Part shown: one piece after another, positions 1 to 42,765 of the stretch
How positions within the stretch are numbered: the stretch's first letter is position 1
Layout: each line of letters opens with the position of its first letter
DNA from: Hyphomicrobiales bacterium
GTDB taxonomy: Bacteria; Pseudomonadota; Alphaproteobacteria; Rhizobiales; Beijerinckiaceae
Assembly: GCA_028290405.1 (NCBI GenBank)
Contig: JAQGJX010000174.1
Span: forward strand, 1 to 42,765
DNA length: 42,765 nt
Direction of reading: 5' to 3'
Notes under the pieces: model-generated
The model's database searches: none
Told to the model about the DNA's origin: nothing
Seen by the model: the letters and a program-made list of their open reading frames with translations, nothing else
Program-made: the position numbers and the translations under genes

Positions 1-16
1 ATGAGGGGTCGCGCCA

Positions 17-880
17 TCAATACGGCTTCACGCTTCCCACCACAGTCGTGCGCAGCATCAGCCGCCGCTCGTGCGCGGGAAAATCCTCGCGGGCGTGGCT
101 TGAGCACCTGTTGTCCCACAGCAGCAAATCGCCCACGCGCCATTCGTGCGAATAGACGAACTCCGGCTTCTCGGCATGGTCGAACACGGCGTTGAGGATC
201 GGCTCGGCCGCCTCGTCGCTCAATCCGTCGAGGCCCACCGTCATCAGCCGGTTCACATACACAGCCTTGCGGCCCGTCTCCTCATGGGTGCGGATGGCGG
301 GATGACGCGCGCGGGCGAAGGCCTCCGTGCCCTTGCCGTCGCCCTTCTGGGTGGAGCCGTAATTGTAGTGATGCTGCGCGATGCGGCCGTCGATCTGCGC
401 CCGCAGCGCCGGGTCCATGGTTTCGAACGCCGCATAGCCGCTGGCGAACAGCGTGTTGCCGCCGCTCGAGGGAATTTCCAGCGAGTAGAGCAGCGTGCCC
501 TTGTCGGGCACGTCCACGTGGATCATGTCGTGGTGGAACATCATCTCCCCGTCCGGCAGGGCGCCGATGGGCTCGCCGTTCTCGCGGATGTTGGAGATGA
601 ACATGATGCCCGGCAGCACGCGGTCGAACCCCGGCGGGCGATACTTGGGCGGGCGGCGGATGTGGCCATGCTGGCCGAAATATTCCGTCACCCGCATGTG
701 GTCTTCCTGACTGAGCGTCTGGTCGCGGAAGATGATGACGATGTGGTCGAGCCAGGCCTGGTAGATGCCCTTGATGGACGCGTCGTCCAGCGGCTTCGAC
801 AGGTCAAGGCCGCGAATTTCAGCGCCGATGTGCTGCGTCAGCGGCACGACCTCGAACAGGCCGGTAGCGGCGATGGTCAT
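17..880 (-). CDS. TauD/TfdA-family 2-oxoglutarate/Fe(II) dioxygenase
   Basis: A 287-residue cytoplasmic dioxygenase of the TauD/TfdA family, which couples oxidative decarboxylation of 2-oxoglutarate to hydroxylation of a substrate such as taurine, a sulfonate or an aryloxyacetate. The facial triad is visible as H116-x-D118 (in MFHHDMIH) and H262 (in CSSHAREDF), with R277 near the C-terminus in the position that binds 2-oxoglutarate. Full length for the family. The ATG at 880 is preferred over upstream codons because GGGGAG lies just before it and the family N-terminus (LTQHIGAEIRGLDLS) begins directly after. It is divergent from the hydroxyacid dehydrogenase gene across 147 bases. The substrate cannot be told from sequence. 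Confidence 0.9.
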   Translation of the reverse strand: MTIAATGLFEVVPLTQHIGAEIRGLDLSKPLDDASIKGIYQAWLDHIVIIFRDQTLSQEDHMRVTEYFGQHGHIRRPPKYRPPGFDRVLPGIMFISNIRENGEPIGALPDGEMMFHHDMIHVDVPDKGTLLYSLEIPSSGGNTLFASGYAAFETMDPALRAQIDGRIAQHHYNYGSTQKGDGKGTEAFARARHPAIRTHEETGRKAVYVNRLMTVGLDGLSDEAAEPILNAVFDHAEKPEFVYSHEWRVGDLLLWDNRCSSHAREDFPAHERRLMLRTTVVGSVKPY

Positions 881-1027
881 GGCGTTTCTCCCCGTGTGCG
901 TCTTGGTTGCGTCCAATCTACAGGGCGCCTGCGGGCGGGCGCAAGGCGGGGCCGGCCGGCCTTGACCCGCCCTGCCCCGCTCGCCCACAGTGCAGGCAAG
1001 GCCGCATCAAGGCCGCGAGGAAACCCC

Positions 1028-2101
1028 ATGGACGCGACAGACAAGCCGAAAATACTCATCCATGCGCCGCGCGAGGAGCCCGAGGACGTGCTGGGAAAGC
1101 TGCGCGACAGCGGCTACGACATCGCCTTCGGCGAGCTCGCCTGGCAATTGCCGCGCGGCCACCATGAGGACGCGCTGGCCAGCGCGGCGCGCGACGCCGT
1201 CGCCCTCATGGGCACGTCCATCCGCCACACGCCCATCTCGCGCCGGGTGATGGAGGCCTCGCAGCGCCTGCGCATCGTGGCGAAATACACCGTGGGCGTC
1301 GACGACGTGGACACGGACGCGGCGACCGAGCTGGGAATCATGGTGTGCCATGCGCCCACCGAATCCAATTGCTTCGGGGTGGCCGAATCCACCGTCATGA
1401 TGATGCTCGCCATGCTGAAGAAGGCCGTGGAGCGCGATCAGGCCGTGCGGGCGGGCCAGTGGCGCGAGCCGCATCTGGGCACGACTTATCTTGGCCGGCG
1501 CGCCGACGGCTATCCGGGGATCACCATCGGCATCGTGGGGCTGGGGCGCATCGGCACGCGGGTCGCGCAATTGCTGGCGCCGTGGCGCGTGCGGGTGATC
1601 GCCTATGACCCCCACATTCCGCCGGGCGACTTCCTGCTCGCGGGGGTGCAATCGGTTAGCTACGAAACGCTGCTGCGCGAGTCGGACGTGGTCTCGTTCC
1701 ATGTCGTGCTGACGAAGGAAACGCGGTTCATGCTGCGCGAGGAACAGATCGCGCTCATGAAGCCCACGGCGCACGTCGTCAACACGGCGCGCGGCAAGGT
1801 GATCGAGGAAGCCGCGGTCGCGCGCGCCATCGCCGAGGGGCGCCTGCGCGGCGGCGCCATCGACGCGTTCGAGGAAGAGCCGCTGCCGATGGATTCGCCG
1901 CTGCGGGCGCTGGGCCACAAGGTGTTGCTGTCGCCCCATTCGGCCTCGTTCAGCGAGGGCGGCGAGCTGCGCCCCGGCATCCAGTGGGCCGTTCGCTCGG
2001 TGATGACGGCCCTGAGCGGCGGCATCCCGGACAACGTGTACAACAAGGAGGTCATCCCACGCTGGCGCGAGCGTTTCGGCGGCGCCAGCGTGACGGGCTG
2101 A
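1028..2101 (+). CDS. D-isomer-specific 2-hydroxyacid dehydrogenase
   Basis: A 357-residue NAD-dependent dehydrogenase related to phosphoglycerate and glyoxylate/hydroxypyruvate reductases. The Rossmann motif GLGRIG is at 171-176, and the catalytic set is R255 (NTARGK), E284 (DAFEEEP) and H304 (LSPHSAS), so it should be active. It has no C-terminal ACT domain, which argues against a biosynthetic SerA and for a catabolic reductase or dehydrogenase. The reading frame is open for about 880 bases upstream, but the family N-terminus (KPKILIHAP) starts at this ATG. It ends three bases before the convergent TctC gene. The 2-hydroxy acid it uses is unknown. Confidence 0.9.
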   Translation: MDATDKPKILIHAPREEPEDVLGKLRDSGYDIAFGELAWQLPRGHHEDALASAARDAVALMGTSIRHTPISRRVMEASQRLRIVAKYTVGVDDVDTDAATELGIMVCHAPTESNCFGVAESTVMMMLAMLKKAVERDQAVRAGQWREPHLGTTYLGRRADGYPGITIGIVGLGRIGTRVAQLLAPWRVRVIAYDPHIPPGDFLLAGVQSVSYETLLRESDVVSFHVVLTKETRFMLREEQIALMKPTAHVVNTARGKVIEEAAVARAIAEGRLRGGAIDAFEEEPLPMDSPLRALGHKVLLSPHSASFSEGGELRPGIQWAVRSVMTALSGGIPDNVYNKEVIPRWRERFGGASVTG

Positions 2102-2104
2102 GGC

Positions 2105-3079
2105 CTATTGCGGCTCGATGCCGGCGGTCTTCACGACCGCCGACCAGCGCTTGAACTCGTCGGCGATATAGGCCTTCAGCTGATCGGGGGTCATGGGCAG
2201 CGGCTCCATGATCTGCGCGGCGAACTTGGCTGCCAGATCGGGCTCGACCAGCGCCGCCGCCACTTGCCTGTGCATCTCCTCCAGCATGGCGGGCGGCGTG
2301 CCCGCCGGGGCGATCATGGCGTTCCACGCGCTCGCCTCCACGCCCTCAATGCCTGCTTCCGCGAAGGTCGGCACGTCCGGCAGCACGGGCGAACGCCTGG
2401 AGGACGTCACAGCGAGCACCTTCATCTTGCCGTCCCTGGCCAGCGGCAGCACCGAGATGGCGGGCAGAACCGTCATCTGCACGTCGTTCTGCACCACCGC
2501 GAGCGCCGCCTGGGGCGAGCCCGTATAGGGCACATGGACGACTTCCGTGCCGCTCCTCGACGCGATGAGCGCCATGGAGAGGTGGGACAGCGAGCCGCGC
2601 CCGATGGAGGCGTAATTGTACTTGCCGGGGTTCTTCTTCAACAGCGCGAACAGCTCCTGAAGGGTGTTGACCCCAAGCTCGTTGCTGACTGCAAGGACGC
2701 TGGGCTGCAGCGTCAACATGGACACCAGCGCCACGTCCCTGAACGGATCGTAGGGCATGGATTTCATCAGCACGGTGTTCATCGCCAGCGGGCCAAGGAT
2801 GCTGAGGCCGATGGTGGAGCCGTCCGGCGCCGCCTTCACCACAGCGTCTGTGCCGGTGTTGCCGCCCGCGCCCGGACGGTTCTCGACGATGAACGGCTTG
2901 CCCGTGCGCTGCTGGAGCTTTTCTCCCACCAGCCGCGCCACTGTGTCGGGCGTTGCGCCGGCGGCGAACGGCACGATGATCTTCACGGTTCCGGCCGGCC
3001 AGACCTGCGCGTGCGCGGGCGCGGACAGGCCCGCCGCGGAGGCCGCCGCGATCGCCACGGCTGCAAGAATCGCTCTCAT
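2105..3079 (-). CDS. TctC/Bug-family periplasmic solute-binding protein
   Basis: A 324-residue exported binding protein of the tripartite tricarboxylate transporter (Bug) family. A Sec signal peptide with an AHA-Q cleavage site covers about residues 1-24. It is followed by the family hallmark KIIVPFAAGATPDTVAR and the RPGAGGN loop that contacts the ligand carboxylate. Bug proteins bind small carboxylates, aromatic acids or amides and normally deliver them to TctA/TctB permeases, neither of which is in the window. It is divergent from the GMC oxidoreductase gene over 133 bases, so the pair may be co-regulated. This is the first of three TctC genes here. Confidence 0.92.
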   Translation of the reverse strand: MRAILAAVAIAAASAAGLSAPAHAQVWPAGTVKIIVPFAAGATPDTVARLVGEKLQQRTGKPFIVENRPGAGGNTGTDAVVKAAPDGSTIGLSILGPLAMNTVLMKSMPYDPFRDVALVSMLTLQPSVLAVSNELGVNTLQELFALLKKNPGKYNYASIGRGSLSHLSMALIASRSGTEVVHVPYTGSPQAALAVVQNDVQMTVLPAISVLPLARDGKMKVLAVTSSRRSPVLPDVPTFAEAGIEGVEASAWNAMIAPAGTPPAMLEEMHRQVAAALVEPDLAAKFAAQIMEPLPMTPDQLKAYIADEFKRWSAVVKTAGIEPQ

Positions 3080-3212
3080 GTGTCTCTCCCGGAGCTACGC
3101 TTCCCCGCCGCCTGCATAGCACTTTTTGCGCCCCGATGGACGCGGGCGCGCGCGCGTTGTAACGCTTGAGGACAACAGCCCGAACAGGGCGCGACACCGA
3201 CAAGGGACGGAT

Positions 3213-4841
3213 ATGGCCGCTTCGCACTGGGATTATGTCATCGTCGGCGCCGGCTCGGCCGGCTGCGTCCTCGCCAACCGCCTCACCGAGGACCCGCAGG
3301 TGCGCGTGCTGCTGCTGGAAGCGGGGCCGCGCGACCGCCATCCGCTGATCCACATTCCGCTCGGCATGGGCAAGATGCACGACTGGACCATGTTCGACTG
3401 GGGCTACCACACCGACCCCGAGCCGGCGCTGAACAACCGACGCATCGAAGCCATGCGGGGCAAGGTGCTGGGCGGTTCGTCGTCCATCAACGTCATGGCC
3501 TATACGCGCGGCCATCGCGGCGACTACGACCGCTGGGCCGCCAACGGCGCCACCGGCTGGTCCTACGCCGATTGCCTCCCCTACTTCCGCCGCTGCGAAA
3601 CATGGGAAGGCGGGGCCAACGAATACCGCGGCGGCGATGGTCCGCTGGGCACCGAATCCGCCAGGACGACGGACCCGCTGTTTCCCGCATGGATGGAGGC
3701 CGCCCGGCAGGCGGGCCTGCCGGTGACGGAGGACTACAACGGCGCGCAGGGCGAGGGCTTCGGGCGCAGCCAGTACACCATCCGCAACGGGCGCCGCTCC
3801 TCCACCGCCAACTCCTTTCTGAGACCCGCCGAATCGCGCCCGAACCTGCGCGTCGAGACGGGCGCGCTCACCACGCGCGTGGTGCTGGAGGGCGGGCGCG
3901 CGAGGGGCGTCGAATACATCCATCACGGCATGACCGTGCGGGCGGACGCGGACCGCGAGGTGATCCTCGCCAGCGGCGCGTTCAACACGCCGCAACTTCT
4001 CATGCTGTCGGGCATAGGCCCCGCCGACCACCTCAACAGCGTCGGCGTGACGCCGCAGGTGGACTTGCCCGTGGGCGAAAACCTGCAGGACCACCTGGCG
4101 GCGATGATCACCTACTCGCGTCCCAGGAACGCCTCGCCGTTCCGGGATTCGATGCGGTTCGACAAGATGGCGTGGTCGATGATCCAAGCCTATTTCTTCG
4201 GCACGGGCGCGGGGACCGTGGTGCCGGGCGGGCTGCACGCGTTCATCAAGACGCAGCCCGACCTTCCGGTGCCGGACATCGAGTTCATGTTCCGCGGCGT
4301 GCCCGCCAAGGCGGACATGTGGTTCCCGGGCGTGAAGGCGCCTTACGAGGACGGGTTCGGCATCCGCCCCTGCCTGCTGCATCCCGAAAGCCGCGGCAAG
4401 GTGATGCTGCATTCCAGCGACCCGGCTGCGCCGCCGCGCATCGCGTACAACTTCTTCTCCGCGCCCAACGACCTGCCGCGCCTGCGCGAAGGCTTCAAGC
4501 GGGCCCGCGACGTGGCGTCCCAGATGGCGCTCGATCCCTATCGCGGGGAGGAGCTGTCGCCAGGGCCTTCGGTGAAGACGGACGACGAGATCGACGCCTA
4601 TCTGCGGCGCGCCGCGCTCACGGCCCACCACCCCGCAGGCACCTGCAAGATGGGCACGGATTCGCAGGCCGTGCTCGATCCGCAATTGCGCGTGCGCGGC
4701 GTGGACGCCCTGCGGGTGGTGGACGCCTCCGCCATGCCCGACATGGTCGGCGCGCACATCAACGCCTGCGTGATCATGATGGCCGACAAGGCGTCGGACA
4801 TCATCCGCGGCCGCGATCCCCTGCCGGCTGCGAACGTCTAG
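3213..4841 (+). CDS. GMC-family FAD-dependent alcohol/choline dehydrogenase-like oxidoreductase
   Basis: A 542-residue flavoprotein of the glucose-methanol-choline family. The FAD-binding motif GAGSAGC starts at residue 12, the GMC signature RGKVLGGSSSINVM lies near residue 90, and the conserved active-site histidine is in HHPAGTCKMG near the C-terminus, followed by GAHINACVIMMADKASD. These enzymes oxidise primary alcohols or polyols to aldehydes, passing electrons to O2 or a quinone. The ATG at 3213 is chosen because the dinucleotide fold begins eight residues later; the frame upstream lacks family homology. It resembles BetA-like alcohol dehydrogenases, but there are no betaine genes nearby, so no specific name is given. 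Confidence 0.92.
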   Translation: MAASHWDYVIVGAGSAGCVLANRLTEDPQVRVLLLEAGPRDRHPLIHIPLGMGKMHDWTMFDWGYHTDPEPALNNRRIEAMRGKVLGGSSSINVMAYTRGHRGDYDRWAANGATGWSYADCLPYFRRCETWEGGANEYRGGDGPLGTESARTTDPLFPAWMEAARQAGLPVTEDYNGAQGEGFGRSQYTIRNGRRSSTANSFLRPAESRPNLRVETGALTTRVVLEGGRARGVEYIHHGMTVRADADREVILASGAFNTPQLLMLSGIGPADHLNSVGVTPQVDLPVGENLQDHLAAMITYSRPRNASPFRDSMRFDKMAWSMIQAYFFGTGAGTVVPGGLHAFIKTQPDLPVPDIEFMFRGVPAKADMWFPGVKAPYEDGFGIRPCLLHPESRGKVMLHSSDPAAPPRIAYNFFSAPNDLPRLREGFKRARDVASQMALDPYRGEELSPGPSVKTDDEIDAYLRRAALTAHHPAGTCKMGTDSQAVLDPQLRVRGVDALRVVDASAMPDMVGAHINACVIMMADKASDIIRGRDPLPAANV

Positions 4842-4908
4842 GAAGCGGGTTTTGGGGCGCGCTCGCAGGGGCGCGTTTCGTCCTGCGCGGTTCTTGCGCG
4901 CCTCGGCG

Positions 4909-5499
4909 CTACTTCGACGCCGCGTAATGCGCGAGCGCCTCGAGGTCGGCGTCCGAGGCGCCGAAGATCACCGCCGTCATCTGCGTGTCGGCGCCCGCCC
5001 GCGCGTTGTCCCGGAAGGCTTTCATCGCATAGAGCATGTAGTCCACGCGCTGGCCGGCGAGGCGCGGCATCTGTTGCTGTCCCGTGAGCGCCGGCAGGTG
5101 GCACGAGGCGCAGCGAAGCCTTGTTGCGAGCGCGGCGCCGCGCGCCACGAGCGCCGGGTCGATCTTCTCGTCGGAGCGCACCGGCTTCAGCTTCGAGAAA
5201 TGGTCAGCCAGCGCGACAATCTCGTCGTCCTTCAACTCCTTCACGAACGACGACATGGCCTCCACGGGCCGCACCCCCTCGCGCATCAGGATGAGCTGGT
5301 TCATCACGAAGAAATCGGGCTGGCCGGCCAGCGAGGGAATGTTCTCCATCGCCGAATTGCCGCCTTCCCCATGACAGCCGGCGCAAACCGCCACGCGGTC
5401 GGCCAGCGGCATGGTCTGGGCGGCCAGAGGCGCTGCGAAAAGACCCGCGACCGCAAGCCCGAGGGCCAGCGGTCGCCATGATGCGATCTTCAGGATCAT
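4909..5499 (-). CDS. Exported dihaem cytochrome c (class I, c553/c4-like)
   Basis: A 196-residue periplasmic cytochrome c. An N-terminal signal peptide (residues 1 to about 27, ending PLAAQ) precedes two domains, each with a haem-binding CXXCH: C39-A-G-C42-H43 and C130-A-S-C133-H134. The two-haem c4-like layout suits it as electron acceptor for a periplasmic dehydrogenase. Its start codon lies four bases after the stop of the quinoprotein gene, so the two are almost certainly co-transcribed, and the cytochrome probably takes electrons from that enzyme towards a terminal oxidase. Confidence 0.93.
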   Translation of the reverse strand: MILKIASWRPLALGLAVAGLFAAPLAAQTMPLADRVAVCAGCHGEGGNSAMENIPSLAGQPDFFVMNQLILMREGVRPVEAMSSFVKELKDDEIVALADHFSKLKPVRSDEKIDPALVARGAALATRLRCASCHLPALTGQQQMPRLAGQRVDYMLYAMKAFRDNARAGADTQMTAVIFGASDADLEALAHYAASK

Positions 5500-5503
5500 T
5501 CGA

Positions 5504-6769
5504 TCAGTTCGCCAAGGCGACCTTGGGGGCCGCGTAGGTGATGCGGTAGACCGCGCCGTTCTGCTCGTCGGACACCAGGAGCGACCCGTCCTTCAACGGC
5601 AGCACGTAGGCCGGGCGCCCATGGAACTGGTTGGTCTTGGTGTCGAGCAGGCCGGTCAGGAACGGCTCGATTTTCGCCTTGCCGCCCTCGGTGCGCGCGA
5701 TCACGACGTCGTAGCCGAACTTCGCCTCGCGGTTCCACGAGCCATGGCGGGCGATGAACGCCACGTTCTGGTAGGTCTTGGGGAACATGGCGCCGGTGTA
5801 GAACTTGATGCCGAGGCTGGCGCCGTGCGGACCCAGCAGGGCAGCGGGCATGACCACGCCAACGCACGCGTTCGGCTTCTTCACGTCCGGATCGGGAACG
5901 CCGTTCGCGTGGCAATAGGGGAAGCCGTAGAACGCCCCCACCTGCGTCGACGTCACGCGGTTCAGTTCGTCCTCCGGGCCAGCGTTGCCCGCCCAGTCGC
6001 GGCCGTTGTCGGTGAACCACAGGTCCTTGGTCGCCGGATGCCAGTCGAAGCCGACCGTGTTGCGCACGCCGCGCGCCACGATCTCCATGCCGGTGCCGTC
6101 CGCGTTGTAGCGGCGGATCTGACCATGCACGCCGGGGTTGATCTCGCAGATGTTGCAGTTCGCGCCGACCTGCGAATACAGCTTCCCGTCCGGTCCGAAG
6201 GCCACGTACTTCCAATTATGGTGCACTTCGGACGGCAGGTTGAACGCCGCCGTCAGCTCCACGGGATCGCCCGGGTTGTCCAGCCTGGACTCGATGTTGT
6301 CGTAGCGCAGCACCTTGTTGATGGCGAAGACGTAGAGCGAGCCGTTGCGGAACGCGAGGCCGTTGGGCTGGGTGAGGCCCTGCAGCAGCACCTTCACCTC
6401 GCGCTTGCCGTCCTTCTCGGTCAGCGCGTAGACGCGGCCGATGGTGCGCGAGCCCATGAACATGGTGCCTTTTTCGCCCTGCACCATGGTGCGGCCGCCC
6501 GGGTGGCCGGAAGACCAGACCTCAGCCTTGAAGCCGACGGGCAGTTTGATCTTGTCGATCGGGAGTTTGTCGAGCGCGGTGCCGATGGGGGGCGTGGGAT
6601 GCGGCCTCAGTCCCGTGTCCTGCTTGCTGGCGGCGGGATCGGATTTGTCCATGGCGCTCAGGCCCGGGGGGCCGGCGGGCGCAGGCTGCTGCGCGGCCGC
6701 GCCGAAGGATGCAGAGATCAGCGCCACGGACGCCAGAAGACCGATATGCGAGAACCTGACGGTTTTCAT
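5504..6769 (-). CDS. PQQ-dependent sorbosone/sugar dehydrogenase-like quinoprotein
   Basis: A 421-residue exported protein of the soluble glucose/sorbosone dehydrogenase (GSDH) beta-propeller family. A signal peptide spans roughly residues 1-26 (ending GAAAQ). Diagnostic blocks include WSSGHPGGRTMV, the WFTDNGRDWAGN segment and the ARHGSWNR segment. Such enzymes use PQQ and Ca2+ to oxidise aldoses or other aldehydes and alcohols in the periplasm. The ATG at 6769 has GGGGGAG upstream and begins the signal peptide. It is followed after four bases by a dihaem cytochrome c, the expected electron acceptor. PQQ synthesis genes are not in the window, and the substrate is unknown. Confidence 0.9.
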   Translation of the reverse strand: MKTVRFSHIGLLASVALISASFGAAAQQPAPAGPPGLSAMDKSDPAASKQDTGLRPHPTPPIGTALDKLPIDKIKLPVGFKAEVWSSGHPGGRTMVQGEKGTMFMGSRTIGRVYALTEKDGKREVKVLLQGLTQPNGLAFRNGSLYVFAINKVLRYDNIESRLDNPGDPVELTAAFNLPSEVHHNWKYVAFGPDGKLYSQVGANCNICEINPGVHGQIRRYNADGTGMEIVARGVRNTVGFDWHPATKDLWFTDNGRDWAGNAGPEDELNRVTSTQVGAFYGFPYCHANGVPDPDVKKPNACVGVVMPAALLGPHGASLGIKFYTGAMFPKTYQNVAFIARHGSWNREAKFGYDVVIARTEGGKAKIEPFLTGLLDTKTNQFHGRPAYVLPLKDGSLLVSDEQNGAVYRITYAAPKVALAN

Positions 6770-6938
6770 GTTTGCTCCCCCCAATGCCCGGCGCGCATGT
6801 CGGCGCCAGTTGCAGAAGAGCATAACGCCAAGCCTGGAGGGGCGCAATCGAGCCGGCCGGGCCTAAAATGGTCCGCGAGCCTTGCTTGCGCGGCGCGCGC
6901 GACCCATCATCGGCGCACCCTTCTGCATTGAGGCGCAC

Positions 6939-7637
6939 ATGATCGACATTCATTTCTGGCCCACCCCCAACGGACACAAGATCACGATCTTCATGGAAGA
7001 GGCCGGGCTCGATTACCGCATTCTCCCGGTGAACATCGGCAAGGGCGAGCAGTTCAGGCCGGAGTTCCTGAAGATTGCGCCCAACAACCGCATGCCGGCC
7101 ATCGTGGACCACGATCCCAAGGACGGCGGCGAGCCGATCAGCGTGTTCGAATCAGGCGCGATCCTGCTCTATCTGGCCGACAAGACGGGGCGCTTCATCC
7201 CCGCGGACGTCCGGGGCCGCGTGAAGACGCTGGAATGGCTGTTCTGGCAGATGGGCGGCTTAGGGCCGATGGCGGGGCAGAACCACCATTTCTCGCAATA
7301 CGCGCCCGAGAAAATTCCCTACGCGATCGACCGCTACGTGAAGGAGACCAACCGGCTCTACGGGGTGCTGGACCGGCAGCTCGCGCAGAACGAATTCGTG
7401 GCGGGCGCCTACTCCATCGCCGACATGGCCTGCTATCCATGGACGGCGTCCTACGAGAAGCAGGGCCAGAAGCTGGAGGACTTCCCCCATCTCAAGCGCT
7501 GGTTCGAAGCGATGCGCGCGCGCCCGGCGGTGCAGACCGCCTACGCGAAGGGCGAGCCTTACCGGACCAACCCGAACATGACCGAGGAGGACAAGAAGGT
7601 GCTCTTCGGCCAGACCGCGCAGAGCGTAAAGCAGTAG
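6939..7637 (+). CDS. Glutathione S-transferase family protein (YghU/YfcG-like)
   Basis: A 232-residue cytoplasmic GST. The N-terminal thioredoxin-like domain contains TPNGHKITIFMEE, the pattern of the nu-class YghU/YfcG enzymes, in which Thr/Asn residues rather than a cysteine contact glutathione; the cis-proline region is NNRMPAIVD and the glutathione-gamma-Glu contact is in VFESGAILLYL. An all-helical C-terminal domain follows. Nu-class enzymes have disulfide-bond reductase and peroxide-handling activity, which would suit protection against oxygenase by-products. GAGGCGCAC precedes the chosen ATG. It is divergent from the quinoprotein-cytochrome operon. Confidence 0.9.
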   Translation: MIDIHFWPTPNGHKITIFMEEAGLDYRILPVNIGKGEQFRPEFLKIAPNNRMPAIVDHDPKDGGEPISVFESGAILLYLADKTGRFIPADVRGRVKTLEWLFWQMGGLGPMAGQNHHFSQYAPEKIPYAIDRYVKETNRLYGVLDRQLAQNEFVAGAYSIADMACYPWTASYEKQGQKLEDFPHLKRWFEAMRARPAVQTAYAKGEPYRTNPNMTEEDKKVLFGQTAQSVKQ

Positions 7638-7646
7638 TGCGTTTGA

Positions 7647-7673
7647 GCCCCGGACGCGCGGGCGCTCCGGGGC
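7647..7673. terminator. Bidirectional terminator-like hairpin
   Basis: A perfect 8-bp inverted repeat (GCCCCGGA / TCCGGGGC) with an 11-base loop lies between the convergent GST and chromate-transporter genes. No clear T-tract follows on either side, so termination in both directions is inferred from placement. Confidence 0.5.
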
Positions 7674-7706
7674 GCCTCTTCGCCGCAAAGCGAGCGACCC
7701 TGCGCC

Positions 7707-8255
7707 CTAATGCGCGCCGACGCCAAGCAGCCACGCCGCCTCGAACGCCAGCGCGCCCAGCGCCAGCAGCGCGAAGGGATGCAGGCTGCGGCGCCATGTG
7801 AGCGCGCCCGCGACTCCCAGAATCACCGCCGCGCTCAACGGGTCGCCGCCGGTGAGCTGGAACAGCGAAAGCACGCCGGCCATGATGAGGCCGGCCGCGA
7901 CCGGCCCGAGTCCCTGTTCGATCGCCATGACCCAGGGCTTGCCGCGATGGCGGCTCCACACCGCCCCGACCGCGTAGCAGAGCGCCGAGGACGGCAGGTA
8001 CAGCGCCACCATGGCGACGAGCGCCCCGGCCAGGCCCGCGACCTTCATGCCCACGAACGCGCCCAGAATGGAGCTGGGGCCCGGGATGAAGCGCGAGATG
8101 GCGAGCAGGTCGAGAAACTCCCGCGCCGTCACCCACCCATGCACGTCCACGACGTCGTGCTGCATGGGGGCGTAGATGGAGGTCGCGCCGCCGATGGAGG
8201 CGAGCGACAGGGGCGCCATGACGACGAAGAGGGAGAGCAGGTGATCGTCACGCAT
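7707..8255 (-). CDS. Short-chain chromate transporter (CHR) subunit, second gene
   Basis: A 182-residue hydrophobic membrane protein corresponding to one half of a classical ChrA. The CHR-domain signature appears as LASIGGATSIYAPMQHDVV and ISRFIPGPSSILGAFVGMK, followed by four or more hydrophobic helices. Its start overlaps the preceding chr gene by eight bases, so translation is probably coupled. Short-chain CHR proteins work as pairs whose halves insert with opposite topology and export chromate or a related oxyanion. It lies at the end of an operon that also carries oxygenase and SDR genes, so a different anionic substrate is possible. Confidence 0.88.
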   Translation of the reverse strand: MRDDHLLSLFVVMAPLSLASIGGATSIYAPMQHDVVDVHGWVTAREFLDLLAISRFIPGPSSILGAFVGMKVAGLAGALVAMVALYLPSSALCYAVGAVWSRHRGKPWVMAIEQGLGPVAAGLIMAGVLSLFQLTGGDPLSAAVILGVAGALTWRRSLHPFALLALGALAFEAAWLLGVGAH

Positions 8256-8841
8256 CCTGCCGCCCCTTGGCGCCGGGCGTCTTGACCCCGCCCCGGCCCA
8301 GCCAGGCGAGCAGGATGCTGATGGGGGTCGCGACGAGCACCACGGGGACGAGCGGCCACTTCAGCACGCCCACCGCCACGAACACGCCCGCCATGACGGC
8401 GATGGGCGCGGCGCCGCGGCAGGCGCTCGCCATCACCCCCACGCCCATGCGCAGGATCATTCCGATGGCGCCCGCCGCCGCCCCCGCCATGGCGGCGTGG
8501 ATGGCCGGCGCGCCCAGCACCGCCTTGTAGGTGAGCGAGGCCGCGAGCATGTAGAGGAACGGCCCGGTGAGCATCGCCACCACGGCGACCGCGGCGCCAG
8601 GCACGCCGCGCATGCGCTGCCCGACGTAGACCGCCATGTTTGTGGAGTTCACGCCCGGCAGCACCTGCGCCATCGCGAAGCCGGCGACGAAGTCCTCGTT
8701 GCGCATCCAGCCGCGCACGGTCACGACCTCGCGCTGGATCCACGGCATGAGCCCGCCGCCGAAACTGAACAGGCCGATCCAGAAAAACGTCTTGAACAGC
8801 GCCCGGTAGGTGACTACCGGAGGCGCGGCGGCGTCGCTCAC
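8248..8841 (-). CDS. Short-chain chromate transporter (CHR) subunit, first gene
   Basis: A 197-residue membrane protein, the N-terminal-type half of ChrA. The family motif FSFGGGLMPWIQREVV is near residue 23 and MAQVLPGVNSTNMAVYVGQR near residue 50, with several transmembrane segments after that. A GTG start at 8841 is chosen because it forms a GTGA overlap with the stop of the upstream SDR gene and directly precedes the homologous region; no ATG lies close. The eight-base overlap with the second CHR gene supports a stoichiometric two-subunit transporter. Both halves look intact, so this is a two-gene ChrA rather than a broken fusion. Confidence 0.86.
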   Translation of the reverse strand: MSDAAAPPVVTYRALFKTFFWIGLFSFGGGLMPWIQREVVTVRGWMRNEDFVAGFAMAQVLPGVNSTNMAVYVGQRMRGVPGAAVAVVAMLTGPFLYMLAASLTYKAVLGAPAIHAAMAGAAAGAIGMILRMGVGVMASACRGAAPIAVMAGVFVAVGVLKWPLVPVVLVATPISILLAWLGRGGVKTPGAKGRQDA

Positions 8842-9698
8842 GAGCGCGCCACGGAGCCGCGCGTCGGGGCGCCCGGCGAGGCGCCGGCGGCCAGATCCGG
8901 CCAGGCGGCGGGCGAGACGGCCCGCGCGAGGTTGTCGGCGACCGGCGCGTCCACGTCCCAGTAGCGCGCCACGATGCGCTTGCCGGTGAGGTCGGCGGAG
9001 GCGTCCGACGCCAGGTAGCAAACCGGCGCCGCCATGGCGTCCGGCTTCACGAGCTTGCTGCGGTCCACCGGCGCGTGCGCGGGAATCATCGCGGTGTCGG
9101 CGGCGCCGCCGGGAATGAGAACGTTGCAGGTGACGCCCGTGCCGGCGAGGTCCTCGGCCCAACTGGCGGAGGCCGCCTCCAGCGCCGCCTTCGCCTGCCC
9201 GTACGGCGTATTGCCCTCGCGCATCATGGTCGAGAAGCTGGTCGTCACGTTGACGATGCGGCCCCATTTCTGGGCGATCATGTGGGGCGCGGCGGCGTGC
9301 GCCAGCAGGAACGGCCCGCGCAGGTTCACGTCGTAGAGCAATTGCCACTTGTCGGGATCGACGTTCCAGAAGCGCACGAGATCGGTGAGGAAGTCCTGGC
9401 TGAACAGGACCATGTTCAGCCCGGCGCAATTCACCAGCACGTCGATTCGGCCGAACTGGGCCACCGCGTCGGCGACCGCCGCCTCGCAGTCGGCGCGCTC
9501 GCGAATGTCCGTGCGGCGGGCGACGATGCGGCCCGGGCCGCTGGCGTCGGCGGCCGTCTTTTGCGCGGACGCCAGATCGATGTCGCAGCCGAGCACGATG
9601 GCCCCCTGCCCTGCGAGGCCCAGCGCCATGGCGCGGCCAAGGCCCGCGCCGACGCCCGTCACGATGCAGATCCTACCCGCCGGTCCCGCGTCCGCCAT
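8838..9698 (-). CDS. Short-chain dehydrogenase/reductase (SDR)
   Basis: A 286-residue NAD(P)-dependent classical SDR. The cofactor motif TGVGAGLG is near residue 14, NCAG near residue 90, and the catalytic serine (VTTSFSTM) and Y-G-Q-A-K tetrad are present, so it should oxidise an alcohol or reduce a ketone. A C-terminal extension of about 30 residues rich in Ala/Pro is unusual. The ATG at 9698 has GGGAGGGG upstream. It follows the LLM monooxygenase gene after 56 bases containing a strong hairpin, and overlaps the chr gene by four. In context it could supply a ketone to the monooxygenase or oxidise the alcohol released by the hydrolase. Confidence 0.9.
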   Translation of the reverse strand: MADAGPAGRICIVTGVGAGLGRAMALGLAGQGAIVLGCDIDLASAQKTAADASGPGRIVARRTDIRERADCEAAVADAVAQFGRIDVLVNCAGLNMVLFSQDFLTDLVRFWNVDPDKWQLLYDVNLRGPFLLAHAAAPHMIAQKWGRIVNVTTSFSTMMREGNTPYGQAKAALEAASASWAEDLAGTGVTCNVLIPGGAADTAMIPAHAPVDRSKLVKPDAMAAPVCYLASDASADLTGKRIVARYWDVDAPVADNLARAVSPAAWPDLAAGASPGAPTRGSVARS

Positions 9699-9719
9699 CG
9701 TCCCCTCCCGGATATGAGA

Positions 9720-9746
9720 ACGGCGCGGACGATGGGTCCGCGCCGT
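9720..9746 (-). terminator. Intra-operon hairpin between LLM and SDR genes
   Basis: A perfect 11-bp stem (ACGGCGCGGAC / GTCCGCGCCGT) with a five-base loop follows the LLM stop codon. On the minus strand it is followed by TTCTCAT, a weak T-rich tail. It could be a partial terminator or an mRNA-stabilising stem lowering expression of the distal SDR-chr genes. Confidence 0.6.
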
Positions 9747-9754
9747 GTTGGCAC

Positions 9755-10930
9755 TTATTCGGCTGCTACGCCCAGCGTCGCGGCTTCCTCGGCCCGCAGA
9801 GGCGCGATGACCTCCCGCGCGTAAAGCTCGATGTTCTTCTTGGTGAGGTCGGCGGGCAGCGTGGCGAACTGCAGCATGGAGATCACGGTGCCGAAGCCGA
9901 TCTCCTTCTGGAAGTGCTTCAGCTTGTCGCGCACCGTCTTGGGGCTGCCGCAGAGGAACATCCCGGCTTCCATCACCGCGTCGATGTCCTTCGCGCCGCC
10001 CGTCATCTGCGCCTTCGCGGCCATGACGCCCTGCATGGACTTCAGCGACAGATAGCCCGGCGGCAGCAGCATCTCGAGCGGCATGCGCAGGAACTTCTGG
10101 TAGAAGTTCTCGATGTGCGGCTTGGCCTCCCGGTAGGCGATCTCGTCTGTCTCGGCGACGTAGATGGGCGTCGCCCAGCCGAGGTTTTCCGGACCCGCCT
10201 CCCAGCCGTAATCGGCCGCCGTGTCCTTGTACTGCTTCATGTACTTCTTCAGCGCCGCGAGCGGCGAGAAGGTCTGGAGGTACGTGTAGCGGCGCGAGGG
10301 ATGGCTGGCCCACTCGATCGTTTCCGTCGAGCCCTGGGAGGGAATCCAGATCGGCGGATGCGGATTGTCCTGGTAGGGGCGCGGCCACAGGTTCACGTAG
10401 TCGAAATTGTAGTACTTGCCCTCGAAGGTCGAGGGGCCGGGCTGCGTCCATGCCTGCACGATGAGGTCATGGGCCTCGTGGAACTTGTCGTGCGAAAGCG
10501 CCGGATTGGAGTTCCACGAATAATATTCGGCGCCGATGCCGCGCACGAAGCCGGCGATGAGGCGCCCGCCGGTGACGTTGTCGAGAATGGCGTATTCCTC
10601 GGCCACGGTGATCGGGTTGTTGAGCAGCGGCAGCGCCCGGCCCAGCACGGCGATCTTCACGTTCTTGGTGCGGCGCGCGAGCATGCCGGCGAACACGCCG
10701 GGCTGCGGCATCAGGCCGTAGGCGTTGGAATGATGTTCGTTGACGCAGATCCCGTCGAAGCCGAGCGGGTCCGCCATCTCGAGTTCGTCAAGATAGCGAT
10801 TGTAGAGCGCATGGCCCTTCTTGGGATCGTAGTACGTGTTGGGCAGCGTGACCCACGAGGAATTGTACTTGTCCGGCGCGTCCAGATCGAGGTCCGCATA
10901 CGGCATCAGGTGGATGAAGAAGAATTTCAT
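9755..10930 (-). CDS. LLM-class flavin-dependent monooxygenase (copy A)
   Basis: A 391-residue bacterial-luciferase-like TIM-barrel monooxygenase that would use reduced FMN and O2. Family features are GFDGICVNEHHS near residue 57, ILDNVTGGRLIAGFVRG near residue 115 and WPRPYQDNPHPPIWI near residue 182. The start overlaps the stop of the hydrolase gene as ATGA. It is clearly homologous to the LLM at 12780-13997 (shared NEHHS, FEGKY, NLWPRP/NIWPRP and HPPIWI/HPPVWI blocks), and both occur directly after an alpha/beta hydrolase. Many such enzymes are type II Baeyer-Villiger or desulfonating monooxygenases. No flavin reductase gene is nearby, so FMNH2 must come from elsewhere. Confidence 0.9.
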   Translation of the reverse strand: MKFFFIHLMPYADLDLDAPDKYNSSWVTLPNTYYDPKKGHALYNRYLDELEMADPLGFDGICVNEHHSNAYGLMPQPGVFAGMLARRTKNVKIAVLGRALPLLNNPITVAEEYAILDNVTGGRLIAGFVRGIGAEYYSWNSNPALSHDKFHEAHDLIVQAWTQPGPSTFEGKYYNFDYVNLWPRPYQDNPHPPIWIPSQGSTETIEWASHPSRRYTYLQTFSPLAALKKYMKQYKDTAADYGWEAGPENLGWATPIYVAETDEIAYREAKPHIENFYQKFLRMPLEMLLPPGYLSLKSMQGVMAAKAQMTGGAKDIDAVMEAGMFLCGSPKTVRDKLKHFQKEIGFGTVISMLQFATLPADLTKKNIELYAREVIAPLRAEEAATLGVAAE

Positions 10931-11712
10931 GGGCGTACCCCTTCCGAAAAGGAGATGATCTCGGAGACGTAGTCATTGGTCTTCTCGACATGGGGCAGAT
11001 GCCCGCACTCTTCAAATACGCGCACCTTTGCGCCCGGGATCATCTGGGCGAAGTGGTCGGCGTAGTCGACCGGGATGATCTTGTCCTGGCGGCCCCAGAG
11101 AATCTGGGTGGGCGCCTTGATGCGGTGGATCCACTTTTCGAGATCGGGATCGTAGAGGCGCGGGCTCCAGCCAAGTTTCGCGGTGGCGAGCGCGTTCTTG
11201 AGCCCGATGTTGCGCTCCTCGACGCTCTGCTCCATGCCCAGGATGCGCTCGGCGATGGACTGGTCGTGGAAGAGGTTCCGGGTCAATTCCTCGGCGGGCC
11301 ACAGGAAGATGTTGGCCTTCGGCGTGCCCTTGATGCGCAGGCCGGCGGCCGCAACCAGCGTCAGGCTGCGAATGCGCGCGGGATCGCGCAGAGCCGTCTC
11401 GGCGGCGATCCAGCCGCCCAGAGACGTGCCGACCAGCGTGACGTCGCGCAGGCCGAGCTTTTCCATGAACGCCGCATAGAAGTGGCCGAGGTCCTTCACG
11501 GCGTCGAGCCATTCGGGCGTGTCGGAGCGACCGAAGCCCGGGTGCTCGGGGGCGATCACGTCGAATTTCTCGGCGAGCTTGTCCATGAAGGGCAGCCAGC
11601 GGCCGCCGCCGTTGGCGCCGTGCAGGAACAGCAACGGGGCGCCAGCGCCGCCGCGCACGATGTTAACCTGCGCGCCTTCGACAGTTTCGAAATATGTCCT
11701 CGACTCGGCCAT
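10927..11712 (-). CDS. Alpha/beta hydrolase (copy A)
   Basis: A 261-residue alpha/beta-fold hydrolase. The oxyanion-hole block LFLHGANGGG is near residue 28, the nucleophile S97 is in GTSLGG, and the acid and base are D210 (WGRQDKIIP) and H238 (ECGHLPH), so the triad is complete. The helical cap lies around residues 125-185. The ATG at 11712 has GGGAGGA about ten bases upstream; an in-frame ATG 24 bases earlier is possible. It is similar along its length to the hydrolase at 11956-12765 and, like it, is translated together with an LLM monooxygenase. The likely job is ester, lactone or C-C hydrolysis of the monooxygenase product or precursor. Confidence 0.92.
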   Translation of the reverse strand: MAESRTYFETVEGAQVNIVRGGAGAPLLFLHGANGGGRWLPFMDKLAEKFDVIAPEHPGFGRSDTPEWLDAVKDLGHFYAAFMEKLGLRDVTLVGTSLGGWIAAETALRDPARIRSLTLVAAAGLRIKGTPKANIFLWPAEELTRNLFHDQSIAERILGMEQSVEERNIGLKNALATAKLGWSPRLYDPDLEKWIHRIKAPTQILWGRQDKIIPVDYADHFAQMIPGAKVRVFEECGHLPHVEKTNDYVSEIISFSEGVRP

Positions 11713-11834
11713 GCGGCTTTCGTCCTCCCAGATCATCGCCAGATCGTTGGCCGGCGTCTCCGCCGGATTTTGTCCCCACAGCGTAACCGGCCAAAGGCTG
11801 GGTGCAAACCAGAAGCTGGGCGGCGTCTGCGGCG

Positions 11835-11864
11835 TTGACAGCATGCTTAGACGACGAAGATAAT
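11835..11864 (+). promoter_or_regulatory. Sigma-70-type promoter for hydrolase/LLM copy B operon
   Basis: TTGACA at 11835-11840 and GATAAT at 11859-11864 are separated by 18 bases, close to the sigma-70 consensus and unusual in such GC-rich surroundings. Transcription would start near 11871, giving a leader of about 85 bases before the hydrolase start. Confidence 0.62.
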
Positions 11865-11908
11865 GGCGCCAAGTGCGGCGCGCGCAGAACTTGGCGGCGT
11901 TGGCGCCA
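11864..11908. promoter_or_regulatory. Candidate operator: nested inverted repeats over the transcription start
   Basis: CGCCAAGT (11867-11874) and ACTTGGCG (11889-11896) form a perfect 8-bp inverted repeat with a 14-base spacer. Two copies of the palindrome TGGCGCCA (11864-11871 and 11901-11908) flank it, 37 bases apart. The element begins at the last base of the -10 box, the usual place for a repressor site. No regulator gene is next to it. Confidence 0.5.
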
Positions 11909-11955
11909 CAGCAAAAAACGACGCGGCTCCATGGCCGGCAGAGGAAGCGCATCAG

Positions 11956-12765
11956 ATGCAGACGGCAGAGGCGACCTCCCACGATTTCATCACGGTGGGC
12001 GGGTTCAGGCAGGAAATCCAAACCGTGGGCGCTGGCGCGCCCGTGCTCTTCCTCCACCCCGGCCGGGGCATGCGGGGCGCGGGCCCGTTCCTCGACGCGC
12101 TGGCGGCGGGCGCCCGCGTGGTCGCGCCGTCCCACCCGGGGTTCGACCGCTCCGAACTGCCGGACTGGATGAACACCGTCGAGGACCTCGCGTATCATTA
12201 CCTTGACGTGATCGACGCGCTGGACCTGCGCGACGTCACACTTGTGGGCTCCTCCTTCGGCGGCTGGATCGCCGCGTCGCTGGCCATCAAGGCGAGCCCG
12301 CGCATCGCGCGCCTCGTGCTGATCGACGCCGTGGGGGTGAAGGTCGGCGGGCGCGACGACCGAGACATCGTGGACATCTGGGCGCAGAAGAAGACTGCGC
12401 TCGACGCCCTGACGTTCCACGACCCCTCGCGGGGAGGCGTGGACTACGCCTCCATGTCCGACGAGGAGCTCACATCCATCGCGCGCAACGTGGAATCGGA
12501 GGCGTTGTTCGGCTGGTCGCCCTACATGCACGACCCCAAACTGCTGCGCCGCCTGCATCGCATCAGCGCGCCCACGCTGGTGCTGTGGGGCGCGTCGGAC
12601 GGCGTTGTGAAGCCCGATTACGGACGCGCCTACGCCAATGCCATCCCGGGCGCGCGCTTCGCGTTGATAGAGGCCGCGGGCCACCTGCCCCACATCGAAC
12701 AGCCGGACGCGACTGCGCGCGCCGTGCTCGATTTCATCTCCGCCACGCCCGTTCGCGGCGCCTGA
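11956..12765 (+). CDS. Alpha/beta hydrolase (copy B)
   Basis: A 269-residue alpha/beta hydrolase with a complete triad: S100 in GSSFGG, D215 in WGASDGVV and H243 in AAGHLPH. The oxyanion block is LFLHPGRG near residue 31. Blocks shared with copy A include RDVTLVG, GGWIAA, GWSP, PDY/VDY and GHLPH, showing paralogy. The ATG at 11956 is preferred over an earlier in-frame ATG because the family N-terminus begins here and GAGGAAG lies upstream. It is followed after 14 bases by LLM copy B. Its function is probably hydrolysis of the ester, lactone or diketone handled by its partner monooxygenase. Confidence 0.92.
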   Translation: MQTAEATSHDFITVGGFRQEIQTVGAGAPVLFLHPGRGMRGAGPFLDALAAGARVVAPSHPGFDRSELPDWMNTVEDLAYHYLDVIDALDLRDVTLVGSSFGGWIAASLAIKASPRIARLVLIDAVGVKVGGRDDRDIVDIWAQKKTALDALTFHDPSRGGVDYASMSDEELTSIARNVESEALFGWSPYMHDPKLLRRLHRISAPTLVLWGASDGVVKPDYGRAYANAIPGARFALIEAAGHLPHIEQPDATARAVLDFISATPVRGA

Positions 12766-12779
12766 TAGAGGTTTCCCAC

Positions 12780-13997
12780 ATGCGCGTTTTCCACTTCACC
12801 GAGCAGCCCTATCCCGATGCGTGGGATCCGAGCCTCGATTCCTACCGCATCGTGCTGCCCAACGGCGTCTGCGATCCCAAGGTCGCCGCAGACCTCTACC
12901 ATCGCTATCTGGACGAATGGATGCTGGCCGACGACCTCGGCCTCGACATCATGGTCAACGAGCACCATTCCACAGCCACCTGCATGACCGCGTCCTGCCA
13001 TGTGACGCTGTCGATTCTCTCGCGCATCACCAAGAAGGCGCGCCTGCTGGCGCTTGGCGTGCCGCTGGCCAACCGCGCCGATCCCCAGCGCATCGCCGAA
13101 GAACTGTCGATGATCGACGTGATCTCGCGCGGGCGGTTCGAGATGGGCTTCGTCAAGGGCGTGCCGTACGAGCCGCCCGTGTCGAACCAGAACCCGGTGA
13201 ACATGATGGAGCGCCTGTGGGAATCCCACGACTTCATCCTGAAGGCGATGACCACGCACACCGGGCCGTTCAACTTCGAGGGCAAGTACTTTCACTATCG
13301 CAACGTGAACATCTGGCCCCGCCCCTGGCAGCAGCCGCATCCGCCCGTGTGGATCACCGCCTCCAGCCTCTCCAGCGCCAAGGAAGTGGCGCGGCGCGGC
13401 CACGTGCTGGCGACCTTCCTGCAGGGCTACAAGACCCGCCAGTTGTTCGACCTCTACCGGGAGCATTACCGCGCCGCCCATGGCGTCGAGCCTGGCCCGG
13501 ATCGCTTCGGATACCTGGCGCTCTGCGCGGTGGGCAACACCCGCAAGGAAGCCTTCGCGCGCGCGGCGGAGGTGGGCCGCTACGTAACGACGACGTCGAT
13601 CGTGCACGAACCCTTCCGCAACCCGCCCGGCTACATGCCGGTGTCCGACTACACGCGCGTGCTGCGCAACACCGGCAAGATGGTGCCCCGCATGGTGCCC
13701 ACCTACGACGGGCGCATGATCGACGTGAACCGGCCGCTGAGCGTGCAGGAGAACATCGACCTTGGCCTCATGTTCTGCGGCACGCCCGACGAGGTGTACC
13801 AGCAGATCGTGTCCTTCGAGAGCTACGCGGGCGGCATCGGCAACATGCTGCTCATGATGCAGGGCGGTGCGCTGAGCCATGAGGAGACCTGCGACAGCCT
13901 CACGCTGTTCGGCAAGGAAGTGCTGCCGCGCCTGAAGGAATATGCCAAGATGCGTGGGCAGACCCTTGCGCCGCAGGCGCTTGGCGCGGCCGAATAA
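12780..13997 (+). CDS. LLM-class flavin-dependent monooxygenase (copy B)
   Basis: A 405-residue luciferase-like flavin monooxygenase, paralogous to copy A. It has LGLDIMVNEHHST near residue 58, MIDVISRGRFEMGFVKG near residue 111 and NIWPRPWQQPHPPVWI near residue 178. AGAGG lies eight bases before the ATG. Compared with copy A the C-terminal third is more divergent, with an insertion around YDGRMIDVNRPLS, so substrate range probably differs. It sits between the hydrolase gene (14 bases upstream) and an exported binding protein (37 bases downstream), suggesting an uptake-oxidation-hydrolysis operon. A type II Baeyer-Villiger role is inferred only from family and neighbours. Confidence 0.9.
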   Translation: MRVFHFTEQPYPDAWDPSLDSYRIVLPNGVCDPKVAADLYHRYLDEWMLADDLGLDIMVNEHHSTATCMTASCHVTLSILSRITKKARLLALGVPLANRADPQRIAEELSMIDVISRGRFEMGFVKGVPYEPPVSNQNPVNMMERLWESHDFILKAMTTHTGPFNFEGKYFHYRNVNIWPRPWQQPHPPVWITASSLSSAKEVARRGHVLATFLQGYKTRQLFDLYREHYRAAHGVEPGPDRFGYLALCAVGNTRKEAFARAAEVGRYVTTTSIVHEPFRNPPGYMPVSDYTRVLRNTGKMVPRMVPTYDGRMIDVNRPLSVQENIDLGLMFCGTPDEVYQQIVSFESYAGGIGNMLLMMQGGALSHEETCDSLTLFGKEVLPRLKEYAKMRGQTLAPQALGAAE

Positions 13998-14034
13998 CGC
14001 CCCAAGGGCGCACACGAACTGGGAGGGGACCCGC

Positions 14035-15063
14035 ATGCTCGCGAAACTCGCGACGATCGCGCTGGTGGCGTTCGGCCTGTCGAACGCCGCGACCGCGCAG
14101 ACGCAGACGGTGAAGATCGGCCTGACGGTGACGGCGACCGACATCGGCCTGTTCGTCGCGCAGAAGCGCGGCTACTTCAAGGACGAGGGGCTGAACGTCG
14201 ACTTCAACGTGTTCGACTCGGCGGCGCGCATGATGGCGCCGTTCGCCGCGGGCGATCTTGACGTTTCGGCGGGCGCGCCGTCGGCCGGGTTTTTCAACGC
14301 GGTCGGGCGCGGAATCGACATGCGCATCGTCGCCGACAAGGTGTCGACGCCCGCCGGGCGCCCCAGCCAGACGCTGGTGGTGCGCAAGGAATTGTTCGAT
14401 TCGGGCAAGGTGAAGACCCTAGCGGACCTCAAGGGCCTCAAGATCGCCAACACGGCGCCTGGCACAGCCGCATGGGGCACCATGTACCGCATGCTCGAAA
14501 AGGGCGGCCTCAAGATCTCCGACGTGGACCTGGTGGCCCTGAGCTTCCCGCAGCAGATCGTGGCGCTGATCAACGGCGCGGTGGACGCGGCGCTTCCGGC
14601 CGAACCCATGACGACGGAAGCCGTGTCCAAAGGCTATGCGGTGAAACTCGTGACCGACGACGAGGTTTATCCCGGGCACCAGATCGCCACGATCTTCTAT
14701 TCGGGCAAGTTCGCCAAGGAGCGCCCGGACGCGGCGCGCAAGTTCCTCAAGGCCTTCATTCGCGGCGTGCGCGACCACAACGACGCGCTGGACGAGAAGG
14801 GCATGTTCCAGGGCGAGAAGGGCGAGGCGATCATCGCCATCCTCAACGAATACACCAGCGTGAAGGACCCGGCGTTCTATCGCGGCTTCCCGCTCGCCTA
14901 CTGCAACCCGGACGGCGCGCTGAACGTGGAAAGCATCAAGGCCGACTACGCGGCGTTCAAGACCGCAGGCATGATCCAGAACGACGTCGATCCGGCGAAA
15001 GCCGTCGACACCTCGTTCCTCGACGCCGTGCTGAAAGAGCTTGGGCCTTACAAAAAGAAGTAG
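14035..15063 (+). CDS. NMT1/SsuA-type ABC transporter substrate-binding protein
   Basis: A 342-residue exported protein of the NMT1/THI5-like periplasmic binding family (nitrate/sulfonate/taurine/pyrimidine-type ligands). The signal peptide (residues 1 to about 22, ending ATAQ) is followed by KIGLTVTATDIGLFVAQKRGYFKDEGL, whose second half is the family N-lobe hallmark, and by LADLKGLKIANTAPGTAAW near residue 130. GGGAGGGG precedes the ATG. It follows the LLM-B gene closely and is probably in its operon. The ATPase and permease that such a protein needs are not encoded nearby, so it must share a distant transporter or act as an orphan receptor. Confidence 0.9.
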   Translation: MLAKLATIALVAFGLSNAATAQTQTVKIGLTVTATDIGLFVAQKRGYFKDEGLNVDFNVFDSAARMMAPFAAGDLDVSAGAPSAGFFNAVGRGIDMRIVADKVSTPAGRPSQTLVVRKELFDSGKVKTLADLKGLKIANTAPGTAAWGTMYRMLEKGGLKISDVDLVALSFPQQIVALINGAVDAALPAEPMTTEAVSKGYAVKLVTDDEVYPGHQIATIFYSGKFAKERPDAARKFLKAFIRGVRDHNDALDEKGMFQGEKGEAIIAILNEYTSVKDPAFYRGFPLAYCNPDGALNVESIKADYAAFKTAGMIQNDVDPAKAVDTSFLDAVLKELGPYKKK

Positions 15064-15088
15064 GGCAGCGTCCCACTCTTGGCCATTT

Positions 15089-15104
15089 GGCGCGGTTGCG
15101 CGCC
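15089..15104 (+). terminator. Weak hairpin after the binding-protein gene
   Basis: GGCGCG-GTTG-CGCGCC forms a 6-bp stem 25 bases after the binding-protein stop and is followed by a C-rich rather than T-rich stretch. It may limit read-through into the methyltransferase-like gene; support is weak. Confidence 0.35.
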
Positions 15105-15164
15105 CGGCCCATTTAAGAAATGATCCCCCTTCCGGCGCCGCCCGCGTGGGCGAAGGGGGGTCAC

Positions 15165-16187
15165 ATGCTTCTGCCAACGACCATCGTGGGTTCTTATCCG
15201 CAGCCCGACTGGCTGATCGACCGCGCGAAGCTGGGCATGCGCGCGCCGCCGCGCGTGCGCGCGAAAGAGTTATGGCGCGTGGACGCCGACTGGCTGGAGC
15301 AGGCGCAGGACGACGCGACTCTGCTGGCCATCCGCGACCAGGAGAGCGCCGGCGTCGACATCGTCACTGACGGCGAGATGCGCCGCGAGAGCTATTCTAA
15401 CCGCTTCGCGACCGCGCTCGAGGGCATCGACATCGACAACCCCGCGCAAGTTCTGAGCCGCGGCGGCAAGCCCGACCTCGTGCCCAGGGTGATCGGCCCG
15501 CTGCGCCGCAAGCACGCCGTGGAGGTGCGCGACGTGGCGTTCCTGCGCCGCAACACGGACCGCAAGATCAAGATCACCGTGCCGGGGCCGTTCACCATGT
15601 CGGCGCAGGCGAAGGACTTCCATTACGGCGACGACGCCGCCATGGCGATGGCCTATGCGGCCTGCGTGAACGAGGAGATCAAGGACCTGTTCGCCGCCGG
15701 GGCCGACATCGTGCAGATCGACGAGCCCTACATGCAGGCGCGGCCCGACCAGGCGCGCGAATATGGCGTGGACGCGATCAACCGCGCCGTGGAGGGCGTG
15801 AGCGGGGAAACCATCGTGCATCTGTGCTTTGGTTATGCGGCGCTCGTGAAGCAGAAGCCGGCGGGCTATTCGTTCCTGCCGGAGCTGGAGCGCTGCAACG
15901 TGAGCCAGGTATCCATCGAAACCGCGCAACCCGCGCTGGATTTCGCCGTGCTGGAGCAATTGCCGTCCAAGAAGCTGGTCATCGGGGTGATCGACCTCAA
16001 TGACCTTGCCGTCGAGACGCCCGAACTCGTGGCTGAGCGCATCGAGCGCGTCTATCCGCACGTGCCGCCCGGCCGCATCGTGGTGGCGCCGGACTGCGGC
16101 ATGAAATACCTGCCTCGCGATATCGCCTACGGCAAGCTGCGCGCCATGGTGGACGGCGCAAGGCTCGCCCGCGCGAAGCTGGGATAG
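15165..16187 (+). CDS. Stand-alone MetE C-terminal-type zinc methyl/alkyl-transferase
   Basis: A 340-residue protein matching only the catalytic C-terminal barrel of cobalamin-independent methionine synthase (COG0620). The zinc site is visible as H219-L-C221, E252 (SIET) and C311 (PDCGMK), and IDEP is at 185-188. Full MetE proteins are about 750 residues with a second N-terminal barrel for folate; here that half is absent by design, since the protein starts with the barrel's VGSYPQP motif after a strong AAGGGGGG site. The same zinc fold serves epoxyalkane:coenzyme M transferase, so thiol alkyl transfer or demethylation of a catabolic intermediate is an alternative to methionine synthesis. The acceptor thiol is unknown. 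Confidence 0.85.
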   Translation: MLLPTTIVGSYPQPDWLIDRAKLGMRAPPRVRAKELWRVDADWLEQAQDDATLLAIRDQESAGVDIVTDGEMRRESYSNRFATALEGIDIDNPAQVLSRGGKPDLVPRVIGPLRRKHAVEVRDVAFLRRNTDRKIKITVPGPFTMSAQAKDFHYGDDAAMAMAYAACVNEEIKDLFAAGADIVQIDEPYMQARPDQAREYGVDAINRAVEGVSGETIVHLCFGYAALVKQKPAGYSFLPELERCNVSQVSIETAQPALDFAVLEQLPSKKLVIGVIDLNDLAVETPELVAERIERVYPHVPPGRIVVAPDCGMKYLPRDIAYGKLRAMVDGARLARAKLG

Positions 16188-16244
16188 TCCCGGAGGGAAA
16201 CGATGGGCAATGCGTCAATCAGCCGATGAAGGCCTCACGCGTAC

Positions 16245-16340
16245 TCCCTCCCCTCAGGGGAGGGCTGGGGTGGGGTCCGCCACGGCGCCCGGCAAGAGGA
16301 GCGCCAGACCCCGCCCTGCCCCTCCCCTGAGGGGAGGGAA
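16245..16340. repeat. Imperfect inverted repeat built from two palindromes
   Basis: Two arms of roughly 34 bases (about 16245-16278 and 16306-16339) are inverted copies of each other with a few mismatches. Each arm itself contains a palindrome centred on CCCTCCCCT(C/G)AGGGGAGGG. It lies between convergent genes. It has the form of a dispersed extragenic palindromic repeat that can fold into a long cruciform or hairpin; no transposase is associated. Confidence 0.7.
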
Positions 16341-16387
16341 CGCTGGGCTTGCAGGATCGAGTTCAGCCCGATGAAGCCCTCGACCCG

Positions 16388-16418
16388 CCTCCCTCGGGAA
16401 CGCTGTGCTCGAGGGAGG
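16388..16418 (-). terminator. Hairpin downstream of the TctC gene
   Basis: CCTCCCTCG / CGAGGGAGG form a perfect 9-bp stem with a 13-base loop immediately after the TctC stop. There is no T-run, so it may act with Rho or as a 3-prime stabiliser. Confidence 0.45.
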
Positions 16419-16421
16419 ACC

Positions 16422-17405
16422 CTACCCCGCCAGTTTCACGTCCGCCCGCTTGATGACGTCGCCCCACAGCTTGATCTCGGACGAGATGAACTGGGCGGCC
16501 TCTTCCGGCGTGTTGGCGATGGGCGTGGTCGCCTGCTCGAGAAACTTTCTGGTCACCTCGGGCGTGCGGATGACGCTCACGATGTCCTTGTTGATCTTGT
16601 TCACGATGGCGTCCGGCGTGCCCTCCGGGGCCATGAAGGCGAACCAGGCGATGGCGGAGAAACCCGGAATGCCCGCTTCCGACACGGTCGGCACGTCGGG
16701 CAGTTGCGCCGCGCGCTGGGCCGAGCAGACCGCCAGGATCTTGATGGCGCCGCCCTGGTGCTGGGAGAGCGACGAGGCGATGTTGTCGAAGAACAGATCC
16801 ACGTGGCCCGCCACCAGATCGTTCAGCGCGGGCGCCGTGCCGCGATACGGCACCTGGTTGAACTTCACGCCCGCCAGCACTTCGAACATCGCCGCGGTGA
16901 GGTGCGACGTTGAGCCGTTGCCCTGGTTGGCGACGTTGATCTTGCCCGGATTGGCCTTGGCCTTCTCGATCAGCTCCTTGACGGAATTGACCCCGAGCTT
17001 GGTGCTGACCGCCACCACGTTGGGCGCCGAGCCCATGATGGTGATCGGCTTGAACTTGGTGGGGTCGTAATTCAGCTTCGGATAGAGATTGTGGTTGATG
17101 GCGATCGGCGGCGGGGGCGCAGCCATGAGCGTGTAGCCGTCCGGCTTCGCGAGCGCGACCGCCTCGGCGCCGATGTTGCCGCCTGCGCCCGTCTTGTTCT
17201 CGATGATGATCGACTGCTTCCAGATGGGGCCCAGCCCCTCTGCGACGATGCGCGGCAGCACGTCCGCCGAGCCGCCGGCCGGAAACGGAACGATGATCTT
17301 GACGGCTTGGCTCGGCCAGGCGTCCTGCGCGAAGGCGCCGGCGCGCAGCAGGGGCAGGCTGGCGGCGGCCGTTGCGAGCCCCAGGGTGAATTCGCGTCTG
17401 TTCAT
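16422..17405 (-). CDS. TctC/Bug-family solute-binding protein with twin-arginine signal
   Basis: A 327-residue periplasmic binding protein. It opens with MNRREFTLG, a twin-arginine-like motif, and a hydrophobic stretch ending GAFAQ, so export may be by Tat rather than Sec. The family core follows: VKIIVPFPAGGSADVLPR and NKTGAGGNIGAEAV. GGGAGGGA precedes the ATG at 17405. It is the last gene of an operon with the bicupin dioxygenase (64 bases upstream) and the FAH-family hydrolase, so its ligand is probably the aromatic or carboxylic acid degraded by them. TctA/TctB are absent from the window. Confidence 0.92.
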   Translation of the reverse strand: MNRREFTLGLATAAASLPLLRAGAFAQDAWPSQAVKIIVPFPAGGSADVLPRIVAEGLGPIWKQSIIIENKTGAGGNIGAEAVALAKPDGYTLMAAPPPPIAINHNLYPKLNYDPTKFKPITIMGSAPNVVAVSTKLGVNSVKELIEKAKANPGKINVANQGNGSTSHLTAAMFEVLAGVKFNQVPYRGTAPALNDLVAGHVDLFFDNIASSLSQHQGGAIKILAVCSAQRAAQLPDVPTVSEAGIPGFSAIAWFAFMAPEGTPDAIVNKINKDIVSVIRTPEVTRKFLEQATTPIANTPEEAAQFISSEIKLWGDVIKRADVKLAG

Positions 17406-17469
17406 CTGTCCCTCCCTCGGCGCCGCGCGCGGCGGGCCGGACCAATCCATATGTAGCGCAACGCGGCGC

Positions 17470-18672
17470 TTACGCCAGTTGAACGACCTCGCCCGCCTTG
17501 GTGCGGCCCTGCGCGCGGTATTGCCCGATGCGCTCGACCAGCGGCGCGTCGCTCATGGTGTAGAGCACGGCGTCCTTCGACGACGTGTTGAGATGGCGCC
17601 GCCACAGGAAGTTGGGCACCACGAAGATGTCGTTCTCCTGCCAGTCGAACGTCTCGCCCGCGACCTCCGTCTGGCCCCTGCCCTGCATCACCACGAACAC
17701 CGTGCTGGCGGTTTCGCGCTTGTGCAGCGTCTCCTCGCCGGCGCGGATCATCTGCGCGCCGTAGCCGATGGTGGGGAACAGCGGCCCGCCGTTGGCGGGG
17801 TTCACCATGGCGAGCGGCACGCCCTCATAGGGGTCGCCCGCCTCTCCCCGCAGGCCGTCCAGCGCCGCGCGCACGTCCGCGCCGCGGTAATGGATATAAG
17901 GCGAGGTGGAATGGCTGATGCCGCGCGCATGGCGCACGAAGGTCGGGATGAGCCCGCCCCGGCTGTAGAGCGCCTGGGAATAGCCCTCCGGCACGCTGGC
18001 CGCCTGCATGCGGTGGTTTCCGGTGGCGCCCGGCATGTCCTCGTCGAGCCAGATGAGGTCAAGGAACTCAAGCACCGGCCAGTCGAGGGTGTCGATCCAC
18101 GTCACGGGCGCCGCGCCGTCGTTGCCGTGGTCGTGCCACGTGCCGTTGGGCGTCAGGATGACGTCGCCGCGCGCGGCCGGGCAGCGCTCGCCCTCCACAT
18201 TGGTGTAGCCGCCATGTTCCGACAGGATGGTGCGGCTGGCGTTGGGGCTGTGCAGATGGGCCGGGGCCACGTCGCCGGGATTGTAGATCGACACCGCGCA
18301 ACGCAGGGCCGCGGCGATCTGCAGGCGCCCTCCGAGGCCCGGGTTGGTGAGCAGGAATTGCTGCCGGTCGGCGAACTCGATGGGCGGCACGTCGGCGCTT
18401 GAGGCGATGCCGGCGATCTTGTCGAGATAGGGCGAAATTTCGCGCCACTTCCAGTGGTGCGCCTTCGCCTTCATCTGCGCGGCCGCGACCCGGCCGGCGG
18501 CCATGGCGCCGGCGGTCCCCAGCCCCGTCTCCTTGAACCAGGGGCGCTGCGCGGGCGCGTTGGCCTGCGTGCGCAGCCAGATGTTGAGATGGGCGGCTTC
18601 GACGTTGAGGGCTTCCATCGCCTCGCGGGCGCCGGACGCCAGAGGGGCCTTTGCGTGTGCTGCCTGGTTCAT
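17470..18672 (-). CDS. Gentisate/salicylate 1,2-dioxygenase-like bicupin
   Basis: A 400-residue two-cupin protein of the gentisate 1,2-dioxygenase / 1-hydroxy-2-naphthoate dioxygenase family, which opens mono- or dihydroxylated aromatic acids next to the carboxylate with Fe(II) and O2. Iron ligands are probably H139-x-H141 (PAHLHSPNAS) and H180 (NGTWHDHGN). The second cupin covers about residues 300-370 (FVVMQGRGQTEVAGE). It is longer than the usual 340-370 residues, with an extra N-terminal segment, and lacks the usual HRH pattern, so substrate may differ from gentisate. The upstream gene is an FAH-family hydrolase 12 bases away, matching fumarylpyruvate hydrolase in gentisate pathways. Confidence 0.85.
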   Translation of the reverse strand: MNQAAHAKAPLASGAREAMEALNVEAAHLNIWLRTQANAPAQRPWFKETGLGTAGAMAAGRVAAAQMKAKAHHWKWREISPYLDKIAGIASSADVPPIEFADRQQFLLTNPGLGGRLQIAAALRCAVSIYNPGDVAPAHLHSPNASRTILSEHGGYTNVEGERCPAARGDVILTPNGTWHDHGNDGAAPVTWIDTLDWPVLEFLDLIWLDEDMPGATGNHRMQAASVPEGYSQALYSRGGLIPTFVRHARGISHSTSPYIHYRGADVRAALDGLRGEAGDPYEGVPLAMVNPANGGPLFPTIGYGAQMIRAGEETLHKRETASTVFVVMQGRGQTEVAGETFDWQENDIFVVPNFLWRRHLNTSSKDAVLYTMSDAPLVERIGQYRAQGRTKAGEVVQLA

Positions 18673-18684
18673 TGGGGCTCTCCC

Positions 18685-19542
18685 TCAGACGGTTTCGTCG
18701 GCGACGACGTTGCGCAGCACGCCCACCCCCTGCACCTCGATCTCCAGCACGTCCCCGGCGCGCAGCCACTTGGGGGGATCGAACCGCACGCCCGCGCCCG
18801 TGGGGGTGCCGGTGGCGATCACGTCGCCGGGCTCCAGCGTCGTGAAAGTGGAAATGTAGGCGATCAACTGCTCGAACGGGAAGATCATGCTGGCCGTCGT
18901 GTCGTCCTGCCGCACTTCTCCGTTCACCCGCGTGGTGATGCGCATGTTGTGCGGGTCGGCGATCTCGTCAGGCGTCGCCACCCAGGGGCCGAAGGAGCCG
19001 GAGGCTTCGAAATTCTTGCCCGCCGTCACGTTGTAGACGCCGTGCTTCATCCAGTCGCGCACGGAGCCTTCGTTGAAGCAGGAATAGCCGGCCACGTAGG
19101 CCAGCGCCTTGTCGGGGGAAATGCGGCGGCCGCGCGCGCCGATCAGGATGGCGATCTCGCCCTCGTAGTCGAATTCCACGGATTCGGGCGGGCGCATCAG
19201 GTTCCCGTTGTGGCCCGTCTGGGCCGAGGGCGTGCGGTAGAAGAGGCTTGGCCATTTGGGGGCGCCGACGTCGTGCTCGCCAGGGCGCGAGGTATAATTG
19301 ATGCCCACGCAGAGGATCTTGCCGGGGCGCACCACCGGCGGCAGGAACCGCACGGCGTCGAACGCGATCTCGGGCTTGGCCTGCGCGGCCAGCTTGACGG
19401 CGTCCTCGCGCGCCACGCCGCAGAGCGCATCCACGAGGCTGTTGGCGCGGCCCGCCAGGCGCGAGCCAAGGTCGAACAGGCCTCCGTCGAGCGCGAGCCC
19501 GAAGCTCTCCCGGCCTTCGTGAACATAGCTGGCGAGTTTCAT
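18685..19542 (-). CDS. Fumarylacetoacetate hydrolase-family protein
   Basis: A 285-residue FAH-family enzyme. The metal-binding core is visible as the FDYEGEIAILIGARGR block and GYSCFNEGSVRDW; IFPFEQLIAYIS and DVIATGTPTGAG complete the fold. Members hydrolyse fumarylpyruvate, acylpyruvates or fumarylacetoacetate, or act as 2-hydroxypentadienoate hydratases or decarboxylases. Placement as first gene of an operon with a gentisate-dioxygenase-like bicupin favours maleyl/fumarylpyruvate hydrolysis. No maleylpyruvate isomerase is directly linked, although two GST-family genes are elsewhere in the window. Divergent from the Rieske dioxygenase operon over 224 bases. Confidence 0.9.
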   Translation of the reverse strand: MKLASYVHEGRESFGLALDGGLFDLGSRLAGRANSLVDALCGVAREDAVKLAAQAKPEIAFDAVRFLPPVVRPGKILCVGINYTSRPGEHDVGAPKWPSLFYRTPSAQTGHNGNLMRPPESVEFDYEGEIAILIGARGRRISPDKALAYVAGYSCFNEGSVRDWMKHGVYNVTAGKNFEASGSFGPWVATPDEIADPHNMRITTRVNGEVRQDDTTASMIFPFEQLIAYISTFTTLEPGDVIATGTPTGAGVRFDPPKWLRAGDVLEIEVQGVGVLRNVVADETV

Positions 19543-19657
19543 GGGCGGCGGTCCTCCGGTCGGCGGTTTTGCACCGCCATGCTGGGCGCTAGAGACTGCC
19601 GCCGCGCGCTCTTGTCAACTGGAACGGGCGCCGGCGCGGACCCATTGACGCATCGCA

Positions 19658-19686
19658 TTGACTTGAGCGGACGAGGCCCCTTTAAC
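19658..19686 (+). promoter_or_regulatory. Putative promoter of the Rieske dioxygenase operon
   Basis: TTGACT at 19658-19663 and TTTAAC at 19681-19686 are 17 bases apart. A direct repeat CATTGAC occurs at 19643-19649 and 19656-19662, a 13-base period overlapping the -35, where an activator might bind. Transcription would start about 75 bases before the alpha-subunit gene. Confidence 0.42.
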
Positions 19687-19766
19687 TGCGCGCAGATGCG
19701 CACCGAGCGCCCCAAAAAACCACATGGCAAAAGCCCCATGGCAAGAAACCTGGATGGAAATCGCCC

Positions 19767-21029
19767 ATGACGGACCACCTGACGGCGCAAGCCCACGAGA
19801 CCCCGCTGCCGAACTGGCCGGAGGGCCTGACCCGCGTGCCCTACTGGGCGTTCCAGCGCGAGGACGTTTACGGGGCCGAGCAGGAGCGAATCTTCCAGGG
19901 CCCCGCCTGGCATTACCTCTGCCTTGAGGCCGACGTTCCCAACGCCGGCGATTACCGCACCACGTTCGTGGGCGACGCCTCCGTGGTCGTGACGCGGGAC
20001 GCCGATGGCGCCGTCAACGCCTTCGAGAACCGCTGCGCGCACCGCGGCGCGCTGATCTGCCTCGACGAGAAAGGCCACGGCAAGAAGGATTTCGCCTGCG
20101 TCTACCACGCCTGGACCTATGACCTGAAAGGCAACCTCACGGGCGTCGCCTTCCAGAAGGGCGTCAAGGGCAAGGGCGGCATGCCGCCGACCTTCAGGAT
20201 GTCCGACCATGGCCCGCGCCAGTTGCGCGTCGCCACCCTGCACGGGCTGGTGTTCGGCACGTTCGCCCATGACGGGCCGGCGCTGGACGACTACCTGGGC
20301 GAGGAAATCCACAGCCGCATCACGCGCGTACTCAAGGACCGCAAGCCCGTCGTGCTGTCGCGCTACACGCAGGCGCTTCCCAACAACTGGAAGCTCTACA
20401 TCGAGAACGTGAAAGACAGCTACCACGCCAGCATCCTGCACCTGTTCTTCACGACGTTCGAGCTGAACCGCCTGTCCCAGAAGGGCGCGATCATCGTGGA
20501 CGAGAGCGGCGGGCACCACGTCAGCTATTCAGCCATCGACCGCAAGGGCAAGACCTCCAGCGAAGATTACGCGCAGCAGAAGATCCGCTCCGAGAGCGGC
20601 TATCGGCTCGCCGACCCCTCCATGCTGCAAGGGTTCGACGAGTTCGGCGACGACGTGACGCTGCAAATCCTCACTGTGTTTCCGACCTTCGTGCTCCAGC
20701 AGATCCAGAACGCCATCGCGATCCGGCAGATCACGCCGCGCTCGCCGACCGAGACGGACCTGCACTGGACCATCCTGGGGTTCGAGACGGACACGCCCGA
20801 GGAGCGCCTCGTGCGCCTGAAGCAGGCCAACCTCGTGGGGCCGGCGGGCTTCATCTCCATGGAGGACGGGTGCGTGGGCGGTTTCGTGCAGCGCGGCGTC
20901 GCGGGCGCGCCCCGGGAGGCGTCCGTGGTCGAAATGGGCGGGCATGACGCCGAGAGCAGCGAAAGCCGCGTGACGGAGGCCTCCATCCGCGGCTTCTGGA
21001 AGGCGTGGCGCGCCCATATGGGGCTGTGA
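19767..21029 (+). CDS. Rieske ring-hydroxylating dioxygenase, alpha subunit
   Basis: A 420-residue catalytic subunit of an aromatic-ring-hydroxylating oxygenase. The Rieske [2Fe-2S] ligands are C90-x-H92 (CAHRGA) and C111-x-x-H114 (CVYHAW). The mononuclear iron site is in [13 protein letters not shown], with H220 and H225 and the bridging D217; a third acidic ligand is probably in [10 protein letters not shown] near the C-terminus. The sequence style is that of oxygenases for carboxylated aromatics (salicylate 5-hydroxylase NagG, anthranilate AndAc, terephthalate TphA2). The beta subunit follows six bases later. Ferredoxin and reductase genes are not nearby. Confidence 0.93.
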
Positions 21030-21034
21030 GGAAC

Positions 21035-21535
21035 ATGAGCGCGATGCAAGAGACGTCAACGCAAGACCTGCAGGCCCTCACCTTCGCGATCATGCGCGCA
21101 CAGGCCGATTACGCGCGCTGCATCGACGACGACCGGCTGGAGGAATGGCCCGCGTTCTTCCTCGACCCTTGCCTGTACATGATCACCACGGCGAGCAACC
21201 ACCGCGACGGCATGGAGGCCGGGATCGTGTTCGCCAACTCGCGCGGCATGCTGAAGGATCGCATTTCAGCCCTGCGGGAGGCCAACATCTACGAGAAGCA
21301 GGCGTATCGCCACATCCTCGGCGCGCCCTGCGTGCTTGGCGAGGACGAGAAAGGCGTGCGCAGCGAGACGCCCTTCATGGTGGCCCGCATCATGCGCGAC
21401 GGCTCCACGATGCTGTTCGCCACGGGCCGCTATCTCGACACATACCGCATCGAAGACGGCGCGGCGCTGCTGGCGGAACGGCTCGTCGTCTGCGATTCCT
21501 CGCGCATCGACACCCTGCTGGCGATCCCGCTATGA
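21035..21535 (+). CDS. Ring-hydroxylating dioxygenase, beta subunit
   Basis: A 166-residue small subunit of the Rieske oxygenase, of the SnoaL-like cone fold. It contains the family's N-terminal helix followed by YARCIDDDRLEEWPAFF and the YEKQAYRHILG segment. Beta subunits are structural in the alpha3beta3 enzyme. The ATG at 21035 lies six bases after the alpha-subunit stop; an earlier in-frame start would overlap that gene. Its stop overlaps the start of the PdxA-like gene as ATGA, so the three genes are tightly coupled. Confidence 0.92.
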   Translation: MSAMQETSTQDLQALTFAIMRAQADYARCIDDDRLEEWPAFFLDPCLYMITTASNHRDGMEAGIVFANSRGMLKDRISALREANIYEKQAYRHILGAPCVLGEDEKGVRSETPFMVARIMRDGSTMLFATGRYLDTYRIEDGAALLAERLVVCDSSRIDTLLAIPL

Positions 21536-22503
21536 GCGCGCCGCAGAAGACCATCGCGGTCGCCATCGGCGATCCCAACGGCATCGGCCCCGAGATCGCC
21601 GTGAAGGCGGCCGCTGAACTGGCGCAGGGCGAGGGGCCGAAGACGCTCCTGGTCGGCGACGCCTATGTCATCCGGCATTACGCCGCCATGCTCGCCCCTG
21701 CCCTGCCGGTGGTGGAGAGCGCGCAGCCGCGCCCAGGCGCCATCTGCATCGTGGACGTTCCCTCGCTGCCGCAGGCCTCTTTCAAACCCGGCGACGTGAA
21801 CGGCTTCGCCGGCAAGGCGATGACGGACTATCTGGCCGCCGCCATGAAGCTTGTGGGCGAGGGCCGGGCGGACGCCATCGTGGGTTGTCCGCACAACGAG
21901 ACCGCGGTGCATCAGGCCGGCATTCCGTTCTCGGGCTATCCCGGCCTCATCGCCCGCCTGTCGGGCGCGCCCGAGGACACGGTCTTCATGATGTTCGTGG
22001 GCGGCGGGCTCAAGATCGTGCATGCCACCTTGCACGAACGCCTGGCCGACGGCCTTGCGCGCCTCACGCCGGACCTCGTGGTGGCGGCAGCCACCGCGGC
22101 GCACACGGCGCTGAAGCGCATCGGCGTTGCGGAGCCGAAGATCGGCGTCTTCGGCATAAACCCGCACGCGGGCGAAAACGGCCTGTTCGGCGACGACGAC
22201 GACCGCATCACGGTCCCGGCGGTCGCGCGCCTGAAAGCCGCCGGCGTCCACGCGGAAGGTCCCATCGGGGCCGACCTGCTCATCGGCCGGCGCGACCTCG
22301 ACGCGTTCGTGGCCATGTACCACGACCAGGGCCACATTCCAGTGAAGCTGCTGGCGGGCCGCAACGCCTGCGCGCTCTCCATCGGCGGCGGGGTGATCTT
22401 CTCGTCCACCGGCCACGGCAGCGCGTTCGACATCGCCGGAAAGGGGATAGCCGACCCGGAAGCCACGCTCCGGGCGGTGCGGCTCGTGGCGGGGGCGGGT
22501 TGA
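21532..22503 (+). CDS. PdxA/TphB-like metal-dependent dehydrogenase
   Basis: A 323-residue member of the PdxA family (4-phosphohydroxy-L-threonine dehydrogenase). GDPNGIGPE at 13-21, HNETAVHQAG at 121-130 and metal ligands H168, H212 (NPHAGENG) and H264 (YHDQGH) are conserved, so the enzyme is probably active. It is translationally coupled to the Rieske subunits, and no other vitamin B6 gene is nearby. The PdxA homologue TphB oxidises and decarboxylates the cis-dihydrodiol made by terephthalate dioxygenase, which fits this context better than pyridoxal phosphate synthesis. Phosphate-substrate versus diol-dicarboxylate specificity cannot be read from the motifs with certainty. Confidence 0.9.
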   Translation: MSAPQKTIAVAIGDPNGIGPEIAVKAAAELAQGEGPKTLLVGDAYVIRHYAAMLAPALPVVESAQPRPGAICIVDVPSLPQASFKPGDVNGFAGKAMTDYLAAAMKLVGEGRADAIVGCPHNETAVHQAGIPFSGYPGLIARLSGAPEDTVFMMFVGGGLKIVHATLHERLADGLARLTPDLVVAAATAAHTALKRIGVAEPKIGVFGINPHAGENGLFGDDDDRITVPAVARLKAAGVHAEGPIGADLLIGRRDLDAFVAMYHDQGHIPVKLLAGRNACALSIGGGVIFSSTGHGSAFDIAGKGIADPEATLRAVRLVAGAG

Positions 22504-22520
22504 CAACTAGAAATTGTCAA
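22500..22520. promoter_or_regulatory. Inverted repeat, candidate HigA operator
   Basis: TTGACAA / TTGTCAA form a perfect 7-bp inverted repeat with a seven-base spacer, overlapping the stop codon of the PdxA-like gene and located 14 bases before the higB remnant. Its position matches an autoregulatory site of a higBA module. Confidence 0.5.
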
Positions 22521-22533
22521 TTTCCGCTTCTGC

Positions 22534-22650
22534 ATGATCCGAAGCTTCAAAAGCAAGCGGCTGCGGAAGCTCTTTGATGAGTCGGACGGACGGGGGCTCG
22601 ACTGGTTTTCAGGTTTGACGACGGAGACGCCTTCGATCTCGAATCACTAG
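22534..22650 (+). pseudogene. higB: higB toxin remnant
   Basis: A 38-codon frame begins MIRSFKSKRLRKLF, the classical HigB/RelE-type toxin N-terminus, and ends NH-stop where intact toxins end YH-stop. Intact HigB is about 92 residues. The C-terminal strand of the toxin is still legible in another frame, as FRFDDGDAFDLE from base 22608. The central part, including the usual RALRKL and RLEALKGDR regions, is gone. The pattern indicates a large internal deletion plus small frame-shifting losses, so no active ribosome-dependent mRNA endonuclease can be made. Confidence 0.78.
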
Positions 22651-22661
22651 GAGTGCTGGAC

Positions 22662-22955
22662 ATGCGTATGAAGTCCCCTGTCCACCCTGGTCGCATCGTT
22701 CGAGAGGATTGCCTGCCGGAGCTCGGCGTCAGCGTTGGAGACGCGGCGAGCATGTTGGGCGTCAGCCGCCAGACGCTGGACAAGATCATCAACGGGCGCG
22801 GGGGAGTCACGCCCGACATGCCCATCAGGTTCGAGAAGGTGTTCGGCTCTTCCGCAGACACGTGGCTGCGCATGCAACTGGGCTACGATCTGGCGCAGGC
22901 CCGCGAGCGCGAGGCTGAAATCGTCGCCAGCCTAAAGCCGCGCAGCGCCGCCTGA
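22662..22955 (+). CDS. higA: HigA-family antitoxin / XRE-type DNA-binding protein
   Basis: A 97-residue HigA (VapI-type) protein with a helix-turn-helix: VSVGDAASMLGVSRQTLDKI at about residues 24-43, then the conserved MPIRFEKVFGSSADTWLRMQ and YDLAQARERE segments. It is full length. The ATG at 22662 has AGGAG eight bases upstream; a GTG nine bases earlier overlaps that site and is unlikely. HigA normally neutralises HigB and represses the operon. Here the upstream toxin is decayed, so the protein may survive as a solitary autorepressor or regulator of neighbouring genes. Confidence 0.9.
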   Translation: MRMKSPVHPGRIVREDCLPELGVSVGDAASMLGVSRQTLDKIINGRGGVTPDMPIRFEKVFGSSADTWLRMQLGYDLAQAREREAEIVASLKPRSAA

Positions 22956-22956
22956 C

Positions 22957-23343
22957 CTACCTCGCCCCGGTGGGCCAGAACGCCCACAGCAGCAGGGCCG
23001 CCGAGAGAACCCAGATTACGACGACGGCGATGAGCCCTGCCCGGCTTGTCGGCCGCTCGCCGATGCGCATCGCCTCCAGGCGGAACGCGTCCATCAGCGG
23101 GCGCGGGATGAGCCGCGCCGCAAGCATGATCCCCAGCGGCACGATGACGAGATCGTCGAGGTATCCCAGCACGGGCACGAAGTCGGGAATGAGGTCTATC
23201 GGGCTGAGCGCGTAGGCGGCCACTGCGGCGGCGACGATCTTCGCCCACACGGGGGTGCGGGGATCGCGCGCGGCGATCCAGAGGGCGAGGACGTCCCGCT
23301 TGATGCTTCTCGCCCAGGCTTTGGCGGATGCGATGAGGGCCAT
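22957..23343 (-). CDS. DUF1232 (YkvA-like) membrane protein
   Basis: A 128-residue protein with the DUF1232 signature SPIDLIPDFVPVLGYLDD at about residues 47-64, a hydrophobic segment just after (LVIVPLGIMLAARLIP), and a C-terminal transmembrane helix (AGLIAVVVIWVLSAALLLWAFW). The function of the family is unknown; it is often associated with the membrane. It is the third gene of a minus-strand run after the enoyl-CoA hydratase (13 bases away) and converges with higA at a one-base gap. Confidence 0.88.
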   Translation of the reverse strand: MALIASAKAWARSIKRDVLALWIAARDPRTPVWAKIVAAAVAAYALSPIDLIPDFVPVLGYLDDLVIVPLGIMLAARLIPRPLMDAFRLEAMRIGERPTSRAGLIAVVVIWVLSAALLLWAFWPTGAR

Positions 23344-23356
23344 GGAGGCCTCGGAT

Positions 23357-24145
23357 TCAGCGGTTCTGGAACTGCGGTTTGCGCTTTTCGACGAAGGCCG
23401 CCATGCCTTCCTTCTGGTCGTGGGTGGCGAACAGGGAATGGAACACCCGGCGCTCGAACAGCACGCCGTCGGACAGCGACGTCTCCTCGGCGCGGTTGAT
23501 GCATTCCTTGGCGAGCATCGCGGCCGCGCGCGGCATGGCGGCGATGGCTCTGGCCATGGCGAGCGTCTCGTCCAGCAGCTTCTCGGTCGGCACGATGCGC
23601 GCCACGAGGCCGCAGCGCTCGGCCTCGACGGCGTCGATCCGCCGGCCTGTCAGGCACATGTCCATCGCCTTCGCCTTGCCGACCGCGCGGGTGAGGCGCT
23701 GCGTGCCGCCAATGCCGGGAATGATGCCCAGCGTAATTTCCGGCTGGCCGAACTGCGCGTTCTCGGCGGCGACGATCAGGTCGCACAGCATGGCGAGTTC
23801 GCAGCCCCCGCCCAGCGCGAAGCCCGACACGGCCGCCAGGATCGGCTTGCGGATGCGCGTCATGGCGTCCCAGCCGGTGAAGCTGTCGCCGAGGAACGCG
23901 TCCGTATAGCTCAGCGACTGCATTTCCTTGATGTCGGCGCCGGCCGCGAAGGCCTTCGGCATGCCGGCGATCACGATGGCGCCCACCGCAGCGTCGGCGT
24001 CCAGCGCCTTGAGCGCGGCGATGACGTCGTGCATCACCTGCGCGTTCAGGGCGTTCAGGGCGTTCGGCCGGTTCAGCGTGACAAGGCCCACGCCGTCGCG
24101 CGTTTCAACGAGAATGGTCTCATACGCGCCCGCGCCGTCGCTCAT
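23357..24145 (-). CDS. Enoyl-CoA hydratase/isomerase (crotonase) family protein
   Basis: A 262-residue crotonase-fold enzyme. Oxyanion-hole segments [11 protein letters not shown] (near residue 64) and [10 protein letters not shown] (near residue 110) are present, as are [14 protein letters not shown] and the second acidic region [17 protein letters not shown], so it looks like a genuine hydratase adding water to 2-enoyl-CoA. GAGGGA lies just before the ATG, overlapping the stop of the preceding gene. It may belong to fatty or aromatic acid beta-oxidation; no CoA ligase or thiolase is adjacent. Confidence 0.92.
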
Positions 24146-24154
24146 CGTGTTCCC

Positions 24155-24532
24155 TCAGTAGCGGACGCGCAGGCCCACGGCGCGCTGGGCGACGACCGGA
24201 ACGCCGCCGCCACGCAGGGCGAGGCAGGTCCCGTGGCCCTGCACGTCGCGATAATGCCGGTTGAGTCCGTTCCACCACGCCCGGCATTCCGCCCCGCTGG
24301 TGAAGCAGGCGTAGTCGTCGCGCCACTCGACGCCCGCAACGCCGGACACGGCGACGCGCTTGCCGCCCGAGAAGTGTCCGAGCCAGAGCCCATAGGGCCC
24401 CGGCAGCCCGGAGAGCGACTTGCACGCCTGCGCGGGCCTGCTGCTCCACGCGTGGGCCGACCCGGCGAACGACAGGGATGCCGCCAGGGACGCGCCGACG
24501 ACCAGGGATACGCGCAGAGTGTTGAGCTTCAT
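24155..24532 (-). CDS. Small exported hypothetical protein
   Basis: A 125-residue protein of unknown function. A Sec signal peptide (MKLNTLRVSLVVGASLAASL up to about residue 29, SAHA-W) is followed by a mature part with four cysteines (in QACKS, YACFTS, AECRA and GTCLA), consistent with two periplasmic disulfides, and several tryptophans. I do not recognise a domain. It is the first gene of a minus-strand run with the enoyl-CoA hydratase nine bases downstream. An in-frame ATG three codons earlier is an alternative start. Confidence 0.7.
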   Translation of the reverse strand: MKLNTLRVSLVVGASLAASLSFAGSAHAWSSRPAQACKSLSGLPGPYGLWLGHFSGGKRVAVSGVAGVEWRDDYACFTSGAECRAWWNGLNRHYRDVQGHGTCLALRGGGVPVVAQRAVGLRVRY

Positions 24533-24758
24533 CAGAATCATCTCGCTGCGAACGGCGGCGCAAGCCACATGACTGAGCTAGGAGAGAGGGGCCAGCCTGT
24601 CAATCGCCGGGCGAACCGGACGGGCCCGATTCCCCGGCGGCGCGACATGAGCGCCCTCCCCGGGCGGACCCAACGGGCGCCCCGGATGCCCGAACGCCAG
24701 GCTTGTGGGGCGCCGATGGCGCGCCCACCATCCGCCCTCGCGTGGGCGGAGGAGCGTT

Positions 24759-25646
24759 GTGCGTGCGTGGGGTCTTTTGGCGATTCTGGCTCTGGCGGGC
24801 TGCAGCGGCGAACCGAAGCTGCGCGCGGACAGCGAGGCCAATTTCCGGCGTTCCTACGAGCGCATCGCGCGGGTCGCCAGCGCAGAGCGCCTCGCGACGC
24901 TGGACGGCGCCCTGAAGGCTATCCTGCAGGCCCGGGCCCGCATTTACGACATGGACCGGACGGAGGGGTTTTCCGGCGCCGCCGAAATCGCCCCGGGCTC
25001 GCGGGCGTTCACGCCGCTGGTGGAGAACTGGACGCAGGCCCGCGCCGCGCTGGTGGCGAGCCAGATCGGCCCCATGGTGGACGAGCGCACCATCGACGAG
25101 GTCCTCGCGCTGGCGGCCCGGCGCGAGGCGGCGGCCGCCGCGCGGCTTGCGCAATGGGCCGCGCGCCTCAACGCGCCCCTCGACGGCATGTGGAGAATCG
25201 AACGCGTCCCGCAGATTCCCGTTCTGGGAGAGCGCGACAAGGAGCTGCTGGCGCGGGTGAAGATCACCGGAGAGAGCCAGATGGCGCTGGGCGCGGGCGA
25301 CGGCGCGCGCGGCGTGGTCGCCTTCCTGATCGAGAACGGGCTGGAAACGCCGCTGCGCTCGGTGCTTTTGTCGACCCGCGACCCGGCGCGGGCCGGCGAA
25401 GCGCTGGAGGCCTCGTTCGAATACGTCTTCCCGGCGAGCCTGCCGCCCGGCTCCACGCAACGCGTCATCAGCCGCATCGTCTGGCCCGCGCAGGGGCTCG
25501 CCCCCGGCTTGAAGAGCGCACTTCGCCTGCATGTGGCGGGCGTGCAGGACAAGGCGGGCCAGGCCATCGGCCTTGCGGCGCGGGCCGGCGAGCCCGAGCC
25601 CCCGGAGGCGTGGGACCCGCTCTCTCAAAGGCCAAGCTATCATTGA
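24759..25646 (+). CDS. Putative lipoprotein of unknown function
   Basis: A 295-residue protein starting with a short signal peptide and a lipobox LAGC (C15), so it is probably lipid-anchored. A GTG at 24759 with GGAGGAG upstream gives a compact n-region/h-region; the earlier ATG at 24705 would add a long arginine-rich tail unlike a signal peptide. The mature part is helical at first (residues 20-150, Ala/Arg-rich, coiled-coil-like) and then beta-rich (LLARVKITGESQM, SFEYVFPASLPPGS). No domain is recognised. It is followed by the Pho-box region of the phosphate operon and probably is separate from it. Confidence 0.72.
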   Translation: MRAWGLLAILALAGCSGEPKLRADSEANFRRSYERIARVASAERLATLDGALKAILQARARIYDMDRTEGFSGAAEIAPGSRAFTPLVENWTQARAALVASQIGPMVDERTIDEVLALAARREAAAAARLAQWAARLNAPLDGMWRIERVPQIPVLGERDKELLARVKITGESQMALGAGDGARGVVAFLIENGLETPLRSVLLSTRDPARAGEALEASFEYVFPASLPPGSTQRVISRIVWPAQGLAPGLKSALRLHVAGVQDKAGQAIGLAARAGEPEPPEAWDPLSQRPSYH

Positions 25647-25706
25647 AACGGCTCGCCTCTCCACAAGGCTGAGTTGCCCCGCGCGGCCGGACATTGTAGC
25701 CCCTTC

Positions 25707-25724
25707 GTGACAGTTTGATGAAAC
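25707..25724. promoter_or_regulatory. Pho-box-like site upstream of DUF47-pit
   Basis: On the minus strand it reads GTTTCAT-CAAA-CTGTCAC. The second half matches the PhoB half-site CTGTCA(T/C) and the first half matches at five of seven positions, with the canonical 11-base period. It lies 59 bases before the DUF47 start. In Sinorhizobium meliloti PhoB represses orfA-pit, and a reversed site here would be compatible. Confidence 0.55.
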
Positions 25725-25783
25725 TGGAGCCCTGCCCGGCGCGTCATGCCCCGCGGGTTCGCCGCACAAGAAGGTTCGCTTGC

Positions 25784-26425
25784 ATGAGATGGTTCCGCGC
25801 CCTGATGCCCCGCGAAGAGAAGTTCTTCGACATGTTCAACCGCCAGTCGAAGACGCTGGAGCTGGGGGCGCAGGCCCTGCGCGCCCTGCTGGAGGGCGGA
25901 CCTGATTCGGCGCGCTATTGCGCTCTTGTGATGCAGCACGAGGAAGAGGCGGACGCCATCACCCGCGAAGTGCTGCTGGCGGTGGGACGCACCTTCATCA
26001 CGCCGTTCGACCGCGGCGACATCAAGGACCTCATCACCCTGATGGACGACGCCATCGACCAGATGCAGAAGACCGCCAAAAGCACGCGGCTCTACGAGAT
26101 CACGAAGTTCGAGCCGAACATGAAGACCATGGGCGACCAGATCGTGAAGGTCGCGGCGCTCACGGCGGCGGCGACGCCGCTCATGGCGTCCATTGGCGAG
26201 AACTCCGCCAAGCTGAACGCCTACGCGCAGGAAGTGGTGCGCATCGAGGAGGCCTCCGACACGCTTTACGACGAAGGCCGCCGGGCGCTGTTCCTGACGC
26301 ACCGCAACGAGGACCCGCTCGCCTTCGTGGTCGGCTGCGACGTGTACGAGCATCTGGAGAAGGTTCTGGATCGCTTCGAGGACGTGGCGAACAAGATCAG
26401 CAGCATTCTCATCGAACACCTCTGA
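25784..26425 (+). CDS. DUF47/PhoU-like phosphate transport regulator (OrfA/YkaA-type)
   Basis: A 213-residue all-helical protein of the DUF47 family, related to PhoU. It contains MPREEKFFDMFNRQSKTL near the N-terminus, HEEEADAITREVLLAVGRTF near residue 55 with acidic residues of a metal-binding PhoU-like repeat, and the C-terminal FEDVANKISSILIEHL. It is encoded nine bases upstream of a Pit phosphate transporter, the standard arrangement of the alphaproteobacterial orfA-pit operon, where it is needed for or modulates Pit activity. The ATG at 25784 begins the family domain directly. Confidence 0.93.
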   Translation: MRWFRALMPREEKFFDMFNRQSKTLELGAQALRALLEGGPDSARYCALVMQHEEEADAITREVLLAVGRTFITPFDRGDIKDLITLMDDAIDQMQKTAKSTRLYEITKFEPNMKTMGDQIVKVAALTAAATPLMASIGENSAKLNAYAQEVVRIEEASDTLYDEGRRALFLTHRNEDPLAFVVGCDVYEHLEKVLDRFEDVANKISSILIEHL

Positions 26426-26434
26426 GGACGGCGC

Positions 26435-27421
26435 ATGAGCTTCCTCCTTGCGCTGATCGTCGTCGCGCTGCTGTTCGATTTCCTGAACGGGCTGCATGAC
26501 GCGGCGAACTCCATCGCCACCATCGTGTCGACCCGCGTGCTGCGCCCGCAGTACGCGGTGTTCTGGGCCGCGTTCTTCAACTTCATCGCCTTCCTGTTCT
26601 TCGGCCTGCACGTGGCCGAGACGGTGGGACGCGGCATCGTCACGCCCGACATCATCGACGACCACGTGATCTTCGGCGCGCTCATGGGCGCGATCTTCTG
26701 GAACGTCGCGACCTGGTACTGGGGCATTCCGTCGAGCAGTTCGCACGCTCTCATCGGTGGCTTGTTGGGCGCTGGCGTCGCCAAGGGCGGCCTCGGAGCC
26801 GTCGTCGCCAGCGGCGCATTGAAGACCGCGTTCGCCATCTTTCTGTCGCCGGCGATCGGCTTCCTGCTGGCGCTCGTGCTGGTGTTGCTCGTCTCCTGGA
26901 TCTTCGTGCGGACGGTGCCTTCGCGCGTGGACGCCTATTTTCGCATCATGCAGTTTGGCTCCGCGTCGCTCTATTCGCTGGGCCACGGCGGCAACGACGC
27001 CCAGAAGACAATGGGGATCATCGCCGTGTTGCTGTTCTCGCACGGGCAGCTAGGCTCCGAGTTCTACGTCCCGTTCTGGGTCGTCATCACCTGCCAGGCG
27101 GCGATGGGGCTCGGCACGCTGTTCGGCGGCTGGCGTATCGTCCACACCATGGGCAGCAAGATCACCCGGCTGACGCCCATGCAGGGCTTCTGCGCTGAGA
27201 CCGGCGGCGCGATCACCCTCTTCGGCGCCACGGCGCTGGGCATTCCCGTGTCCACCACGCATACGATCACCGGCTCCATCGTGGGCGTGGGCGCGGCGCG
27301 GCGGGTCTCAGCAGTGCGTTGGAACATCGCGCAGAGCATCGTGATCGCGTGGATCGTCACCATGCCGATGGCGGGGCTGGCGGCGGCGGGCGCATATTTC
27401 CTGTCGCGCGCCATCTTCTAG
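26435..27421 (+). CDS. pit: PiT-family low-affinity inorganic phosphate transporter
   Basis: A 328-residue polytopic membrane protein. Both PiT signature repeats are present: FLNGLHDAANSIATIVSTR at the N-terminus, and GHGGNDAQKTMGI near residue 186, with STTHTITGSIVG near residue 275. These proteins import metal-phosphate complexes in symport with protons and form the constitutive, lower-affinity phosphate route. At 328 residues it is the short alphaproteobacterial form. It forms an operon with the DUF47 gene and converges with pstS. Confidence 0.94.
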   Translation: MSFLLALIVVALLFDFLNGLHDAANSIATIVSTRVLRPQYAVFWAAFFNFIAFLFFGLHVAETVGRGIVTPDIIDDHVIFGALMGAIFWNVATWYWGIPSSSSHALIGGLLGAGVAKGGLGAVVASGALKTAFAIFLSPAIGFLLALVLVLLVSWIFVRTVPSRVDAYFRIMQFGSASLYSLGHGGNDAQKTMGIIAVLLFSHGQLGSEFYVPFWVVITCQAAMGLGTLFGGWRIVHTMGSKITRLTPMQGFCAETGGAITLFGATALGIPVSTTHTITGSIVGVGAARRVSAVRWNIAQSIVIAWIVTMPMAGLAAAGAYFLSRAIF

Positions 27422-27442
27422 GTCGCTGCGCCGGACGCCGAA

Positions 27443-27466
27443 AGGGGAGGACGAACGCCCTCCCCT
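27443..27466. terminator. Terminator-like hairpin between pit and pstS
   Basis: AGGGGAGG / CCTCCCCT form a perfect 8-bp stem with an eight-base loop in the 81-base gap between two convergent genes. It may serve both; no T-tract is evident. Confidence 0.5.
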
Positions 27467-27502
27467 CCGATCAGCCCGAGAGGGCGAGTTCAATATCCAG
27501 GC

Positions 27503-28525
27503 TTACTTGGCGATGTCGTTGTCCCAGGTCGCCTTGACGAGGGTCACGACGCTGTCGGGCATGGGCACGTAGTCGAGTTCCTCGGCCATCTTGTCGCCCT
27601 TCTCGAAGGCCCATGCGAAGAACTTCAGGGCTTCCGCGGCGGCCGCTTTATCTTTAGGCGCCTTGTGGATGAGGATGAAGGTCGCAGCGGTGATCGGCCA
27701 CGAGGCGTCGCCCGGCTGATTCGTGAGGATCAGGCGATAGCCGGGCGCGCTGGCCCAGTCGGCGTTCGCCGCCGCGGCCTGGAAGGCCGCCGTGGTGGGC
27801 GCAAGCGTCTTGCCGGCCTTGTTCACAAGGTTCGTGTAGGTGAGCTTGCTCTGCTTGGCGTAGGCGTATTCCACGTAGCCGATCGAGTTCTTCGTCTGCG
27901 CCACGTTGCCAGCGACGCCCTCGTTGCCGCGCGCGCCCACGCCCACCGGCCATTCAACGGCCTGGCCTGCGCCCACCTTCGTCTTCCACTCGGGGCTGAC
28001 TTCCGCGAGGTAATTGGTCCACACGAACGTGGTGCCCGAACCATCCGAACGGCGCACGACCGAGATCGGCGCGCCGGGGAGCTTCACTGACGGGTTGAGC
28101 TTCTTGATCGCCTCGTGATCCCACGTCTTGATCTTGCCGAGGTAGATGTCGGCGACGGTCGGGCCGTCGAGGACCATTTCGCCCGACTTCACTCCTTCGA
28201 CGTTCACGATGGCGACCAGCGCGCCCATGACCTGCGGCCATTGAACGAGGCCGCCCGCGTCGAGCTGCTCCTTGGTGAGGGGAGCGTCGGTGGCGCCGAA
28301 CACCACGGTCTTGGCCTGGATCTGCTTGATGCCTGCGCCAGAACCGATGGACTGGTAGTTCAGGCCCACCCCGGTCTCTTTCTTGTAGGCGTCGGCCCAC
28401 TTGGAATAGATCGGATAGGGGAAGGTCGCGCCCGCGCCGGTGATGTCGGCGGCGTGCGCCGGAAGGAGGGCGAGCATCGCGGCGCCAGCCAGCGCGGCGG
28501 GGCGGAAAATGGTCTTGAGGTCCAT
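27503..28525 (-). CDS. pstS: PstS high-affinity phosphate-binding protein
   Basis: A 340-residue periplasmic phosphate-binding protein. The signal peptide ends at about residue 26 (LPAHA-A), followed by the hallmark [20 protein letters not shown]; phosphate-binding loops are visible as [10 protein letters not shown] and [16 protein letters not shown], and [12 protein letters not shown] completes the set. The ATG at 28525 starts the signal peptide. A strong Pho box lies 61 bases upstream, so it should be induced by phosphate starvation. Unusually, pstC, pstA and pstB do not follow; the gene is alone and converges with pit. Confidence 0.95.
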
Positions 28526-28585
28526 GGGACGCCTCTGTTCTTGCGCCGGAACGCCCCGGCGGCAAGGCAGGTCTAGCGTCCCAAG

Positions 28586-28603
28586 GTGACAGTTCGACGA
28601 CAG
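28586..28603 (-). promoter_or_regulatory. Pho box upstream of pstS
   Basis: Read on the minus strand the site is CTGTCGT-CGAA-CTGTCAC, two PhoB half-sites in the canonical 11-base period with one mismatch to CTGTCAT/CTGTCAC. Ten bases downstream lies TAGACC, placed as a -10 element would be when PhoB replaces -35 recognition. Confidence 0.82.
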
Positions 28604-28619
28604 CGCAAGCGGCGAATCT

Positions 28620-29738
28620 TCAAGCCTCGGGCCGATACGGCTGGCGCAGCCCCAGACGCTCGAGGCGCGGCAGGATTTCATCGCGCAGCACCGGAAAGTG
28701 CTCGATGTAGTTCACCAAACCGACCGCCATGCCGTCGAGCCCCGCTTGGCTGAGCCGCTGGAGCTGGGCGGCGACCTGATCGTAGCTGCCCACAACGGGC
28801 GTCGTGCCGACGCCAGCCACCAGATGCTGGGCGCGCGTGCGCAAAACGTCCGGCGGCACCGTCTGCCCGCCGCCCGCAAGGCGGATGGCGAGGATGTGGT
28901 CGGCCGCCTCCCAGTCGCCCATCTCGTGGACGATGTAGTTGTAATAGTCCTGCGTCTCTTTCTCGGTCGGCCTGGTGATGAGGTGGCCGCTGGCGTACAC
29001 GCCCGGCCTGCGGCCCGCAGGCGCCATCGCGCGCACGCTGCGAACGGATTCAGGCACGAGATCGACGTCGTAGATGGTGATGAACAGGCAGTCCGCATGG
29101 CGCGCCGCGAACCCGCGCCCGGCCGCCGAGGCGCCCGCGCTCATGATCATCGGCCGCCCGCCGCCGTAGGGCTTGGGCTTGCCCAGCACGCCCTTGAGCT
29201 GGAAGTGCTCGCCGTCAAAATCGAACGGCTCGCCGCTCGACCAGATTTTCTCGACGACGGAGAGCCATTCTTCCGAATAGCCGTAACGGTCGTCATGCTC
29301 GCGCAGGGCCACGCCGAACATGTCGAACTCGCCGCGGTTCCAGCCCGACACGATGTTGACCCCGAAGCGCCCGCGCCCGACGTGGTCCGCCGTCACCATC
29401 TGCTTGGCGGCGAAGACTGGGTTCACGAACGCCACGTGCAGCGTGCAGAACGCCGAGATGCGTTTCGTGGAAGCCAACAGGCCCGTCGCCCAGGTGAGCG
29501 TCTCCCACGTCGTGCCCTCGGTGTCCGTCTCGCCGCGATAGCCGTGCCAGCGCCCGATGGGCAGCAGGAACTCGAGGCCGGCCTCGTCGGCGAGCCGCGC
29601 GGCTTCCAGATTGTTCTCCCAGCTCTGGTCCCACCGCTCGGGCGCCTTCGTCATGGTGAGCCCGCCCGAGCAGTTCATGGCGAACAGCCCGAGCTTGAAC
29701 CGGTTCTGGTTGTCCATGCGGGTCGGCGGACGGGGCAT
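28620..29738 (-). CDS. LLM-class flavin monooxygenase, RutA/SfnG/SsuD-like
   Basis: A 372-residue luciferase-like monooxygenase closer to the pyrimidine (RutA), dimethylsulfone (SfnG) and alkanesulfonate (SsuD) enzymes than to the two LLM paralogues at 9.8-14 kb. Diagnostic blocks are [19 protein letters not shown] near residue 57, [19 protein letters not shown] near residue 120 and EFDMFG. It would use FMNH2 and O2 to cleave a C-S bond or a heteroaromatic amide. GGAG lies eight bases before the ATG. The GST gene is 15 bases upstream, so the pair form an operon in which glutathione may trap a reactive product. No flavin reductase is adjacent. Confidence 0.9.
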
Positions 29739-29753
29739 GCTGGACTCCGGGCT

Positions 29754-30575
29754 CTAAGCGGTCGCCTTGGCGTTGGCCTGCGCGACGCGCGGCCACAGCG
29801 GCCGGGAGATCCGCTCGTAATTGTCCAGCGCGGCTTGCGGAATGTAGTCGAGGATCGCCGCCTTGAAGCTCGGTCGGGCCTTGGCGCGCGCGTACCAGTC
29901 CGTCACCGCCGGGAAGCGCTCGCGCCACAGCCCCTCGCAGGCCAGCATCTCGAGCCGGTAAAAGAACGACACGAGGCCCACGTCAGCCAGCGTGAACGCG
30001 TCGCCCGCGAGCCACGCCGACTTGCCCAGCGCCTTCTCCATGTCGGAGAAGTGCTTGGCGAGCTTGTAGAGCGCATCGGTGACGATGGCGGATTCAAGCC
30101 CCTCCTCCAGCATGCGGCGCCACTTCTCGCGCTTGGCCGGATCGGGAATGCCCGCATAGCGCTTCACGCGCTCCTCCGGCGTCTTCTGCATGAGGTCGTG
30201 GCGGAAGACGATGCTGGCCGTCATGGTGTTGATGGTGTCGTGGATCGTGTCTTCCTTCTTGGTCCACAGATGCACGCGCGCGCGGCCCAGCGCGTCGGCG
30301 GGACGCAGGGGCCGGGACGGGAAGGCGTCGTCGAGGTATTCGTTGATGACGGTGGATTCGGTGATCACCGCCCCGTCGTGCAACAGCGTCGGCACCACCG
30401 CGTTGGGATTGAGCTTCATGTAATCGGGGTCGAACTGCTCGCCCTTGTGCAGGTTGACCATGCGTCCTTCGAACGAGAGCCCTTTTTCCGCAAGGGCCAT
30501 GCGCACCTTGGCGGCGCAGACCGCCGTGTCGGCATGGTAGAGAACGAGGCCAGCAGCCTCCGACGACGTGTTCAC
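29754..30575 (-). CDS. Glutathione S-transferase family protein
   Basis: A 273-residue GST. The N-terminal thioredoxin-like domain carries YHADTAVCAAKVRMALAEKG, NPNAVVPTLLHDG with the cis-proline, and the ES motif in ITESTVINEYL that contacts the glutathione gamma-glutamyl part. The C-terminal helical domain (LADVGLVSFFYRLEML) follows after a longer than usual linker. A GTG start at 30575 is chosen, as GGAGGAA lies eight bases upstream and no ATG is nearby. It leads the LLM gene in one operon; DCM dehalogenase- or ether-cleaving-type GSTs also have this two-domain layout, so a catabolic thiol transfer is possible. Confidence 0.88.
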   Translation of the reverse strand: MNTSSEAAGLVLYHADTAVCAAKVRMALAEKGLSFEGRMVNLHKGEQFDPDYMKLNPNAVVPTLLHDGAVITESTVINEYLDDAFPSRPLRPADALGRARVHLWTKKEDTIHDTINTMTASIVFRHDLMQKTPEERVKRYAGIPDPAKREKWRRMLEEGLESAIVTDALYKLAKHFSDMEKALGKSAWLAGDAFTLADVGLVSFFYRLEMLACEGLWRERFPAVTDWYARAKARPSFKAAILDYIPQAALDNYERISRPLWPRVAQANAKATA

Positions 30576-30690
30576 AGGGCGTTCCTCCGATTTTCCCCAG
30601 TGTATCGCGGCCGGGCCCGGCAGGTCCAGCGCGCTTGACAGCGGCGCGGGGGTGCGGATGCTCGGCGCACAAAACAGGGAGGAACACAGC

Positions 30691-31224
30691 ATGCCCATCC
30701 GCCGCGTGGTCACCGGCTACGACGCGCAGGGGCGTTCATGCTTCGTCATGGACGGCCCCGCGCCTCACACCTCGCAGCGCGTCCCGGGCGGCACGCACGT
30801 AACGGAACTCTGGCGCACCCTCTCGACGCCCGCCGACAACGCCGACCCGGCGGACCACACGGCGCCGCCCTACCGGCTGCTGCCGCCCGAGAACGGCAGC
30901 GTGCTGCGCATCATCACGTATCCGCCCGACAGCGTTCGCCTGGGCGCCATTGCGGCCGAGCGCGCGAACGCGGCGCACGACACCAGCGGCCGCGCGGCCG
31001 CGACCGACCATAACAATCCGCGCCACCCGGGCTTCCACAAGACGAATTCGACGGACTACGCCATCGTGCTGTCGGGCGAGATCTACGCGCTGATGGACGA
31101 GGGCGAGACGCTGCTGAAGGCGGGAGACGTGCTGATCCAGCGCGGCACGAACCACGCATGGAGCAACCGCACGCAGGAGAACGCGGTGCTGGCCTTCGTG
31201 CTGATCGACGCCAAGCCGCTGTAA
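30691..31224 (+). CDS. Single-domain cupin protein
   Basis: A 177-residue protein with a C-terminal cupin_2 domain: FHKTNSTDYAIVLSGEIYAL and AGDVLIQRGTNHAWSNRT supply the two cupin motifs, with histidines at HK and NHAW as possible metal ligands. The N-terminal half (residues 1-90) is a family-specific extension. Related proteins appear near dioxygenase genes, but their reaction is not established. GGGAGGAA precedes the ATG. It is divergent from the GST-LLM operon; a TTGACA at 30635-30640 in the gap could be its -35, with no convincing -10. Confidence 0.85.
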   Translation: MPIRRVVTGYDAQGRSCFVMDGPAPHTSQRVPGGTHVTELWRTLSTPADNADPADHTAPPYRLLPPENGSVLRIITYPPDSVRLGAIAAERANAAHDTSGRAAATDHNNPRHPGFHKTNSTDYAIVLSGEIYALMDEGETLLKAGDVLIQRGTNHAWSNRTQENAVLAFVLIDAKPL

Positions 31225-31246
31225 GGGTTTCGCGTCAGGGCGGACG

Positions 31247-31272
31247 GGCGGCGCCGTGTTCGGGGCGCCGCC
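31247..31272. terminator. Bidirectional terminator-like hairpin
   Basis: GGCGGCGCC / GGCGCCGCC form a perfect 9-bp stem with an eight-base loop in the 54-base gap between the convergent cupin and TctC genes. Confidence 0.55.
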
Positions 31273-31278
31273 GCTGGC

Positions 31279-32319
31279 CTACTTGCCCGTTTTGAGCACT
31301 TCCTTCAGGCGGGCGACCACCGCGGGAGGCGTGTTGTACATCTCCTCCAGCAGCTTCTGCATGTCGGCGCCGTTCGTCGGCGAGGGCTCCTCGCCCATGA
31401 TCTTGCTGAATTCGGCGCGCAGGGCGGGCTCGTTCAGGGCGGCCATGAAGGCTGCGCGCACTTCCTTCGTGCGTTCCGCCGGCATGCCGGGGGGCGCCAG
31501 GTAGGGCCGCGTGATCGCCTGCGGGGCGACCAGCACGCGCATCATCTGCTTGCCGGCCTCGTCGGGAATGAGGTCGAGCGCCAGCGGCACGTCCATGGCC
31601 TCAGGGTGCTTCTTCAGCCCGAGCTGCACGATGAAGTTCAGCTTCTTGTCGCGCATCCAGTCGGGCTTGGAGGATTTGAGGCTCGACCAGCCCCAGCCGC
31701 AGCGCCCGTCGGTCTCCCCGCGCTCGATGGCCATGATGGTTTCCTGCGTGCCCACATAGCCCGAGATGATGCGGAATTTGGTGCCCAGCGTCGCGTTGAG
31801 GGCCAGCGGGAAAATGTCCGTCGAGGAGGCCGCGCCCGTGCCGGCGACGGTGACCTCCTTCGCCTTCGCGTCCTCGATGGTCTTGATGGGGGACGTGTGC
31901 CAGGTGGTGCAGAAGCTGACGTCGTTTTCCAGCGCGCCCACGGCGGTGAAATCGCTGATCTTGTACTTCACCTCGCGGGTGGAGATCAGCGGTTCGATGA
32001 GCGGGCCTGTGGCGAAGGCCCCGATATACGTGCCGTCGCGCGGGGCGACCGAATACAGGTATTCCACAAGGCGCACGCCGCCCGCCCCCGGCATGAGCTG
32101 CACCTGCACGTTCGGCTCGCCCGGCAGGTGCTTGCCGATGTAGCGCGACATCATGCGCGCGCCGATGTCGATGCCGCCGCCCGCCGTGCCCCCCACGGCG
32201 ATGATGACCGGCTTGCCCTTGAAATAGCCCTCGCTCTGCGCGAAGGCGGCGCCCGCCGGAGCTCCGGCGACGGCGGCGAACGCGAGAACGCGCAGGGGCG
32301 CGGACATGACGTGACGCAT
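31279..32319 (-). CDS. TctC/Bug-family solute-binding protein (divergent)
   Basis: A 346-residue exported binding protein of the tripartite tricarboxylate family. After a signal peptide (residues 1 to about 27, GAAFAQ) come VIIAVGGTAGGGIDIGARMM and the LMPGAGGVRLVEYLY block, which are recognisable but depart from the usual IVPFAAGG pattern, so ligand specificity probably differs from the other two copies here. GGAGGG precedes the ATG at 32319. It is 45 bases downstream of the extradiol dioxygenase gene and probably in its operon. No TctA/TctB genes are present. Confidence 0.88.
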   Translation of the reverse strand: MRHVMSAPLRVLAFAAVAGAPAGAAFAQSEGYFKGKPVIIAVGGTAGGGIDIGARMMSRYIGKHLPGEPNVQVQLMPGAGGVRLVEYLYSVAPRDGTYIGAFATGPLIEPLISTREVKYKISDFTAVGALENDVSFCTTWHTSPIKTIEDAKAKEVTVAGTGAASSTDIFPLALNATLGTKFRIISGYVGTQETIMAIERGETDGRCGWGWSSLKSSKPDWMRDKKLNFIVQLGLKKHPEAMDVPLALDLIPDEAGKQMMRVLVAPQAITRPYLAPPGMPAERTKEVRAAFMAALNEPALRAEFSKIMGEEPSPTNGADMQKLLEEMYNTPPAVVARLKEVLKTGK

Positions 32320-32364
32320 TGGACTTCCCTCCCTTGATGTTTCTTGATCGATGTCGCCGCAGCC

Positions 32365-33255
32365 TTACGGATAGCCCGGGAACGTGCCGAACGAGCCGAA
32401 GCCCCAAGCGCTGCGCATGGTCTCTTTGGGCCATTTCTTAGGGCGCAGCGGCATTTCCTCATGCCACGGACGCGGCTCCCAATAGCCCAGCTCCTCGTCC
32501 TTCATCAGGTCCATCTCGCAGAAGCACTCGACGCGCAGGTCGTCGGGGTTGCGGTGATAGGCGGCGACGTTGTGGCCGACGATGTGGCGCAGCGGGCCCC
32601 AGACGAGCTGGACTTCGTTCTTGGCCAGCACTTCGCAGGTGCGGTGGATTTCGCCCCAGTCCTTCACCTCGAAGGCGATGTGATGCAGGCGCGGCGTCTC
32701 GTAGCGCACGAAGTTCACCGTGTGATGGTCGGGCCCGCAGCGCATGAAGACGAAGTGATCGCCCATCCAGTCCGACACCCGGAAGCCGAGCACCTCCTGG
32801 TAGAACTCGGTCATCTTCTGCACGTCCTGCACGCGGCTGGCCACATGGCCGAACTTCAGCGGCGACACGCCGCCCTCCGACTTGTCGCGCTTCTGGAATT
32901 CGTATTCCGAGTAGACCTCGATCAGCGTGCCCTTGGGATCGAGGAAGGTGACGGCCTCGCGCACGCCGGGCGAAATATCGGTGCGGCGCTCGCTGGCGAT
33001 TCCCTTGGCGGTCAGGGACCGCTCGATCTCGGAGAGGTCGCGGCCGGGCGCGATCTGGAAGCTGAGGCGGTGCATTTCGGCGTCCCCGCCCTGCTCCAGC
33101 GCAATCGCCTCCTGGCCCAGCTTGGTGGCGAAGAAGGCGCGCTTGCCGTCGCTCTCCACCAGCGACAGGCCCATCACGTGCGTCCAGTAGTCGATCTGCC
33201 TGGCGAGGTCGGGCGTCGAAAACGTCGCGTGCCCAAGGCGCTTCACCTGAATCAT
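32365..33255 (-). CDS. Type I extradiol dioxygenase (catechol 2,3-dioxygenase-like, VOC fold)
   Basis: A 296-residue two-domain vicinal-oxygen-chelate protein. Iron ligands predicted by comparison with XylE are H137 (KFGHVAS), H191 or H192 (RLHHIAFEV) and E243 (LRVECFCE), and the second-sphere histidine region GPLRHIVGHN is also kept. It should cleave a catechol next to the two hydroxyls using Fe(II) and O2. A C-terminal extension rich in Trp/Pro (residues 258-296) is beyond the usual end. The ATG at 33255 begins the first domain. Neither a hydroxymuconic semialdehyde dehydrogenase nor hydrolase is adjacent; its partner is a TctC binding protein. Confidence 0.9.
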   Translation of the reverse strand: MIQVKRLGHATFSTPDLARQIDYWTHVMGLSLVESDGKRAFFATKLGQEAIALEQGGDAEMHRLSFQIAPGRDLSEIERSLTAKGIASERRTDISPGVREAVTFLDPKGTLIEVYSEYEFQKRDKSEGGVSPLKFGHVASRVQDVQKMTEFYQEVLGFRVSDWMGDHFVFMRCGPDHHTVNFVRYETPRLHHIAFEVKDWGEIHRTCEVLAKNEVQLVWGPLRHIVGHNVAAYHRNPDDLRVECFCEMDLMKDEELGYWEPRPWHEEMPLRPKKWPKETMRSAWGFGSFGTFPGYP

Positions 33256-33391
33256 CTGTCTCTCCCCCGATATGTTCGCGCCAGCATAGCCACCGGGCGG
33301 GCGATGCGCCAGCAAGAGGCGAGGCGGCGGAGCGAAGGCCTGTTGCGGCCTGCGGGCAAGTCCGCGCTATATGGGGACCAGGAGGCGGCCC

Positions 33392-34426
33392 ATGGACCTT
33401 TCGTACGCGCAGAACCTTGAGGATTATCATCTCTGGCAGGCCTTCGAGGGCAGCCGCACGGGGTTCTACATCGACGTGGGCGCCGGGCACCCGGTGGCCG
33501 ACAACGTGAGCTGCTGGTTCTACCTGCAGGGCTGGCGGGGGATCGTGGTGGAGCCGCAGGCCGATCTTGCGAGCCTCTACGACTGCGTGCGCCCGCGCGA
33601 CATCGTGTATTGCGGCGTGGCGGGGCGCGCCGAGGGCAGCGTGGATTTCCACGCCGTCGAGCGACTGCACGGCTTCTCCACCACCAGGGCGGACGCCGCG
33701 CAGGAAGCTGCGCGGTTTGGCGCCGCCTTCCGCACCCACACCGTGCCGATGACGACGCTGACCGCGCTGTGCGACGCCCATGGGGTGACGCAGATCGACT
33801 TTCTGAAGGTGGACGTGGAGGGCGCGGAAGGCGACGTGCTCGCCGGGCTCGACCTCGCGCGGCTGCGCCCCAAGGTCATCTGTCTCGAGGCCGTGGCGCC
33901 GGGCACGATGGAGCCGAACTGGGCGGAGTGGGAGCCCATGTTGCTGGACGCCGATTACGCGTTCGTGCTGTTCGAGGGCCTCAATCGCTTCTACGTGGCG
34001 CGTGAGAACGCCGAAATTCTGGCGCGCTTCCCCCGGCAGAAGGCGGACTGGATGGCGGCGCCGCATCTGGGACATACGAATTGCGCGCCGTGGCGCGACG
34101 ACCACCCCGACCATGCGTTCGCCAAGCTGTTGACCCAGAACTTCCTCGCCGCCCTGCCCCGCCTTGATCCCGCGCTGGTGCTCGACCTGGTGACGCGGGA
34201 CGAAAGCGCGGAGGCCCTGGGGGCCCACGCGTCGGCCGCCGACAAGGCGCGCGCCATCGCGCGCGTGTTTCCAGACGCCCGCTTTCCCCACGCCAGCGCG
34301 GGGCTGGCGGCGCTTGAAGCGCCCACGCTGCGCGACTTCTACGCGCGCCTTGTGGACAGCGACGCCTTTCGGGCTCTCACGGGCCGCCTGTCCATGAGCT
34401 ATGACGGCGGGCAGATTCTGGACTGA
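33392..34426 (+). CDS. FkbM-family SAM-dependent methyltransferase
   Basis: A 344-residue protein with an FkbM-type methyltransferase domain in its first 220 residues: FYIDVGAGHPVADNVS forms the SAM-binding glycine-rich loop, GIVVEPQ the following acidic strand, and QIDFLKVDVEGAEGDVL the family signature. The rest (about residues 230-344) is helical and not recognised. FkbM proteins O-methylate sugars or polyketides and are frequent in surface-glycan loci. GGAGGCGGCC precedes the ATG. Here it stands alone between catabolic genes, so the acceptor is unknown. Confidence 0.88.
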   Translation: MDLSYAQNLEDYHLWQAFEGSRTGFYIDVGAGHPVADNVSCWFYLQGWRGIVVEPQADLASLYDCVRPRDIVYCGVAGRAEGSVDFHAVERLHGFSTTRADAAQEAARFGAAFRTHTVPMTTLTALCDAHGVTQIDFLKVDVEGAEGDVLAGLDLARLRPKVICLEAVAPGTMEPNWAEWEPMLLDADYAFVLFEGLNRFYVARENAEILARFPRQKADWMAAPHLGHTNCAPWRDDHPDHAFAKLLTQNFLAALPRLDPALVLDLVTRDESAEALGAHASAADKARAIARVFPDARFPHASAGLAALEAPTLRDFYARLVDSDAFRALTGRLSMSYDGGQILD

Positions 34427-34496
34427 CCCGCGCCGCTTCCTCCCGGGCGATTTCCTGTCATACTGACCGGACGCCCCCACCAAGGGAGGACCAAAA

Positions 34497-35513
34497 ATGT
34501 TGAAACGGGTAGGAAACGCTTTCGCGCTCGCCGCGGCGCTGCTGCTGTCGCACGCCGCCCTCGCCCAGCAGGACGATCCCGCCATGGTGGCGGCCGCAAA
34601 GAAGGAGGGCAAGGTCTCCTTCTACACGTCCTATGTGGGGACGCACCTGCACAACGCAGTGAAGGCCGGCTTCGAAAAGAAGTACGGCGTCGCGGTGGAA
34701 GTGCTCAACGTGCGCGCCAGCGAGCTTGAAGAGCGCATCCGCACGGAGCACGCGGCGGGCCGCTTCATCGGCGACGTGATGCAGCACGGGCAGGCCTCCA
34801 CCACCCGCATGTTCCGCGGCGGCTTCGTGCAGGAGCACGGCGGCTTTCCCAACATGGCCAACATGATCGAGGGCCAGCCGGCCGAGCCGCACCAGGCCGG
34901 CAGCCTCATCACCGCCTACGCCATCATGGTCAACAGCAACCTGGTGAAGCCCGAGGACGACCCCAAGAGCTGGAACGACCTTCTGGACCCCAGGTGGAAG
35001 GGCAAGATTCTCGCCGACGACATGCGCGCGCTGGGCGGCGGGTTCGCGCTGTTCTCAGCCACCATGCTGCATCCAAAGTTCGGCGAGACTTTCCATCGCG
35101 CGCTGGCGCAGCAGAACCTCACCTTCACGCGCGACGTGGGCGACAGCGAGCGGCGCGTGGCGCGCGGCGAATATCCCATGTGGATCCCGCAGATCTCGGT
35201 CAACGTGCAGAACCTGAAGGGGCTGCCCATCCGCCTCATCGTGCCCGAGGAGGGCGTGGCGTATGTGCGCCTCGACGTCTCCATGCTGAAGAACGCCCCG
35301 CACCCCAACGCCGCGCGGCTGTTCATGAACTATTACCTCAGCGAAGAGAACCAGGCGCAGGTCGGCTCTTTCGGCCTCATCCCGGTCGTGAAGGGCGTGG
35401 CGGAGAAGATCCCGGAAGACAAGCAGGTCATGAAGGGCGCCAAGTTGATGGGCACCATCCATGTGGAGACGCAGATCCAGTTCCTCAAGCAGGCCGCCGA
35501 GATCTACAAGTAG
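34497..35513 (+). CDS. Family 1 extracellular solute-binding protein (AfuA/PotD-like)
   Basis: A 338-residue exported ABC-type binding protein. The signal peptide ends near residue 23 (AALAQ), and the mature part begins MVAAAKKEGKVSFYTSYVG, typical of the iron(III)/spermidine/thiamine/2-aminoethylphosphonate-type family 1 proteins. The segment DLLDPRWKGKILADDM near residue 160 is the family hinge motif. AGGGAGGA precedes the ATG. It is followed after 108 bases by a second binding protein of another family and then a Rieske oxygenase. No ATPase or permease is encoded nearby. Confidence 0.9.
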   Translation: MLKRVGNAFALAAALLLSHAALAQQDDPAMVAAAKKEGKVSFYTSYVGTHLHNAVKAGFEKKYGVAVEVLNVRASELEERIRTEHAAGRFIGDVMQHGQASTTRMFRGGFVQEHGGFPNMANMIEGQPAEPHQAGSLITAYAIMVNSNLVKPEDDPKSWNDLLDPRWKGKILADDMRALGGGFALFSATMLHPKFGETFHRALAQQNLTFTRDVGDSERRVARGEYPMWIPQISVNVQNLKGLPIRLIVPEEGVAYVRLDVSMLKNAPHPNAARLFMNYYLSEENQAQVGSFGLIPVVKGVAEKIPEDKQVMKGAKLMGTIHVETQIQFLKQAAEIYK

Positions 35514-35621
35514 CCGCTCGCCGCTCTTGTCAGCGGCGCGCCCCCCATGCAACCCTTCGCGCCCGGATGCGCACGAACCAGGCGACGGCCCTCACAGAGG
35601 CCGCGCCCAGGGAGGACACAG

Positions 35622-36602
35622 ATGACGACCGCCAGCACACTCGCGCGCGCCTTGCGCACAGGGGCTCTCAGCCTCGCCGTCGCCAGCCTGCTGGGGGCCG
35701 GCCCCGCGCTCGCGCTCGACAAGGTGAGGGCGGGAACGTCCGGCCTCGCCCTGCTCTGGTCGTTCATCGAAGCCGGCTCGAAGGTCGGCACCTGGCAGAA
35801 ATACGGGATCGAGGTGGAGCGGCTGGAGTTCGCGGGAGACGCCGTGACGCAGCAGGCGCTGACGGCGGGCTCCGTGCAGTTCGGCTTCGGTTCCGGGCCG
35901 GGCATGGCGTATCATTCCAAGGGCGTGCCGGCGATCGCCGTGGCGGCCGTCGCAGGGCCTCCCTTCAGCTTCGCGCTGATCGTGGGGCCCAACTCGCGCA
36001 TCAAGACCGTCGCGGACCTGAAGGACGCCAAGATCGGCGTGACCACGGCGGGCTCGGTGACGCAATGGCTGGCGCGCGAACTGTCGCGCAAGCAGGGCTG
36101 GGGCCCCACCGGCATCACCGACATGCCGCTGGGCTCCGTGCGCACGCAACTGGTCGCGGTGAAGTCCGGCGAAATTGACGGCTCGGTGACCACGGCTGAA
36201 TCGGCCTATTTCTACGAGGCCCAGAAGGAAGCGCGCACGTTGCTGCTCTTTGGCGACATCGTGACGGATTTCCACACCCACGTGATCCTGGCCAGCACGG
36301 ACCTCATCGCCAAGAACCCGGACCTTGTGACGCGTTTCCTGAAGGGCTGGTTCGCCACCGTGGCCTACATGAAGGCCAACCGCGCCTATGCGGTGAAGGA
36401 AGCGGCGGCCGCCATGCGCTATCCGGAGTCCATCATCGACCGCGCCATGGACGCGCAGTTCAAGATGCTCTCCGACGACGGCGCCTGGAACCAGGCGGCG
36501 ATCACCAAGGTCAGCTCCTCGCTGGTGGAGCTTGGCATCGTGGAGAAGGAGCCGCCGCGCAACATGCTCTACAACGACAAGTTCGTACCCGTGCAGCCCT
36601 GA
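35622..36602 (+). CDS. NMT1/SsuA-type ABC substrate-binding protein
   Basis: A 326-residue periplasmic binding protein of the NMT1/taurine-sulfonate type. After a signal peptide (residues 1 to about 31, PALA-L) are WQKYGIEVERLEFAGDAVTQQALTAG (first lobe), the IKTVADLKDAKIGVTTAGS hinge region and FLKGWFATVAYMKAN. GGGAGGACA precedes the ATG. It ends 14 bases before the VanA-like Rieske oxygenase gene, so the two are probably co-expressed and the protein may supply that enzyme's substrate. Its transporter partners are not in the window. Confidence 0.88.
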   Translation: MTTASTLARALRTGALSLAVASLLGAGPALALDKVRAGTSGLALLWSFIEAGSKVGTWQKYGIEVERLEFAGDAVTQQALTAGSVQFGFGSGPGMAYHSKGVPAIAVAAVAGPPFSFALIVGPNSRIKTVADLKDAKIGVTTAGSVTQWLARELSRKQGWGPTGITDMPLGSVRTQLVAVKSGEIDGSVTTAESAYFYEAQKEARTLLLFGDIVTDFHTHVILASTDLIAKNPDLVTRFLKGWFATVAYMKANRAYAVKEAAAAMRYPESIIDRAMDAQFKMLSDDGAWNQAAITKVSSSLVELGIVEKEPPRNMLYNDKFVPVQP

Positions 36603-36616
36603 GGACGGAGGCCGCC

Positions 36617-37666
36617 ATGCCCTATCTCCGAAACGCCTGGTATGTGGCGGCCCTGTCGAGCGAAGTGCAGGACGCGCCCCTCGCCCGGCAGCTTCTCGAC
36701 GACAACGTGGTGATCTTCCGCGCCGAGTCGGGCGAAATCGGCGTGGTGCTGGACAAGTGCCCGCACCGTTTCGCGCCGCTGTCGCGCGGCAAGGTCCGGG
36801 GCGAGGCCATCGAGTGCGGCTATCACGGCCTGCAATTTGGCCGCGACGGCCGCTGCACGCTGAATCCCCACGGCGCCAAGGCCATTCCCAACGGAGCGGA
36901 CGTGCGCGCCTACCCGGCGCACGAACGCTACGGCTTCATCTGGTTCTGGCCTGGAGATCCCGCGCAGGCCGACGCGGCGACCGTGCCCCCCTACCCCTTC
37001 AACGAGGATCCCGGCCAGTTCGCGGTCGTGTACGGACATCTCGACGTCGCGGGCAATTACCAGCTGGTGGTCGACAATCTGCTCGACCTCAGCCATGTGG
37101 AATGGCTGCACCCCATGTTCCAGCAGCCCGGCGGCGTCGACGCTCATCGCACGGAATTCTTCGTGGAGGGCTCGACGGTCATCGCCAACCGCTGGAAGCC
37201 GAACGTGCTGGTCCATGGCCTGCACGGCATGCTGTGGGACAAGCCTTCCACGCACTTCGACGCGCGCTCCAACATGCGCTGGACGGCCCCCGCCACCATG
37301 AGCTTCGACCTCGGGGCGACGGACTGCGGCGGCGACGTCGAGGACGGCGTCAAGCTGCCAAACGCGCATCTGGTGACGCCCGCGAGCGAACTCCAGAGCC
37401 ATTACTTCTGGTCGATCGCCCGCAACCGCAGGATTGACGACGCGCAAACCGGCGCGAAGCTGCAATCCATAGCGGACCGCATCTTCCGCACGGAAGACGT
37501 GCCGATCATCGAGGCGCAGCAGCGCAACATGGGCGCAACGTCCGACCTCATGAGCCTCAAGCCCATCTCGATCGAGCCGGACATTCCCGCCATGCGGGCG
37601 AGGCGCATCCTCGCCGAACTGATCCGCGAGGAGCAGAACGGGCGGCGGGCGAGCGCAGCCGAATAA
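36617..37666 (+). CDS. VanA-like Rieske non-haem iron oxygenase
   Basis: A 349-residue single-subunit Rieske oxygenase of the vanillate O-demethylase / phthalate dioxygenase group. The [2Fe-2S] ligands are in KCPHRFAPLS (C-x-H) and ECGYHGLQF (C-x-x-H), and the mononuclear iron site is DNLLDLSHVEWLHP. Members O-demethylate, N-demethylate or hydroxylate aromatic acids, receiving electrons from a separate VanB-type reductase, which is missing here. GGAGG precedes the ATG. It directly follows two binding-protein genes in one direction, the third oxygenase-receptor grouping in this window. The substrate is unknown. Confidence 0.93.
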   Translation: MPYLRNAWYVAALSSEVQDAPLARQLLDDNVVIFRAESGEIGVVLDKCPHRFAPLSRGKVRGEAIECGYHGLQFGRDGRCTLNPHGAKAIPNGADVRAYPAHERYGFIWFWPGDPAQADAATVPPYPFNEDPGQFAVVYGHLDVAGNYQLVVDNLLDLSHVEWLHPMFQQPGGVDAHRTEFFVEGSTVIANRWKPNVLVHGLHGMLWDKPSTHFDARSNMRWTAPATMSFDLGATDCGGDVEDGVKLPNAHLVTPASELQSHYFWSIARNRRIDDAQTGAKLQSIADRIFRTEDVPIIEAQQRNMGATSDLMSLKPISIEPDIPAMRARRILAELIREEQNGRRASAAE

Positions 37667-37684
37667 TTCTGCCGCGCGAGCCCG

Positions 37685-38416
37685 TCACGCCTGCGGCATG
37701 CCGATGCGGCCGAAGGCCGGTAGCTTGATGGCGGGGCGGCGCACGTCAACGCCCGCGACGGCGCCCAGCAGGTTGACCTCCAGCCCCTCGACCCATCCCA
37801 GAGTGAGGCCCGCGTAGCCGCCGAGCGAAAGGCGCACGCCGGTGCGCGAGGGCGTGAGGCCAGCCCAGCGCCCGTCGTGGGGATAATCCTTGCCGACGGC
37901 GTTGGGCGGCAGCGTCGCCTGCATTTCAGGGGCGGCGGCCATGACGGCTGCGACGAAGGTGTTCGAGTTCGGCCCCGGCCAGGCCACATAGTCGCCCTGC
38001 TTCTGGAACGCATAGGCCTCGATGGCGGCGCGCAGGCGCGGAATCAACGCCTCAGCCTGCGCGCCGTCCGCCCCGTAGACGAGTTCGGGCGCGCGCCCGA
38101 ACCAGCGCCCATCAGGCGCGAAACTGTTGACCCGGATGGGGTCGCCCCACGCGGTGAGGTCATAGCGCTCATAGGCGCCGCCCGCGTCCTTCAGCACGAT
38201 CCAGCTATGGACTGAAAAAATGCCGCGCCAGCGCACGGTGGGCGCCGCGTAGATGCGCACGAGCGCAGAGGGATGGGACGACGGCGGCAACAGGCCGGCG
38301 CTGGAGCGGTCGGCGCTCCACCAGTCGAACGAGGGTTCCTTGAACCAGATGGCGGCGCGCGCGCCGATGGGGGCCGCGTAGAAGGCCAGGAAGGTGAAGA
38401 GAAGAATGCGGGTCAT
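37685..38416 (-). CDS. DUF3750 family exported or membrane protein
   Basis: A 243-residue protein matching the DUF3750 pattern: FSVHSWIVLKD near residue 72, WPGPNSNTFVAAV near residue 150 and repeated glycine-rich strands at the end. The N-terminus (ILLFTFLAFYAAPIGARA) is a signal peptide or anchor. The family's function is not known. No good ribosome-binding site precedes the ATG at 38416; it is chosen because it starts the hydrophobic segment. It converges with the Rieske oxygenase gene across 18 bases. Confidence 0.8.
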   Translation of the reverse strand: MTRILLFTFLAFYAAPIGARAAIWFKEPSFDWWSADRSSAGLLPPSSHPSALVRIYAAPTVRWRGIFSVHSWIVLKDAGGAYERYDLTAWGDPIRVNSFAPDGRWFGRAPELVYGADGAQAEALIPRLRAAIEAYAFQKQGDYVAWPGPNSNTFVAAVMAAAPEMQATLPPNAVGKDYPHDGRWAGLTPSRTGVRLSLGGYAGLTLGWVEGLEVNLLGAVAGVDVRRPAIKLPAFGRIGMPQA

Positions 38417-38516
38417 GACGCTGGAGATGTGCACGCGCGGCGCCGCGCGCAAGGATGGAACCAGCGCCTATGACGCACGTTTCTGTGACCAGAACAAACA
38501 ACGAACGGAGCAAGCC

Positions 38517-38777
38517 GTGACCCGCGCGAAGCAAGCGACCAAAGCCCAAGCCTCCGCTGGCAATCCCAAGACCGAGGGCACAGGCGCCGGCTCCAACCGC
38601 ATCAAAGACCCGCAGGACTGGGTGACGGGCGACGAGCCGATGACGGGCGCGCAAGCGTCCTACCTCAAGACGCTCGCAGAGCAGACCCAACGCGCGGAGG
38701 CCTTCGACCCGGACCTCCACAAGGCCGAAGCCTCGCAGCGGATCGAGGAGCTGAAGCAGGAGCGCGACCAGGAGTGA
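38517..38777 (+). CDS. DUF3072 family small protein
   Basis: An 86-residue hydrophilic protein with the DUF3072 core DPQDWVTGDEPMTGAQASYL at about residues 37-56, followed by the helical LHKAEASQRIEELKQE. A GTG at 38517 with GGAG six bases upstream is the likely start; the frame stays open upstream but overlaps the divergent DUF3750 gene. The N-terminus is Lys/Ala-rich and low-complexity. The family is common in soil bacteria and of unknown function. Confidence 0.82.
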   Translation: MTRAKQATKAQASAGNPKTEGTGAGSNRIKDPQDWVTGDEPMTGAQASYLKTLAEQTQRAEAFDPDLHKAEASQRIEELKQERDQE

Positions 38778-38876
38778 GAGCGGGCGAATGCGGGATTCCA
38801 GCAAGGCGTTAACTATTCAGTAACCTTGGCCGCGCAATGTCCAGCCTAGCTACAAACCTTGGCAGGAGATCGCGCT

Positions 38877-39059
38877 GTGACCGATGAAATGGAAGAGAAA
38901 TTCGCCAAGCTGGAATTCGAACTCGCCGCCCTGAAGCGCCTGCTCGAATACGGCCGCGAAGACCATTCGAGCGTCTCCCAGCTCATGCCCCGCTACGCCG
39001 GAACGACGAACCCGGACCCCACGCCCGGCGCGCCTGAGCCCTTCCGCAAAAGCGCCTGA
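38877..39059 (+). CDS. Small hypothetical protein with coiled-coil N-terminus
   Basis: A 60-residue protein of unknown function. A GTG at 38877 with AGGAG eight bases upstream is the best start. Residues 4-26 form an acidic amphipathic helix (EMEEKFAKLEFELAALKRLL) of coiled-coil type, while the C-terminal third is Pro-rich and probably disordered. A strong hairpin 27 bases downstream supports it as a real, separately terminated gene. No homologue is recognised. Confidence 0.6.
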   Translation: MTDEMEEKFAKLEFELAALKRLLEYGREDHSSVSQLMPRYAGTTNPDPTPGAPEPFRKSA

Positions 39060-39086
39060 GGCGCGAGGCTGTTTGACGGGACCGGA

Positions 39087-39110
39087 GCGACCGGCGCTAA
39101 GGCCGGTCGC
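39087..39110 (+). terminator. Terminator hairpin after the small coiled-coil gene
   Basis: GCGACCGGC / GCCGGTCGC form a perfect 9-bp stem with a six-base loop, 27 bases after the stop codon. No T-tract follows. Confidence 0.55.
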
Positions 39111-39120
39111 GCAGGCTCGA

Positions 39121-39417
39121 TCAATCGTCATCGCTGCTCTCGCGACGCGACATTGCAAGGGGTTCGCCTTTGGGACGCCCGGCGCCAGTTCCGTAGGGCG
39201 TCCGCCTCGCTTGGAAGTCCGACTCGATTACCCGTCTAATCGCAAAGCGCCGGCCCGATTCAATCAACGAGCCGGAGAGCCGGGCCTCGTGGGTAATGTC
39301 GAATCTGCTCAGGATGCGACATCGCCCGACCAATGAAATTCGGCCTGGCGAACGCCGAGCGCCGCCGGAAGCGCTCCAGGGATACGCCGCCATTGACCGG
39401 CGTTCGTTCCCCTTCAA
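39121..39417 (-). CDS. Doubtful small ORF
   Basis: A 98-codon frame of basic, Arg/Ser-rich sequence ending in ESSDDD. Its first codon would be a TTG overlapping the stop of the outer-membrane-barrel gene; an ATG at 39393 is the alternative. It contains no recognised domain, and no ribosome-binding site is visible. The 39060-39413 stretch otherwise holds only the hairpin listed separately. This may be non-coding or a gene remnant. Confidence 0.22.
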   Translation of the reverse strand: MKGNERRSMAAYPWSASGGARRSPGRISLVGRCRILSRFDITHEARLSGSLIESGRRFAIRRVIESDFQARRTPYGTGAGRPKGEPLAMSRRESSDDD

Positions 39418-40094
39418 TGCGTATAGCGAATACCGAACACCAAGTATTGAGCTCCGCCGGCGGCGTCATTGAATATCTCGGACTTTCCCATAACGTAGTT
39501 TCTGCCGCCGGAACGATGATGATACCGCACGAAAATATTTATATCTTTATTCTGCGGTAGACCGAACGTGATCTCTGGGCTCAGGAAATGCAACAGTCGG
39601 GCTCCTCGCCCTCCGTTATTCACCCGCGCAGTCTCTATTGCATCAAGCGTTGGCGTGTAATTCAACCCAGTCGAAACCGCGATTGACGTCCGCAACACAG
39701 TGTTCCAGGGGAACCAAAGCCACCTGAAATAGAGCGCTCCCCAGTGCTCAAACGCGGATAAAGCGCCGAAACGCTTTCCCACGCCGAGCTCGACTTCGCC
39801 CCTGAACAGGTCGCCATACGCATACAAAGGCCGAGCGAAGGTCGCTGCTATGAGCCCACTATCGCCATAACGCCAACGATTCGGCGGTTCGAATTTCTGA
39901 ATGCCGAACGCGTTCGTCATTTCGGACTTCAGATAGCGCCCGGAGTAAAGACTGAAGTAACAATCATCATTACACATCAGGGCCGGGTTGAAGAGCGACA
40001 AAGACATATGGGCGGCGCCCTGCGCCCGAGCCTCGCCATTCAGGTTCATAGCCCCGGCGACCATAAATGTAACCGCAACGGAAAACTTATGCAT
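39414..40094 (-). CDS. Outer-membrane beta-barrel protein, possibly PagL-like lipid A deacylase
   Basis: A 226-residue exported protein. The signal peptide (MHKFSVAVTFMVAGAMNLNG to about residue 25) precedes alternating hydrophobic/aromatic strands such as ALYFRWLWFPW, INIFVRYHHRS and QYLVFGIRYTH, typical of a small barrel. H193-R-S195 resembles the H-x-S catalytic pair of PagL-type lipid A 3-O-deacylases, but the third residue of the triad is not assigned with confidence. Two cysteines (C41, C45) may form a disulfide. The ATG at 40094 lacks a good ribosome-binding site; a TTG start 72 bases earlier is possible. Base composition is less GC-rich than the catabolic genes. Confidence 0.65.
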   Translation of the reverse strand: MHKFSVAVTFMVAGAMNLNGEARAQGAAHMSLSLFNPALMCNDDCYFSLYSGRYLKSEMTNAFGIQKFEPPNRWRYGDSGLIAATFARPLYAYGDLFRGEVELGVGKRFGALSAFEHWGALYFRWLWFPWNTVLRTSIAVSTGLNYTPTLDAIETARVNNGGRGARLLHFLSPEITFGLPQNKDINIFVRYHHRSGGRNYVMGKSEIFNDAAGGAQYLVFGIRYTH

Positions 40095-40259
40095 AATTTT
40101 GTTTTGACGTCGGTACGTCCGAAGAAACGTGGCGCAACAACGCCGAATGGATTTGATGACTGACAAAACCGGGCATTCCTTCTGATCGCCAACCGCACAG
40201 ACTAATTACTTGTTCGCTGCGCTTCAGAAACGTGCAGCCATATTTATAGACTGAAGACC

Positions 40260-40276
40260 TTGAGCGAGACGCTCAA
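40260..40276. repeat. Short perfect inverted repeat
   Basis: TTGAGCG-AGA-CGCTCAA is a 7-bp stem with a three-base loop within the long intergenic region. It could be a small hairpin in a leader RNA or a protein-binding site. Confidence 0.45.
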
Positions 40277-40371
40277 TCTCACGCTTCCGCCTACATCTAA
40301 TTGCCATCTAGTTAGTTTCGCAGTCAAGGCGCTTTGCATGGATCCTCCCACATAGCTGCAACATCTGGAGC

Positions 40372-40387
40372 CCGATCAGCTGATCGG
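40372..40387. repeat. 16-bp perfect palindrome
   Basis: CCGATCAGCTGATCGG is a perfect palindrome without spacer, placed centrally in the divergent intergenic region. It has the form of a dimeric regulator site; no matching regulator is in the window. Confidence 0.45.
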
Positions 40388-40904
40388 CGACCCAATGTGA
40401 TGTTCCGCGAACTGTTCCGGCCTCCAGCCGGTCAGGTGAAAGTTGGATAGAGTAAAAACCTCAGAAACAACCGTTCGCCCGCGCATTAACATGATCAGCC
40501 CACCATTATTGCGGTGCATGCCCCGAGGCCATGAACAAAATAAAGGTAAGAGGAGCGTTCGAAAATCAGGGCAAGACCATCGACGCCAAAAAATTCTTGA
40601 GAACGGAAAATCCAAGGCTCCAATTTTCTAAGAGAATGTTGAGATGTGACGCAAGCGACTGAAACACCATCAGAGCGCGCGCCTGGTCATCGGTAATCTG
40701 CCGACGCAGGTGGCATTATAACTACCATCGGCGCAATCCTTATCAGCGCCGACGCCAGTTCCAACCGTAACGCCGCAGATCATAAACTAACAATCAATCG
40801 GATGATCCGATGGCATCCTTCCATGTCCTTTCTTTCTGGCGCAAGCGCTGGGATGACGCTATAAGAAACCATAAGAATACGCGGGCCGCGGAGCGTAAAA
40901 GTTC

Positions 40905-42062
40905 ATGTTACGAATTACTGGCGTTCTCGCCCTGACCACCATTCTCTCAGGTTGCTCCACGCTGCCCGCCACCGGCCCGAGCGCGTCCGACCTCGCGGAG
41001 CAGTCCGTCAGCGGCGAGACTCAAAACTACGAAATAATAGACGTAACTCCGTCCGTGATCGACACGCTCGCGGCGCGCTGGGCTGATAACCTGCTTGCGA
41101 CGTTCGGCGATTACAGGCCTTCCATCGATACGCGCATCGGCGTGGGCGATACGATTTCCGTCACGATTTGGGAAGCGGCGGCAGGCGGCCTGTTTTCCGC
41201 GCCGTTGTTGACCGACCGCTTTTCGACCGGCTCCAAGAGCGCCACGATCCCCGAGCAAGTCGTCGGCCGGGATGGCGCAATCAGCGTGCCTTACGCAGGC
41301 CGAATCAAGGTCGCAGGGCAGACGGTCGCGCAAGTTCAGACCACCGTCGAACGCGCGCTCGATGGCAAGGCCATCCAACCGCAGGTCCTGATAAACGTCA
41401 TTCGACCGATCAGCAATTCTGTGACGGTAACTGGGGAAGTGGCGAACGGGGCGCGCATTCCCCTCTCAGTTGCCGGAGATCGCCTGCTTGAGGTGATCGC
41501 CACCGCTGGCGGCATACGGGCGCCGGTCAACGAGACCTTTATTCAACTGTCGCGAGGCCAAAAGACCGTTCGCGTCGCGATGTCGCGCGTCGTGCGCGAT
41601 CCGAGCCAGAACATCTACCTGCGCCCCAACGACGTCGTCACCCTGGTTCGCGAGCCACAGAATTTTGTCGCCTTCGGCGCGACGGGCGCCAATGCGGTCG
41701 TGCCCTTCGACGCCGACGGCATTTCGCTTTCAGAAGCAATCGCCAAGGCCGGAGGCCTCATAGACTCCCGCGCAGATCCATCCGGCGTGTTCGTGCTGCG
41801 CTATGAGCCGGAGGCTACGGCGCGACGGCTGGTTCCCGGCAGCCCGCTGATTCAGCCGGGACGCAGCATACCCATTGTCTATCGCCTCAACCTACGGGAC
41901 TCGCGCAACCTCTTCCTGGCGCAGAAATTCCGGATTTTCGCCAAGGACACGCTCTACGTTACGAACGCACCGTTCACGGAAGCCCAGAAAGGCCTCCAGA
42001 TCTTCTACATGATGACCGCGCCGGTCGGCACGGGCGCGGCGCTGTATAAACTCGCGCGTTGA
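40905..42062 (+). CDS. Polysaccharide export outer-membrane lipoprotein (OPX, BexD/KpsD/Wza family)
   Basis: A 385-residue lipoprotein that would form the outer-membrane exit channel for capsule or another surface glycan. The lipobox LSGC places the lipidated cysteine at residue 17. The Poly_export domain starts near residue 75 (DTRIGVGDTISVTIWEAA) and continues through VGRDGAISVPYAGRIKVAG; SLBB-type repeats follow (SVTVTGEVANGARIPLSV and NFVAFGATGANAVVPF). Length matches BexD/CtrA-type proteins of ABC-exported capsules better than Wza. The inner-membrane partners (BexC/KpsE, ABC subunits) are not within the window and may lie beyond its right edge. Confidence 0.92.
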   Translation: MLRITGVLALTTILSGCSTLPATGPSASDLAEQSVSGETQNYEIIDVTPSVIDTLAARWADNLLATFGDYRPSIDTRIGVGDTISVTIWEAAAGGLFSAPLLTDRFSTGSKSATIPEQVVGRDGAISVPYAGRIKVAGQTVAQVQTTVERALDGKAIQPQVLINVIRPISNSVTVTGEVANGARIPLSVAGDRLLEVIATAGGIRAPVNETFIQLSRGQKTVRVAMSRVVRDPSQNIYLRPNDVVTLVREPQNFVAFGATGANAVVPFDADGISLSEAIAKAGGLIDSRADPSGVFVLRYEPEATARRLVPGSPLIQPGRSIPIVYRLNLRDSRNLFLAQKFRIFAKDTLYVTNAPFTEAQKGLQIFYMMTAPVGTGAALYKLAR

Positions 42063-42158
42063 GCGATCCGCGATGGGTTGACGATCAAGCCCCGTCAGCC
42101 TGCCAAGTACGCTCTCAGAGCAGCGGTTCCGGCTGCGTGGTCTCCACGCGCAAGGACA

Positions 42159-42765
42159 TTATCTGCGCAGGGCGCCGTCGAGAGAGACAGTTCGCAGCGA
42201 CGCCAGCTCTTCCGCCGTCGCCTTTACGGCGGCTTCGATCTCTTCCTCCGAGTGCGCCTCGCTGATGAAGAATCGCAACCTCGCGGTCCTCTCGGGCACG
42301 CCGGGCGGCACGATCGGGAAGGCGTTGACGCCTCTTTCAAGCAGCCGCTCGGAGAGGCTCAGGGCGCGCAGCGTGTCGCCGACCACCACGGGGATGATTC
42401 CAGCGCCCCAACACTTCGCAGTGTCGAGCCCAGCCTTCGCGGCGCATGACTGAAAGAAGCGCGACCTCTCCTGCAGACGGCGCACGCGCTCCGGCTCGCG
42501 CCGCATGATGGCGAGGGCCTGAAGAGATGCGGCGGCGGCGCCTGCGGGCATTCCGACGCTATAGACGAAGCCGGGCGCGTGATGCTTCAGAAGGTCGATC
42601 GCTATCTCGCTTCCCGCCACATAGCCGCCGCAACTGACAAGCGTCTTGGACAGGGTGCCGAGCCAGAGATCGACGCTGGCGGGATTGACGCTCTGGCGTT
42701 CGAACAGCCCCCGTCCGGTGGCGCCGAGCACGCCAAGCCCATGCGCGTCGTCGATCATCAGCATC
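42159..42765 (-). CDS. Alpha-oxoamine synthase family acyltransferase (BioF/Kbl/RkpG-like), partial
   Basis: The C-terminal 201 residues of a PLP-dependent alpha-oxoamine synthase; the start lies beyond the right edge, so the first visible methionine is internal. The cofactor region is visible as IDDAHGLGVLG, and the PLP-binding lysine is in LGTLSKTLVSCGGY, so the family (8-amino-7-oxononanoate synthase, 2-amino-3-ketobutyrate CoA ligase, serine palmitoyltransferase) is clear. Next to a polysaccharide export gene, the best-known parallel is RkpG of Sinorhizobium capsule loci, where it is thought to help make a lipid precursor. A biotin-synthesis role is less likely without other bio genes. 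Confidence 0.88.
   Translation of the reverse strand, partial: MLMIDDAHGLGVLGATGRGLFERQSVNPASVDLWLGTLSKTLVSCGGYVAGSEIAIDLLKHHAPGFVYSVGMPAGAAAASLQALAIMRREPERVRRLQERSRFFQSCAAKAGLDTAKCWGAGIIPVVVGDTLRALSLSERLLERGVNAFPIVPPGVPERTARLRFFISEAHSEEEIEAAVKATAEELASLRTVSLDGALRR

Follow-up and report, generated by a model that had tools for sequence, protein, structure and literature searches.

In the 4-hydroxyacetophenone pathway encoded by the hap cluster of Pseudomonas fluorescens ACB, a ketone is converted to an ester and then to hydroquinone, the substrate of a ring-cleaving dioxygenase (PMC3727088). As far as the accessible part of that report describes it, the working order resembles the one proposed below for two gene pairs of a Hyphomicrobiales bacterium, although a different Baeyer-Villiger flavoenzyme is employed. 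A luciferase-like monooxygenase (LLM) with demonstrated Baeyer-Villiger activity, EGO55_13860, is encoded in the pdc progesterone cluster of Caenibius tardaugens and forms testosterone acetate (PMC12239570). This ester must then be hydrolysed, as in our proposal, but the available text names no acetate hydrolase in the pdc cluster, and the likeness drawn here is one of chemistry.

3,6-Diketocamphane monooxygenase (3,6-DKCMO) belongs, like the LLMs studied here, to the luciferase family and is an FMN two-component oxygenase, as they are predicted to be. The available portion of a review states that lactone hydrolase was undetectable in camphor-grown cells, which fits unstable lactones (PMC6352141). 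SAR202 Chloroflexota carry an FMNO/LLM expansion, with many paralogs per genome that are proposed to open recalcitrant rings, the opening step being either spontaneous or driven by an esterase or lactonase (PMC5395668, PMC6946804). These organisms belong to a different phylum, and the accessible sections of the two papers do not mention a fixed LLM-hydrolase gene pair. RslO1 (structure 7bip), from rishirilide biosynthesis, is described as an epoxidase in the accessible parts of two further papers (PMC8093152, PMC11354265). The same texts removed 7bip as a lead to a Baeyer-Villiger enzyme named RslO9, since they give the structure as RslO1 and RslO9 is not an LLM. RslO1 is the best solved relative of both LLMs described here, but differs from our proposal in being an epoxidase of antibiotic biosynthesis. 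Among the literature matches listed, which were mostly non-subscription and left out work on Gordonia NB4-1Y and Rhodococcus opacus 1CP, no described module of an LLM and an alpha/beta-hydrolase was found.

Organisation of the head-to-head block

The window, which is the whole 42,765-nucleotide stretch of DNA analysed, contains two hydrolase-LLM gene pairs that diverge from a 219-bp intergenic control region (11737..11955). On the minus strand, the gene for HydA (10927..11736; 269 amino acids, with an alternative start possible at 11712) overlaps that for LLM A (9755..10930; 391 amino acids) by 4 bp. On the plus strand, the genes for HydB (11956..12765; 269 amino acids) and LLM B (12780..13997; 405 amino acids) are separated by 14 bp. 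The ORF check returned these four genes with the strands and coordinates given in the initial annotation. No regulator gene was called in the gap between HydA and HydB. A promoter-like element, TTGACA-N18-GATAAT (11/12; 11835..11864, plus strand), points to HydB-LLM B and is conserved in G001, a Hyphomicrobiales metagenome-assembled genome (MAG) from a pond. The element was present in two of the 37 genomes searched, namely the two with the block (the source genome, G000, and G001; 23 of the 37 are genus members), and a reversed control in none.

HydA and HydB are serine alpha/beta-hydrolases. Both match Abhydrolase_1/6 in Pfam (PF00561; 118.1 and 86.6 bits, respectively), and both carry the complete Ser/Asp/His triad that had been read from their sequences (GTSLGG/GSSFGG, GRQD/GASD and GHLPH). 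Of 130 partner hydrolases (11 of 141 were left out for a stop in the matched stretch), 129 retain His, 125 Asp and 109 Ser, and the other 21 have Cys (7), Gly (9), Ala (4) or Asp (1) in place of the Ser nucleophile. The HydA model (pLDDT 95.1) has an alpha/beta fold closest to a phospholipase, meta-cleavage-product hydrolases, a PHB depolymerase and esterases. By sequence and by HydA fold, the hydrolases are as similar to C-C bond hydrolases as to esterases. The best NCBIfam models for HydB are 3-oxoadipate enol-lactonases, at approximately 101 bits and far below the cut-off. Three specific identities were rejected on equivalog cut-offs: PcaD (HydA 93.9 and HydB 100.7 bits versus 255.85), HsaD (96.5 and 57.5 versus 400) and BphD (68.8 and 55.6 versus 462.15).

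LLM A and LLM B match Bac_luciferase (PF00296) over most of the model, with 143.5 and 114.9 bits against a cut-off of 27.9. Named NCBIfam LLM subfamilies, including SsuD, SfnG, NtaA and Atu2307, all scored below their curated cut-offs, the best reaching 76.3 bits versus 479.1 for LLM A and 71 versus 462.25 for LLM B. The AlphaFold model of LLM A (pLDDT 90.8) has a luciferase-like fold, with TM-scores of 0.72/0.85 against 1luc_A and 0.71/0.84 against 7bip. RslO1 is the closest solved relative by sequence for both LLMs and by fold for LLM A, and luciferases and 3,6-DKCMO (4uwm) are nearly as close to LLM A in fold. Identity to 3,6-DKCMO is only about 20%, and at an E-value of 1e-5 this enzyme is not matched by LLM B. 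The source genome holds 34 LLM matches.

The hydrolase-LLM pair as a two-gene module

The initial annotation regarded each hydrolase and LLM as one unit, and this is borne out by gene linkage and congruent trees. We collected 165 LLM rows (77 A, 72 B and 16 C), which represent distinct segments and not independent genomes; 2 of 112 LLM rows with an internal stop were left out before counting, as were two L140 rows that repeat G001. A hydrolase gene lies directly upstream on the same strand for 127 of the 149 A and B LLMs, whereas 18 lack one despite at least 900 bp of upstream DNA and four have too little DNA to be tested. The paired genes overlap or lie no more than 30 bp apart in 112 of 135 modules. 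LLM and hydrolase trees are congruent, with Mantel r values, which include shared species history, of 0.72 (A, 40 pairs) and 0.89 (B, 41 pairs) that were reached by none of 5000 permutations. The same nearest neighbour appears in both trees for 58 of the 81 pairs.

Hydrolase-LLM linkage is therefore well supported. The module is old and widespread, splits into A and B clades (LLM A falls in the A clade, HydB and LLM B in the B clade), and diversifies as a unit. It also occurs in other Alphaproteobacterial families, in one Gammaproteobacteria MAG (L152) and in Rhodococcus opacus PD630, and related modules are present in Sinorhizobium and Neorhizobium. HydA-like hydrolase matches number up to 16 in a single genome of this uncultured Hyphomicrobiales genus (G013). 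The block itself shows the arrangement by which we propose to recognise the family, namely an LLM gene of the A or B clade with a hydrolase gene directly before it on the same strand, the two co-diverging.

Assembly of the block and its surroundings

The mirror-image arrangement had been attributed to the local copying of a single hydrolase-LLM unit, with subsequent inversion and later divergence. Gene order is indeed identical in both units, and a unit was probably duplicated in the distant past. However, LLM A and LLM B are only 31% identical and HydA and HydB 40%, versus 86%, 83%, 74% and 68% for the nearest relatives elsewhere of LLM A, LLM B, HydA and HydB. Quick trees, for which the best matches from 37 genus genomes were sampled and 6 of the 87 partner hydrolases omitted from the hydrolase tree owing to a stop in the matched stretch, placed the A and B copies in distant clades for both genes, where duplication had predicted sisters. 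Approximately unbiased (AU) tests rejected A and B as sisters (p = 1.3e-9 for LLMs and 1.8e-59 for hydrolases). The A/B split is less clean in 63-row trees, where it is interrupted by some C-type rows and, for the hydrolases, by a single A row. The motifs common to both copies are family-wide and were rejected as a sign of a specific duplication: NEHH occurs in 163 of 165 relatives, and WPRP in 67 of the 77 A rows, 64 of the 72 B rows and 6 of the 16 C rows. The mirror image holds for gene order but not for DNA: no ungapped inverted match longer than 78 nt (at 73%) was reported across the block, and no long inverted repeat was found there. Already refuted by the trees, a local duplication is extremely improbable.

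When the head-to-head four-gene block was sought in relatives, it recurred in one, G001. Its absence from the genus genomes is weak evidence because several are incomplete. In G022, G024 and G031, HydA-LLM A and the transporter gene are retained within the same aromatic-degradation neighbourhood, with no B pair lying between the two. The most likely history is therefore insertion of the B pair here and not its loss there. The B orthologue of G030 is located elsewhere, behind an aminotransferase gene. Most likely, the B module came between the A module and the transporter gene, beside the aromatic-degradation cluster, in an ancestor of the source genome and G001. This placement would have created both the head-to-head layout and the shared control region.

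Downstream of LLM B lies a gene for an SsuA/NMT1-like ABC substrate-binding protein (14035..15063, plus strand; PF13379; TIGR01728 at 108.9 bits, below the cut-off of 163.5), with an 80% identical orthologue in G001 and 68-71% identical copies near HydA in G022, G024 and G031. In G022 and G024, a MarR gene sits between HydA and the SsuA-like gene. A MetE-like protein gene follows (Meth_synt_2 in Pfam; 15165..16187, plus strand), and is not at the corresponding place in G001. An SDR dehydrogenase gene (8838..9698, minus strand; PF00106) follows LLM A. Its orthologue (70-74%) adjoins LLM A in G003:C72, G013:C51 and G030:C159, and no SDR match was found beside LLM A in G001, G022, G024 or G031.

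The flanking aromatic cluster includes genes for a gentisate 1,2-dioxygenase-like cupin (17470..18672, minus strand; TIGR02272 at 226 bits, below the cut-off of 442), an FAA-hydrolase family protein (18685..19542, minus strand; PF01557) and an AndAc/AndAd-like Rieske ring-hydroxylating dioxygenase (19767..21535, plus strand; large subunit 19767-21029, small subunit 21005-21535). The Rieske subunits score 442 bits with NF041684 and 134 bits with NF041685, both below cut-off. A general link between modules and Rieske dioxygenases was rejected because an AndAc-like gene occurs at 5 of 51 module loci, four of which are this same cluster in relatives, versus 2 of 13 hydrolase-less LLM loci.

Proposed chemistry and its alternatives

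Gene order, linkage, co-divergence, triads and fold are shown by the analysis, and the reading we favour, at a probability of roughly 0.55, is that the block comprises two members of an old module family, that B joined A beside an aromatic cluster, and that each LLM oxygenates a substrate whose product is cleaved by its hydrolase. The LLM chemistry is plausibly type II Baeyer-Villiger, whereas the hap flavoenzyme is of class B. A separate NAD(P)H:FMN reductase would supply FMNH2 in trans, the LLM would form a flavin peroxide and insert oxygen next to the ketone of an aromatic or alicyclic substrate, and the partner hydrolase would then cleave the resulting ester or lactone through its Ser-His-Asp triad. 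The products would then be channelled into common catabolic routes, and in this genome the flanking Rieske dioxygenase/gentisate-type pathway is one possibility. Beside the block, no gene was called as a flavin reductase. An FMN reductase gene follows the LLM in some family members, including one of the source genome, and PF03358 or PF01613 reductases lie near some other modules. Two PF01613 genes reside elsewhere in the source genome; of 51 larger module loci, four have a PF03358-type homologue and none has one of the PF01613 type.

It is rather unlikely, but to be weighed, that the LLM performs other oxygen chemistry (epoxidation, hydroxylation, or C-S or C-N cleavage) and that the hydrolase acts on the product as a C-C hydrolase, amidase or lactamase. 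The epoxidase RslO1 is the closest solved LLM, the hydrolases lie near the C-C hydrolases CumD, HsaD and BphD in sequence and fold, a Pukyongiella plasmid module is accompanied by hydantoinase genes and a flavin reductase, and an SsuA-like binding protein adjoins LLM B. However, epoxide hydrolases use an Asp nucleophile, and therefore the Ser nucleophile argues against such an enzyme. In addition, both LLMs score below 50 bits against the two alkanesulfonate monooxygenase models, and RutA was absent from their NCBIfam matches at an E-value of 0.001. Reversal of the steps, such that the hydrolase first unmasks an ester-linked substrate for oxygenation by the LLM, is a distinctly less probable scheme. 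It accords with the hydrolase gene coming first in A and B modules and with esterases being among the close folds of HydA. Yet in C-type modules the hydrolase gene is second in 9 of 16 and first in 5, and the order of the genes is thus independent of that of the steps.

The modules probably serve in the degradation of recalcitrant ring or chain compounds. LLMs are numerous and few have an assigned substrate, and a fixed, co-diverging hydrolase narrows the possible reactions, since these should yield a hydrolysable product. The partner also offers a direct assay handle for the LLM product. Should this hold, many orphan LLMs of aquatic and soil bacteria could be assigned through their partner hydrolases. 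We tentatively suggest that the module may be a transferable cartridge for oxygenation and hydrolysis, in which an LLM and its dedicated hydrolase diversified together into many specificities and were inserted piecemeal into existing catabolic clusters. If so, it would parallel the LLM expansion of SAR202, except that every oxygenase brings along the partner that opens the ring, and two such cartridges would lie under one control region in the head-to-head block.

The head-to-head block and its origin

The window corresponds to contig C218 in an assembly of 4.07 Mb, in which there are 34 Bac_luciferase matches. ORF coordinates and strands confirm the positions of all four genes in the initial annotation, with the monooxygenase LLM A (9755-10930, Bac_luciferase) and its partner HydA (10927-11736, Abhydrolase) on the minus strand, and HydB (11956-12765, Abhydrolase) and LLM B (12780-13997, Bac_luciferase) on the plus strand. 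All four proteins fell short of the cut-offs set for named NCBIfam families.

The initial annotation proposed that the block arose by local duplication of one hydrolase-LLM unit followed by inversion. However, LLM A and LLM B share 31% identity and HydA and HydB 40%, and their nearest relatives elsewhere are far closer (LLM A 86%, LLM B 83%, HydA 74%, HydB 68%), which counts against such a duplication. A and B form separate groups, with SH-aLRT values of 99-100, in both the LLM tree (110 sequences: 50 A, 55 B and 5 C) and the hydrolase tree (81 sequences). Constraining the window's A and B copies together in 63-row trees, which take in other families of the class besides the genus, is rejected for LLMs (AU p 1.31e-9) and for hydrolases (AU p 1.8e-59). 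In these 63-row trees the split is less than perfectly clean, with C-type rows breaking up the A and B groups and one A hydrolase (L166) placed among C rows. The longest ungapped inverted DNA match reported across the block spans 78 nt at 73%. Together, the identities, both trees, the AU tests and the short inverted match rule out local duplication with inversion. The block is real, but two old modules were brought together in it; it did not arise as a recent mirror duplication.

A search of relatives for the four-gene block, which the initial annotation had suggested, recovered it in one genome, G001, whose contig C78 is the closest relative carrying the region. Among fetched loci, a divergent hydrolase lies within 700 bp in 4 of the 108 module sides that have at least 700 bp before the hydrolase, and these four are the two sides each of the blocks in G001 and in the window's own genome, G000. 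Close LLM B orthologues (at least 70%) occur in 3 of 37 genus genomes (G000-G036, several incomplete), namely G000, G001 and G030. The G030 B pair (73% and 62%) lies behind an aminotransferase gene in a different context, and that genome's A gene is at the end of another contig. Genomes G022, G024 and G031 carry the orthologous A pair, SsuA-like, TctC, gentisate-dioxygenase-like cupin and Rieske dioxygenase genes in the same neighbourhood, with no B pair in the corresponding A neighbourhood. Between HydA and the SsuA-like gene, these genomes have a MarR gene (G024), a MarR gene and two others (G022), or a TRAP transporter (G031). The simplest history is insertion of the B pair in an ancestor of G000 and G001, although it may instead have been lost elsewhere. 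A MetE-like gene between the SsuA-like and TctC genes of the window (15165-16187) is without a counterpart there in G001.

The 219-bp gap between the two hydrolase genes contains a promoter-like element, TTGACA-N18-GATAAT (11835-11864), pointing to HydB and kept in G001 as TTGACA...CTTAGGCGACGAAGATAATG; a consensus match alone is not proof of a promoter. When up to three mismatches were permitted, this pattern turned up in 2 of the 37 genomes searched (23 from the genus, G000-G022, and 14 from the order), each time inside the HydA-HydB gap, and a reversed-pattern control gave no matches. An Erken lake MAG contig (L139; LLM A 86%) starts 129 bases before its HydA match. By eye, its positions 1-130 include TTGACG-N17-GATAAT with a TTAGGCGA core, a degenerate copy directed away from HydA that differs from the exact-spacing pattern by 9 mismatches in a scripted count. 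These features hint at a possible third head-to-head block.

Linkage and distribution of the two-gene module

The two-gene unit proposed in the initial annotation is borne out by upstream linkage, short spacing and tree agreement, and is real. Among 165 distinct LLM rows, counting the window's own genes, the gene immediately upstream on the same strand encodes a hydrolase in 66 of 77 A, 61 of 72 B and 5 of 16 C rows; in 9 of the 16 C rows the hydrolase gene is downstream of the LLM. Of the A and B rows without an upstream hydrolase, 18 have upstream sequence of 900 bp or longer and 4 have too little DNA. For genus-set A and B rows alone (n=105), 87 have the hydrolase, 15 do not and 3 are untestable. 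In 135 modules the genes overlap (53) or are separated by 0-30 bp (59), 31-100 bp (22) or a longer gap (1). Hydrolase and LLM trees correlate with Mantel r values of 0.723 for A (n=40), 0.894 for B (n=41) and 0.864 for all 81 pairs (0/5000 permutations as high for each), in sets that mix paralogs with orthologs and retain shared species history. The nearest neighbour is the same in both trees for 58 of 81 pairs.

At E 1e-60, LLM A has matches in 46 of 385 class genomes (window's genome and weaker C-type matches included) and LLM B in 18 (window's genome included). Modules are plasmid-borne in Neorhizobium petrolearium, Pukyongiella litopenaei and Rhodococcus opacus PD630. The Neorhizobium locus (L197, 7206-13683) brings together an SDR, a GntR regulator and two LLM-hydrolase pairs with a PF03358 FMN reductase homologue between them; in the second pair the hydrolase is downstream of the LLM. 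On Pukyongiella plasmid p4 (L198, 1-19173), a B-type module is accompanied by hydantoinase A/B genes, a PF01613 flavin reductase and an ABC transporter of the peptide type, and Tn3 transposase genes on both sides suggest that it is possibly mobile.

Predicted chemistry and neighbouring genes

The closest folds to LLM A are 7bip RslO1 (TM 0.71/0.84), luciferases and 3,6-diketocamphane monooxygenase 4uwm (0.71/0.76), all at about 20% identity; these fold matches do not discriminate between chemistries. HydA is nearest in fold to a phospholipase, meta-cleavage-product hydrolases, PHB depolymerase and esterases. Of 130 partner hydrolases, 109 have Ser at the nucleophile position, with Gly in 9, Cys in 7, Ala in 4 and Asp in 1; the catalytic acid is Asp in 125 and the base is His in 129. 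Epoxide hydrolases and dehalogenases use an Asp nucleophile, and thus the Ser speaks against their chemistry; it fits ester, lactone or C-C hydrolysis. We judge it probable (roughly 0.7) that the LLM inserts oxygen and that hydrolysis then follows. Baeyer-Villiger oxidation, proposed in the initial annotation, is the likeliest form of the LLM step, with about an even chance of being correct. In 14 of the 130 hydrolases, Gly, Ala or Asp replaces the nucleophile Ser with His kept, and five of these proteins (L073, L094, L123, L133 and L135) constitute an entire single A subclade of the 81-hydrolase tree. Such proteins are perhaps inactive or changed partners whose linkage is retained.

The window and three relatives have an SDR gene after LLM A, and 13 of the 51 larger module loci contain an SDR-like gene, as against 1 of the 13 LLM loci without a hydrolase. 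SDR, LLM and hydrolase would form a cassette converting alcohol to ketone to ester to products. Given the flanking Rieske/gentisate-type cluster, the substrate may be an aromatic ketone. A general Rieske-module link is not supported, as Rieske neighbours occur in 5 of 51 module loci (4 being the same cluster in relatives) versus 2 of 13 without a hydrolase. PF03358 FMN reductase homologues follow the LLM in L033, L109, L121, L138 and a second module of the window's genome; among the 51 larger module loci, four have a PF03358 homologue and none a PF01613 homologue. That second module (L069, contig C177, 4455-9985) comprises a hydrolase (5466-6236), an LLM (6249-7445) and an NADPH-dependent PF03358 FMN reductase (7539-8105), then Rieske dioxygenase subunits, and is a natural candidate for biochemistry. 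Elsewhere in the window, the ORF at 21145-22503 has, after the Rieske genes, a PdxA-family domain and is possibly a TphB-like dihydrodiol dehydrogenase. A third LLM (28620-29738) is nearest the SfnG model (179.7 bits, below the 382.95 cut-off) and adjoins GST and PBP-family genes.

Among the published systems compared, the hap pathway is closest in logic to the module (PMC3727088). Baeyer-Villiger oxidation by an LLM is known in progesterone degradation, for which no ester hydrolase is named (PMC12239570). For the diketocamphane monooxygenases, a review reports an absence of accompanying lactone hydrolase activity (PMC6352141). SAR202 bacteria show large LLM expansions with a proposed opening step that is spontaneous or esterase-driven (PMC5395668, PMC6946804). 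A limited literature search, mainly of titles and abstract openings, gave no description of a fixed LLM-hydrolase module among the matches listed. The module family is the more interesting object than the block itself.
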